From: Romanomermis culicivorax
Lineage: Eukaryota; Nematoda; Enoplea; Mermithida; Mermithidae
Assembly: GCA_963922205.1 (NCBI GenBank)
Contig: CAWUHX010000209.1
Coordinates: forward strand, 558,001 to 622,000
Direction: 5' to 3'
Length of the DNA: 64,000 bases
The position numbers were made by a program, and so were the translations under genes. Under the pieces are notes generated by a model. It searched no databases, was not told where the DNA came from, and saw nothing but the letters and a program-made list of their open reading frames with translations. Within the stretch, counting starts at the first letter, position 1, and each line of letters opens with the position of its first letter. Positions 1 through 64,000 of this stretch are shown in pieces.

Positions 1-3000
1 CTCACTCGAAAATCAGTTTGGTGCTCTGGAACTATTTTTTTCGAATATGTCTCAAAAATCAGTTTGGTGCTCTAAAACTTTTCTTCGAATACCACACTCA
101 AAAATCAGTTTGGTGCCCTGAAACTTTTTTTCGAATACCTCAATCAAAAATCTGTTTGGTGATCTGAAACTGTTTTTTTCGAATAACTCACTCGAAAATC
201 AGTTTGGTGCTCTGAAACTATTTTTTCGAATATGTCTCAAAAATTAGTTTGGTGCTCTAAAACTATTTTTTCGAATACCTCACTCAAAAATCAGTGTGGT
301 GCTCTCAAACTTTTTTATCGAATACCTCACTCAAAAATCAGTTTGCTGCTCTGAAACTTTTTTTTCGAATACCTCACTCAAAAATTAGTTTGGTGCTCTG
401 AAACTGTTTTTTTCGAATACCTCACTCAAAAATCAGTGTGGTGCTCTCAAACTTTTTTATCGAATACCTCACTCAAAAATCTGTTTGGTGATCTGAAACT
501 GTTTTTTTCGAATAACTCACTCGAAAATCAGTTTGGTGCTCTGAAACTATTTTTTCGAATATGTCTCAAAAATTAGTTTGGTGCTCTAAAACTATTTTTT
601 CGAATACCTCACTCAAAAATCAGTTTAATGCTCTGAAACAATTTTTTTCGAATACCTCACTCGAAAATCAGTTTGGTGCTCTGGAACTATTTTTTCGAAT
701 ATGTCTCAAAAATTAGTTTGGTGCTCTAAAACTATTTTTTCGAATACCTCACTCAAAAATCAGTTTAATGCTCTGAAACAATTTTTTTCGAATACCTCAC
801 TCGAAAATCAGTTTGGTGCTCTGGAACTATTTTTTCGAATATGTCTCAAAAATCAGTTTGGTGCTCTGGAACTTTTTTGGAATACCTCACTCAAAAATCA
901 GTCTAATGCTCTGAAACTATTTTTTTCGAATACCTCACTCGAAAATCTGTTTGGTGCTCTGAAACTATTTTTTTCGAATATGTCTCAAAAATTAGTTTGG
1001 TGCTCTAAAACTATTTTTTCCAATACCTCACTCAAAAATCAGTTTGCTGCCCTGAAACTGTTTTTTTCGAAAACCTCACTCAAAAATCAGTTTGGTGCTC
1101 TAAAAGTTTTTTTGGAATACCTCACTCAAAAATCAGTTTGGTGCTCTGAAACTTTTTTTGGAATACCTCACTCAAAAATTAGTTTGGTGCTCTGAAACTG
1201 TTTTTTTCGAATACCTCACTCAAAAATCAGTTTGGTGCTCTAGAACTTTTTTTTCCAATACCTCACTCAAAAATTAGTTCGATGCTCTGAAACTATTTTT
1301 TTCGAATACCTCACTCAAAAATCAGTTTGATGCTCTGAAACTGTTTTTTTCGAATACCTCACTCAAAAATCAGTTTAATGCTCTGGAACTATTTTTTTCG
1401 AATACCTCACTCAAAAATCAGTTTGGTGCTCTGGAACTTTTTTTTCGAATACCTCACTCAAAAATTAGTTTGGTGCTCTGAAACTATTTTTTTCGAATAC
1501 CTCACTCGAAAATCAGTTTAGTGCTCCGAAACTATTTTTTCGAATACCCCACTCAAAAATCAGTTTGGTGCTCTGAAACTTTTTTTCGAATACCTCACTT
1601 AAAAATTAGTTTGGTGCTCTGAAACAATTTTTTTCGAATATGTCTCAAAAATTAGTTTGGTGCCCTAAAACTATTTTTTCGAATACCTCACTTAAAAATC
1701 AGTTTGCTGCTCTGAAACTTTTTTTCGAATACCTCACTCAAAAATCAGTTTAATGCTCTGAAACTATTTTTTTCGAATACCTCACTCGAAAATAAGTTTG
1801 GTGCTCTGAAACTATTTTTTTCGAATACCTCACTCAAAAATTAGTTTGGTGCTCTGAAACTATTTTTTTCGAATACCTCACTCGAAAATAAGTTTGGTGC
1901 TCCGAAACTATTTTTTTCGAATACCTCACTCAAAAATCAGTTTGGTGCTCTGAAACTTTTTTTCGAATACCTCACTCAAAAATCAGTTTAATGCTCTGGA
2001 ACTATTTTTTCGAATACCTCACTCAAAAATCAGTTTGGTGCTCTGGAATTTTTTTTTCGAATACCTCACTCAAAAAAAAGTTTGCTGCTCTGAAACTTTT
2101 TTATCGAATACCTCACTCAAAAATCAGTTTGGTGCTCTGAAACTATTTTTCTCGAATACCTCACTCAAAAATCAGTTTGGTGCTCTAAAACTTTCTTTTC
2201 GAATACCTCACTCAAAAATTAGTTTTGTGCTCTGAAACTATTTTTTTCGAATACCTCACTCGAAAATCAGTTTGGTGCTCTGAAACTATTTTTTTCGAAT
2301 ATGTCTCAATAATTAGTTTGGTGCTCTGAAACTTTTTTTCGAATACCTCACTCAAAAATTAGTTTGGTGCTCTGAAACTATTTTTTTCGAATATGTCTCA
2401 AAAATTATTTGGTGCTCTGAAACTTTTTTTCGAATACCTCACTCAAAAATTAGTTTGGTGCTCTGAAACTGTTTTTTTCGAATACCTCACTCAAAAATCA
2501 GTTTGGTGCTCTAGAACTTTTTTTTCCAATACCTCACTCAAAAATTAGTTTGATGCTCTGAAACTATTTTTTTCGAATACCTCACTCAAAAATCAGTTTG
2601 ATGCTCTGAAACTGTTTTTTTCGAATACCTCACTCAAAAATCAGTTTAATGCTCTGGAACTATTTTTTTCGAATACCTCACTCAAAAATCAGTTTGGTGC
2701 TCTGGAACTTTTTTTTCGAATACCTCACTCAAAAATTAGTTTGGTGCTCTGAAACTATTTTTTTCGAATACCTCACTCGAAAATCAGTTTAGTGCTCCGA
2801 AACTATTTTTTCGAATACCCCACTCAAAAATCAGTTTGGTGCTCTGAAACTTTTTTTCGAATACCTCACTTAAAAATTAGTTTGGTGCTCTGAAACAATT
2901 TTTTTCGAATATGTCTCGTAAATTAGTTTGGTGCTCTGAAACTTTTTTTCGAATACCCCACTCAAAAATCAGTTTGGTGCTCTGAAACTTTTTTTCGAAT

Positions 3001-6000
3001 ACCTCACTCAAAAATCAGTTTGATGCTCTGAAACTATTTTTTTCGAATACCTCACTCGAAAATCAGTTTGGTGCTCTGAAACTTTTTTTTTCGAATATGT
3101 CTCAAAAATTAGTTTGGTGCACTGAAACTATTTTTTTCGAATATGTCTCAAAAATTATTTGGTGCTCTGAAACTTTTTTTCGAATACCTCACTCAAAAAT
3201 CAGTTTGGTGCTCTAAAACTTTTTTTCGAATACCTCACTCAAAAATTAGTTTGGTGCTCTGAAACTATTTTTTTCGAATACCTCACTCGAAAATCAGTTT
3301 TGTGCTCCGAAACTATTTTTTTCGAATACCTCACTCAAAAATCAGTTTGGTGCTCTGAAACTTTTTTTCGAATACCTCACTCAAAAATCAGTTTGGTGCT
3401 CTAAAACTTTTTTTCGAATACCTCACTCAAAAATTAGTTTGGTGCTCTGAAACTATTTTTTCGAATACCTCACTTGAAAATCAGTTTGGTGCTCCGAAAC
3501 TATTTTGTTCGAATACCTCACTCAAAAATCAGTTTGGTGCTCTAAAACTTTTTTCGAATACCTCACTCAAAAATTAGTTTGGTGCTCTGAATCTATTTTT
3601 TTCGAATACCCCACTCAAAAATCAGTTTGGTGCTTTAAAACTATTTTTTCGAATACCTCACTCAAAAATCTGTTTGGTGATCTGAAACTGCTTTTTTTGA
3701 ATACCTCACTCAAAAATCAGTTTGGTGCTCTAAAACTTTTTTTCGAATACCTCACTCAAAAATTAGTTTGGTGCTCTGAATCTATTTTTTTCGAATACCT
3801 CACTGGAGAATCAGTTTGGTGCTCCAAAACAATTTTTTTCGAATACCTCACTCAAAAATCTGTTTGGTGATCTGAAACTGTTATTTTCGAATACCTCACT
3901 CAAAAATCAGTTTGGTGCTCCGAAACTATTTTTTTCGAATACCCCACTCGAAAACCAGTTTGGTGCTCTGAAACTTTTTTTCGAATACCTCACTCGAAAA
4001 TCAGTTTGGTGCTCTGAAACTATTTTTTTCGAATATGTCTCAAAAATTTGTTTGGTGCTCTGAAACTTTTTTTCGAATACCTCACTCATAAATTAGTTTG
4101 GTGCTCTGAAACTATTTTTTTCGAATATGTCTCAAAAATCAGTTTGGTGCTCTAGAACTTTTTTTCGAATACCTCACTCAAAAATCAGTTTGCTGCTCTG
4201 AAACACTCAAAAATCAGTTTGCTGCTCTGAAACTTTTTTTCGAATACCCCACTCAAAAATCAGTTTGGTGCTCTGAAACTATTTTTTTCGAATATGTCTC
4301 AAAAATTAGTTTGCTGCTCTGTAACTTTTTTTTCGAATACCTCACTCAAAAATCAGTTTGGTGCTCTAAAACTATTTTTTCGAATACCTCACTCAAAAGT
4401 CAGTTTGCTGCTCTGTAACTTTTTTTTCGAATACCTCACTCAAAAATCAGTTTGGTGCTCTGAAACTATTTTTTTCGAATATGTCTCAAAAATTAGTTTG
4501 CTGCTCTGAAACTTTTTTTCGAATACCCCACTCAAAAATCAGTTTGGTGCTCTGAAACTATTTTTTTCGAATACCTCACTCAAAAATCAGTTTAATGCCC
4601 TGAAACTATTTTTTTCGAATACCTCACTCGAAAATAAGTTTGGTGCTCCGAAACTATTTTTTTCGAATACCTCACTCAAAAATTAGTTTGGTGCTCTGAA
4701 ACTATTTTTTTCGAATACCTCACTCGAAAATCAGTTTAGTGCTCCGAAACTATTTTTTCGAATACCCCACTCAAAAATCAGTTTGGTGCTCTGAAACTTT
4801 TTTTCGAATACCTCACTTAAAAATTAGTTTGGTGCTCTGAAACAATTTTTTTCGAATATGTCTCAAAAATTAGTTTGGTGCCCTAAAACTATTTTTTCGA
4901 ATACCTCACTTAAAAATCAGTTTGCTGCTCTGAAACTTTTTTTCGAATACCTCACTCAAAAATCAGTTTAATGCTCTGAAACTATTTTTTTCGAATACCT
5001 CACTCGAAAATAAGTTTGGTGCTCCGAAACTATTTTTTTCGAATACCTCACTCAAAAATTAGTTTGGTGCTCTGAAACTATTTTTTTCGAATACCTCACT
5101 CGAAAATAAGTTTGGTGCTCCGAAACTATTTTTTTCGAATACCTCACTCAAAAATCAGTTTGGTGCTCTGAAACTTTTTTTCGAATACCTCACTCAAAAA
5201 TCAGTTTAATGCTCTGGAACTATTTTTTTCGAATACCTCACTCAAAAATCAGTTTGGTGCTCTGGAACTTTTTTTTCGAATACCTCACTCAAAAAAAAGT
5301 TTGCTGCTCTGAAACTTTTTTATCGAATACCTCACTCAAAAATCAGTTTGGTGCTCTGAAACTATTTTTCTCGAATACCTCACTCAAAAATCAGTTTGGT
5401 GCTCTAAAACTTTCTTTTCGAATACCTCACTCAAAAATTAGTTTTGTGCTCTGAAACTATTTTTTTCGAATACCTCACTCGAAAATCAGTTTGGTGCTCT
5501 GAAACTATTTTTTTCGAATATGTCTCAATAATTAGTTTGGTGCTCTGAAACTTTTTTTCGAATACCTCACTCAAAAATTAGTTTGGTGCTCTGAAACTAT
5601 TTTTTTCGAATATGTCTCAAAAATTATTTGGTGCTCTGAAACTTTTTTTCGAATACCTCACTCAAAAATTAGTTTGGTGCTCTGAAACTGTTTTTTTCGA
5701 ATACCTCACTCAAAAATCAGTTTGGTGCTCTAGAACTTTTTTTTCCAATACCTCACTCAAAAATTAGTTTGATGCTCTGAAACTATTTTTTTCGAATACC
5801 TCACTCAAAAATCAGTTTGATGCTCTGAAACTGTTTTTTTCGAATACCTCACTCAAAAATCAGTTTAATGCTCTGGAACTATTTTTTTCGAATACCTCAC
5901 TCAAAAATCAGTTTGGTGCTCTGGAACTTTTTTTTCGAATACCTCACTCAAAAATTAGTTTGGTGCTCTGAAACTATTTTTTTCGAATACCTCACTCGAA

Positions 6001-9000
6001 AATCAGTTTAGTGCTCCGAAACTATTTTTTCGAATACCCCACTCAAAAATCAGTTTGGTGCTCTGAAACTTTTTTTCGAATACCTCACTTAAAAATTAGT
6101 TTGGTGCTCTGAAACAATTTTTTTCGAATATGTCTCGTAAATTAGTTTGGTGCTCTGAAACTTTTTTTCGAATACCCCACTCAAAAATCAGTTTGGTGCT
6201 CTGAAACTTTTTTTCGAATACCTCACTCAAAAATCAGTTTGATGCTCTGAAACTATTTTTTTCGAATACCTCACTCGAAAATCAGTTTGGTGCTCTGAAA
6301 CTTTTTTTTTCGAATATGTCTCAAAAATTAGTTTGGTGCACTGAAACTATTTTTTTCGAATATGTCTCAAAAATTATTTGGTGCTCTGAAACTTTTTTTC
6401 GAATACCTCACTCAAAAATCAGTTTGGTGCTCTAAAACTTTTTTTCGAATACCTCACTCAAAAATTAGTTTGGTGCTCTGAAACTATTTTTTTCGAATAC
6501 CTCACTCGAAAATCAGTTTTGTGCTCCGAAACTATTTTTTTCGAATACCTCACTCAAAAATCAGTTTGGTGCTCTGAAACTTTTTTTCGAATACCTCACT
6601 CAAAAATCAGTTTGGTGCTCTAAAACTTTTTTTCGAATACCTCACTCAAAAATTAGTTTGGTGCTCTGAAACTATTTTTTCGAATACCTCACTTGAAAAT
6701 CAGTTTGGTGCTCCGAAACTATTTTGTTCGAATACCTCACTCAAAAATCAGTTTGGTGCTCTAAAACTTTTTTCGAATACCTCACTCAAAAATTAGTTTG
6801 GTGCTCTGAATCTATTTTTTTCGAATACCCCACTCAAAAATCAGTTTGGTGCTTTAAAACTATTTTTTCGAATACCTCACTCAAAAATCTGTTTGGTGAT
6901 CTGAAACTGCTTTTTTTGAATACCTCACTCAAAAATCAGTTTGGTGCTCTAAAACTTTTTTTCGAATACCTCACTCAAAAATTAGTTTGGTGCTCTGAAT
7001 CTATTTTTTTCGAATACCTCACTGGAGAATCAGTTTGGTGCTCCGAAACAATTTTTTTCGAATACCTCACTCAAAAATCTGTTTGGTGATCTGAAACTGT
7101 TATTTTCGAATACCTCACTCAAAAATCAGTTTGGTGCTCCGAAACTATTTTTTTCGAATACCCCACTCGAAAACCAGTTTGGTGCTCTGAAACTTTTTTT
7201 CGAATACCTCACTCGAAAATCAGTTTGGTGCTCTGAAACTATTTTTTTCGAATATGTCTCAAAAATTTGTTTGGTGCTCTGAAACTTTTTTTCGAATACC
7301 TCACTCATAAATTAGTTTGGTGCTCTGAAACTATTTTTTTCGAATATGTCTCAAAAATCAGTTTGGTGCTCTAGAACTTTTTTTCGAATACCTCACTCAA
7401 AAATCAGTTTGCTGCTCTGAAACACTCAAAAATCAGTTTGCTGCTCTGAAACTTTTTTTCGAATACCCCACTCAAAAATCAGTTTGGTGCTCTGAAACTA
7501 TTTTTTTCGAATATGTCTCAAAAATTAGTTTGCTGCTCTGTAACTTTTTTTTCGAATACCTCACTCAAAAATCAGTTTGGTGCTCTAAAACTATTTTTTC
7601 GAATACCTCACTCAAAAGTCAGTTTGCTGCTCTGTAACTTTTTTTTCGAATACCTCACTCAAAAATCAGTTTGGTGCTCTGAAACTATTTTTTTCGAATA
7701 TGTCTCAAAAATTAGTTTGCTGCTCTGAAACTTTTTTTCGAATACCCCACTCAAAAATCAGTTTGGTGCTCTGAAACTATTTTTTTCGAATACCTCACTC
7801 AAAAATCAGTTTAATGCTCTGAAACTATTTTTTTCGAATACCTCACTCGAAAATAAGTTTGGTGCTCCGAAACTATTTTTTTCGAATACCTCACTCAAAA
7901 ATTAGTTTGGTGCTCTGAAACTATTTTTTTCGAATACCTCACTCGAAAATCAGTTTAGTGCTCCGAAACTATTTTTTCGAATACCCCACTCAAAAATCAG
8001 TTTGGTGCTCTGAAACTTTTTTTCGAATACCTCACTTAAAAATTAGTTTGGTGCTCTGAAACAATTTTTTTCGAATATGTCTCAAAAATTAGTTTGGTGC
8101 CCTAAAACTATTTTTTCGAATACCTCACTTAAAAATCAGTTTGCTGCTCTGAAACTTTTTTTCGAATACCTCACTCAAAAATCAGTTTAATGCTCTGAAA
8201 CTATTTTTTTCGAATACCTCACTCGAAAATAAGTTTGGTGCTCCGAAACTATTTTTTTCGAATACCTCACTCAAAAATTAGTTTGGTGCTCTGAAACTAT
8301 TTTTTTCGAATACCTCACTCGAAAATAAGTTTGGTGCTCCGAAACTATTTTTTTCGAATACCTCACTCAAAAATCAGTTTGGTGCTCTGAAACTTTTTTT
8401 CGAATACCTCACTCAAAAATCAGTTTAATGCTCTGGAACTATTTTTTTCGAATACCTCACTCAAAAATCAGTTTGGTGCTCTGGAACTTTTTTTTCGAAT
8501 ACCTCACTCAAAAAAAAGTTTGCTGCTCTGAAACTTTTTTATCGAATACCTCACTCAGAAATCAGTTTGGTGCTCTGAAACTATTTTTCTCGAATACCTC
8601 ACTCAAAAATCAGTTTGGTGCTCTAAAACTTTCTTTTCGAATACCTCACTCAAAAATTAGTTTTGTGCTCTGAAACTATTTTTTTCGAATACCTCACTCG
8701 AAAATCAGTTTGGTGCTCTGAAACTATTTTTTTCGAATATGTCTCAATAATTAGTTTGGTGCTCTGAAACTTTTTTTCGAATACCTCACTCAAAAATTAG
8801 TTTGGTGCTCTGAAACTATTTTTTTCGAATATGTCTCAAAAATTATTTGGTGCTCTGAAACTTTTTTTCGAATACCTCACTCAAAAATTAGTTTGGTGCT
8901 CTGAAACTGTTTTTTTCGAATACCTCACTCAAAAATCAGTTTGGTGCTCTAGAACTTTTTTTTCCAATACCTCACTCAAAAATTAGTTTGATGCTCTGAA

Positions 9001-12000
9001 ACTATTTTTTTCGAATACCTCACTCAAAAATCAGTTTGATGCTCTGAAACTGTTTTTTTCGAATACCTCACTCAAAAATCAGTTTAATGCTCTGGAACTA
9101 TTTTTTTCGAATACCTCACTCAAAAATCAGTTTGGTGCTCTGGAACTTTTTTTTCGAATACCTCACTCAAAAATTAGTTTGGTGCTCTGAAACTATTTTT
9201 TTCGAATACCTCACTCGAAAATCAGTTTAGTGCTCCGAAACTATTTTTTCGAATACCCCACTCAAAAATCAGTTTGGTGCTCTGAAACTTTTTTTCGAAT
9301 ACCTCACTTAAAAATTAGTTTGGTGCTCTGAAACAATTTTTTTCGAATATGTCTCGTAAATTAGTTTGGTGCTCTGAAACTTTTTTTCGAATACCCCACT
9401 CAAAAATCAGTTTGGTGCTCTGAAACTTTTTTTCGAATACCTCACTCAAAAATCAGTTTGATGCTCTGAAACTATTTTTTTCGAATACCTCACTCGAAAA
9501 TCAGTTTGGTGCTCTGAAACTTTTTTTTTCGAATACCTCACTCGAAAATCAGTTTAGTGCTCCGTAACTATTTTTTCGAATACCCCACTCAAAAATCAGT
9601 TTGGTGCTCTGAAACTTTTTTTCGAATACCTCACTTAAAAATTAGTTTGGTGCTCTGAAACAATTTTTTTCGAATATGTCTCAAAAATTAGTTTGGTGCC
9701 CTAAAACTATTTTTTCGAATACCTCACTTAAAAATCAGTTTGCTGCTCTGAAACTTTTTTTCGAATACCTCACTCAAAAATCAGTTTAATGCTCTGAAAC
9801 TATTTTTTTCGAATACCTCACTCGAAAATAAGTTTGGTGCTCCGAAACTATTTTTTTCGAATACCTCACTCAAAAATTAGTTTGGTGCTCTGAAACTATT
9901 TTTTTCGAATACCTCACTCGAAAATAAGTTTGGTGCTCCGAAACTATTTTTTTCGAATACCTCACTCAAAAATCAGTTTGGTGCTCTGAAACTTTTTTTC
10001 GAATACCTCACTCAAAAATCAGTTTAATGCTCTGGAACTATTTTTTTCGAATACCTCACTCAAAAATCAGTTTGGTGCTCTGGAACTTTTTTTTCGAATA
10101 CCTCACTCAAAAAAAAGTTTGCTGCTCTGAAACTTTTTTATCGAATACCTCACTCAAAAATCAGTTTGGTGCTCTGAAACTATTTTTCTCGAATACCTCA
10201 CTCAAAAATCAGTTTGGTGCTCTAAAACTTTCTTTTCGAATACCTCACTCAAAAATTAGTTTTGTGCTCTGAAACTATTTTTTTCGAATACCTCACTCGA
10301 AAATCAGTTTGGTGCTCTGAAACTATTTTTTTCGAATATGTCTCAATAATTAGTTTGGTGCTCTGAAACTTTTTTTCGAATACCTCACTCAAAAATTAGT
10401 TTGGTGCTCTGAAACTATTTTTTTCGAATATGTCTCAAAAATTATTTGGTGCTCTGAAACTTTTTTTCGAATACCTCACTCAAAAATTAGTTTGGTGCTC
10501 TGAAACTGTTTTTTTCGAATACCTCACTCAAAAATCAGTTTGGTGCTCTAGAACTTTTTTTTCCAATACCTCACTCAAAAATTAGTTTGATGCTCTGAAA
10601 CTATTTTTTTCGAATACCTCACTCAAAAATCAGTTTGATGCTCTGAAACAGTTTTTTTCGAATACCTCACTCAAAAATCAGTTTAATGCTCTGGAACTAT
10701 TTTTTTCGAATACCTCACTCAAAAATCAGTTTGGTGCTCTGGAACTTTTTTTTCGAATACCTCACTCAAAAATTAGTTTGGTGCTCTGAAACTATTTTTT
10801 TCGAATACCTCACTCGAAAATCAGTTTAGTGCTCCGAAACTATTTTTTCGAATACCCCACTCAAAAATCAGTTTGGTGCTCTGAAACTTTTTTTCGAATA
10901 CCTCACTTAAAAATTAGTTTGGTGCTCTGAAACAATTTTTTTCGAATATGTCTCGTAAATTAGTTTGGTGCTCTGAAACTTTTTTTCGAATACCCCACTC
11001 AAAAATCAGTTTGGTGCTCTGAAACTTTTTTTCGAATACCTCACTCAAAAATCAGTTTGATGCTCTGAAACTATTTTTTTCGAATACCTCACTCGAAAAT
11101 CAGTTTGGTGCTCTGAAACTTTTTTTTTCGAATATGTCTCAAAAATTAGTTTGGTGCACTGAAACTATTTTTTTCGAATATGTCTCAAAAATTATTTGGT
11201 GCTCTGAAACTTTTTTTCGAATACCTCATTCAAAAATCAGTTTGGTGCTCTAAAACTTTTTTTCGAATACCTCACTCAAAAATTAGTTTGGTGCTCTGAA
11301 ACTATTTTTTTCGAATACCTCACTCGAAAATCAGTTTTGTGCTCCGAAACTATTTTTTTCGAATACCTCACTCAAAAATCAGTTTGGTGCTCTGAAACTT
11401 TTTTTCGAATACCTCACTCAAAAATCAGTTTGGTGCTCTAAAACTTTTTTTCGAATACCTCACTCAAAAATTAGTTTGGTGCTCTGAAACTATTTTTTCG
11501 AATACCTCACTTGAAAATCAGTTTGGTGCTCCGAAACTATTTTGTTCGAATACCTCACTCAAAAATCAGTTTGGTGCTCTAAAACTTTTTTCGAATACCT
11601 CACTCAAAAATTAGTTTGGTGCTCTGAATCTATTTTTTTCGAATACCCCACTCAAAAATCAGTTTGGTGCTTTAAAACTATTTTTTCGAATACCTCACTC
11701 AAAAATCTGTTTGGTGATCTGAAACTGCTTTTTTTGAATACCTCACTCAAAAATCAGTTTGGTGCTCTAAAACTTTTTTTCGAATACCTCACTCAAAAAT
11801 TAGTTTGGTGCTCTGAATCTATTTTTTTCGAATACCTCACTGGAGAATCAGTTTGGTGCTCCGAAACAATTTTTTTCGAATACCTCACTCAAAAATCTGT
11901 TTGGTGATCTGAAACTGTTATTTTCGAATACCTCACTCAAAAATCAGTTTGGTGCTCCGAAACTATTTTTTTCGAATACCCCACTCGAAAACCAGTTTGG

Positions 12001-13562
12001 TGCTCTGAAACTTTTTTTCGAATACCTCACTCGAAAATCAGTTTGGTGCTCTGAAACTATTTTTTTCGAAAATGTCTCAAAAATTTGTTTGGTGCTCTGA
12101 AACTTTTTTTCGAATACCTCACTCATAAATTAGTTTGGTGCTCTGAAACTATTTTTTTCGAATATGTCTCAAAAATCAGTTTGGTGCTCTAGAACTTTTT
12201 TTCGAATACCTCACTCAAAAATCAGTTTGCTGCTCTGAAACACTCAAAAATCAGTTTGCTGCTCTGAAACTTTTTTTCGAATACCCCACTCAAAAATCAG
12301 TTTGGTGCTCTGAAACTATTTTTTTCGAATATGTCTCAAAAATTAGTTTGCTGCTCTGTAACTTTTTTTTCGAATACCTCACTCAAAAATCAGTTTGGTG
12401 CTCTAAAACTATTTTTTCGAATACCTCACTCAAAAGTCAGTTTGCTGCTCTGTAACTTTTTTTTCGAATACCTCACTCAAAAATCAGTTTGGTGCTCTGA
12501 AACTATTTTTTTCGAATATGTCTCAAAAATTAGTTTGCTGCTCTGAAACTTTTTTTCGAATACCCCACTCAAAAATCAGTTTGGTGCTCTGAAACTATTT
12601 TTTTCGAATATGTCTCAAAAATTAGTTTGCTGCTCTGTAACTTTTTTTTCGAATACCTCACTCAAAAATCAGTTGGATGCTCTAAAACTTTTTTTCGAAT
12701 ACCTCACTCAAAAATCAGTTTGCTGCCCTGAAACACTCAAAAATCAGTTTGCTGCTCTGAAACTTTTTTTCGAATACCCCACTCAAAAATCAGTTTGGTG
12801 CTCTGAAACTATTTTTTTCGAATATGTCTCAAAAATTAGTTTGCTGCTCTGTAACTTTTTTTTCGAATACCTCACTCAAAAATCAGTTTGGTGCTCTAAA
12901 ACTATTTTTTCGAATACCTCACTCAAAAGTCAGTTTGCTGCTCTGTAACTTTTTTTTCGAATACCTCACTCAAAAATCAGTTTGCTGCTCTGAAACTTTT
13001 TTATCGAATACCTCACTCAAAAATCAGTTTGATGCTCTGAAACTATTTTTTCTGAATACCTCACTCAAAAATCAGTTTGCTGCTCTGAAACTTTTTTATC
13101 GAATACCTCACTCAAAAATCAGTTTGCTGCTCTGAACCTTTTTTTCGAATACCTCACTCAAAAATCAGTTTGCTGCTCTGAAACTTTTTTTTCGAATACC
13201 TCACTCAAAAATCAGTTTGGTGCTCTAAAACTTTTTTTCGAATACCTCACTCAAAAATCAGTTTGCTGCTCTGAAACACTCAAAAATCAGTTTGCTGCTC
13301 TGAAACTTTTTTATCGAATACCTCACTCAAAAATCAGTTTGGTGCTCTGAAACCTTTTCTCGAATACCCCACTCAAAAATCAGTTTGGTGCTCTAAAACT
13401 ATTTTTTCGAATACCTCACTCAAAGATCAGTTTGATGCTCTGAAACTTTTTTTTCGAATACCTCACTCAAAAATCAGTTTGATGCTTTGAAACTATTTTT
13501 TTCGAATACCTCACTCGAAAATCAGTTTGGTGCTCCGAAACTATTTTTTCGAATACCCCACT
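1..13562 (+). repeat. 47-bp satellite array, left block
   Basis: The stretch is made of tandem monomers of about 46-47 bp. Each reads TCGAATACCTCACTCAAAA, then ATCAGTTTGGTGCTCTGAAA, then CT and a T-run of variable length. A second monomer type has ATGTCTCAAAAATTAG in place of ACCTCACTCAAAAATCAG. Positions that vary most are G/C in TTTGGTGCT versus TTTGCTGCT, CTCTG versus CTCCG, and the T-run length. A few monomers are internally deleted, for example near 4200 and 7420. GGTGCT monomers dominate; GCTGCT monomers become common after about 12950. Open frames here arise only because the repeat lacks stops in some phases, and I do not annotate them as genes. Confidence 0.97.
1450..12600 (+). repeat. 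Higher-order repeat, 3,219-bp period with a 1,599-bp step
   Basis: Distinctive monomer variants recur at a fixed distance of 3,219 bp: the variant near 1514 recurs near 4733, and the open segment at 3505-3870 recurs at 6724-7089. Near 9530 the third copy breaks off and the sequence jumps back by 1,599 bp, so the same segment next appears at 11542-11907, 4,818 bp (3,219+1,599) after the second. Copies differ by only a few bases, for example A/G near 8560 and T/A near 12070. This is a recent block-wise amplification of about 68 monomers, not simple monomer slippage. Confidence 0.9.
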
Positions 13563-13640
13563 AGTAATAAGGCCGGCCCGTATAAGTCGTACGCTTAAGG
13601 ATACCCTATCTTTTGTGTACGACCTTTAATTTGTCATTTT
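13563..13640 (+). other. Left edge of the Polinton, candidate terminal sequence
   Basis: The satellite stops after CCCCACT and unrelated sequence starts AGTAATAAGGCCGGCCCG. Polinton termini commonly begin with AG, and this is the first non-satellite base on the capsid-gene side, so it is a candidate terminus. The matching inverted copy at the other end is missing because the right side of the element is truncated, so this stays an inference. Confidence 0.4.
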
Positions 13641-13790
13641 TGGTCGATTTATAGGTCGTACAGTAAACATATACGATCGGCTTATGGCGGATTTACAGGT
13701 CGTACAGTAAACATATACGGTCAATTTCTTCGTCGATTTATAGGTCGTACAGTAAACATATATGGTCGATTTATAGGTCGTACGGTTAAG
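13641..13790 (+). repeat. Short tandem repeat near the Polinton left end
   Basis: Four degenerate copies of a unit containing GATTTATAGGTCGTAC and then AGTAAACATATACGGTC lie at roughly 13641-13678, 13685-13722, 13732-13767 and 13768-13790, the last truncated. Unit spacing is about 45 bp. A related GTCGTACG precedes them at about 13590. Tandem repeats close to the termini are usual in Polintons. Confidence 0.8.
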
Positions 13791-13799
13791 AATGCATGT

Positions 13800-15400
13800 T
13801 CTTGAGTTACCGTAATAGTAGAATTACGGTAATTTTTCGATCATGGTAATAAATGTGTTACTGTGGGTGGAAAAGGAAAATCAATGATGAATGCAAAAAG
13901 GAAAACTAAAATGAACAAAAAAATGGAAAAGAAATAAAAAGAGATCGTGTGTAAAAACGGCTTCCCCTCCGGGAAGAGGAAGCCCTCAAAAATTTGCACA
14001 CGGACCCCCTTTGTCAAAAGGGGGCCACCTGCAGGTGTAAATATATTTTGGAAGTCCCATTTTCTGAACAATCCTTCAAGTCAACAAATGTCAGAACGGT
14101 CAATCTGGTCAGTAATGGTCTGTTTAATGAGTAAATTCTCGAGAGAGTCAATATGCGATGAAACATTATCCTTACGGGTGCATGCGTATAAAGTTTGATG
14201 TTCTGCCAAAAATGACCAAGAAGGTCTTTTATAAAAATGACGAGAGCGAGCTGGCCATAAAAAACATGTAGACAAATAAGGCCTTTTATAGAAAAGGACC
14301 ATAATGAGCTGGTCGTAAAAAGCGTGTAGAAAATTTGGAGAGTTGATGTATGGTAAAGGATACAGATTCCGGAATTATCGTAATAGTAGAATTACGGTAA
14401 ATTTTTCTATTATGGTAATAGAGGAATTAGGGTAATAGATGTGTTACTGTAGATGAAAAAGGAAAATTGATGATGAACTGAAAATGGAAAAAGGAAAACT
14501 AAAATGAACAAAAAATGAAAAGAAATAAAAAGAGATCATGTGTAAAAACGGCTTCCCCTCTGGGAAGAGGAAGCCCTCAACAATTTGCACCCCAGACCCC
14601 CTTTGTCAAAAGGGTGCCACCTGCAGGTGTAAATATATTTTGGAGGTCCCATTTTCTGAACGATCGTTCAAGTCAACAAATGTCAGAACGGTCATTCTGG
14701 TCAGTAATGGTCTCTTTACTGAGTAAATTCTCGAGAGAGTCAATACGCGATGAAACATTATCCTTATGGGTGCATACGTATAAAGTTTGATGTTCTGCCA
14801 AAAATGACCAAGAAGGTCTTTTATAAAAATGACCAGAGCGAGCTGGCCATAAAAAGCATGTAGACAAATAAGGTCTTTTATAGAAAAGGACCATAATGAG
14901 CTGGTTGTAAAAATCGTGTAGAAAAATTGGTGAGTTGAAAAATCTTTAGGTATCAATAATTTTTAATTCGATGCAACATTCTACTTTATTATAAAACTTT
15001 TGAAACACTATTTTATTTTTTTTTATCGCCAAAATACTGTAATCTAAATACAAAAATAATAACGTGAACAAAAAATGGAAAACAAAATAGAAAGAAAACA
15101 TTTATAAAATTGACCCCCTCTGCCCAGGGAGGAGGTCATTCAAAAAAAGCGCCCTCGGGCTCCAAAATAAGAGGTGCGCCATCTCCAGGTTCACAGAATA
15201 GCTAATCGGAAGCCCTGCATACTGAACGATCGTCCAAATTAGAACGGTCTTTTAGATCAGAATGCTCAATTCCACATATAAAAACTCTAAGAGCCTATAA
15301 AACTTGAAACATTATTCCTACCAGTTTATACTTATAAGGTCGTAAATGACCAAATTCTTTTATAGAAAAATGGGCATAAAACGCGTGTAGAAAAGTTAAC
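13800..15400 (+). repeat. Three long direct repeats (~570 bp), third one diverged
   Basis: A unit running from ACCGTAATAGTAGAATTACGG, through AACGGCTTCCCCTC and CCCCCTTTGTCAAAAGG, to the GGACCATAATGAGCTGGT region occupies about 13805-14340. It repeats at about 14375-14930 with scattered substitutions and small indels. A third, clearly older copy lies at about 14960-15400, recognisable by GAACAAAAAATGGAAAA, CTGAACGATCGTCC and AGAACGGTC. Frames inside the units do not hold a conserved long protein, so I read this as terminal non-coding repeat DNA. Confidence 0.8.
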
Positions 15401-15461
15401 ACTTGAGATGAAAAATATTCTAAATGTAAAAAAGTAATTGATACCACAAAAATATTTGAAG

Positions 15462-15865
15462 AAAAGAAAAGAAAAGAAAAGAAAAAGAAAAAAGAAAAGA
15501 ACTAAATCATCAATACATGAACGTTATTCTATGTATAGAAAATTAATACATTATATTGGATGATTTATGTAGGTAGATGTGGTTTTGTATACAGAGTGTT
15601 TTCCAGAGCAAACATAGAAAGGTTAGACAGCTGAAACCATTTAGATCGTAAAACCAATTAGAAATGCTAGAAAAGGTCAAAGGTTCTATAAAATATGGTA
15701 GCAAGAGACGCTTTACCAAAATAATTAAGGTGGTGATTATTGTTATTTTGATAGTTTTCTAGAATAACCTAGAGCCTAAAGTCTTTAAAGAGACGCAATA
15801 CCGAAACAATTAAGGTGGTGATTATTGTTATTTTGATAGTTTTCTAGAATAACCTAGAGCCGAGA
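15462..15865 (+). repeat. AAAAG microsatellite and 83-bp tandem duplication
   Basis: An (AAAAG)n-type purine run lies at about 15462-15500. Further on, a segment containing AATTAAGGTGGTGATTATTG and AGTTTTCTAGAATAACCTAG is present twice in tandem, at about 15708-15785 and 15788-15865, nearly identical. Nothing coding is evident between 15400 and 15940. Confidence 0.8.
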
Positions 15866-15940
15866 ACCTTCGAAGAAAAACCGAAAAGATTCAACCAAAA
15901 AGCAGAAAAAACTGGAAAAGGTTTAATGAGGGTAAAGAGG

Positions 15941-15948
15941 TATAAATA
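15941..15948 (+). promoter_or_regulatory. Candidate TATA box
   Basis: TATAAATA lies 117 bp upstream of the proposed start codon of the small spliced gene at 16058 and about 73 bp upstream of an earlier ATG at 16014. It is the best core-promoter match upstream of that gene. There is no transcript evidence. Confidence 0.4.
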
Positions 15949-16057
15949 GAAAAAAATAGAAGAAGAAGAACCATTCTTATTTTTGTACTTGCGCTCGACA
16001 CCTGAGACTACCAATGGAGGCCCTATTCGTTACATTTATTTCGGCATTAAGAGCTAC

Positions 16058-16415
16058 ATGGCATACGGTACGATGATTTTACAAATATTTTGATTTCAAA
16101 AATTAATATGGACGCTATTTCTATAATATTGTTAATTTAGAGCCGTTTATAACGACAGCCGACATTGACGCCTGGGCATCCATCTTTTGGGAGGAGGCGT
16201 CGACGGACTTCAAGAGCTGGTGGAAAAGCCAACGAGGGATTGAATATCTGGCTAGACAGAAACCCTTTTGGGGTTTTATGAAACATCTACGCGGGATGTT
16301 TGAAAACCCTTCGCTGGAGGACGGCCACCTAGCCTCGCACCTGTGGATTATCCTCCCCCCTGGTGCGAGGGCTGAATGGGGAAACGCCGACGATCGCTAT
16401 GTCAAAGAGGACTAG
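16058..16415 (+). CDS. Small two-exon gene of unknown function, Trp-rich 94-aa product
   Basis: A GC-rich segment stands out from AT-rich surroundings. The model is ATG at 16058, exon 1 16058-16067, a 73-bp GT-AG intron whose acceptor is TTAATTTAG, and exon 2 16141-16415 ending in TAG. The splice joins in frame and gives about 94 residues. The protein starts MAY and continues EPFITTADIDAW; it has seven or eight tryptophans and a basic middle (WWKSQRG, KHLRGMF). The upstream ATG at 16014 would run into a stop after splicing, so I prefer 16058. A good donor (TCTA|GTAAGTTA) lies 15 bases after the stop, and an acceptor near 16690 precedes a Gly/Ser-rich stretch in the same frame, so the TAG may be a mutation in a longer gene. 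I do not recognise the family. It may be a Polinton accessory gene because of its place between the left repeats and the capsid gene. Confidence 0.5.
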
Positions 16416-17278
16416 CGCTACCGCCTTTCTAGTAAGTTACGATGTTATAGTTAAAACACGTCATAGATATATAAATTTTATAAGCTAGCTGAGCTGTCTA
16501 AAACTTACCAAAGAACATTTCTAGAATATTCAAGAAGTTTTCAAATATTTGCACAATTTTATACGATAAAATTTTATGATAAATAAAGACTATTGATAGA
16601 TCTTGTACCTATTACTTAACAGTTAAATGATATATTAGAGTAAAAATTTTTGTTTAACTAAAACAGTTATTAAAATTTGTAAAAATTTTAGTGGATACGC
16701 TTGAAACCTCTAGCGAGGGATGCAACGGCGGCAGCGGCGGCGAAGGTGGATGTATATATGTATATTTTATTTTGTTTTTAAATTCTGTATATATGTATAA
16801 TTTATTCTATTTTGTTTTAAATTTTGTATATATATTTTGTTTCAAATAAATTAAATTGAATTAAAATTAATAAAATTTTTTATTTATTGCGTTTAACAGT
16901 GGGGGAAATTTTGAGTTCTACTATGAGTGTATGTGTGTGTGTGTATGTGTGTGTCAACTTCTGGAATATAAAAAAAGGGTTTACTGCAGTCAGATAATTA
17001 GGGACGTACGAGTAAACGATATGTAGAGAATATGCACAAACAGATCTAAGGGTTAAAAGAACGTACAAGATAATTACATAGTACTGTAGAATTAAAGGAG
17101 AAAATAAAGGAAAGAAGGAGTAATAAAAGGAAGTTCATTTATAATTAGGAATAAATTAAAAGAATATTTCTAAACAATGGCTAAAGAGAAGGGTTGTATA
17201 AACAACAACAACCACTATAAGTGATTTTATTATTATTATAAAAAAATGAGATGAAATGTACATATAAATATAATGCTT
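16416..17278 (+). other. AT-rich spacer with one possible exon and a TG repeat
   Basis: This region is mostly AT-rich non-coding DNA. A possible exon with GGCGGCAGCGGCGGCGAAGG lies at about 16691-16765 after TTTTAG. A (TG)n run lies at about 16925-16953. Nothing else is supported before the capsid gene stop at 17279. Confidence 0.5.
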
Positions 17279-18676
17279 TTAAATACTATAATCCATAAAG
17301 GTTTCACGATTTTTATCAATCATTACGAGAGAGTCAAATTCTGGGTATATAAGTGCTTCAATACCGCCATCTGGTATATCTTGGCCAAAATTCATCTGTA
17401 AACTAGTGGTTCCTTCACGTACGAGTTCCCAAAAATTACCATCCATACCGCAAGGAGTCAAATCAAAAACAAAAACCGTGTTATGCGTTGTAAAAGAATT
17501 TCGAATAATTTCATTACCCTTGTTATCTGTACCAATTCCTACACCCTCAAATAATTGTACAAAAGTGCGCAAATATTTGTTTTCTTTAAAATTTAGCATA
17601 TATGGTGTTGTAGGTAGTGTTGTAGTGCCACTTGTTATTTTAATTTCATTTAATCCGAAATGCTTAAAATTGAAGGGGCTTTGATAATAATCACCCCTAG
17701 CAGCCGAACCATCAACGAGCGCCACAATGAGACGACGAGGTAAAGGACCTGTGAACAATGAGTTCAGAGGAGCTGAGCGAGGACTAGTTGTTATGTATAG
17801 ACTTGTAACATGACATCGACGAATAGGGTATTTTGCAGCTGTATTTTGTAACATGGATTCAATAGCTAGATTGATATTATCTGCAACTTCAACTTTTTTA
17901 ATAAATAAAGACATGCTTTTAACCTCGATTTTATAAGCTTCGTTGTCGGTAGATACAAATTTTTGCAGACAAAAATCATCTCTATGTCTGTATAAATCAA
18001 TTTTCAAAGTACATTGATTCAATAGGAAACGTTGTTGCATAAATAGATCCGCATGTATAGGAGCCATTAATTCAACAACTGCACTGTTTTTGAACATCTG
18101 AACTCTTTCCAAAGCACCCTTGTTTTTCTTTATATCAAGAACATTGCCATTTTCGAAAGCATAACCAGCAGCTGCAACATGCGTCGACTTAGCATCACGA
18201 CCATAGTTCAATTCCGTTTCCAAATAAGATCTGTAAGTGTATCTATCCCCACTGAAATGTTAAAATGTTAAAATTAAAAAACGTAAACATACATTTAATT
18301 ATAAAACTTACCTGTCAGATATTAATTTTCCATTTAAGTACATCTTGATCTGTTTAAAAAATGTTTTGCCGATCAAATTAATTGGCGCCACAACGTTACC
18401 ACTGATATTGTTGTTGGCGTCTGCTGTTAAAGTGCAAGCAGTGCCATTAGCTTTCATAATTCGAATAGTAAAATATATAAAATTTTTTGATAAGTCCAAC
18501 ATATATGAATCAGGTGAAATAACAAACTCGTAAGGTCCTTCATTAGTACAAGGATTTTGTAACTGAATTTCAGACCAAAAACTTCTACGAATAGCAACTT
18601 GTGTTGGAGGTACGGTAAATAAATCTAACTCCGTTTTACTACTAGGAGACGATGCAGCATCAATAAATTTACTCAT
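17279..18676 (-). CDS. Polinton major capsid protein (double jelly-roll, F54H12.2-like)
   Basis: This is the predicted icosahedral shell protein of the Polinton. Exon 1 is 18676-18312 and exon 2 is 18251-17279, separated by a 60-bp intron with donor GTAAGT and acceptor ATTTCAG. The two exons join in phase to give 445 residues with no stop or frameshift. The N-terminus holds the family's conserved ELDLFTVPPTQ segment. The middle has the MAPIHADLFMQQRFLLN block and AKYPIRR. The C-terminal half has SPFNFKHFG and VFVFDLTP, and it ends ...MDYSI as family members do. Length and block order fit full-length Polinton capsid proteins. It lies directly downstream of the penton gene on the same strand. 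It is the only large structural gene of this copy that is still fully open. Confidence 0.9.
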
Positions 18677-18834
18677 TTTGAATAGATATCCTTGAAACCG
18701 ACTACTCTATGTGGTGTCTTTTTTAAGAATGAGGAACGTCATTTCAGGTGTTTACATTTATGTTGTTTTCAACCTGACGACAACGTGTCCAAATGCAAAT
18801 GAATGAATGAGTAAATAAAAATTTGATACTATGA

Positions 18835-19222
18835 TTATAGGAATAAAGGAGTACGTCGCCGAAAATGTAATTTAACTATAACATTCCCAAACTGAAAGGG
18901 TATAAGCTCATTCATACTGTTTTTTATATTAATCTCGAGTACTGTAATTTCTTTCAATTGAATGGGTATATAGTGAGGTGTTTCATATAATAGACTCACA
19001 TTATCTTTGTATTTTCCCTGAACATTTACTATACGTAAAAGCGGTGCTAAAGTATTTCCAACAATCTGATTTTCAATAATATTACAGTAAACATAAAAAT
19101 TCTGTAAATCATTCAAATTTGGTGGTTAAATGCCTAACTTGTATAAATGATTAGTTCCAGGCTCGGCAAGAAAAACAGCTTTGGATGGTAGAACATGTGT
19201 GTTAGAATTTTTTGGAGGTTTC
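18835..19222 (-). pseudogene. Penton (minor capsid) gene, 3' part
   Basis: Read on the minus strand from 19222, the frame first encodes a segment ending KLGI, then a TAA at about 19129. It continues in the same frame with NDLQNFYVYCNIIENQIVGNT and ends RNYSIL-free, with FGNVIVKLHFRRR near the C-terminus. The YCNIIE..IVG.. block and the final ...VKLHFRR block are hallmarks of the Polinton penton/minor capsid family (single jelly-roll, five-fold vertices). The 5' part lies 34.2 kb away at 53441-53964. The two parts meet in frame across the 4-bp target duplication, so the retrotransposon block split one gene. The internal stop shows the gene was also mutated. Confidence 0.8.
19219..19222. other. 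Target-site duplication TTTC, left copy
   Basis: TTTC sits immediately before the 5' LTR at 19223. The same four bases follow the 3' LTR at 53441-53444. Taking one copy as the original site makes the flanking penton reading frame continuous. Confidence 0.7.
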
Positions 19223-19701
19223 TGTTGAGGTGGTCTCAGGTGCACGTGTTCAGCTTCCGGCGTCGGTGCACAGGCGGTTGGACGCGGCGAAAAGTGGCGA
19301 AAAAAGAATGATATATTTGCATAGATGTATGCTGCCACTGTTTCGCGGTTTTTCTGTTTGTTAGTCAGTGTTGAAAAAGATTTGTTTATGGAGCAACGCC
19401 GCCATCGCCTTTCTACAATATTTTTGTTTATTATTGTTTATTTGGCGTCGCCACTAGCTACCCAATACACATTGAACCCGTAAGTGTATTGTTTTGTGAG
19501 CGTAGAGGTTGGAGTTTATAAGAGTAGGAAGTGGAGACTTGGGTAGGATCTCCTGAGGTACGTGCCAAGGTGTTCTGCCTGAGGTTTAGTGAAAGTTCTG
19601 GCGAGTATCTGGTGAAATGTCTGGGAGAGTTTTGTGTTTATTGTTGTTGTTTGCCTGTGGTCAGAACTGTTGCATACTGTTGACCCCACAGCTGCCTAAC
19701 A
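19223..19701 (+). repeat. 5' LTR of copy A, 479 bp
   Basis: It begins TGTTGAGGTGG and ends CTGCCTAACA, so it has the TG...CA ends with a short TGTT/AACA inverted match. It is the same length as the LTR at 52962-53440. Inside lie TTTATAAG at about 19514, a possible core promoter element, and a consensus splice donor CCC|GTAAGT at 19480. The donor is conserved in all three LTRs of the window. Confidence 0.9.
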
Positions 19702-19703
19702 AG

Positions 19704-19721
19704 TGGTGGACTCTTAACGCC
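19704..19721 (+). promoter_or_regulatory. Primer-binding site, copy A
   Basis: TGGTGGACTCTTAACGCC begins two bases after the LTR. It starts with TGG as expected for pairing with a tRNA 3' CCA end. I could not assign the tRNA. Copy B has the identical 18 bases at 39556-39573. Confidence 0.75.
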
Positions 19722-19728
19722 TCTCACG

Positions 19729-21627
19729 ATGGATAACCAGAGAACCACCAGAAAAATAACTAAACCTCCTGGGTTTTATTTGCAGGCATATACCGAAAAA
19801 ATTAAAAAGATGAGTATTCCGGTAGGAAAAACGTTGAGGACTCCTCCTAGGTCACATGAACCTAGTGTTTCGAATCTCGACTCTGCTGAAGAACACGCAG
19901 CGGTAGAAAAGGTTCAAGCACAGGCGCCTGAGACTGAAGGAAGGAGAGAGAGTAGAAATGCCGAAGTGGCAAAAATGGAAGAGGAGTTGAGGAAGAGTAG
20001 TTTTGAGATGGCTAGGTTAGCCGAGATTGAAACTACGGTAAGTGGTAGTGTCAGAGGTCAGCAGACCTTTGAGAGAGAGAGACCGACGTCGCCCTCGAAG
20101 TTGGTCCATCCGATGGCCGAGACGCTGGAGGAGATTAGACGGAAGTCGAAACCGGCGTGGAGGTCAAATATGGTGGACATGAATTACGACGAATATTACG
20201 AGGACGCGCCGGCCGATTTATACGACGACAAATATTCGAGGCGATACGAGCCCGAAATTACGAATTGGAGTCGACGAGAGGATCCAAGGGATCGAGTCGA
20301 TCCCAAGGACATACGATTTAATGCGCTGGAGAAAAAGGTCGATTTATTGATCAAAGTTATCGAAAGCGCGCAAGTCAAGGAAAAGGAAACGGAGGATGAT
20401 CAACGGAGGAAGATAGGTGAGTCTTCTTACCTTGAGAATAGAGTTGAGAGAGTTAGTGAACCTAAGAGAGAGGTTCATTCAGAGATTTATATAAAGTCTC
20501 AAGAGGATAGAGACAAATATTTGGGTAGAGATAGAGGTTGGACTGAGGAGCCACAGAGTTCGAGGAATGCTGAACAAGCACAATCGAATGCCTACAGTTA
20601 CTCAGAGAATAGGAGGTCTAGGGAAAGGAAGGTGACTATTTGCAATGAATCATCTCAGGGAGAGGATAGGTTTTCTTGTCCTACTCCTTGGAGAGATACT
20701 GCAAATAGAGCTGACCTTAGCCCTGAGAGGAGGAGAAAGAGGAGGTCAAAGAGTAGAAAGAGATCTCATAGGTCAAGAGCTAGGAGTAGACATTACTCAG
20801 ATAGTGATAATAGCAGTTCATCTACGTCGAACTCTAGCTCAAGTGTTGAAGTTGATGTGAGAGATGTGGTAAAGGCCTTGAAGCATAGACCTTTACTTGA
20901 TACTATAAAGCCGACGGAGGCTTTGAAATTTTTTGCTGATCTGGAAAGTGAATTTCTGGAGAATACGGCTGATAAAGTGAAAAAGGAGTGTTTGAGAAGG
21001 TTGTCTCAAAACAGGGCTAGAAGGATAGCGAGAACATCCTCAAGTTATACAGAAGCGCGGAGAAATATTTTAAAGTATCTCGCGCAGACTTATGATTTGA
21101 CGATGCTCAAAAGAGAGTTGTTTAATATGAAACAGGAAGAAGGCGAGTCAGCCTTAGAGTTTTTAAAGAGATTGAGTAATCATGTGGATCTGGTCTATGC
21201 AGATCAGAGTGATCAAGTAAGGCAAGAGAGCATTATTAATGCCTTCATTTATAAGAGTAGTCCGTTGTATCAGACGGAGTTGCAGGAAGTATTGTCATCG
21301 ATGAAAACATGGCAAGACCTTGCATACGCCCTAACTCAGATTGACAAAAAGTATAGGAATGTGTTTACTGCTTTTGGAGCCAAGGATAAACCAATTGTGG
21401 TGAATCAAGTTGTGGCGGAAGAGATGTGCCCGGAAATTGCTTTTGTAGGGAATGCTCCATATGGAAGTACTAAAAAGTATAACCAGACGAAGTCAAGACC
21501 ACAAAATCAGTTGCAAAAGGCAGTAGAACAGGAGAGAAGTGAGGAGATACTGAAGAGATGCAACATGGTCTGTCGCCTCGTGATGTCAAAAAGTCTAATG
21601 AGGAACAGGCCAAGGAGTCTTTTTTAG
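19729..21627 (+). pseudogene. Gag, copy A, N-terminal and capsid part (frameshifted at the end)
   Basis: Retrotransposon Gag starts at ATG 19729, 28 bases after the LTR, and runs 632 codons. After a charged, probably disordered N-terminal third comes an Arg/Ser block with [20 protein letters not shown] and then a Ser run, resembling SR-protein tails. From about residue 375 there is a helical capsid-type domain containing [26 protein letters not shown] and [20 protein letters not shown], typical of Ty3/gypsy Gag. Compared with copy B, one base is missing near 21550. The last ~20 residues are therefore out of frame, and the rest of Gag continues in another frame from about 21558. Confidence 0.85.
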
Positions 21628-22346
21628 CTATTCTCTCAAAGGAGTGGCTACAATTGGTTCAAAAGGTGGATAAATTACAAGTTACTCAGAATGAAGCTTT
21701 AAAAGAGTTGACTACTGTGAAGACTGCGTCTGCTGAAAAGCAGAAGCAGTTGAAGCAGCAGAGATCCTACTGCATATATCATAAGAATAATACTCATGCT
21801 ACGGAGGAGTGTAAGACATTAGCATACCGGCGTCAGCAACAGCAACGCGGTGGATTTAACCGTGGCATGTCTAATCAGTATTATGGTGGTGATAGGAATG
21901 CTTCATTTAGAGGAAGTTTTAGAGGTAGAGGTGGACCTCAATTTGGATTTAGAGGAAGAGGAAGAGGTGCCTATTATGTAGGATTCCCCGAAGAAGATCA
22001 AATGTACGGGTATGACCCAGAGTTCGAGAGATACAGGGAATTCTGCAGACTTAGGGAACAAGGCATCCAGTTGCAGAGGCTGCCTCAGTTGATGTTACCT
22101 GCATCAACTAGTCAACCCGCTATTCAGGCTAGTACCATCCAGGATCAGTCTGGATCATTTGTTTCGAACCAGTCGCAACCTAGTTTGCATAACCTAATGG
22201 TGACAAGCCGTACGGATGTGGATGATGAAAGTGATCAGAGTAGAAACAAATCTTCTAGTTTGGTTCTTGGAAGTATTATTCACCTGGATAAAGGTGACAC
22301 CTCTAGAGAAAGTGAAAGAAAGAGATTTGGCTCACGTGAAGTATGA
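21558..22346 (+). pseudogene. Gag, copy A, nucleocapsid part
   Basis: This frame continues Gag after the 1-base loss. It carries a zinc knuckle of the CX2HX4HX4C type ([14 protein letters not shown]) and then an Arg/Gly-rich stretch ([27 protein letters not shown]), an RGG box expected to bind the genomic RNA. The frame is broken again near 22290, where copy A has one extra A (GGATAAAGG against GGATAAGG in copy B). In copy B the same region is one continuous frame with Gag and protease, so Gag and Pol appear to be a single reading frame in this family. Confidence 0.85.
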
Positions 22347-23320
22347 AAGAAAAGCAACAGACATAGAGAGAAGGTTGTTGGAAAATTATCCGAAAATGGT
22401 TCCTTTCTACATAAATGTAGTTATTAAAGAAACAGCTACCAGAGCTTTAATTGATACAGGAGCTCAGTGTACGGTCATGTCTTCTAAGCTCCTGAAAAGG
22501 GCATTAGATGTTGATTATACAGTGTACCCTCGTATCTTTAAAGTGACTGTAGCTGATGGAAAAGTTGTGCATGCCTATGGGTATGTACCAGTTTGTATGA
22601 AGACTGAATTTGGAAGTTTTCCAGTCAATGCTATAGTGTTGCCGTATGCAGGTGAGGACCTGATTTTGGGCACAGATTTTTTAGCACACCCAGATTTAGG
22701 TGTGGTGATTGATTTTAAAAGGAATGCCATGACGATACAGGGCATTGAGAAAAGGATTGACGTAGTTCAAGTTCCTTCTGTAACTACTGTGCAAACGGTA
22801 ATGGAAGAAGTGACTAAAGTCAGTGTGGCGTCGACTGATTGCATAAATCAAATTGTTTATCCAAAAGTCTGTCTGCTAAAGACAACTGTTGCAATTGTTG
22901 CATGTAGTAAAACCTACATTCCATATGGAACAGATGTTTTGATGAAGGCAAAACTTTGGGATCAACATGGAGTTGCCACGTTGAACGGAATTATTGTCGA
23001 ATCAAAGGATTCTGAAAGGAAGTTCAGAATGGAGAAAGCAGTTGTAGACGGATCACAAGAGGAGTTTGTAGTACTAATCTCCAATACCACGGGTTCTGGT
23101 TGTCGGTTTGAGAGAGATCAAATCATTGGCTTCACAGAATCTATGCTTATTGAAGATGATGATACGTACAAAAAGATGAAGGAAATGAAAAAGATAAAGG
23201 AGGAAAAGGAATATCAGACCTGTATGGTAAAGGAAGGAATGCCTGCATTATCAAAAGCTGATTCTGTAGAGTTCTATACTTCACTATGCAAGATGATATC
23301 AAAGGCAAAAATTTCAGAAG
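22290..23320 (+). pseudogene. Aspartic protease region, copy A
   Basis: The retropepsin-like domain has active-site motif [14 protein letters not shown] and, about 70 residues on, LILGTDFL, the second conserved loop. It would mature Gag-Pol. An insertion near 22290 brings it in and a 1-base loss near 23319 (GAAGGAAGAAAACG against GAAGAGAAGAAAACG in copy B) takes it out of frame with RT. The stretch after the protease has no domain I recognise and probably links to RT. Confidence 0.85.
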
Positions 23321-25478
23321 GAAGAAAACGGAAGCTATAGAGTCTTTTTTGAAGTACAGAGATGTCTTTAGCTTGCCTGGTGATCCAGCTACTACAACCC
23401 CAGCTCTGACATGTAGGATAGATACAGGAGATGCAAGACCTGTGGCAAAAAGATATTACAGAGCTTCAATTAATAGTCGGCCTGGAGTGAGGCGACATAT
23501 AAAGGAGATGTTGGATCAGGGAGTGATCGAGCCCTCGAAGTCACCGTGGGCTGCACCCTTGTTCCTGGTTGGAAAGAAAGATGGAACTATGAGACCAGTA
23601 GTTGATTTTAGAGGTATAAACGAAGTGACCAAGGATGATAAATATCTGATCCCGAGAATGGATGACTATTTAGATTGCCTTGGAAGAGCTAAGTTCTATA
23701 CGACTCTAGATTTGAAGTCGGGATATTGGCAGGTCCTGATGGAGGAGGAGAGCAAGGAGAAAACGGCTTTTATATGCCAAGAGGGCTTGTTTCAGTTTAA
23801 AGTGATGCCGTTCGGGTTGAAGAATGCACCTGCTGAATTCCAAAGGATGATGGAGAGAATCCTTGGGGATTTGGTATGGAAAATTTGCCTAGTGTACATA
23901 GATGATATTATCATCTTCTCGAATACGTTCGAGGAATACTTAGAGAATTTGAAAATGGTGCTAGAAGCGTTGAGGAAGGCGAAGTTGACTCTTAAGCCGG
24001 AGAAATGTGAATTTCTTCCCGAGGAAGTGCACTTTTTAGGACACATCTTGGACGCGAACGGAATTTCTCCGGATCCTAAGAAGGTCAAGGCCATAACGGA
24101 ATTTCCATTCCGGGATTCTGTTAAGAAAATGCAAAGATTCCTAGGTATGCTACAATGGTGTAAGAAATTTATACCAGACCTAGCAGCACTAGCTGAACCC
24201 TTGTACAAATTAACAGGCAAGAAGGGAACATGGAATGTGACGGAGTTGCATTACACAACTTTTGAGAAGCTCAGAGTAGCATTGACCTCAGTACCTTTCT
24301 TAAGACATCCAATTTTAGATGGATCTGCGCGATTCATTCTTCAAACGGATGCCAGTGGAATTGCATTGGGAGCAGTGTTATGTCAAGAGACTGACTCGGA
24401 ATGTTGGGTGATAGCCTTCAATAGTCGGATATTGCGGGCGGAGGAAAGGAAATGGTGCGCCACCAAAAGAGAATGCTTAGCTGTGGTTTACAGCCTTAAA
24501 ATTTACAAACATTATCTTTTGGGCCAAAAGGTCAGGATTCAAACTGACCACAAACCATTATTATCAATGAGGGTCAACACACAGACTAATGACAAACTCA
24601 AGAGGTGGTACGCATTCATTTGCCAGTTTAATCACAAGTTGGAGTACGTGCCTGGCAGACAGAATGCTATGGCAGATTTCCTCTCCAGGAAGGAGGAACT
24701 GGATGAACAGAAAGAGAAGTTGCCACCAAAATGGGAGCTTATCTTTCAGAAAGAAGAAGTGAATTCTCTTGCTGAAGACGAAGTCCTCAACCAAAACCAC
24801 AAAGTTTTAGTGAAACAACTTCGGGAACTCAGAGGAGATGAAGTGGATGAGGCTGTAGGAGTCTTCACTCCGGTGAAGATGGCCACAGCTTCAGTGGCTT
24901 CAATGTATGATGTTAGTGATGAAACTCGACTTAATATTTCTCCAGAATTTGATAATTATCAAACACCTGAGAAATATGAAATTGAGGCGGTAGTCACTAG
25001 ACAAATGGCAAAAAACTTGCAGCAGGAGGAAAAAGGACATCCTCCTGGGCAAGCAAAACCGGTAGAGGAAGTGAAGAGAATTTTTGAACCGAAGGAGAAG
25101 GAGTTTGAAGAAGCCCCAGAAATTGAAGATGGTAGACTGAAAGGGCTTATCTCAATTGCCTTGATGTCAAAGTTGCAAGGAAAGGATAAAGATTTAAAGG
25201 TGATCTTCGAGAAACTAGGTGCTAATAGTAGCACCAAGTCTCAAAGTAACTTTTATATCGATCAAGGGATACTATATAGAGAGACTTTTGGCGAGGCAGA
25301 GGATCAAGTTGTTGTGCCCTCTGTTCTCAAAAAAGTTGTCCTGCATCAGTATCATGGAGCAGTGATGATGACGCATCAAGGGTTTAAGAGAACCCTTGCT
25401 ATTATCAAAAAGCGGTTCTGGTGGCCGAGCATCGAGAAGGATGTTCGGAGCTGGATCAGCTTTTGTCCGATATGTTAA
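23320..25478 (+). pseudogene. Reverse transcriptase, RNase H and integrase zinc finger, copy A
   Basis: The frame is open from 23286; its first part overlaps the shifted end of the protease frame. Numbering from 23286, RT has LDLKSGYW with the catalytic Asp at residue 142, FKVMPFGLKNAP, and a YIDD box at 204-207. RNase H follows with TDAS (Asp 355) and TDHKPL. A linker of about 170 residues rich in Glu/Lys precedes the integrase HHCC finger (H..H near HHxxMMTHQG, then CPIC). A TAA stands exactly after CPIC, in frame with integrase. Copy B has the same TAA, so it predates the split of the two copies or is a normal feature of the family. Confidence 0.88.
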
Positions 25479-25481
25479 ATT

Positions 25482-26459
25482 GTGACTCCAGGAAAGGCTA
25501 CTATACTGCCATTAAATCCAATTATTCCTAGAGGACCATTTGACATAGTCTCTGTAGATATTGTGGGAATATCTCCCATGAGCGAGAAAAGACCGTATGT
25601 GATAGTATTTCAAGATTACTTTACAAAATGGGTGGAAGCAGAAATGATTCCGGATCAATCTGCTGTAACCATTGTGGACAGTTTTCTTCGGAATATTGTG
25701 TTCAGGCATGGAACCCCGGTGAAATTGTTGAGTGATAATGGTTCATGCTTTACAGCTGATTTGATGATGTCAGTGTGTAAATTATTGGAGTGTCAGAAGA
25801 TTTTTACAACTGCCTACCATCCACAAGGAAATGGAATGGTTGAAAGGTTTAACCAAACCTTGATCAAGCAGTTGCGAAAGGTTGCTATAGAGGATTCAGA
25901 TAAGTGGGACAGATATTTGCAATCTGTCATTTTTGCGTATAATGCCACACCTCATACCTCAACGAGATGTTCTCCATTTGCCTTATTGAGAGGTCATGAG
26001 GCTAATTTTGGCATTAGTATTGGTGTTGCTAGAAATATAGTTCTGCCAATGAACTATGAGGCTTATAAGCATATACTAACCGAAAGTTTAGTAGAAACTT
26101 ATGAAGTCATTTCAGAGAATATCAGGAAGGCTGCGGAGAGCAGTAAAAAGTTTTTTGACCGTAAAGCAAAAGCTCATGATTATTCCGTCAATGATTGGGT
26201 TTTGCTGAAAGTCGATAAACAGAAAAAACTGGGTCTGCCGTGGCAAGGACCATATGTTGTTACTGATAATAGGAGATTATCAGAGAATGTGCTTGAAATC
26301 GCTCACTGGAGAGAGCCGCTGAAAAAGCAGGTGGTATCCGTGAGCAGGTTAAAGCACTTTCGCTACGAGACCGGCAGATGGCTGCAGTCTAACGACGTGT
26401 CATCTAAGGACACGCAGTTTACTGTAGATTCAAAAATTAGTAATTACAAACTGCCGTAG
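25482..26459 (+). pseudogene. Integrase catalytic core and C-terminus, copy A
   Basis: This is in the same frame as the RT-RNase H segment, one stop codon downstream. The catalytic triad is present with the canonical spacing: Asp in SVDIVG (residue 26 of this segment), Asp in LLSDNGSCF (85) and Glu in MVERFNQTL (121), giving D,D-35-E. A C-terminal domain with WVLLKVD and LPWQGPYVV follows, and the frame ends at 26459. It would insert the cDNA into the genome. There is no ATG suited to independent translation, so it depends on reading through the TAA. Confidence 0.88.
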
Positions 26460-26905
26460 CGCGTAGCGCTGTTTTTCGCGTGTGTGTATGTGCGTGTGAA
26501 TACCCCCCCTATTTTTCGTCCCCAATATTGTATTTAAGTACAAATTGTAATTAATTGTATTTATTTATGTATTTATCGCGTATTTATTGCGTATTTTTAA
26601 ATTTTTCTCGCGTAAATCTTTAAATTTTCAAAAATTCTTGGTAAAAAACCACTCTTCGCAAAAACCTAAAATTTTAAAAACTTTTTCGCGGCCTAAAGCG
26701 TAAATTTCCCCGAGTCCGATTAATTTTTGCGGAGGAAATAGTTAGTTGTTGCCCCCCAATTCTGTGAATATTGGAAGAATTGGGAAAACCGCTGAGTTTT
26801 AGAGTGAAAATAGACAAAAAGGTAGCGAAAGCGGAAACTTTGTCGATTTTTCAGCTCTTATAAAAAATTATTAAAAATTTTCGAAAATTGATAGCGCGTC
26901 GGATT
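26460..26905 (+). other. Post-integrase non-coding region of copy A, ending at a breakpoint
   Basis: This matches the region after integrase in copy B (46604-47060): TGTGTGTATG, a C-run, TGTATTTAT repeats, GGAGGAAATAGTTAGTTGTT and the acceptor-like GATTTTTCAG. Similarity ends just after AAAATTGATAGCGC. In copy B that point leads into the 3' gene; here unrelated sequence follows. Copy A has therefore lost its 3' gene and its own 3' LTR at this point. Confidence 0.75.
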
Positions 26906-29900
26906 TTAATTCATCAGTCGGATTTTAATTTATTTCCAAACGTTTTGAAGGTTCAATTTCCAGCGTTTTAGAAAGTGAAAATTCAAAAATTTTTTGGCCC
27001 ACTGCGTCGGGACACAAAATTGAATAAAATTGGATTCATCCTAATTGGAACCACAGAAATGACAACTCTGTCGTTAAAATTCATTCTCTGCTCTTGTAGA
27101 ACACCAATATATTCTTCATCAGCTCGTTTTGACTAACATAACCAGAATTTTCTCAATTTTTTCCTAATTTTTGTAGGTTTCTGAATTCAAAAGCATCAAA
27201 ATGCTTCAGTATCCTCCTAAAATGCATAAAAAAGCATCCGTAGGCGCATTATAAACGTTTTAAAAATGTGTAAAATTGTTGGAAAATGAGAAAAAAAATG
27301 AGGCGTTTACGGCAACGTTTTTTCCTCGATGAATTTTTCTACATGAGAACCGAACCCAAAATTAATTCTCTCATTTTCCAAAAGTTTTTCACATTTTTAA
27401 AAACGTGTTCAATGTGGCCACGAATGTTTTTTCTATATTTTAGGGGTGAACTCAAACAGTCCAATGTTTTTGGAGTCAGTAATCAGGAGAATGAGGAAAA
27501 AATTGCTAAAATGCTAGTTTGGTCAGTCAAATCATTGGTGTTCTGCAACATTTGAGGGCATATTAACGATAGATTTATCATGTATTCATCTGCTATTAAC
27601 ATTTTTGTGATTTCATACCTCTAAGAGCTTCGACCATTTGGGACATACCTCTAATTGGGGGATTGAAGTTATCGAATTTTATTTAAGGTTTTGAAGTTTT
27701 ACTTTCAAAAATGCTAGAGAATGGTATCATTGCAACATTGAGAAATAAAAACCAATAGAGTGTAAATTGTTTCCTATTTCTGCGCTATGCGCCCGAAAAA
27801 TTTCTGTTTTTATATTCTAAAACCCTGAAAAATGAATCTCTGCAACAAATATTCTGAATAGGAGCTCTAAATTTTCAGTAGAATGAAGTCTTCACTTCAG
27901 TCTTAAATGAGAAAGTTTTCGTTGAAAGCGTCTGGAAAGTTATAAGCCCTGAGAGAGAAACATGAGAGGATTAATGAAAAATGTCAATTTTCAGTAGAAG
28001 ACACTGACTGTTAATGATTACGAAATGAGACTTGTCAACTCAATTGAGACAAACTATTCAGGGTCAATAAGCATACATAAGAGGTCCGACCAGTCGGGGG
28101 GGGGGGGGATAAACCCAACATTTTGTCGTGTGGGTCCCATTATTTCCAAAATTTTTGGGCGGGAGGTCAAAAAACTCACAGAAAAGTCGGAAAAGTTTCG
28201 AAAATTTTCCCAAAAACCAGTTTTTTCCTCTTTCCAATTTTTTGAGATTTTGATTTTCTGAAATTTTGAGATTTTGATTTTCTGAAGTTCTCCAATAATG
28301 CATCTTTTCGTTTATGAACTCCCCAAAAATTTTTCCACAATGAAAACCATGCCCAAAATTTTTTCCTCAAAAGACTCCATTTGCGGAAAAATGTGGTTTA
28401 CGGACATTTTTGAGAAGAAAATTTGTATCGATGGAAAAGTTTTACCTTGATTCTTATTTGATTTCCTGCAAAAACATTTTTTAGCTCGAGATCAGAAAAC
28501 TTGCGGATGGCTCTTTCACCAAATGGCGAAAACTATTTTGAGGGTTCGATTGGAAGTCGGAAAGGTGCCTTCTGATGCATTTCTGAAGGCATTCAGACCA
28601 TAATGCAGCTCAGGCGCTAGTTTAATAATGTCTGTTCTCATTCGACGCAAATCAATATATTTTTCGACTAGTTTCACAAAATATTTTTGCGATCTTTGAG
28701 AGTTTTTCAATTTTGTGAAAATAATCTTTTTGCTTTTGACTAATGATTTCAATATCATCACTTTGGAACGGTGCAGAAGTTCCTACTAATGGAAAAGTCT
28801 AATTTTTTTTTGCTTGTCCGATTTTTGGATTCCAGTTGCGTGTTTTTTAAAATATGATTTTTAGCATTCTGTCCGAGAATGAAAAATAATTCAATGTTGA
28901 AATAGTTCATTTCGCAGCGTTCGATAGAATCTCGAAACTCAAAAAATTTTCGGTGCTTCACACTGAAATTTCAATTATGAAATTTGCCGTTTCGTCCGAT
29001 TTTTTTAAACATCGCTGAGTTCGAGACTTATTGAAAACATTAGCTTTTTGCTCGAGCCTGTATACATCATTCTTTTAAGCCATAAATTATCGAATAAGTC
29101 TTTGAAAGGTTTATTTTCCGGCATTCTGGAGTACAGAAATTCAGAAAATTTTCCGGCGCTTCGCGACGGGACGAAGGGTAACTCAAGTCCTGTCCATAAT
29201 TCTTTACTTTGGCTGATCGCAGAGATGTCAGCAGGGGAGTTTCTAAGAAATTTAAGATTTTTTGCTTCCATTTTTATACTGCATCTTTGCAGCTATTATT
29301 AATTTTGCCATTATTCTTATGATTACCTGACCTAAAACTCAAAAATATTCTTCATTTTTGGTAAATTGATCATTGCAGAAGCTTGAGAATGTTCCAATAA
29401 ACCCAAAAAACATAAATGCGCGAACAAAACGATTTGGCAGAAGTGGAGAAAAGCTTTTGACTTATTTCGTCGAATAACGAAAAGGTCCATGTGAAAAAGC
29501 GTCCTGCTTAAGTTTTTATTTTACAATTTAAAACGAATTTTTGATCTGATCTGTAATCTTCAATGTTTGATTTTTGCTGCCAACTTCCGCGTAGACTATT
29601 TTTTGGTTATTAATCTAAAGTTGTAACCGATTAACTGCATTATGACGGAAATGAAAAAAATTGCAAGAATAAATAACACTGATCGCATCGCATTTGCCCG
29701 CCGTTCTGGCTTTTTCATATTTCATACATTGTCATCGTTAATTAACATTGAAGAAGCCAAAATTTACATTTTTGCCAAATTATTGATTTTGAAAATAATT
29801 AAAATGTTGAAACAGGCTTTAGAAAAATAAAAAATTTTTTTAAAATCCCATTACATGAAAATGACAGAGATTGTAAACATGGGTCAACAAACAATGTTCT

Positions 29901-29944
29901 AAATTTAGATTTTAATCTTTTTCGTTCCATATTCGCCGGGCGAT
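26906..29944 (+). other. AT-rich DNA without a recognised gene
   Basis: The composition is that of nematode introns and intergenic DNA, with many GAAAATTTT-type stretches and a G-run of about 12 at 28097. Open frames are short and show no domain. It may include upstream exons of the following MATH gene, but I see none I can support. Confidence 0.5.
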
Positions 29945-32900
29945 ATGGTCAAATTATCGAAGAAAAGTGAGTTTAATATTTTTCATCTTGAAAAAATGGG
30001 GCTATTGTATTAATTTTTTATCTGTTTCAGATACGTTAAGCTTCAAATTGAAAAATTTTAGTCATTTTTCCGGTGATGCAATCAGCCCATCGAAATTAAT
30101 TTTCGATTTCAAATGGTATACATTATCAATCTACGTGTCTGTAAACTATTCAAATAATGTAGTTTTTCTAGGTTCATTTTAATCAGGAATAATAGGAAAA
30201 ACGTGGGATTTTTTATAGTTTGCGAAAAACCAGAGTATAGAAAATTATATTGGAAAAATTGATTACACTGTTAATTCTTCCACAATTCCGTAGATCCGAT
30301 TCCGATTCTCGTTGGTCTTGTCCTGTTAGAATTACTTTTACAATTGAGGGCTGGAAAAACCAAAATCCGACCGCTAAACAAACGATCGATCACGTATTTT
30401 GCCCGCAAGAAAGTATTTCGGGTTTGCCGTGCTTTTTAGATTTTAAAGTGAGTAATTTTTCGCCACTTTTTCTTCAAATTTATTCAATTTCCTTTTTATT
30501 AGCAATTGATTGATCCGAAAAATGGTCTTACAATCGAAAATGCCGTCGTTTTTCGTGTTACGTTGACTGAGTCGGTTATGTAAATTCATTTTAAAACATG
30601 CAAATTTCAAAATTCCGTCAATAGAATGATCAAAATGCTGAAATTTCACAAATCCCGAAAAAATTTGATTTTTCATCCCATTAATTTATTGTATAGCTTT
30701 CAGAAAACTAATTCAACAAAGATCCAATTTTTAGACCCGTACTTTTGGTTGGAAAAATACTGAAAAATGTCAATTTTTGGTTAAAAATGTCCATTTTTGA
30801 ACACAAAATGGTCAAAAATGTCAATTTTCTCGTCGCTCCGCACCATGTATACATGTTGTACAGTTTTTCAGACAAAAATTGATATTTTTTATACTGTTTT
30901 TCGGACTTTTTTGGTGAAAAAATCAAATTTTTATTTCTTCAGAGAACCCTCGCCACAGCCCCAAAAAAGCTGCCCGACCACCCCTCCCCCCGCCCCAGCC
31001 CTCAGGGCCCCGTTACATGTATGCTTCCACCTGAGACCCTGGACACCTCCTAGCCCGAAAAAATCGTCACACACCCCGAACTCTTTCTAAGACAGCTTTT
31101 TTGATGATTTTTATGCATATTTTGTATGTAAAACATGCTTGCCAAACTTTTTTTTATTTTATTGCGCGCTCACCGCTTAACCCCTTGATAAATAGTCTCA
31201 GGACCCTCCCCCTGAAAAATTATTGCTGTGCATGTCTGGTGCAGTGGAGGATAGAATTGCTATTAATTCCGTTTTTCTGCTTCCAGGAATCTGAATTCTA
31301 TTCAAAGATGGGACGAACTTAAAAATAGAATGTCAAGTTAATTCTTTTGAATGTTTTGCATTAAAATTTTTTTTTACATTTCTCCAATATAGGAAAAATC
31401 GATTTTTTATGTTTATCGGTCGAAAAATTTGGCCGGTCTCCGCGTCAACTAAAGAGTGAATGTAAAATGATCGAAGGTTTCGAATGGTTAGCAGTATTCA
31501 AAACTAATTTGCATAAATTATACGCAAATTTTTGCACATTTTAGGAATATTTTAATCGAAAGTGATGAGAAAAAGTTTGGATTCTTTCTGCAATGTGAAA
31601 AAGTTTATTTAGGGTTAGTACTCCTCCCTTTGTAAATAAATGTCTGTCAAAAAATGAGGTATCATTTTTTAGATAGATCCCAACAAGATCTATCGGTTGA
31701 CACCAATTTTTTGCGTATCGCAAAAAAATCGCTATTTTGCTGGATAAATTTTCCATTCCAAAAGTGAAAAATGAAACGAAATTTGTTTTTCAGATGGTGG
31801 TCTTGTCGAGTCGAAGCCACTTTAATCCTGCAGTCGTGGCGTAAAAATTCGTCGGGCCTGAAACGATATTTCGACCAGGTTTTTTCTCCAGATGCACCCG
31901 CCTGGGGTTTTGAAACTTTCGCTACACACGAGGTTACGCTTTTGCTCATTTTTTTGCCTCTGCTCTAAACACCAATAAAAACCTTAAGGAGGTTCCGTTC
32001 CGTGCGGAAAACTATTAAAAAAATTTTCCGCATGCCCCCCCCCCCCCCCAAAAAAAAATCCACACTGAGCGGAAAAAAACCCTATTTTCATCTAACTTTT
32101 ATTTTTAGGAAATTTCAAATCCCGAAAACTGTCTAATTTACGATGATAGTGTCGTTTTCGAAATATTTTTTGAAATCCAGGAACACGAGCAAATTCCGTA
32201 AGGATTTCATTCACAAACAATTAAAATTTTCATTCGCGACATCAATTCTTAGGAGAAAAAAATTGAATTTTTCACCTTTATCCTACTTTAGAAATCCGGA
32301 AATGCAAGAAAAAATAATAAAAACCGTCAATTTCCTCGACAAAAATGGAAAGTTTTTTGTTATGTCTGATTTAAAACGTAACGTTCTGATTGGAGATTTA
32401 CAAATTAGTATCCCGGATTTGGATTCGACGAATCTTTTTCCAAATTGTTTATGGCGAGGGGCCGAAAATTCTGTTATTAAACTCAAAATTTCGGAGAACG
32501 AAAACGAAATTTCTCGATTTAATCCACAATATTTAATCAATCTGTGGCAATTTTTACAACGCTATAATTATATACGAAAACCGACATCGTTGAATGAACA
32601 GCATTTCGAAAATTTATTGAATTCGGCGGTCGTCGAAAATGAAATTCGATTATTGAGTGAGTACAATTATTTTTGTCCTGCTCAGAATTTATAAGAAATT
32701 GCTCTCCTTCCAAATTTAGTATTTTGTCGGGAAAAGTTGTGGAAAATTCCATTTATTATATAATCTTATAATTTGCAGCCTTTTAAAACAAGATTAAAAT
32801 ACAAAAAATTTTTTTTGTTCGATTTAGAACTTGTTTTTCCTCTAAACTTTGTGTAGATTGGGAAATGATGACGTCAAAAAAATTGTCGAAATTCTAAATT

Positions 32901-34193
32901 TAGTGTATATCCCAAATTTCTAGTTCTATTAGACGACATTAGAATACTAAAAAGAATTCTTTTGATCCGGAATTATTTAAAATTTTCGACGACATTAGAA
33001 TTCAAAAGATAGAACCTTTTTTATTCGAAATTCATATGAATTCAATGTTGTTTCCTTAGAATTTTGTATTCATTCGAAAATTTTTTCGCGAAAAATTGTG
33101 GAAATGGTAAATTAACTACTCTAAGTTTATAGTTTCACTAGAAGATATTAAAATACATTTTCGATCGAGAATTTACAAAAATTTGCTCTAAATTTAGTGA
33201 AAGTTTGAAAATTTTGATGGTAAAAATTCTAAATTTACTGTATAATCTAAATTTCCGGCCTTTTGAGACGAGAATAGAATACAAAAAAATCATTCAAGTT
33301 TTGAATAATGCAATGTTTTTCCCCATAAACCTTGTATAGTTTGGAAAATTTTGCCGCCAAAGTTTGCCAAATTCTATATATTGACTGTAAAATCCGAATT
33401 TTGTGGAGAAAGAAAATTGTGGAAAATTTATAGCTGACTTATAGTCGATTTAAGAATTTTTCAAAAAATATTTTGGATTCAGAATTCATCAATTTTTATC
33501 TTCACAATTTAGTGTAAATTTGAAAATATTGACGGAAAAATTTGCAGATTGAATCAACTATATAATTTGAAATGTTTAATTCGAAAATTTTGGCGCCTAA
33601 GTTTGTCCAGATTCTAAATTTACTCTATAATTAAAATTTTTAAAGTTTATAGACGACCAGGAAAAGGAAAATTGTCGGAAATTGATAACCCATTTAGTCG
33701 ATTATTTGCAATTAGAATACGAAAATGAATCTTCGTCTACAATTTTGATGGCCGATCCGCCCGATCCAGACTTTCGTCGCCGACGTATTTGGCGCGGTGG
33801 CAACTTTTCTAAAAGGTACAAATTGGAAAATTTCTCCGATAACAAAGTTGCGGATTATGGTAATTTTAAACCGCAACAAATTTTAAATTTATTGGATTAT
33901 ATGATTGAAATGAAATTCATTGCAAATTTAACTGCCGATCAATGGGATAGATGCTCAAATTTATTGGATGCGGACCTTGAACAAGATGTTTACGATCCGG
34001 TAAAAAATGAAATCGAGAAGGAGATACTGTAACACTTTAAAGATTACTGTATTCTTGTCCATTTTTGTACTTTGACTGTTTTAGGGAAGACTGTAAAATA
34101 CACGACGACCTTCAAGGCAGTTTTAACGAAGAGGATTTAGAAAAAGCCGAAAATGCGGAGTCGAAAATGATGAAGTTGATTCCAGATCTATAG
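29945..34193 (+). CDS. Multi-exon MATH-domain gene with BTB-like C-terminal parts
   Basis: Exons read on the plus strand. A start exon is possible at 29945-29966, followed by 30031-~30135 (FKLKNFSHFSGD, MATH N-terminal strand). MATH 1 continues in 30293-30447 (WSCPVRITFTIEGW) and 30503-30579 (LIDPKNGL...NAVVF). A second MATH lies in ~31425-31540, 31794-31932 (WWSCRVEATLIL) and 32109-32197 (PENCLIYDDSVVFEI). Exons 32292-32656 and 33698-34028 carry two diverged modules with a shared WRG motif and F-PQ-LNL pattern that may be BTB folds; the last exon is 34085-34193. From 31794 on, every GT-AG junction joins in phase. The exon 2/3 junction and the start of MATH 2 do not join cleanly. MATH-BTB proteins act as substrate adaptors for Cullin-3 ubiquitin ligases. 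The gene lies between two retrotransposon copies, so it may be a displaced host gene or a pseudogene. Confidence 0.55.
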
Positions 34194-36360
34194 TATCTCT
34201 TGATAAGGAGTCTGCCCATTTTGAGAAATTTGTCAAACGTTGTCTATACGATTTTGAAATAAGTTATATCATTAGATGGCTCTCGAAAAATGCCACGGAC
34301 GTGACAAAAATTCAAATTTTGTAGGCAAATTGTACATTTTAACTTAATTGCTTAGGAATAATTATGATCAGCAGGTGCAATATTTTCCAAACATTTATTA
34401 TGCGATTCTCCTACTGTAGATTGTTGTTACAGCAACACAAATTATACAGGTTAAACGAACAATTATAGAAATAACGTTGCTAATTTTACAGGAAGCAAAA
34501 TCGCCTAAATAAGATGCGATCAAGAAGCATGAAAATACCAAAAAGTGACAAATTTCTTTTTTTGATCGATGTTTATGAATCGAATGACTTTTATGTCGAA
34601 GTCTTCTTTTCAGTGTTTTTCCATGGACGTGTTGATGAAAACGTAAAGATAAATCATAGAATTGATAACGAAAATGAGTTTAATGTAGAACTGGATTAGT
34701 TCTCAAAACAAATCGCTCCAAAAATGAAATAATAATGTGTTGGCGCCAACATTCTACGGTTAAAATTCTTTCTTGCTTATTGTCCTGTGTCTTTTCTTTT
34801 TCTGTGTTAATTTTCTGTATTTAACGAAGTCGAGATCCTATGATTTATTTGAGCTTTATCCATGTACGCATTTTTCCGATTTTTTGTATTATATGAAAAC
34901 GTGCCGTATAGTAAATAGAATGCAAAGAGAGAAGAATATGAATGACTTAGATGATGAAATGGGGAATAATTATTACTGTTTCAGTAAACTAAAAGCAGAT
35001 GGAAAATTTTGTCCACCAGTTTCTCCTCCATGCCCTAATTTGCTCAAATTTTTAATTATTCTTATGTCCTTGAGGAAAACTTGATTTGTTGGTCTCATGG
35101 TCCTCAAATCACACAGGCTTACCGCCTTATATGAGCGTGAGAACGCATCACAGATTGATATCATCCAACGTCATTCTGAGGATGAATATCAAAATTTAAC
35201 GGAGATTCTTGTAGAACTGATAAGATATATCAATTGAAACGTTTTTGAGACAAAAAACACTCGTCTTGCTGTATATGTGGGCAATTGTTGATGACTGTAT
35301 CTCTTTACTCCGAGTGTCCCGTTACTCCAAATGCCCCATAACCACAAGAGTGCTATAAATCTATTCTTAAAATCCTCATTACTCCATGCGTGCGTCCCAC
35401 TACTCCAAAAATGCTATCAATTTTTAAAAATTTCCATAAAATTAAAGTAATCGTTTTCCAGAAATCGTTGTAAACGTATTTCAATGTGCAAATGTGGTTT
35501 ATGGTGCTAGCTCGTTTGAATAATTTATACATTGCTATTCCAGACAACAGGGAAAGTTCAAAAGTTGCTGCAGTTTTTAACTCGAAAAAATTCTCATGAA
35601 ATGATGAAAATTTTTACTCCTAGCTAAATTTTTTATTCTTTAAGTTAAATGACATGTAATGAACCCTATGCATTAACTATATCTTTAATTATTCTTACTG
35701 AATCTATAGCTAATTTTGAAAAAATTTTAATAATTAAAAATTTGTGACAAACTGCAGATGATTTGATTTTTTCAAATAATTTTCAGGAAGCTTTTTGCAT
35801 AAAACCTCCTACCCTTTTGCATCCTTTGATTTCTCACCATACATGCATGGCAAAGAAATTCTGCTGAGGGTCTGCCAGAATAGGAGGTGGAATAGAAAAT
35901 TTTTTTTCTCTTGCTTGATATCAAAAAGAAAGGTCTCCTAAAATCCAAGCAGCATATTCTTCAAGCTATATAAGTTTTTTTAAAAATTTGATGTTACATC
36001 TTTGGAATTGTCACGTGCTGCTCAATTTTTCCAACGTCAGGTGATTATCATCATCTTGATACTTTATTTTTCCGTCACTTTTTCATTTTACAATGTTCGT
36101 TTCGTTTATTATTTTCTGCACATGCATTTTATGTTTCGTTTTGTATTTGTTTGTTCATTTTTGTTTCTTTTATGCACGCAGGCTACAGTTTGCCCTTTAG
36201 CTAAAACTTCCAGCAAAACGTGCTTCACAGGCACATGGCTATTTTAGGTGCAATCCATGCACCTCTTATCTCCTAAATTAGCATCATTTTTGTTACACAA
36301 AAACGACTAGCTAAGAAAATTAGCTAAAGACGTTCATATGCTTAGCATAGGCACTGCAGT
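34194..36360 (+). other. No recognised gene
   Basis: This is AT-rich DNA downstream of the MATH gene. A 61-codon frame at 34514-34699 (starts MRSRSMKIPKSDKF, acidic end) follows an acceptor-like TTTTACAG and could be one more exon or a decayed gene fragment. I cannot identify it. Nothing else stands out. Confidence 0.4.
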
Positions 36361-36590
36361 GGGCCTCAGTGCCAAACGCATGTGAACGAAAAAATGTCGA
36401 TGCGCTAATAGGCACCTTCTGCATAGCATCTAGCTGCAGAAGTTAGCTTGAGCATCCAAAACTCCGCCCAGGCTGGTGCTGAAGCCAACATGTCCTTAGG
36501 ACATGTTTCTTCAGTTTTTCGCTCATTTCTGGGTTTTACCCCTGCATCCGATTTTGTTCATCAGCTCAAGTTTCTGCTGCCCTTAATATT

Positions 36591-36857
36591 TTAATAAATT
36601 TCGATATTCATATCTTCTACTGCATCCACCGCCCCGATTTGCATATAATACACCTGTTGTTGACCTTGTGCCAGGTTACCACCTGCATATCTGTCCTCGG
36701 AATATAAAGTGAGCATCACTCCGACCTCCCATGCTTGCCTGTCGAAGAACTGAGTGGATTGCCTCACTGTTTGTCGACAGAAATCCAAAACCAGGGACCC
36801 ATCGCCCTTCGCGGAATCGTGTTTGAGAAGAAGGACTAGGTGAGTCTTCTCAGGGGA
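36591..36857 (-). pseudogene. Unidentified coding fragment in a GC-richer island
   Basis: On the minus strand, a frame from about 36857 (after an acceptor-like AATAG) to a TAA at 36591 encodes about 87 residues, including THLVLLLKHDSAKGDG, DFCRQTVRQSTQFFD and EVGVMLTLYSEDRYAGG. Balanced amino-acid use and higher GC than the neighbours suggest real or former coding sequence. The surrounding 36360-37345 has other short frames on the plus strand and is bordered on the right by inverted satellite. I do not recognise the family. It could be a fragment of another mobile element. Confidence 0.35.
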
Positions 36858-37349
36858 CTATTGTTGTTGTGGAATACTTTGTGAGTCGGTCTCCCTGGGT
36901 TTCCCAGATAAGTAGGGCTCTTACCTCTCCGGTTTGGGTTAAGAAGGGACTGTCTGGTTTTGTAACCCGGTCCAGAGTTTGGGTCATTTTGTGGATGACC
37001 CCGTCCCCGTTCACACTGAGCAGGACCTTGGGATTGTCAACCCTAACCTGCCAGTGTTATCCCTTACTCTACAGCAGCACCCCAGGACAGCACCAGAGTA
37101 CCCTATAGGTCTTCCTATAGCCTGTGCTGGCCCTGTTAGGTTCCCAAGCAAGTAGGAAAAGCCCTCCCATTAGGAGTCACAGCCTATCACTCACTGTGAT
37201 AGGGTCAAACTGAAATGATTTACCATCAATGTGACTGGAAAATAATGTTTTCTACCTAAGAGAACATCACACGTTCACCCGCTTTCCCACTTGACGTGAC
37301 ATGGTGAGGCTGGAAAATCGATCTTAAGTCTGGCAGCTGGCCCTTAAGT

Positions 37350-39075
37350 AACTAATTTTTGATTGAGGTATTCCAAAAAAACAGTTTCAGAGCACCAAAC
37401 TGATTTTTGAGTGAGGTATTCGAAAAAAGTAGTTTCAGAGCACCAAACTAATTTTTGAGTGATGTATTCGATAAAAAAGTTTCAGAGCAACAAACTGATT
37501 TTTGAGTGAGGTATTCGAAAAAAACAGTTTCAGAGCATCAAACTGATCTTTGAGTGAGGTATTTGAAAAAAACAGTTTCAGAGCACCAAACTGATTTTTG
37601 AGTGAGGTATTCGAAAAAAACAGTTTCAGAGCACCAAACTGATTTTTGAGTGAGGTATTCGATGAAAAAGTTTCAGAGCAGCAAACTGATTTTTGAGTGA
37701 GGTATTCGAAAAAATAGTTTGAGAGCACCAAACTAATTTTTGAGTGAGGTATTCGAAAAAAAAGTTCCAGAGCATCAAACTGATTTTTGAGTGAGGTATT
37801 CGAAAAAAAAGTTTCAGAGCAGCAAACTGATTTTTGAGTGCAGTATTCGATAAAAAAGTTTCAGAGCAGCAAACTGATTTTTGAGTGAGGTATTCGAGAA
37901 AAAAGTTGCAGAGCAGCAAACTGATTTTTGAGTGAGGTATTCGATAAAAAAGTTTCAGAGCATCAAACTGATTTTTGAGTGAGGTATTCGAAAAAAAAGT
38001 TTCAGAGCAGCAAACTGATTTTTGAGTGCGGTATTCGATAAAAAAGTTTCAGAGCAGCAAACTGATTTTTGAGTGAGATATTCGATAAAAAAGTTTTAGA
38101 GCATCAAACTGATTTTTGAGTGGGGTATTCGATAAAAAAGTTTCAGAGCAGCAAACTGATTTTTGAGTGAGGTATTCGAAAAAAAGTTTCAGAGCAGCAA
38201 ACTGATTTTTGAGTGGGGTATTCGAAAAAAAAGTTTCAGAGCACCAAACTGATTTTTGAGTGAGGTATTCGAAAAAAAAGTTCCAGAGCATCAAACTGAT
38301 TTTTGAGTGAGGTATTCGAAAAAAAAGTTTCAGAGCAGCAAACTGATTTTTGAGTGAGGTATTCGAAAAAAAAAGTTCCAGAGCAGCAAACTGATTTTTG
38401 AGTGAGGTATTCGAAAAAAAGTTTTAGAGCACCAAACTGATTTTTGAGTGCGGTATTCGATAAAAAAGTTTCAGAGCAGCAAACTGATTTTTGAGTGCGG
38501 TATTCGATAAAAAAGTTTCAGAGCAGCAAACTGATTTTTGAGTGTTTCAGAGCAGCAAACTGATTTTTGAGTGAGGTATTCGAAAAAAAAGTTTCAGAGC
38601 AGCAAACTGATTTTTGAGTGCGGTATTCGAAAAAAAAGTTTCAGAGCAGCAAACTGATTTTTGAGTGAGGTATTCGAAAAAAAGTTTCAGAGCAGCAAAC
38701 TGATTTTTGAGTGCGGTATTCGATAAAAAAGTTTCAGAGCAGCAAACTGATTTTTGAGTGCGGTATTCGATAAAAAAGTTTCAGAGCAGCAAACTGATTT
38801 TTGAGTGCGGTATTCGAAAAAAAAGTTTCAGAGCAGCAAACTGATTTTTGAGTGAGGTATTCGAAAAAAAGTTTCAGAGCAGCAAACTGATTTTTGAGTG
38901 CGGTATTCGAAAAAAAGTTTTAGAGCACCAAACTGATTTTTGAGTGAGGTATTCGAAAAAAAAGTTTCAGAGCAGCAAACTGATTTTTGAGTGCGGTATT
39001 CGATAAAAAAGTTTCAGAGCAGCAAACTGATTTTTGAGTGCGGTATTCGATAAAAAAGTTTCAGAGCAGCAAACT
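37350..39075 (-). repeat. 47-bp satellite, inverted block between foreign DNA and copy B
   Basis: This is the same monomer as at the window ends but on the opposite strand (CAAACTGATTTTTGAGTGAG, then GTATTCG). Most monomers are the GCTGCT type (seen here as AGCAGC), like the right-hand array and unlike most of the left array. Many have GTGCGGTATT, a variant not prominent elsewhere. The block runs directly into the LTR at 39076 with no other sequence between. This suggests copy B originally sat in a satellite array. Confidence 0.93.
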
Positions 39076-39553
39076 TGTTGAGGTGGTCTTAGGTGCACAT
39101 GTCCAGCTTCCGGCGTCGGTGCGCAGGCGGTTGGACGCGGCGAAAAGTGGCGAAAAGAAATGCTAAATTTGCATAGGTTATTTCTGCCACTGTTTCGCGG
39201 TTTTTCTGTTTGTTAGTCAGTGTTAGATTTATTTGTTTTTATGGAGTGACGCCGCCATCGCCTTTCTACAATATTTTTGTTTATTATTGTTATTTTGGCG
39301 TTGCCACTAGCTACCCAATACAACTTGAACCCGTAAGTGTATTGTTCTGTGAGCGTAGGGGAAGGAGTCTATAAGGTCAGGATTGGAGACTTGGGTAGGA
39401 ACTCCTAAGGTACGTGCCAAGGTGTTCTGCCTGAGGTTTAGTGAAAGTTCTGGCGAGTATCTGGTGAAACGTCTGGGAGAGTTTTGTGGTTGTTGTTGTT
39501 GTTAGCCTTTGGTCAGAACTGTTGCATAGTGTTGACCCCACAGCAGCCTAACA
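39076..39553 (+). repeat. 5' LTR of copy B, 478 bp
   Basis: It begins TGTTGAGGTGGTCTTAGG and ends GCAGCCTAACA. It carries the conserved CCC|GTAAGT donor at about 39333 and GTCTATAAGG near 39370. It differs from the LTRs at 19223 and 52962 at many more positions than those two differ from each other (for example GAAATGCTAAATTTGCATAG). It is therefore not the natural partner of the 3' LTR at 52962. Confidence 0.9.
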
Positions 39554-39555
39554 AG

Positions 39556-39573
39556 TGGTGGACTCTTAACGCC
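39556..39573 (+). promoter_or_regulatory. Primer-binding site, copy B
   Basis: TGGTGGACTCTTAACGCC lies two bases after the LTR, identical to copy A. This shows both copies use the same tRNA primer. Confidence 0.75.
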
Positions 39574-39580
39574 TCTCACG

Positions 39581-42500
39581 ACGGATAACCGGAGAACCAC
39601 CAGAAAAATAACTAAACCTCCTGGGTTTTACTTGCAGTCACATACCGGAAAAGTGAAGAAGATGAGTATTCCGGTAGGGAAAACGTTGAGGACTCCTCCT
39701 AGGTCACACGAACCTAGTGTTTCGAATCTCGACTCTGCTGAAGAACACGCAGCGGTAGAAAAGGTTCAAGCACAGGCGCCTGAGACTGAAGGAAGGAGAG
39801 AGAGTGGAATTGCCGAAATGGCAAGAGTTGAAGAAGAGTTGAGGAGAAGTGGTTTTGAGATGGCTAGGAGAGCCGAGATTGAAACTACTGTAAGTGGTAG
39901 TGTCAGAGGTCAGCAGACCTTTGAGAAGGAGAGACCGACGTTGCCCTCGAAGTTGGTCCATCCGATGGCCGAGACGCTGGAGGAGATTAGACGGAAATCG
40001 AAACCGGCGTGGAGGTCAAACATGGTGGACATGAATTACGACGAATATTACGAGGACGCGCCGGCCGATTTATACGACAACAAATATTCGAGGCGATACG
40101 ACCCCGAAATTAAGAATTGGAGTCGACGAGAGGATCCGAGGGATCGAGTCGATCCCAAGGATTTACGGATTAACGCGCTGGAGAAGAAAATGGAATTATT
40201 AATAAAAGTAATCGAAAGCGCGCAGGTCAAGGAAAAGGAGTCGGAGGATGATCAACGGAGGAAGATAGGTGAGTCTTCTTACCTTGAGAATAGAGTTGAG
40301 AGAGTTAGTGAACCTAAGAGAGAGGTTCATTCGGAAGTTTATGTCAGGTCTCAAGATGATAGAGACAAATATTCGGCTAGAGATAGAGGTTGGACTGAGG
40401 AGCCGCAGAGTTCGAGGAATGCTGAACAAGCACAATCGAATGCCTACGGTTACTCAGAGAATAGGAGGTCTAGGGAAAGGAAAGTGACTATTTGCGACGA
40501 ATCGTCCCAGGGAGAGGATAGGTTTTCTCGTCCTACTCCTTGGAGAGATACCGCAAATAGAGCTGACCTTAGCCCTGAGAGGAGAAGAAAGAGAAAGTCA
40601 AAGAGTCGAAAGAGATCTCACAGATCTAGAGCTAGAAGTAGACATTACTCAGATAGTGATAATAGCAGTTCATCTACTTCGAACTCTAGCTCAAGTGTTG
40701 AAGTTGATGTGAGAGATGTGGTAAAGGCCTTGAAACATAGACCTTTACATGATAGTATAAAGGCGACGGAGGCTTTGAAGTTTTTTACTGATCTGGAAAG
40801 TGAATTTCTGGAGAATACGGCTGATAAAGTGAAGAAGGAGTGTTTGAGAAGTTTGTCTCAGAACAGGGCGAGGAGGATAGCGAGAACATCCTCAAGTTAT
40901 ACAGAAGCGCGGAGAAATATTTTAAAGTATCTCGCGCCGACTTATGATTTGACGATGCTCAAAAGAGAGTTGTTTAATATGAAACAGGAAGAAGGCGAGT
41001 CAGCCTTAGAGTTTTTAAAGAGATTGAGTAATCATGTGGATCTGGTCTATGCAGATCAGAGTGATCAAGTAAGGCAAGAGAGCATTATTAATGCCTTCAT
41101 TTATAAGAGTAGTCCGTTGTATCAGACGGAGTTGCAGGAAGTATTGTCATCGATGAAAACATGGCAAGACCTTGCATACGCCCTAACTCAGATTGACAAA
41201 AAGTATAGGAATGTGTTTACTGCTTTTGGAGCCAAGGATAAACCAATTGTGGTGAATCAAGTTGTGGCGGAAGAGATGTGCCCGGAAATTGCTTTTGTCG
41301 GGAATGCTCCGTATGGAAGTACTAAAAAGTATAACCAGACGAAGTCAAGACCACAAAATCAGTTGCAAAAGGCAGTAGGAGAGGAGAAAAGTGAGGAGAA
41401 TGCGGAAGAGATGTTACCTGGTCTGTCGCCTCGTGATGTCAAAAAGTCTAACGAGGAGCAGGCCAAGGAGTCTTTTCTAGCTATTCTCTCAAAGGAGTGG
41501 CTACAATTGGTTCAGAAAGTAGATAAATTACAAGTTACTCAGAGTGAAGCCTTAAAAGAGTTGACTACTGTGAAGGCTGCAGCTGCTGAAAAGCAGAAGC
41601 AGTTGAAGCAGCAGAGACCCTATTGCATTTATCATAAGAATAATACTCATGCTACGGAAGAGTGTAAAACGTTAGCTTACCGGCGTCAGCAACAGCAACG
41701 CGGTGGATTTAACCGTGGCATGTCTAATCAGTATTATGGTGGTGATAGGAACGCTTCATATAGAGGAAGTTTTAGAGGTAGAGGTGGACCTCAGTATGGA
41801 TTTAGAGGAAGAGGAAGAGGTGCCTATTATGTAGGATTCCCCGAAGAAGATCAAATGTACGGGTATGACCCAGAGTTTGAGAGATACAGGGAATTCTGCA
41901 GACTCAGGGAACAAGGCATCCAGTTGCAGAGACAGCCTCAGTTGATGTTACCTGCACCAACTAGTCAACCTGCTATTCAGAATAGTACCGTCCAGGATCA
42001 GTCTGGATCATTTGTTTCGAACCAGTCGCAACCTAGTTCGCATAACGTAATGGTGACAAGCCGTACGGATGTGGATGATGAAAGCGAAAAGAGTAGAAAC
42101 AAATCTTCTAGTTTGGTTCTCGGAAGTATTATTCACCTGGATAAGGTGACACCTCTAGAGAAGGTAAAAGAAAGAGATTTGGCTCATGTGAAGTATGGGA
42201 GAAAAGCAACGGACGTGGAGAGAAGGTTGTTGGAAAATTATCCGAAAACGGTTCCGTTCTATATAACTGTGGTTATTAAAGAAACGGCTACCAGAGCTTT
42301 AATCGATACAGGAGCTCAGTGTACGGTCATGTCTTCTAAGCTCCTGAAAAGGGCATTAGACGTTGATTATACAGTGTACCCTCGTATCCTTAAAGTCACT
42401 GTAGCTGATGGAAAAGTTGTGCATGCCTATGGGTATGTACCAGTTTGTATGAAGACTGAATTTGGAAGTTTTCCAGTCAATGCTATAGTGTTGCCAGATG

Positions 42501-43411
42501 CAGGTGAGGACCTGATCTTGGGCACAGATTTTTTAGCACACCCAGATTTAGGTGTGGTGATTGATTTTAAAAGAAATGCCATGACGATACAAGGCATTGA
42601 GAAAAGGATTGACGTAGTTCAAGTTCCTTCTGTAACTACTGTGCAAACGGTAATGGAAGAAGTAACTAAAGTCAGTGTGGCGTCGACTGATTGCATAAAT
42701 CAAATTGTTTATCCAAAAGTTTGTCTACTAAAGACAACTGTTGCAATTGTTGCATGTAGTAAAACCTACATTCCATATGGAACAGATGTTTTGATGAAGG
42801 CAAAACTTTGGGATCAACATGGAGATGCCACGTTGAACGGAATTATCGTCGAATCAAAGGATTCTGAAAGGAAGTTCAGAATGGAGAAAGCGGTTGTAGA
42901 CGGATCACAAGAGGAGTTTGTAGTACTAATCTCCAATACCACAGGTTCTGGTTGTCGGTTTGAGAGAGATCAAATCATTGGCTATACAGAATCTATGCTT
43001 ATTGAAGATGATGATACGTACAAGAAGGTGAAAGAAATGAAGAAGATAAAGGAGGAAAAGGAATATCAAACTTGTATGGTAAAGGAAGGAATGCCTGCAT
43101 TATCAAAAGCTGATTCTGTAGAGTTCTATACTTCACTATGCAAGATGATATCGAAGGCAAAAATATCGGAAGAGAAGAAAACGGAAGCTATAGAGTCTTT
43201 GTTGAAGTACAGAGATGTCTTTAGCTTGCCTGGTGATCCGGCTACTACAATCCCAGCTCTGACGTGTAAGATAGATACAGGAGATGCGAGACCTGTAGCA
43301 AAGAGATATTACAGAGCTTCAATTAATAGTCGGCCAGGAGTAAGGCGACATATAAAGGAGATGTTGGATCAAGGAGTGATCGAGCCCTCGAAGTCACCGT
43401 GGGCTGCACCC
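39581..43411 (+). pseudogene. Gag-protease-RT start, copy B, one frame but without its ATG
   Basis: Compared with copy A, the Gag start ATG is ACG at 39581; the next in-frame ATG (KKMSIPVG) is at about 39662. From there one frame of about 1,250 codons covers the SR-like block, the Gag capsid domain, the CX2HX4HX4C knuckle, the RGG box, the protease ([22 protein letters not shown]) and the start of RT, up to WAAP. This shows the ancestral arrangement was a fused Gag-Pro-RT frame with no frameshift site. RT is then cut by a 325-bp insertion at 43412. Confidence 0.87.
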
Positions 43412-43480
43412 AATTTTTCAAACTTATTTTCACTCCGAAAAATTCCATATAATTTTCATTTCTAAAAGTTATCAACTTCA

Positions 43481-43549
43481 TTGGTGGGCAGTTCAAAAAG
43501 CAGCAGGTACGCTGCTACTTGCCAAAGGTTGTAGGTTCACGACCACCAA
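43481..43549 (+). repeat. First tRNA-like unit of the SINE, degenerate
   Basis: TTGGTGG at the start can pair with CCACCAA at the end like an acceptor stem. A GCAGC/GCTGC hairpin sits in the middle, where the anticodon arm would be, and GGTTCACGACC resembles a B box with an extra base. It is too irregular to call a gene. Confidence 0.35.
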
Positions 43550-43609
43550 GCATTGGAGTTGCTAAAAGACCAAAGCCTAGGGGAGCACCTTAATCTGGGT
43601 TCACCTCGT

Positions 43610-43680
43610 GGTGTGGTGGTCTAGTGGTGAGGACATCAGCCCGGAATGCTGGTAACCCAGGTTCGACTCCTGGCTGCACC
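43610..43680 (+). tRNA. tRNA-like unit with intact A and B boxes, probable SINE head
   Basis: All four arms can be drawn. The acceptor GGTGTGG pairs with CTGCACC with two wobbles. The D arm is GTCT/GGAC around AGTGGTGA. The anticodon stem TCAGC/GCTGG has a seven-base loop CCGGAAT. The variable loop is four bases, and the T arm is CCAGG/CCTGG with loop TTCGACT. The A box TGGTCTAGTGG and B box GGTTCGACTCC fit pol III consensus. In the anticodon loop, position 33 is C rather than U and the formal anticodon would be GGA, yet there is no long variable arm as in tRNA-Ser. It is therefore more likely a tRNA-derived SINE promoter than a working tRNA. Confidence 0.5.
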
Positions 43681-43736
43681 CAATTTTTCAAACTTATTTT
43701 CACTCCGAAAAATTCCATATAATTTTCATTTCTACA

Positions 43737-45623
43737 AGACCAGTAGTTGATTTTAGAGGTATAAACGAAGTGACCAAGGATGATAAATATCCCATCCCGA
43801 GAATGGATGACTATTTAGATTGCCTTGGAAGAGCGAAGTTTTATACGACTCTAGATTTGAAGTCAGGATATTGGCAGGTCCCGATGGAGGAGGAAAGCAA
43901 GGAGAAAACGGCTTTTATATGCCAAGAGGGCTTGTTTCAGTTTAAAGTGATGCCGTTTGGATTGAAGAATGCACCTGCTGAATTCCAAAGGATGATGGAG
44001 AGAATCCTTGGGGATTTGGTATGGAAAATTTGCCTAGTGTATATAGATGATATTATCATCTTCTCGAATACGTTCGAGGAACACTTAGAGAATTTGAACT
44101 TGGTGCTAGAAGCGTTGAGGAAGGCGAAGTTGACTCTTAAGCCGGAGAAATGTGAATTTCTTCCCGAGAAGGTGCACTTTTTAGGACACATCTTGGATGC
44201 CAACGGAATTTCTCCGGATCCTAAGAAGGTCAAGGCGATAACGGAATTTCCATTCCCGGATTCTGTTAAGAAAATGCAAAGATTCCTAGGTATGCTACAA
44301 TGGTGTAAGAAATTTATACCAGACCTAGCAGCACTAGCTGAACCCTTGTACAAATTAACGGGTAAGAAGGGAACATGGAATGTAACGGAGTTACATTACA
44401 CAACTTTTGAGAAGCTCAAAGTAGCATTGACCTCAGTACCTTTCTTAAGACATCCAATTTTAGATGGATCTGCACGATTCATCCTTCAAAGGGATGCCAG
44501 TGGAATTGCATTGGGAGCAGTGTTATGTCAAGAGACTGACTCGGAACGTTGGGTAGTTGCCTACAATAGTCGGATATTGCGGGCAGAAGAAAGGAAATGG
44601 TGCGCCACCGAAAGGGAATGCTTAGCTGTCGTTTACGGCCTTAAAATTTATAAACATTATCTTTTGGGCCAAAAGGTCAGGATTCAAACTGACCATAAAC
44701 CATTATTATCAATGAGGGTGAATACACAGACTAATGACAAACTCAAGAGGTGGTACGCATTCATTTGCCAGTTTAATCACAAGTTGGAGTATGTGCCTGG
44801 CAGACAAAATGCCATGGCAGATTTCCTCTCCAGGAAAGAGGAACCGGATGAACAGAAAGAGAAGTTGCCACCAAAATGGGAGCTTATCTTTCAGAAAGAA
44901 GATGTGAAATCTCTTACTGAAGACGAAGTCCTTAGCCAAAACCACAAAGTTTTAGTGAAACAACTTCGGGAACTCAGAGGAGATGAAGTGGATGAGGCTG
45001 TAGGAATCTTCACTCCGGTGAAGATGGCCACAGCTTCAGTGGCATCAAACTATGGTGTTAGTGATGAAACTCAACTTAATATTTCTCCAGAATTTGATAA
45101 TTATCGAACGCCTGAGAAATATGAAATTGAGGCGGTAGTCACTAGACAAATGGCAAAAAACTTGCAGCAGGAGGAAAAAGGACATCCTCCTGGGCAAGCA
45201 AAACCTAAAGAAGAGGTGAAGAGAATTTTTGAACCGAAGGAGAAGGAGTTTGAAGAAGCCCCAGAGATTGAAGATGGTAGACCGAAAGGGCTTATCTCAA
45301 ACGCCTTGATGTCAAAGTTGCAAGGAAAGGATAAAGATCTAAAAGTGATCTTCGAGAAACTAGGTGCTAGTAGTAGCACTAAGTCTCAAAGTAACTTTTA
45401 TATCGATCAAGGGATACTATATAGAGAGACTTTTGGCGAGGCAGAGGATCAAGTTGTTGTCCCCTCTGTTCTCAAAAAAGTTGTCCTGCATCAGTATCAT
45501 GGAGCAGTGATGATGACGCATCAAGGGTTTAAGAGAACCCTTGCTATTATCAAAAAGCCGTTCTGGTGGCCGAGCATCGAGAAGGATGTTCGGAGCTGGA
45601 TCAGCTTTTGTCCGATATGTTAA
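43737..45623 (+). pseudogene. RT remainder, RNase H and integrase zinc finger, copy B
   Basis: Homology to copy A resumes at AGACCAGTAG after the SINE. The segment has LDLKSGYW, FKVMPFGLKNAP, the YIDD box, RNase H and the HHCC finger. Near the first RNase H aspartate, copy B reads QRDAS where copy A has QTDAS. It ends with CPIC followed by the same TAA as copy A. No second break is seen within the segment. Confidence 0.87.
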
Positions 45624-45626
45624 ATT

Positions 45627-46421
45627 GCGACTCCAGGAAAGGCTACTATACCGCCATTAAATCCAATTATTCCTAGAGGACCATTTGACATAGTCTCTGT
45701 AGATATTGTGGGAATATCTCCCATGAGCGAGAAAAGACCGTATGTGATAGTATTTCAAGATAACTTTACAAAATGGGTGGAAGCAGAAATGTTTCCGGAT
45801 CAATCTGCTGTAACCATTGTGGACAGTTTTCTTCGAAATATTGTGTTTAGGCATGGAACCCCGGTGAAATTGTTGGGTGATAACGGTTCATGCTTTACAG
45901 CTGATTTGATGACGTCAGTCTGTAAATTGTTGGAGTGTCAGAAGATTTTCACAACTGCCTACCATCCACAAGGAAATGGAATGGTTGAAAGGTTTAACCA
46001 AACCTTGATCAAGCAGTTGCGAAAGGTTGCTATAGAGGATTCAGATAAGTGGGACAGATATTTGCAATCTGTCGTTTTTGCATACAATGCCACACCTCAT
46101 ACCTCAACGAGATGTTCTCCATTTGCCATATTGAGAGGTCATGAGGCTAATTTTGGCATTAGTATTGGTGTTGCTAGAAATATAGTTCTGCCAATGAACT
46201 ATGAGGCTTATAAGCATATACTAACCGAAAGTTTAGTAGAAACTTATGAAGTCATTTCAGAGAATATCAGGAAGGCTGCGGAGAGCAGTAAAAAGTTTTT
46301 TGACCGTAAAGCAAAAGCTCATGATTATTCCGTCAATGATTGGGTTTTGCTGAAAGTCGATAAACAGAAAAAACTGGGTCTGCCGTGGCAAGGACCGCAT
46401 GTTGTTACTGATAATAGGTGA
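45627..46421 (+). pseudogene. Integrase core, copy B, truncated by TGA
   Basis: It reads in frame after the shared TAA. The three acidic residues sit in the same contexts as in copy A, with LLGDNG for LLSDNG at the second. AGA in copy A (after VTDNR) is TGA here at 46419-46421, removing about the last 60 residues. The frame stays open beyond the stop to about 46603, so the stop is recent. No part of the catalytic triad is lost. Confidence 0.85.
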
Positions 46422-46603
46422 TTATCAGAGAACGTGCTTGAAATCACTCACTGGAGAGAGCCGCTGAAAAAGCAGGTGGTATCCGTGAGCAGGTTAAAGC
46501 ACTTTCGCTACGAGACCGGCAGATGGCTGCAGTCTAAGGACTTGTCATCTAAGGACACGCAGTTTACTGTAGATTCAAAAATTAGTAGTTATAAACTGCT
46601 GTA

Positions 46604-47086
46604 GCGCATAGCGCTGTTTTTCGCGTGTGTGTGTGCGTATGAATACCCCCCCCCCCCCATATTTTTTCATCCCCAATTGTGTATTTAGGTACAAATTGTA
46701 TTTATTTGTATTTATATATGTATTTATCGCGTATTTGTCGTGTATTATTAATTCTCCCTCGCGTAAATCTTAAAATTTTCAAAAATTCTTGGTAAACAAC
46801 CACTCTTCGCAAAAAACCCAAATTCTTAATACTTTTTTCGCGGCCTAAATTTTAAATTTCCCCGAGTCGGAGTAATTTTTTCGGAGGAAATAGTTAGTTG
46901 TTGCCCCCCAATTCTGTGAATATTGGAAGAATTGGGAAAACCCCTGAGTTTTAGAGTGAAAATAGACAAAAAGTAGCGAAAGCGGAAAATTTGTCGATTT
47001 TTCAGCTCTTATCAGAAGATTTTAAAAAAATTTTTGCAAAAATTGATAGCGCCGAATTCCAAGAATTTGAGAAAGAAGCGGAAGAA
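46604..47086 (+). other. Spacer between integrase and the 3' gene, with a splice acceptor
   Basis: It contains a C-run of about 14 at 46648, AT-rich DNA similar to copy A, and GATTTTTCAG ending at 47005, a strong nematode-type 3' splice site. The frame after it is open from 47006 and includes the proposed start ATG at 47087. An mRNA spliced from the LTR donor to this acceptor would be a natural way to express the 3' gene. Confidence 0.5.
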
Positions 47087-50000
47087 ATGTCCCAGCCCCC
47101 CAATGGACGCCGGACAAAGCAATACCTGGTCACGGACCCCCACGTGACCTACGGTCAGCCGCAGGTGCGGCAAAATAATCGGTATTTTCTAGTCGATGGT
47201 AAGCGACCTAAGTTTTTAAACTTAGTTAATCTTAAAAATTTATTGGGCAAAGCAGGATGTTATAGCCCACGGGTGTCTAGATGAAGGCCTAGACAATTGT
47301 AAAAATTTAGTGGGAACAAATTTGTTCTGTCAACTTGAAAAAGTGTGGCAAAGCTGCCGGTAGCGCAAAATTTGGACTTTTTGTGAAACTACATCATTCC
47401 TCTACACACATAGCGAGTTGAATAAATTCGTCTATGTGATGGGGAAGAAGTGGAGCGTAGCAACTAGTCGACTAGGGGTAGATAATTTCAAAATTATTTA
47501 AATTTTTAAATTCCATCTTAATTTAATTTTCTACGAATTTCCACATTTTGGGTAAATTAGTAAATATATTTTTAAATTCTTCTTGGAAATTCTTAATTTA
47601 TTAGTTGGATAGGCCGTTTTGGGCGTTGGATTGAGACGGCTAGCAGTCGAATGATGGAAGACGCAGGTGGTCTGTGCATGTACTCCCGTATAAGGTAGAA
47701 GTCGGGGCCGCACTTGTGTTTAACTATCTGCCAACACTAACCCAATATATGTTTGGTACCTTATTGTCCCCTGCTTGCAATTTCTTTTTTCTTTTTCCTT
47801 TTTGTGCTTACTATCTGTGGTGAAGGTAGAATTTAACCGATGTTTGTCCGCTTTGGGAAAAATTTTCATTAAAAAGTTGTAAACATTTCGCCTGAATTTT
47901 TTAGACTACAATGTCAAGCGCATTGTCAGAGTCCGTGAATGGGAACGGTGGTTCGCCACGAATTTTGGGAGATTTCTGTTGGAATTGACGGAACCGAAAT
48001 TGGTCGAAATAGGTAAGGTGGGGGAAATGATCGAAACCTTGAAGGTGAGCAGGTTTCGAGGACAGCCAATTATCGGGTTTGATACAGAGAAAGTTACTCA
48101 AGAGTATGTGAGTAAGGTTTTGGCGACTTCTGGGGTTGATAACCCAAAAGGGAAGGAGTTTGCGAGAGTCATTAGCTTCTCGACGGTAACTGGAGACACC
48201 TTTGTTGTAGATACTACGACAATCATGCCGAAGGAATGGACGCTCATTCATGAGCTCCTCGATTCGGACATGCTTCTCATTGGATACAACTTGGTTACAG
48301 ATCTGGTCGCCATCTGGAATGTTAATGGCGCAGGTAGAGAGCACCAGGATGTTGATCTAACACCGGAGATCAAGCATAGAGTAACATCTTTGTATGGCCG
48401 TTATTATGACGTAGCCAAGGTAGGAGACCAGTTGAACGGGAGATTTTTGGCAATGTCCAGGAAGTTGGGACTTTGCCCAGAGACTTTTAAGCTGAAAGGG
48501 TTGTTCACGGAGCTGTATCTGGCGGATATCGGTTATTTCCAAATCGATTTCCGTGAGAGAGCGCAAAGTGAACGATTCTGTAGGCATACGTTAACGCAGT
48601 TTGAAATACGGTATTCAGCACTGGACACCTACTACTCATTGTTGGTTTTCCTAGCGTTTTTCCACTATGAGTTAGCTATGGAAGTCAAGGTCGGATTCCA
48701 GTATTTTCCGCATGATTTGATGAAAGCGGATCAAATTCAGATAATGGCTTTCAGGTTGTATAGGTTTTTTAACATGATACATGGTGAAAATTTTCCGCAG
48801 ACTTTTTGCGGAAGTCCAGAGGTAGAAGAGCCGCAGTCATCGGCTATTTATCACGTGATGAGGCAGGAAGTGTATGCCCGTATGGCTGCCCAAATGGATA
48901 CCTCATTTGGAGGCTATACGGAGTACAGCTTCCCTCATTACGAGTCAAATCCGAAGAGAGGGAGAGAAGTAAGTATCCCTAAAGGTATTCATCCTGATTA
49001 TACCGTCAAGGAAAAAAGTAAGAATGTGGATGGTAACGATACGGTAAGTGAGGAAGAAGAGTTTGAAGAAGCTTTGTCGGAAAAGCAGATTAGAACTCGA
49101 ATTACGAAGAAGGTTGTAGATATGGTGAATCAAGGGAAGAGTTTCAGTAGACTTGATGAACCAGTATCTATGGTTTTGTACGAGAATTTCCTAAGGTATA
49201 GGAAAGAAACGAAGCAGTTGTTGGAGATAACATCTCTGGAAGTTGATTACCACGGGTATGAACTAGTCAGAGTTTCGAATGGTAAAGACTCGTATGTAAG
49301 ACAACACTGGAGTATGGATATCACTCCTTATTCTGAAATATTGAATGAGGACAATTTTAAGAATTTGGAGTCAGTGTGTAACAAAGTTCCACTTCAGTTT
49401 CATTTATTTTGGCCAGCTTGTAGAGAGGAAGTGGAAGAGTACCTTACCTCTCTCCTTGACCACAACTATTTGAGATCCTTTAGCCCTGAGGGAAAGGAAC
49501 AACTCTTGAAGATGTTGTGGAGGGGAGATAGGTATGGTCAGTATTTATCATTTTTGAATAGTCTTCCAGTAATGGAGGTGCATACGCCAACAAAGGGCAA
49601 TGCGATTACATGTTGGGGAAATCATTTCGGATTTTTGCCGATCCGATTTTGGCCCAAGACAAAGTCATGGGAGCAAAGACCGGAAGATAAGAGGAAGCAT
49701 TTGGCGGAGTGTCCGCAGTACAATGATAATCCGTACTGCTATCAGAGGTTTTACTTCCGCCAGATAGCATTCCGAGTTCCAGGTTTGCGATACCCAATAG
49801 ATATGAGTGAGGACGCAATGAAGGAGAATCAGAAGAAGAACGTGTTAGCGTATCAACCTGAATACATTCCAGGTTACGAGCCGCCATTTTTGGAGATGAT
49901 ATTGCTGTCCGATGCTCCAGGTTTCATGATTACGCATATTGGCGATAAGGTTGTAGTGAGGCCGACAGGTAAGCAGCCAGCAGTGCCGGTTACAGGCACT

Positions 50001-51203
50001 GAGGTAAGCACAACAGTGAGTGGACAATCTGGAGTTAATATGAATAGTATGGATAAGGTGCAGGGGATGCAGGCTGAGCCTGTTGCGGCGAAAGCACAGC
50101 AACAAGCGATACCTGCAGACCTCAACACCCCCATAGACTTGAATCAGATAGGAGACGATTTAGAAGTGGACAAGGAGGTCACTGTTGAATCATTGATACA
50201 GCCTGATCAAGAAACACAGGTAACCTCTTTACTAGATCAGACAGAGAGTCTACTTTCTGGAATGGATGTCAGGGCAGAGCAAATGCTGGATGAAAGCAAT
50301 CTGATAACGATTGCTGCAAGTCCAACAATAGAGGAGATTGAAGCAAGGCTCAGGGAGCGAGCTGAAAAGGAAATTGAAAGGCAGAAGGAGATTTTCGCTA
50401 AACAGCTTGCGGAGCAAAAAGCGAGATTAGATCAGCAGCAGAAGCAGCTGGAGCAGGTATTGGCTGGTTTTACTGCGCAGCCGACGCCTCTGGCAGCGCC
50501 TACAGTCGTGCAAGCTACGGCCATGCCGCCTACTGCTTATCATATCCCGAAATTGCCGGTGCAGCCAGCTAGTACGCAGGTCATCCAACCTGCGGTCAGC
50601 AAGGTTAGGCCGACAGTTCAAGTAGCGCCCAGAGATCCAAGTATGGACAGTGGTATACCAGGTATGTATACTGCCGAGGAAGTCAGAAAGTTCAGAGCCG
50701 AAGGTCGTACAAATGATCAGACTAAAAGATTAGGAAGGAGAAAGTTAGCCCGAAGAGCCAATAGGGCTAAGAGGAGAGATGAAGAGGATGTTATTGAAAT
50801 TAGTGATGGTGAAGGAGAACAGACAGGGAGTGCTATGTCTGTGGACTTGAAGTTTGCAGGATCTACAACTTTATTGATGGATTCAACCAAGTCCAAGACT
50901 GGAACTACGCCGACGAGCCTGATGCCTGGAACCAAAAGTTCTACAAGTCAGGTGCAGTCGACGGTTGCTTCGGCTAAAGTACCTAGTAAATCGTCTGCAT
51001 CTCAGGTAAGTGCAACGACGAAAAGTACTTTGGCTAAGCCCGTGTCTAAAGTGGATAAGACTTCTCAGCAGAACCAGAGCAGTTCCCCAGGGAAAAAAGT
51101 TGTTTCTAAACCCTCTACGTCGGAACCGACTAAACTGGTCAAGAGAAGTAGAGATAAGGAAGTAACTTTGGAGTACCTGAGTTCTGTTTTGAGAGACTAC
51201 TGA
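47087..51203 (+). CDS. Retrotransposon 3' gene with a DEDDy 3'-5' exonuclease domain, 1,136 aa
   Basis: The model is exon 1 47087-47198 (ATG, MSQPPNGRRTK), a 706-bp intron with donor G|GTAAGC and acceptor TTTTTTAG, then exon 2 47905-51203. The phase agrees (VD|DYNVKR). The N-terminal domain has the four acidic residues of RNase D/WRN/EXD2-type exonucleases: IIGFDTE (D97, E99), LIGYNLVTD (N166, D170) and IRYSALD (Y274, D278), plus hydrophobic strands around each. The YxxxD in motif III marks the DEDDy subclass. A central region of about 400 residues has no domain I recognise and includes Trp/Cys/His-rich CWGNHFGFLPIRFW. The last third is disordered with a Glu/Gln coiled coil (KEIERQKEIFAKQLAEQKAR). 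Domain order and place after integrase are unlike env: there is no signal peptide or membrane segment. The activity is inferred from motifs only. Confidence 0.75.
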
Positions 51204-52220
51204 TATGTCCATAAGAAGTTTCCCTTGGTGAAGGGAAGAATAGATTTTTCGACACCGGAGGTGATCGAATTTTTTGCTCAGGATATGCCAGATGATAATA
51301 GAAATCAAATCATCTGGGCATTGGTGAATAATGGAGTAGAGGAGCTTTACGAGAACTATGGGGATCACTTTGATGTTCAAGGTGGTTTCCTGTATGATCA
51401 TGTAAATGTTCCTGAGCCCATTTGGGAGTATATTTGGCTCAAGTTCATGCCAAATTGGTTTCATCATTTTGATGCGGAAATAGTAATGGCAGCCGTGAGA
51501 TACTTATGTACCATGGTTTTGCTAAAGTTAGAACAGCAGCAGTTAGGCTCAAGACATATTGGTGCAGTCGATGCACGGGCCAAATCATTTGTCATGGAAA
51601 GGTATTATTCTATCTATCTGCGGGGAGAAGGTAGTACTGCATTCAGGGAAGCATATGCCAACCGAATGCAGGAACACCAACAAACTGCAGTGGATATGGC
51701 AGCGAAAAGAAGGTTGTCAGACATGGTTCAGAAATTTTCTGGTAAATTCCAGAAGGCTGAGGATGAGGAGGGGCAACCCTTCAAGATTCCCATTTTAACA
51801 GAGAGACAACCTAGAGATACATCCAGGTCCAGGAGCCAGCACTCGCGACAATCGTCTCACTCGCAGGGTCGGCACCAGCCTGGAGTATTCAAATTACCAT
51901 ATGCGAATCAACAGAGTCAAGGAAGGTCCAGTACCTCAGCTTCTGGAGTATCTTCCGTAAGTTCCACTCAGGCCTCGTACCAGAGGGGAACTGGAGGGGG
52001 ATATGGCCGAGGCTGGGGTCAGGGACAGGGTCAAGGAAGACCCTTCAAAATGGTTAATCCGCAACCGTATAGAGGACAGGCGATGGGCGGACCCCCTCGT
52101 GCGGCCCAACCTCGAGGAGTTTTTGGGGGATTCCTCAGGGGTCGTCGAGCTCGGGGTGGTCCCTACCCTCGCCGTGGTAGCTTCCAATACGGCGGTCATG
52201 GTGGCGGCGGGCAACAATAA
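51204..52220 (+). CDS. RGG-box C-terminal part of the 3' gene, separated by one TGA
   Basis: This is the same frame as the exonuclease gene, directly after its TGA (LRDY, stop, YVHKKFPLVKG). About 338 codons are open. The first 150 residues look folded (PEVIEFFAQDMPDDN, EPIWEYIWLKFMPNWF). The rest is Ser/Gln-rich and ends in repeated Gly/Arg (GGGYGRGWGQGQGQGR, RGVFGGFLRGRRARGG), which suggests RNA binding. No ATG lies near the beginning, so separate translation is unlikely. More probably the two parts form one protein of about 1,475 residues, and the TGA is a point mutation or a readthrough site. Confidence 0.65.
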   Translation, partial: YVHKKFPLVKGRIDFSTPEVIEFFAQDMPDDNRNQIIWALVNNGVEELYENYGDHFDVQGGFLYDHVNVPEPIWEYIWLKFMPNWFHHFDAEIVMAAVRYLCTMVLLKLEQQQLGSRHIGAVDARAKSFVMERYYSIYLRGEGSTAFREAYANRMQEHQQTAVDMAAKRRLSDMVQKFSGKFQKAEDEEGQPFKIPILTERQPRDTSRSRSQHSRQSSHSQGRHQPGVFKLPYANQQSQGRSSTSASGVSSVSSTQASYQRGTGGGYGRGWGQGQGQGRPFKMVNPQPYRGQAMGGPPRAAQPRGVFGGFLRGRRARGGPYPRRGSFQYGGHGGGGQQ

Positions 52221-52961
52221 TTTCATATAGCCGCACACTTCTTGGACCAAAATTCGTTATTTCGTACAAATTGTATTTCAAAAAACACAAAATACAAAAA
52301 CACAAGTAAAATACAAAATACAAAAAAAATATATATCTCGTTTTATTGTTGCTTTAAAATTTTAAATTTTTTCTCGTTTCCGGTGCCCAAAAGCTGCCCG
52401 GCGAAATTCGTCTTTCCGTCCATCTTATTTCGGGCGTGTACATAGCCCTCCTATTTTTCTCGTTTACTTTCAGGGCCTGAAAAAGATGAAGATGTGAAAA
52501 TTTTAATTGCATTTATAAAATTTTTGTAATTAGATATTTGAAGTATTTTATGGACAATGTTTTTTACTGAGTAGATTTATATTGGACGGAGCGACATGGC
52601 GAGCGGCCGACCGTGGAGGAAGCGCACCTGAGGCACCTCATCACCGAAGCTGTAAAAACCAGTACATGGGAGAAGAGGAACGGCGACGCCCCGGATCTAG
52701 GCACAGATTGACGTCAAAGTTCAGGCTGAACTACGTTCGTGATCGTTTCCGGTAGCCTGAAAAGGAGTGCCCTGCCGAATGGATTGGTCAAGGTCGCCGT
52801 CACCTGAAGGACCTGGTAGGGGCTGGATCACATTTTGGAGGGGGTAGCCCCAAAAATTTGTTTTCCGAGGGGAAAACTGTTATGCAGTCGGGGCCTCAGT
52901 ATGAGACTCAGGCTGCAGAAAGGTTTTCACCTCCCGTTGGTCAGTTTTGAGGGCTGAGGGA
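52221..52961 (+). other. 3' untranslated region of copy B
   Basis: AT-rich, A-run-containing DNA comes first, then a GC-richer part from about 52580. The last bases before the LTR, GAGGGCTGAGGGA, are purine-rich and could serve as the polypurine tract; GGAGGGGG at about 52838 is an alternative. I see no gene. Confidence 0.5.
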
Positions 52962-53440
52962 TGTTGAGGTGGTCTCAGGTGCACGTGTTCAGCTTCCGGC
53001 GTCGGTGCGCAGGCGGTTGGACCCGGTGAAAAGTGGCAAAAAAAGAATGATATATTTGCATAGATGTATGCTGCCACTGTTTCGCGGTTTTTCTGTTTGT
53101 TAGTCAGTGTTGAAAAAGATTTGTTTATGGAGCGACGCTGCCATCGCCTTTCTACAATATTTTTGTTTATTATTGTTTATTTGGCGTCGCCACTAGCTAC
53201 CCAATACACATTGAACCCGTAAGTGTATTGTTTTGTGAGCGTAGAGGTTGGAGTTTATAAGAGTAGGAAGTGGAGACTTGGGTAGGATCTCCTGAGGTAC
53301 GTGCCAAGGTGTTCTGCCTGAGGTTTAGTGAAAGTTCTGGCGAGTATCTGGTGAAACGTCTGGGAGAGTTTTGTGTTTATTGTTGTTGTTAGCATGTGGT
53401 CAGAACTGTTGCATAGTGTTGACCCTACAGCTGCCTAACA
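52962..53440 (+). repeat. 3' LTR of the block, 479 bp
   Basis: It begins TGTTGAGGTGGTCTCAGG and ends CTGCCTAACA. It has the same length and most of the same bases as the LTR at 19223. It is followed by TTTC, the right copy of the target duplication, and then by penton coding sequence. Confidence 0.92.
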
Positions 53441-53964
53441 TTTCTCTCCAACAGTATATAAGTTAATATTCACAGCTCTATTTAAAAAATCATCAGCAGT
53501 TGCATAGGCCTCAGTATTGGTAGAGCTAAATCCGAGAAGCTATATTAACCATTTGCTTATATCGATTTTACGTAAGATTGTACCACTTTTTATTTTCAAA
53601 TTAACTAATCCTCTACTATGTTCATCGTATGAAAACATGATTTCCATGTTAGTTCCGGCAATAGCTGCTCCAACTTTTGCATTCAACTCCTCAATTAATT
53701 CAGATATGGTAAAGTAATGTTTTTCAAAAACTATTACTTTAATTTTTTTGACCTTATTTCCGACACCATCCGTAATTAACATTATTACATTATCTCCACC
53801 GTGATTGGTAAATGGTAGGGGTATATTATTTCACTTAGCCCTACCTCCCAGCTTCCATCTAGTTTTAAACGGTAAGGTAGATGGGCTGAAAAATCAGAGG
53901 GCTTGTTTCCATTTTTGCTATCACTAGGTAATGTGATATAAAATTGATCTTCAAAGGTTGTCAT
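53441..53964 (-). pseudogene. Penton (minor capsid) gene, 5' part
   Basis: ATG at 53964 starts MTTFEDQFYITLPSDSKNG, and WEVGLSEIIYP follows; both are typical of the N-terminus of the Polinton penton family. The frame is lost by a single-base shift near 53800. It continues as ITDGVGNKVKKIKV... to an in-frame TAG at 53540-53542 and then reads on (LLGFSSTNTEAYATADDF) up to the retrotransposon border. Its 3' part is at 18835-19222. The gene thus has a frameshift, at least two stops and a 34.2-kb insertion. The protein would cap capsid vertices. Confidence 0.8.
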
Positions 53965-54082
53965 TATTTATAATGTTGTTTGCTGTTGCTATAGGTATGG
54001 TCTTCAATGAATTAGATGACTGTAATACTGTCGGTACGGGGCTAGGTAATAAACATCCTATACAAGCGCACAAAAGACCAAC

Positions 54083-54286
54083 CTACAGTTGTGTATTATT
54101 ATTGTAGAGAGATAAACTTATTATAGCTGTAATGACTACAACGTATATTAGTATGACCTGACTGAAGAAAACCACTTCGTTTCGAGGTAGACATTTTCCA
54201 AAAAACTCCCAAACGCTAATGCGAGACGATTCTGAACGCGTACTATTACTACTATCCATTTCAAAATAAAAATTTTTATTTAACAA
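54083..54286 (-). CDS. Small single-pass membrane protein of Polintons, 67 aa
   Basis: After a polar Ser-rich N-terminus come WEFFGKCLPRNEVVFFSQ and a C-terminal hydrophobic segment of about 20 residues (VILIYVVVITAIISLSLY). The FFGKCLPRNEVVFF-type block next to a membrane helix recurs in small proteins of many animal Polintons, which is the basis of the call. The function is unknown; a membrane or capsid-lining role is a guess. It lies between protease and penton on the same strand and is intact. Confidence 0.6.
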   Translation of the reverse strand: MLNKNFYFEMDSSNSTRSESSRISVWEFFGKCLPRNEVVFFSQVILIYVVVITAIISLSLYNNNTQL

Positions 54287-54564
54287 CTAAACACTCAGTT
54301 ATAAATTTATAAAAAAGCGGAGCTACTAAAATAACCAATAAAATTATACAAAAATATAAAGGATGCGGAGCTATTAAAGTGAAGCAAAATTTATATATAT
54401 AAATACATATAGAAGGAGTTAACTTTTTACAAACGTGTACATAATTTATTTCGCAAGTGACCTTTTACAGAAAATTTACAATGAAAAAACTTACAAATCA
54501 ATTTATCATTATAAACAAAATTTGTGTTACTGAAACTTTAAAACATTTTATACATAGGAACATG

Positions 54565-54939
54565 TCACACTTTATAATACAAAAAATATAAAGTATATAT
54601 ACCACAAACCCTACTATTAAAATTTTGTAAATGTTTCTTATTTGTATATATTATTAAAGCATTTTTGTTAATATAATTTATAAAAGCAGGAATAACTGGT
54701 GGTAAACCATAAGAATCAAAATAATATACAGAGTTAGCATTATCAAAATACATAGCTATCCAATGACTTCCTTTTTGAAAAGATGTATCAGTGTTTGCAA
54801 TTAAAGCCGCAGGTCTTTTAACTATCTTCGGCAGAGTATTGCAAGCAAAAACCCCTAAAAAATTTTCTGATAATAGCACATCTTGTTGAACATAATATGT
54901 CAATTCAAAGTTGTTCATCGTAATCGTTGTCGTCATCAT
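54565..54939 (-). CDS. Adenovirus-type cysteine protease (Polinton PRO), 124 aa
   Basis: The catalytic residues are in the order expected for the C5/Ulp1-like fold: His59 in [10 protein letters not shown], Asp75 in YYFDSYG, Gln105, and Cys112 in [11 protein letters not shown]. In Polintons this enzyme is thought to process capsid proteins. The start overlaps the end of the integrase frame by about 35 bp. It stops soon after the cysteine helix, which is shorter than many relatives, so the last helices may be missing. All catalytic positions remain. Confidence 0.8.
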
Positions 54940-56015
54940 CGTTTTGTATATCCTTTTCTAAAATCCAGCTGTTGAATTTTTCAGGATAACCCCACCACTT
55001 CACAAGTACTCTATTCTGACCATCCGGTAAACGTTTAGTCTTCAAAACCTTTTCAATTTTGTATTCTTTGATATTAGGATTAAAATCAATGTTCTGTAGT
55101 TCTTTTTCATAAAAACGTCCTTCTATATCTTCGCCTTCCAGATCTTGAATTGTATAAAGTATATGATTTCGGGTCTTCACAATATGCATTACTTTGAAAA
55201 CTTCTTCACTCCATTGAGGTAAATAACCTTTGTCAAATACACCTCTATGTTTACTAATTCGCACGTAATCTCCTATATCAATCTTAGACTTTCTAGTGTA
55301 TAATCTTTCAGGGTAGAGTCTTTGCCATATAATTTTTTCATTAGAATAATCTACATTAATAGGTTTTTTCTTAATGGATCTATGAACAGAGTGATTGTAG
55401 TTGGAAACAACTGAGGGTAAAATATCAATCCATTTATAAGTAGTAAACTCTGTGAAATACTTAATTTAGTTTTTAAAGTTCTATTAAACCGTTCCACTAT
55501 TGAGCATTTAATGTCCTCGTTTTGAGAAGTAAAAAAATGTATATCATTAGTTTTCAATAATTTTTGGAAATCTTTGTTGACAAATTCTTTTCCTTTATCG
55601 CTGCCACTCTCCAAGGGATTCGACCTCTTTTTAAAATATTTTGAAAAGCATCACAAACATTCTTTGAATGTTTTGATTTTAATGGTTCAACCCATGGGTA
55701 TTTACTTAATACATCTATACATGTAAGCATAAATTTGTATCCATCATTAAAATCTGCTAAAGAAGACATATCTGCCAAATCAATTTCCCATTGCTGATCC
55801 ATAGCTGTAACACAAATACGATTACGTGAAAATTTTTTGTTGACTTGTTTATGTAAAGTATAACTATCTTGTTTTGAAAGCCAATCTTTAACATTTTTAC
55901 GTGTAATATTTTTACGGTGTTTTCTAGCTTCAGCATATAATTTTTCAATACTAGAAAAAGCTGTAGGATTTCTGTGTAAATTTTTGTATAATTTCGAAAG
56001 TAAGGTGTTCATCAC
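54905..56015 (-). pseudogene. Polinton integrase with C-terminal chromodomain, frameshifted
   Basis: Three consecutive frames on the minus strand make one retroviral-type integrase. In 56015-~55610 are WLSKQDSYTLHKQ, QWEIDLADM (first catalytic Asp) and DVLSKYPWVEPL. In ~55615-55460 are DKGKEF (second Asp) and VERFNRT (Glu). From about 55460 to 54905 are GDYVRISK (SH3-like) and a chromodomain with EYKIEKVLK and VLVKWWGYPEKFNSW. Shifts lie near 55612 and near 55460. The chromodomain should bind methylated histone tails and guide insertion to silent chromatin, which suits an element sitting in satellite DNA. The last segment (55264-54905) is long enough that a separate chromodomain protein cannot be ruled out. 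Confidence 0.85.
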
Positions 56016-56047
56016 TCTAGTACAAAGGAGTATACCGTCTAAGTGCT

Positions 56048-56875
56048 CTAGCTTTGCGTCGTATCTTCTTTTCTGTTGAATGAATCGTCTTTGATATCTT
56101 CCTCGGCACCACTTGAAAATAAATCAACACCTTTCACAAGTGGTTTATTCAACCGTTTGACACTACTAACTGTATGATCATCTGATTCTTCCGGAGGTGT
56201 ATGGTAGGAGAGTTTCCGAGGTAAAGCGAATAACATTTTACGTAACGGGTTTCCTATAGCCTCTAATGGTACATTATATTTTTTCAAAGCGTTAACAAAC
56301 TCATCTACTCCAAGCATTTGCGTAATTTTTGAACGTTTATGAGACAAATCATGTAATAAATCAATAATATGTGATCCTTCAATTAATTTTCCATCAATTA
56401 ATACTTCACCTTGCTTATTAACATTTATACTAGGGTTAAGTCGCATGTGTTCCAATAATAAGGATGCTGAGCGTTTAAACTGTTTAGGAATACCGCTAAG
56501 TAACTTTTCATCGTTCAGCCAATTTTTTTCCTTTTGTTTCAAATCATCACTATCATTCTCATCTTCTTCATTATCAATAACTTTTTGTTTTAAAATCACT
56601 GTAGTAGGTTGAGCCTTTTCATGTTCAAAAGTTAAATATTGTGAAAATAGTTGCGAGTACATTTTGTATTGTTCTTCGGGCATTAACCTATTATCTTTCA
56701 AAATGCGCTCTAGCTCATTACGATACATGTCAACTTGCTTAGCTATACCTGTCTTTTCATTTGAACTCGTCATTAAAGAAGAACCCTGAGAGTTTTTCAA
56801 TTTATTCAGAACCTCCTGAGGTATAAGAGCAAATTTATTAGCAAATTTCATTCTATAATAATTTCTCTGTAACAA
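56048..56875 (-). CDS. Polinton PY-type protein, 275 aa
   Basis: It has an N-terminal coiled-coil-like region with MYRNELERILKDN, an acidic linker, and a conserved-looking domain with LLSGIPKQFKRSASLLLEHM, GEVLIDGKLIEGSHIIDLLH and LKKYNVPLEAIGNP. This pattern (IP..., LL..L, GS.I.DLL, NVP) is seen in the PY-type protein that accompanies Polinton capsid genes; its role is not established. It is intact. Its start overlaps the previous gene by 23 bp, consistent with tight packing on the minus strand. Confidence 0.6.
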   Translation of the reverse strand: MLQRNYYRMKFANKFALIPQEVLNKLKNSQGSSLMTSSNEKTGIAKQVDMYRNELERILKDNRLMPEEQYKMYSQLFSQYLTFEHEKAQPTTVILKQKVIDNEEDENDSDDLKQKEKNWLNDEKLLSGIPKQFKRSASLLLEHMRLNPSINVNKQGEVLIDGKLIEGSHIIDLLHDLSHKRSKITQMLGVDEFVNALKKYNVPLEAIGNPLRKMLFALPRKLSYHTPPEESDDHTVSSVKRLNKPLVKGVDLFSSGAEEDIKDDSFNRKEDTTQS

Positions 56876-57065
56876 AACTTGCTAATGTAGATAATAAAAC
56901 GGGTAGTACTAGAGGTAAAAATGCTCCACCACTTTGAACAATTCTTACACGTTTATTATGTAAATCTTTTTTCTTGTTTTTTTCGTGTCTTGTAGCTAAA
57001 CCTCTAAGCAATAATTTATGTTTCGCCAATTTCTTTTTTAAGTTTGAATTAATAGGAATTTTCAC
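56853..57065 (-). CDS. Small basic protein with hydrophobic tail (PX-like), 70 aa
   Basis: The N-terminal half is strongly basic (NLKKKLAKHKLLLRG, KNKKKDLHNKRVR). It is followed by QSGGAFLPLVLPVLLSTL, a GGAFLP motif and hydrophobic end typical of small Polinton proteins that have been compared with adenovirus core or membrane-lytic peptides. It may bind DNA or membrane. It is intact. Confidence 0.55.
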   Translation of the reverse strand: MKIPINSNLKKKLAKHKLLLRGLATRHEKNKKKDLHNKRVRIVQSGGAFLPLVLPVLLSTLASFVTEKLL

Positions 57066-57262
57066 ATATACAACAGATCAAATCGGGGGAAGAATGTTGA
57101 AGAAAAGCACATCTTTGAACACGATTTGAATTTTCCAACACATTGAGCTCGTGAATATATTTCTTTAATCTAGAAGCCATACAAAACAGACCATACAGTA
57201 CAGAAAAATTTTACAATAATGACCACATGATGAGTAAACATTGAAATATTTATTGTATTACA

Positions 57263-57689
57263 TTAAGATAGTAATGAAGCTTCATTTTGTATGACGATAT
57301 TCAACTCTTCGCGTCTAGAAAAAGCACACAAGTTATTCATATTCATGAAAAATAGTTTATGAGCTGCATCTAGTTTTAAAAAAAGATCTTCTACAAAAAT
57401 AGCACGAGTTTCGATCATATCCAACTCCGTCAGTAATAATCTAGCAAAACACCAAAATTGTGTAACTTTTTTACGTCCCATGGGTAAACCAACTTCATGC
57501 CGTAAATGGTTGCATGCCTTAGCTATGTCTTTGTAAAAAATCTTGGCTTCCGGTGAGAAACGAGTCCAAAGTATTTTACCTTAAATAAAAATACTATAGT
57601 TTAATGAATAGTTAAAGAAGAGATATAAAATTTTTACCTTTTACTTTATTTTGCACCATTCTGACAAAAACTTCAAATGCAGCTGACAT
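57263..57689 (-). CDS. Two-exon gene of unknown function, 122 aa
   Basis: Exon 1 is 57689-57638 (MSAAFEVFVRMVQNKVK) and exon 2 is 57579-57263, with a 58-bp GT-AG intron whose acceptor is TTATTTAAG. The join is in phase and the total is 122 codons plus stop. The protein is helical, with WTRFSPEAKIFYKD and FWCFARLLLTELDM. I do not recognise it. It sits in the Polinton minus-strand gene row between PX and the membrane gene at 57814. Confidence 0.5.
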
Positions 57690-57813
57690 CCTAATTGTCA
57701 CAAAACAGACGAATTATAGAAAAACGACCAACCTCTTCAAAATTCTTGTGTAGACTGATGAAGGGTATAATATTTTTTTTCTGATTATGTAATAGAGCTA
57801 TCGTATCAATATA

Positions 57814-58251
57814 TCATAATCTACTTCCATTGATATACAAGTTTTGAAATTTACTGCTTCGACTACAACAAGATAATATGACAGGATTGAAAATATATAT
57901 TTTGAAACACGCTCGTAATTGCATAAATTGTCCGTCATTCTGAGGACAATGTAAAATTTTTTCTACATAATGTAGTAAGGGTATTATATGTAATTTATAA
58001 TTTTCTCGTAATAATAATAATTTCTGATCTGTAACATTTTTTGTGTTTAGTATCGTAAAATCTGTAACATTTACAGGTTCTTCATTTCCATAAAATTGAA
58101 TAGGGTATTGTACCCATACAATAAAAACAGCTATGAAAAGAATCACAGCAAGAGTATTTAAAAAAATGTATTTACTGTATATCATCATGTCGCTAAAATA
58201 ATAGGATCCGACTAACTTGTATAAAGTTTTTTTGTAAAAATGATGAATCAT
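57814..58251 (-). CDS. Single-pass membrane protein of unknown function, 145 aa
   Basis: A membrane segment at about residues 28-46 (IFLNTLAVILFIAVFIVWVQY) follows a basic N-terminus. The rest has several cysteines (HCPQND, RACFKIY, SCCSRSS), which suggests an extracytoplasmic or capsid-facing domain with disulfides. The start overlaps the ATPase stop by four bases. I do not recognise the family. Confidence 0.45.
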   Translation of the reverse strand: MIHHFYKKTLYKLVGSYYFSDMMIYSKYIFLNTLAVILFIAVFIVWVQYPIQFYGNEEPVNVTDFTILNTKNVTDQKLLLLRENYKLHIIPLLHYVEKILHCPQNDGQFMQLRACFKIYIFNPVILSCCSRSSKFQNLYINGSRL

Positions 58252-58643
58252 CTAGGCATATACAAAATCATGTGATCATTGTCGGGAAATATATTAGATC
58301 TAAGTCGATATTTTTCAGGACATGTATGTGTAAGATCTATTAATAAATAACCGTATGGTTTACTAGTAGCATCCTCATACACGTTTATGAAATAATTTGA
58401 GGTAGTTGGAAAAATCTGTTGAGCCAGTGTGCGGACTTGTAATCTATCGCTTGGGTTTTTTAAAAGAATTAAATATTGAGCGTTTATCCTACTCATAGGC
58501 ATTCCATCAAAAAAGGCATTCTGAACTATATGTATAATTGATATATTCCAATGATGAGATCCTTTAGTAAAAAGTTGAGTTAAACTTTGATCATTCTTCA
58601 TCTCTTGCATCATAAAAAATGATAAGTGTTTTGCTTGGCACAA
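58248..58643 (-). pseudogene. Packaging ATPase (FtsK/HerA type), C-terminal part only
   Basis: This is the C-terminal half of the Polinton DNA-packaging ATPase: LFTKGSHHWNISIIHIVQNAF, then NPSDRLQVRTLAQQIFP and PYGYLLIDLTH, all typical. The Walker A and most of the Walker B region are missing. The sequence upstream (to the right) is polymerase on the other strand, starting within about 10 bases of 58643-58650. A deletion has removed the 5' parts of both genes. Confidence 0.82.
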
Positions 58644-58650
58644 GCTTGTT

Positions 58651-59222
58651 TTTACTCAAAGAGGTCAATCGAAACGTCAAAAAACAGGGGTATCTATTTG
58701 CCATCGTTTCAAAGTGTGCGAACAATGTGATACACTGATTCGATGAGCACATTCTAAACCTCATAATTGCGGTTATTTTGAATGCAAAACATGCAATAAA
58801 AGCATACCTAAAAAAGGTATTAGATATGGTATAATTATTTTATTTTATTTTATATGAAAATTTTTAATTTTAGAACATTTATGTTTTATGCAACCTGTTG
58901 GTAGCAAGCAAATTGAAGAGGAAGAAGATATATTTGAAACAAATGTTGATGAGGATGAGTGTCTAGATGATAATGAAACAGGAATTACTGATAAGTGTCC
59001 TGTTAATCAAAAATTTGTTTTTTATGATTTTGAGACTACACAGGAAAAACTTCTACGACAATCCGAATTAGGGGATGTGTTCGAACATGAACCAAATTTA
59101 TGTGTTGTCCATACTGTATGTGATCAGTGTCGTCAAAACGAGGGAAATTTTTGCTGCGAGCTTATTTTCAAAGGATCTACATGTCTAAATGATTTCTGCG
59201 AACACCTTTTTGCAAAAGGTTT
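58651..59222 (+). pseudogene. Protein-primed DNA polymerase B, N-terminal fragment
   Basis: The first part (to 58816) encodes a Cys/His-rich segment with VCEQCDTLI and CGYFECKTCNK, interrupted by TGA at 58744-58746. A short GT-AG intron (58817-58873) follows. The next exon has HLCFMQPV, an acidic linker, and FVFYDFETTQ, the Exo I motif of the 3'-5' proofreading domain. The gene is cut at about 59222, where satellite begins, so the rest of the exonuclease and the whole polymerase domain are missing. The 5' end is also missing. Confidence 0.85.
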
Positions 59223-62200
59223 TTTCTGAAACTTTTTTTCCGAATACCTCACTCAAAAATCAGTTTGCTGCTCTGAAACTTTTTTATCGAATACCTCACT
59301 CAAAAATCAGTTTGCTGCTCTGAAACTTTTTTTTCGAATACCTCACTCAAAAATCAGTTTGGTGCTCTAAAACTTTTTTTCGAATACCTCACTCAAAAAT
59401 CAGTTTGGTGCTCTAAAACTTTTTTTCGAATACCTCTTTCAAAAATCAGTTTGCTGCTCTGAAACTTTTTTTTCGAATACCTCACTCAAAAATCAGTTTG
59501 CTGCTCTGGAATTTTTTTTCGAATGCCTCACTCAAAAATCAGTTTGGTGCTCCGAAACTATTTTTTTCGAATACCTCACTCAAAAATCAGTTTGCTGCTC
59601 TGAAACTTTTTTATCGAATACCTCACTCAAAAATCAGTTTGGTGCTCTAAAACTTTTTTTCGAATACCTCACTCAAAAATCAGTTTGGTGCTCTAAAACT
59701 TTTTTTCGAATACCTCTTTCAAAAATCAGTTTGCTGCTCTGAAACTTTTTTTTCGAATACCTCACTCAAAAATCAGTTTGCTGCTCTGAAACTTTTTTTT
59801 CGAATGCCTCACTCAAAAATCAGTTTGGTGCACCAAAACTATTTTTTTCGAATACCTCACTCAAAAATCAGTTTGCTGCTCTGAAACTTTTTTATTGAAT
59901 ACCTCACTCAAAAATCAGTTTGCTGCTCTGAAACTTTTTTTCGAATGCCTCACTCAAAAATCAGTTTGGTGCTCCGAAACTTTTTATTTCGAATATCTCA
60001 CTCAAAAATCAGTTTGCTGCTCTGAAACTTTTTTTCGAATACCTCACTCAAAAATCAGTTTGGTGCTCTCTAAAACTTTTTTTCGAATACCTCACTCAAA
60101 AATCAGTTTGCTGCTCTGAAACTTTTTTTTCGAATACTTCACTCAAAAATCAGTTTGCTGCTCTGAAACTTTTTTTTCGAATACTTCACTCAAAAATCAG
60201 TTTGGTACTCTAAAACTTTTTTTCGAATACCTCACTCAAAAATCAGTTTGCTGCTCTGAAACTTTTTTTTCGAATACTTCACTCAAAAATCAGTTTGGTG
60301 CTCTAAAACGTTTTTTCGAATACCTCACTCAAAAATCAGTTTGGTGCTCTGAAACTATTTTTTTTCGAATATGTCCCAAAAATTAGTTTGCTGCTCTGAA
60401 ACTTTTTTTTCGAATACCTCACTCAAAAATCAGTTTGCTGCTCTGGATCTTTTTTTTCGAATGCCTCACTCAAAAATCAGTTTGCTGCTCTGAAACTTTT
60501 TTTTCGAATGCCTCACTCAAAAATCAGTTTGGTGCTCTCTAAAACTTTTTTTCGAATACCTCACTCAAAAATCAGTTTGATGCTCTGAAACTATTTTTTC
60601 CGAATATGTCCCAAAAATTAGTTTGCTGCTCTGAAACTATTTTTTCCAAATACCTCACTCAAAAATCAGTTTGCTGCTCTGAAATTTTTTTATCGAATAC
60701 CTCACTCAAAAATCAGTTTGCTGCTCTGAAACTTTTTTTTCGAATACCTCACTCAAAAATCAGTTTGGTGCTCTGAAACTATTTTTTTCGAATGCCTCAC
60801 TCAAAAATCAGTTTGGTGCTCCGAAACTATTTTTTTCGAATACCTCACTCAAAAATCAGTTTGCTGCTCTGAAACTTTTTTTTCGAATACCTCACTCAAA
60901 AATCAGTTTGGTGCTCTAAAACTTATTTACGAATACCTCACTCAAAAATCAGTTTGGTGCTCTAAAACTTTTTTTCGAATACCTCACTCAAAAATCAGTT
61001 TGGTGCTCTCTAAAACTTTTTTTCGAATACCTCACTCAAAAATCAGTTTGATGCTCTGAAACTATTTTTTCCGAATACCTCACTCAAAAATCAGTTTGCT
61101 GCTCTGAAACTTTTTTTTCGAATACTTCACTCAAAAATCAGTTTGGTGCTCTAAAACGTTTTTTCGAATACCTCACTCAAAAATCAGTTTGGTGCTCTGA
61201 AACTATTTTTTTCGAATATGTCTCAAAAATTAGTTTGGTGCTCTAAAACTTTTTTTCGAATACCTCTTTCAAAAATCAGTTTGCTGCTCTGAAACTTTTT
61301 TTTCGAATACCTCACTCAAAAATCAGTTTGCTGCTCTGAAACTTTTTTTTCGAATGCCTCACTCAAAAATCAGTTTGGTGCTCTCTAAAACTTTTTTTCG
61401 AATACCTCACTCAAAAATCAGTTTGATGCTCTGAAACTATTTTTTCCGAATACCTCACTCAAAAATCAGTTTGCTGCTCTGAAACTTTTTTTTCGAATAC
61501 TTCACTCAAAAATCAGTTTGCTGCTCTGAAACTTTTTTTTCGAATACTTCACTCAAAAATCAGTTTGGTGCTCTAAAACTTTTTTTCGAATACCTCACTC
61601 AAAAATCAGTTTGCTGCTCTGAAACTTTTTTTTCGAATGCCTCACTCAAAAATCAGTTTGCTGCTCTGAAACTTTTTTTTCGAATGCCTCACTCAAAAAT
61701 CAGTTTGGTGCTCTGAAACTATTTTTTTCGAATATGTCTCAAAAATTAGTTTGGTGCTCTAAAACTTTTTTTCGAATACCTCTTTCAAAAATCAGTTTGC
61801 TGCTCTGAAACTTTTTTTTCGAATACCTCACTCAAAAATCAGTTTGCTGCTCTGAAACTTTTTTTTCGAATGCCTCACTCAAAAATCAGTTTGGTGCTCT
61901 CTAAAACTTTTTTTCGAATACCTCACTCAAAAATCAGTTTGATGCTCTGAAACTATTTTTTCCGAATACCTCACTCAAAAATCAGTTTGCTGCTCTGAAA
62001 CTTTTTTTTCGAATACTTCACTCAAAAATCAGTTTGCTGCTCTGAAACTTTTTTTTCGAATACTTCACTCAAAAATCAGTTTGGTGCTCTAAAACTTTTT
62101 TTCGAATACCTCACTCAAAAATCAGTTTGCTGCTCTGAAACTTTTTTTTCGAATGCCTCACTCAAAAATCAGTTTGCTGCTCTGAAACTTTTTTTTCGAA

Positions 62201-64000
62201 TGCCTCACTCAAAAATCAGTTTGGTGCTCTGAAACTATTTTTTTCGAATATGTCTCAAAAATTAGTTTGGTGCTCTAAAACTTTTTTTCGAATACCTCTT
62301 TCAAAAATCAGTTTGCTGCTCTGAAACTTTTTTTTCGAATACCTCACTCAAAAATCAGTTTGCTGCTCTGAAACTTTTTTTTCGAATGCCTCACTCAAAA
62401 ATCAGTTTGGTGCTCTGAAACTATTTTTTTCGAATATGTCTCAAAAATTAGTTTGGTGCTCTAAAACTTTTTTTCGAATACCTCTTTCAAAAATCAGTTT
62501 GCTGCTCTGAAACTTTTTTTTCGAATACCTCACTCAAAAATCAGTTTGCTGCTCTGAAACTTTTTTTTCGAATGCCTCACTCAAAAATCAGTTTGCTGCT
62601 CTGAAACTTTTTTATCGAATACCTCACTCAAAAATCAGTTTGCTGCTCTGAAACTTTTTTTCGAATGCCTCACTCAAAAATCAGTTTGGTGCTCCGAAAC
62701 TTTTTATTTCGAATATCTCACTCAAAAATCAGTTTGCTGCTCTGAAACTTTTTTTCGAATACCTCACTCAAAAATCAGTTTGGTGCTCTCTAAAACTTTT
62801 TTTCGAATACCTCACTCAAAAATCAGTTTGATGCTCTGAAACTATTTTTTCCGAATACCTCACTCAAAAATCAGTTTGCTGCTCTGAAACTTTTTTTTCG
62901 AATACTTCACTCAAAAATCAGTTTGGTGCTCTAAAACGTTTTTTCGAATACCTCAGTCAAAAATCAGTTTGGTGCTCTGAAACTATTTTTTTCGAATATG
63001 TCTCAAAAATTAGTTTGCTGCTCTGAAACTTTTTTTTCGAATACCTCACTCAAAAATCAGTTTGCTGCTCTGGATCTTTTTTTTCGAATGCCTCACTCAA
63101 AAATCAGTTTGATGCTCTGAAACTATTTTTTCCAAATACCTCACTCAAAAATCAGTTTGCTGCTCTGAAATTTTTTTATCGAATACCTCACTCAAAAATC
63201 AGTTTGCTGCTCTGAAACTTTTTTTTCGAATACCTCACTCAAAAATCAGTTTGCTGCTCTGAAACTTTTTTTTCGAATACCTCACTCAAAAATCAGTTTG
63301 GTGCTCTAAAACTTTTTTTCGAATACCTCACTCAAAAATCAGTTTGCTGCTCTGAAATTTTTTTATCGAATACCTCACTCAAAAATCAGTTTGGTGCTCT
63401 GAAACTATTTTTTTCGAATATGTCTCAAAAATTAGTTTGGTGCTCTAAAACGTTTTTTCGAATACCTCAGTCAAAAATCAGTTTGGTGCTCTGAAACTAT
63501 TTTTTTCGAATATGTCTCAAAAATTAGTTTGCTGCTCTGAAACTTTTTTTTCGAATACCTCACTCAAAAATCAGTTTGCTGCTCTGGATCTTTTTTTTCG
63601 AATGCCTCACTCAAAAATCAGTTTGCTGCTCTGAAACTTTTTTTCGAATACCTCACTCAAAAATCAGTTTGGTGCTCTGAAACTATTTTTTTCGAATATG
63701 TCTCAAAAATTAGTTTGGTGCTCTAAAACGTTTTTTCGAATACCTCAGTCAAAAATCAGTTTGGTGCTCTGAAACTATTTTTTTCGAATATGTCTCAAAA
63801 ATTAGTTTGCTGCTCTGAAACTTTTTTTTCGAATACCTCACTCAAAAATCAGTTTGCTGCTCTGGATCTTTTTTTTCGAATGCCTCACTCAAAAATCAGT
63901 TTGATGCTCTGAAACTATTTTTTCCAAATACCTCACTCAAAAATCAGTTTGCTGCTCTGAAATTTTTTTATCGAATACCTCACTCAAAAATCAGTTTGCT
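59223..64000 (+). repeat. 47-bp satellite array, right block
   Basis: It has the same monomer and orientation as the left block, but TTTGCTGCT monomers are far more frequent and new variants appear (TGCCTCACTC, CTCTCTAAAAC, CTCTGGATC). Short higher-order periods are visible. One of about 516 bp (11 monomers) repeats near 61215, 61730 and 62246; another of about 277 bp (6 monomers) repeats near 63420 and 63697. The array runs off the window. Confidence 0.96.

What the first reader, a model, noticed from the sequence alone, without database searches (positions are those of the whole stretch)
47087..51203. A Ty3/gypsy retrotransposon 3' gene encoding a DEDDy 3'-5' exonuclease
Seen directly: a long gene in the env position carries DxE (GFDTE), NxxxD (GYNLVTD) and YxxxD (YSALD) in the right order and spacing for RNase D/WRN/EXD2-like exonucleases. 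Known: DEDDy enzymes trim RNA or DNA 3' ends, and the nematode protein MUT-7, a member of this superfamily, acts in small-RNA silencing of transposons. I know of no described LTR element encoding one. Inference: it may proofread or trim cDNA ends, mature tRNA primers, or destroy small RNAs or their templates as a counter-defence. The coiled coil and RGG tail would help it ride on element RNA.
Basis: partly seen in the sequence, partly recalled or inferred. Interest (0 to 1): 0.88.

Follow-up and report, generated by a model that had tools for sequence, protein, structure and literature searches.

The report
Retrotransposon gene encoding an RNA-trimming-type exonuclease
A recently active virus-like jumping gene in a mosquito-killing nematode carries, where related elements carry an envelope gene, a conserved gene for a nucleic-acid-trimming enzyme; a similar arrangement is known from rotifers, but here the gene appears to be spliced, is clearly under selection, and a stripped-down second element keeps one too.

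Summary
Confirmed and extended. The window lies in Romanomermis culicivorax. The env-position gene is real: exon 1 at 47087-47198, intron, long exon to 52220. D, E, D, Y and D of a DEDDy 3'-5' exonuclease are intact in 8 of 8 copies read and in a sister family (30% identity). PF01612 is the domain's only Pfam hit (E 6.7e-4, below the curated cut-off); 5 controls gave none. The gene belongs to the element: 110 of 150 scored exonuclease domains have the integrase 2372-2417 bp upstream; five LTR-bracketed copies show near-constant distances. It is selected: dN/dS 0.18 (8 copies), pN/pS 0.09 (4 sister copies). A second LTR element, without a recognisable RT, also keeps a DEDDy gene, more constrained than its integrase. 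The claim that no LTR element is known to encode one is wrong: bdelloid rotifer Juno and Vesta elements do (PMC5408684). New here: phylum, two-exon gene, intact DEDD, strong selection, RT-less keeper. Best guess: an RNP-borne RNA 3'-exonuclease; its target is unproven. AlphaFold from the single sequence failed (pLDDT 33).

The parts
39076..39553 (+). left LTR of the copy that holds the gene
   Evidence: direct repeat with 52962-53440; 92.4% identical over aligned bases, 90.7% by blastn with gaps
39536..43465 (+). gag, RG-rich region (by eye), aspartic protease, start of RT
   Evidence: PF13975 E 5.6e-10
43412..43736 (+). insertion inside the RT region of this copy (flanked by a 67-bp repeat); absent from the second copy
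43656..46421 (+). RT, RNase H, H2C2 and integrase core, interrupted by in-frame stops in this copy
   Evidence: PF00078 E 4.1e-38, PF17917 3e-29, PF17921 4.2e-15, PF00665 1.5e-12
47087..47198 (+). gene 3 exon 1 (ATG, 37 complete codons)
   Evidence: ATG, no stop and the same donor string in 8 of 8 copies; homologous exon in the sister family by tblastn
47199..47904 (+). gene 3 intron (GT donor, AG acceptor)
   Evidence: acceptor motif in 8 of 8 copies and in the sister family; sister donor G|GTAAGC at the same place; no transcript data
47905..52220 (+). gene 3 exon 2; in-frame stop 51201-51203 in this copy
   Evidence: 19 of 42 scored copies open for 1445 or more codons without a stop; stop absent in 7 of 7 other copies read
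48036..48689 (+). DEDDy 3'-5' exonuclease domain: D67, E69, D140, Y244, D248 in ORF numbering
   Evidence: PF01612 E 6.7e-4; five residues invariant with the sister family
50325..50474 (+). heptad-like charged helix, possible coiled coil (by eye, not computed)
   Evidence: ORF residues 815-864; similar stretch in the sister ORF
51204..52217 (+). C-terminal part with RG-rich tail
   Evidence: 8 RG in the last 150 residues of the L084 copy, 9 in the sister ORF
52930..52961 (+). stretch before the 3' LTR ending in a purine-rich run (likely polypurine tract), similar in the sister family
52962..53440 (+). right LTR
   Evidence: 97.7% identical to the LTR at 19223-19701
19223..26897 (+). second, truncated copy (left LTR, gag, pol); its similarity ends about 35 bp short of the gene 3 start

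Best explanation
The gene is the third (env-position) gene of a young, high-copy Ty3/gypsy family of Romanomermis culicivorax. It encodes a protein of about 1475 residues, probably translated from a spliced mRNA as retroviral env is, while the element's genomic RNA keeps the intron. The N-terminal part is a DEDDy 3'-5' exonuclease with intact catalytic residues; the rest supplies a conserved domain of unknown fold, a likely oligomerising helix and an RG-rich, probably RNA-binding tail. Mechanism (inferred; an RNA-directed nuclease role about 0.58 in all): it sits on the element's RNA-protein particle and trims or removes RNA 3' ends near that RNA. It may mature element or primer RNA ends, or erase the small RNAs, or their templates, that silence the element; the latter is the single role I find likeliest (0.25). 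Shown: anatomy, linkage, selection, conserved catalytic residues. Inferred: activity, substrate, splicing, RNP location.
For: Domain. Catalytic residues intact in 8 of 8 copies, in the sister-family ORF and in 4 of 4 sister copies. Linkage: integrase 2231-2261 bp upstream in 32 of 42 copies and 2372-2417 bp upstream in 110 of 150 exonuclease-domain hits. LTRs: 3' LTR found in 9 of 42 (1740-1764 bp downstream), 5' LTR in 7 of 42, both in 6 (five with 5' distance 8013-8040, one 9095); the LTR and integrase lists were capped. Sister family: pol 3905-3918 bp upstream in 26 of 33 ORF3 copies. Selection: dN/dS 0.18 over 28 pairs of 8 copies; variants shared by two or more copies 13 N to 61 S, p 3e-27 under site proportions; sister pN/pS 0.09 over 6 pairs of 4 copies. 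Recent activity: LTR pairs 98.1-100% identical in 6 of 7 pairs read, 92.5% in one. Exon 1 with ATG, donor and acceptor shared with the sister family. RNA rather than RT fidelity: an LTR element without a Pfam-recognisable RT keeps a DEDDy ORF with dN/dS 0.11 against pN/pS 0.40 for its integrase end, same 10 copies, slightly different counting. Host context: no piRNAs and no 5'-triphosphate (22G-type) small RNAs detected in R. culicivorax, DNA methylation machinery present (PMC4323106, passages).
Against: PF01612 score below the curated cut-off for gene 3 and for the sister ORF. Single-sequence AlphaFold gave pLDDT 33, so no structural support. Single-sequence PDB searches found no exonuclease; profile comparison with RNase D was not significant; the PDB profile search put EXD2 third at E 0.54. 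The ExoII asparagine is replaced in the sister ORF. Within the family exon 1 is no less variable than the intron (15 of 112 against 75 of 700 sites, 8 copies; spacer before it 109 of 466), so exon 1 shows no constraint of its own there and the intron may do more than get removed. No transcript, protein or activity data. The silencing role rests on retention and host context alone; PMC5408684 notes that self-limiting elements would be out-competed, if the enzyme aided silencing instead.
Confidence: 0.8

Rival explanations
1. The exonuclease acts on DNA: it trims or proofreads the 3' ends of the element's cDNA before integration.
For: DEDDy enzymes such as WRN may act on single-stranded DNA (PMC5408684 section 3.3). 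The gene lies beside an integrase. The second family's best PDB profile hit is WRN.
Against: An LTR element without a recognisable RT keeps a DEDDy ORF under stronger constraint than its integrase; it could still serve a partner's cDNA. The RG-rich tail suggests RNA.
Confidence: 0.22
2. It is a pseudo-nuclease that only binds RNA, as Maelstrom and EXD1 are described in PMC5408684 (passages).
For: The ExoII asparagine is lost in the sister ORF; the long non-catalytic parts are as constrained as the domain (dN/dS 0.17-0.18 against 0.20).
Against: All four acidic residues and the tyrosine are kept in 8 of 8 copies and in the sister family.
Confidence: 0.15
3. It does an env-like job (cell exit and entry) despite the enzyme fold.
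For: Env position and probable splicing.
Against: No 19-residue window at or above 1.6 Kyte-Doolittle in gene 3 (top 1.58); the sister ORF has 3 windows, top 1.79. No fusion protein hit in Pfam.
Confidence: 0.04
4. The gene is a host gene that happened to lie beside or be caught by one copy.
For: In the window the second copy ends before the gene.
Against: At least 42 full-length copies and 150 domain copies, near-constant distances to integrase and LTRs, and the same gene in a sister family.
Confidence: 0.01

Closest known systems
Bdelloid rotifer LTR retrotransposons Juno and Vesta with DEDDy-type ORF3 (PMC5408684: abstract, passages, section 3.3)
   Same: LTR element, ORF3 after pol coding for an RNase D-like DEDDy exonuclease; acquired at least twice
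   Different: Different phylum. Rotifer Juno, Vesta and TelKA families carry a dUTPase; Pfam finds none in this gag-pol. The paper reports DEDD changed to DEED, and no coiled-coil or TM domains in its DEDDy ORFs; here DEDD is intact in a long two-exon gene with a heptad-like helix (by eye) and strong purifying selection. No rotifer sequence was available for comparison.
Terminons (giant Penelope-like retroelements of rotifers; PMC6431247, passages)
   Same: retroelement carrying a DEDDy exonuclease among accessory genes
   Different: Athena-type Penelope-like RT and telomeric, endonuclease-deficient elements, not LTR elements with integrase
Dada DNA transposons (PMC3706591, passages)
   Same: mobile element with a DEDDy exonuclease domain holding all four catalytic residues (in Laccaria and Ectocarpus)
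   Different: the domain lies inside a DDE transposase, not in a separate retroelement gene
Cellular DEDDy exonucleases: MUT-7, WRN, RRP6, EXD2, RNase D
   Same: catalytic motifs and PF01612
   Different: host enzymes; gene 3 shows no significant sequence match to any solved one

Membership tests
DEDDy 3'-5' exonuclease (PF01612) | ExoI DxE, ExoII D, ExoIII YxxxD in order | tested here: met
DEDDy 3'-5' exonuclease (PF01612) | profile score above the curated cut-off | tested here: not met
   19.9 against 23.6 bits, E 6.7e-4; met by the second family, 41.7 bits. Hence I call gene 3 DEDDy-like by motif and weak profile match, not a filed Pfam member
DEDDy 3'-5' exonuclease (PF01612) | DnaQ-like fold | tested here: inconclusive
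   AlphaFold pLDDT 33 from one sequence; no fold search was run on it
DEDDy 3'-5' exonuclease (PF01612) | metal-dependent 3'-5' nuclease activity | not testable with these tools
   needs an assay
Ty3/gypsy LTR retrotransposon | PR-RT-RNase H-IN order between LTRs | tested here: met
Ty3/gypsy LTR retrotransposon | target-site duplication | tested here: inconclusive
   window copy: flanks of its own two LTRs differ; TTTC flanks the left LTR at 19223 and the right LTR at 53440, so the locus looks rearranged
Juno/Vesta (bdelloid LTR elements) | dUTPase between protease and RT | tested here: not met
   no dUTPase hit up to E 1 in the three gag-pol pieces
Juno/Vesta (bdelloid LTR elements) | DEDDy-coding ORF3 after pol | tested here: met
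Juno/Vesta (bdelloid LTR elements) | pol phylogeny with rotifer families | not tested
   no named Juno/Vesta sequences at hand
retroviral env | transmembrane anchor | tested here: not met
   top 19-residue hydropathy 1.58 in gene 3; but 3 windows over 1.6 (top 1.79) in the sister ORF

The most novel reading that the evidence does not exclude
Mermithid LTR elements carry their own RNA 3'-exonuclease as a silencing suppressor that destroys small RNAs or RdRP templates in a host reported to lack piRNAs; it is valuable enough that a second element lost RT and protease but kept the exonuclease.
Probability: 0.25. Interest if true: 0.85.

Novelty: new variant of a known kind. Interest (0 to 1): 0.64.

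Why it matters
It suggests that DEDDy exonuclease genes in LTR elements are not a rotifer oddity, and adds a high-copy, recently active family, clear purifying selection on the gene, a sister family for comparison and a natural variant without a recognisable RT that keeps the enzyme. That makes the question of what a retroelement gains from a 3'-5' exonuclease testable, and offers a candidate element-encoded answer to small-RNA silencing in a nematode reported to lack piRNAs.

Tried and rejected
Protein search with the whole ORF found nothing at E 0.001 (4692 candidates) and with the first 347 residues only three R. culicivorax proteins (E up to 1). The viral-contig scan found no relative. Ubiquitin-like PDB hits to residues 775-855 were rejected: the low E-values sum up to eight weak repeats of about 4 bits each. 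Haemoglobin hits (best E 0.057) likewise. AlphaFold on 306 residues failed, so no fold search was run. Profile comparison of gene 3 with RNase D was not significant. In the codon-usage table the row 'pol2' was read out of frame and is dropped; the rest (first two thirds of gene 3 against gag, pol and IN 0.59-0.78, its tail 0.44-0.49, out-of-frame control 0.34-0.43, a neighbouring ORF on the other strand against gene 3 0.24-0.40) is weak support and not used. The idea that the gene is a single host gene was dropped.

Counts from the genome search are lower bounds: only the best candidates are scored (42 of 4273; 40 of 1315; 144 of 7552; 150 of 2880; 33 of 4844). Missing co-locations may be due to these caps: C132, C41 and C29 lack an integrase row but have both LTRs in place. 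dN/dS used 8 of 42 gene 3 copies (the best-scoring ones, handed out as loci), 4 of 33 sister copies, and 10 of the 11 second-family loci with an ORF of 608 or more codons among 30 loci (L096, 614 codons, left out); codons with stops were skipped; searches used a simpler count for codons with several changes. One search's script failed to locate exon 1 in 2 of 8 copies by its search string, using the donor instead, found ATG, no stop and the donor in 8 of 8. One search failed (file name); one search answered that question.

No other odds were changed.
Full report
What was checked. The ORF at 47883-51203 exists and carries GFDTE, GYNLVTD and YSALD at the stated spacing. Pfam gives PF01612 (3'-5' exonuclease) as the sole hit to the isolated domain (E 6.7e-4, 19.9 bits; cut-off 23.6); in the whole ORF it falls to E 0.049. 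NCBIfam's only hit to the domain is a 3'-5' exonuclease/polymerase (E 0.0029); PHROGs gives a family of unknown function at E 0.026. Five control sequences, one reversed and four shuffled, gave no Pfam hit. AlphaFold on the single sequence failed (mean pLDDT 33), so the fold is not shown.

Host. The window lies in an assembly of 359,112,060 bases in 595 contigs, the size and count given for R. culicivorax version 2 (359.1 Mb, 595 scaffolds; PMC10879605, passages). Three R. culicivorax proteins match the first 347 residues at 83-92% identity over 11-26% of the query.

The gene belongs to the element. A genome search scored 42 full-length copies of the 1106-residue query at 92-100% identity (4273 candidates); 25 of 42 had no stop in the match and 19 of 42 were open for 1445 codons or more. 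The stop at 51201 is absent from 7 of 7 other copies read, so the gene ends at 52220. The integrase lies 2231-2261 bp upstream in 32 of 42; with the short exonuclease query, 110 of 150 scored hits have it 2372-2417 bp upstream, and 110 of 144 scored integrases have the exonuclease downstream. An LTR lies 1740-1764 bp downstream in 9 of 42 and upstream in 7; six copies have both, five of them with the 5' LTR 8013-8040 bp away and one at 9095 (only 40 of 1315 LTR candidates were scored). Of seven LTR pairs read, six are 98.1-100% identical and one 92.5%: the family moved recently.

A sister family keeps the gene. A pol relative (64% identical) led to a second family with at least 48 copies. One copy read downstream of pol has a single 1396-codon ORF, 30% identical to gene 3 over the alignment and 39% over the exonuclease part, with D67, E69, D140, Y244 and D248 invariant; the asparagine of ExoII is not. 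It has a similar exon 1 beginning with ATG, the donor G|GTAAGC and the acceptor motif of the window's element, and a similar stretch before the 3' LTR position. Of 33 scored copies of this ORF, 26 have pol 3905-3918 bp upstream. PF01612 is again the only Pfam hit but weaker (E 0.012 for the N-terminal 355 residues).

Against the splice model: within the window's family exon 1 varies at 15 of 112 sites and the intron at 75 of 700 (8 copies), so exon 1 is not the more constrained of the two; variable sites fall 6, 2 and 7 on codon positions 1, 2 and 3. ATG, open frame and donor are nevertheless kept in 8 of 8, the acceptor in 8 of 8.

Selection. Among 8 gene 3 copies dN/dS is 0.18 (exonuclease 0.20, middle 0.18, residues 700-1106 0.17). 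Variants shared by two or more copies are 13 nonsynonymous to 61 synonymous, single-copy ones 107 to 107; both depart from site proportions (p 3e-27 and 5e-18, sites taken as independent). Four sister copies give pN/pS 0.09. The two gag-pol copies in the window give dN and dS of 0.041 and 0.138 (gag part), 0.021 and 0.118 (RT to zinc finger) and 0.015 and 0.052 (integrase): gene 3 is constrained about like pol.

A second kind of DEDDy element. PF01612 itself rings at 80 places in this genome, none of them beside a scored window-type integrase. Of the 30 read, 24 share the ExoI string GLDAEF or GLDTEF in their longest frame, with ORFs of up to 614 codons; their profile hits WRN, a MUT-7 homologue and RRP6 in the PDB. 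Of the 80, 34 have, 2.8-5.0 kb upstream, a match to an ORF of 1155 codons with a zinc knuckle, RNase H and integrase zinc domain but no RT in Pfam, whole (E up to 1) or in two pieces (E up to 10). In the copy at C69, the one read from LTR to LTR, two 620-bp repeats, 99.8% identical, bracket the two ORFs within about 7.5 kb, and GGTG flanks both outer ends. So a short LTR element without a recognisable RT keeps an exonuclease. Over the same 10 copies the exonuclease has dN/dS 0.11 and the integrase end, about 300 codons, pN/pS 0.40. Against three more distant copies the exonuclease has dN 0.13-0.17 and dS 0.8-1.2. Profile comparison aligns its ExoI and ExoII with gene 3 (E 9.8e-5, probability 58%). 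Whether the two share one origin is open.

How it most likely works. Position and splice sites suggest expression from a spliced mRNA, as env is; an intron kept through retrotransposition means the genomic RNA stays unspliced (inference). The RG-rich tail and heptad-like helix point to an RNA-bound oligomer (inference; coiled coil not computed). Retention by an element without a recognisable RT speaks against proofreading of the element's own RT and for a benefit to the RNA that encodes it. R. culicivorax was reported to lack piRNAs and 5'-triphosphate small RNAs, clade I nematodes to have an RRF-3-type RdRP, and R. culicivorax to have DNA methylation machinery (PMC4323106, passages), so small RNAs or their templates are plausible targets. 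I put an RNA-directed nuclease role at 0.58 in all, silencing suppression being its largest single share (0.25); DNA-end processing 0.22; RNA binding without cleavage 0.15.

What is known. Bdelloid rotifer Juno and Vesta elements carry DEDDy-type ORF3s (PMC5408684: abstract, passages and section 3.3 read). The authors proposed 3'-end processing, mentioned a mut-7-like role, report DEDD changed to DEED, and found intragenomic variation of the env-like and GDSL-like ORF3s they sequenced mostly neutral. PMC6338049 (passages) already lists DnaQ-like exonuclease domains among accessory domains of LTR elements. Terminons (PMC6431247) and Dada transposons (PMC3706591) also carry DEDDy domains (passages read). 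I found no report of one in a nematode LTR element in the searches, which cover open-licence PMC papers only. Hence: a new variant of a known kind.

Noticed in passing
L122:4526-5145, L122:5317-8784, L097:1147-2970, L141:633-1252 (contig C69): Recently inserted 7.5-kb LTR element with zinc knuckle, RNase H and integrase zinc domain but no RT or protease hit, followed by a DEDDy exonuclease ORF; the exonuclease is the more constrained of the two ORFs.
   Followed up: partly
window 19223-26897 and 39076-53440: The left LTR at 19223 and the right LTR at 53440 are 97.7% identical and share the flank TTTC, while the LTR at 39076 differs (92.4-92.6%): one insertion seems to have been split by, or recombined with, a second copy.
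   Followed up: partly
window 43412-43736: Insertion in the RT region with a 67-bp direct repeat; it contains a tRNA-like stretch (by eye).
   Followed up: no
window 47199-47904: The gene 3 intron is less variable among 8 copies (75 of 700 sites) than the spacer before exon 1 (109 of 466), which hints at a function of the intron DNA or RNA.
   Followed up: no
window 1-13562, 37350-39075, 59225-64000: Long arrays of a 47-bp tandem repeat, in both orientations.
   Followed up: no
window 17279-18259 (-), 54565-55465 (-), 56048-56881 (-): ORFs that look by eye like pieces of a Maverick/Polinton; not searched.
   Followed up: no
window 45621-45623 and 25476-25478: Both gag-pol copies in the window share an in-frame stop at the same place in integrase, although other copies in the genome have gag-pol open for about 2258 codons.
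   Followed up: no
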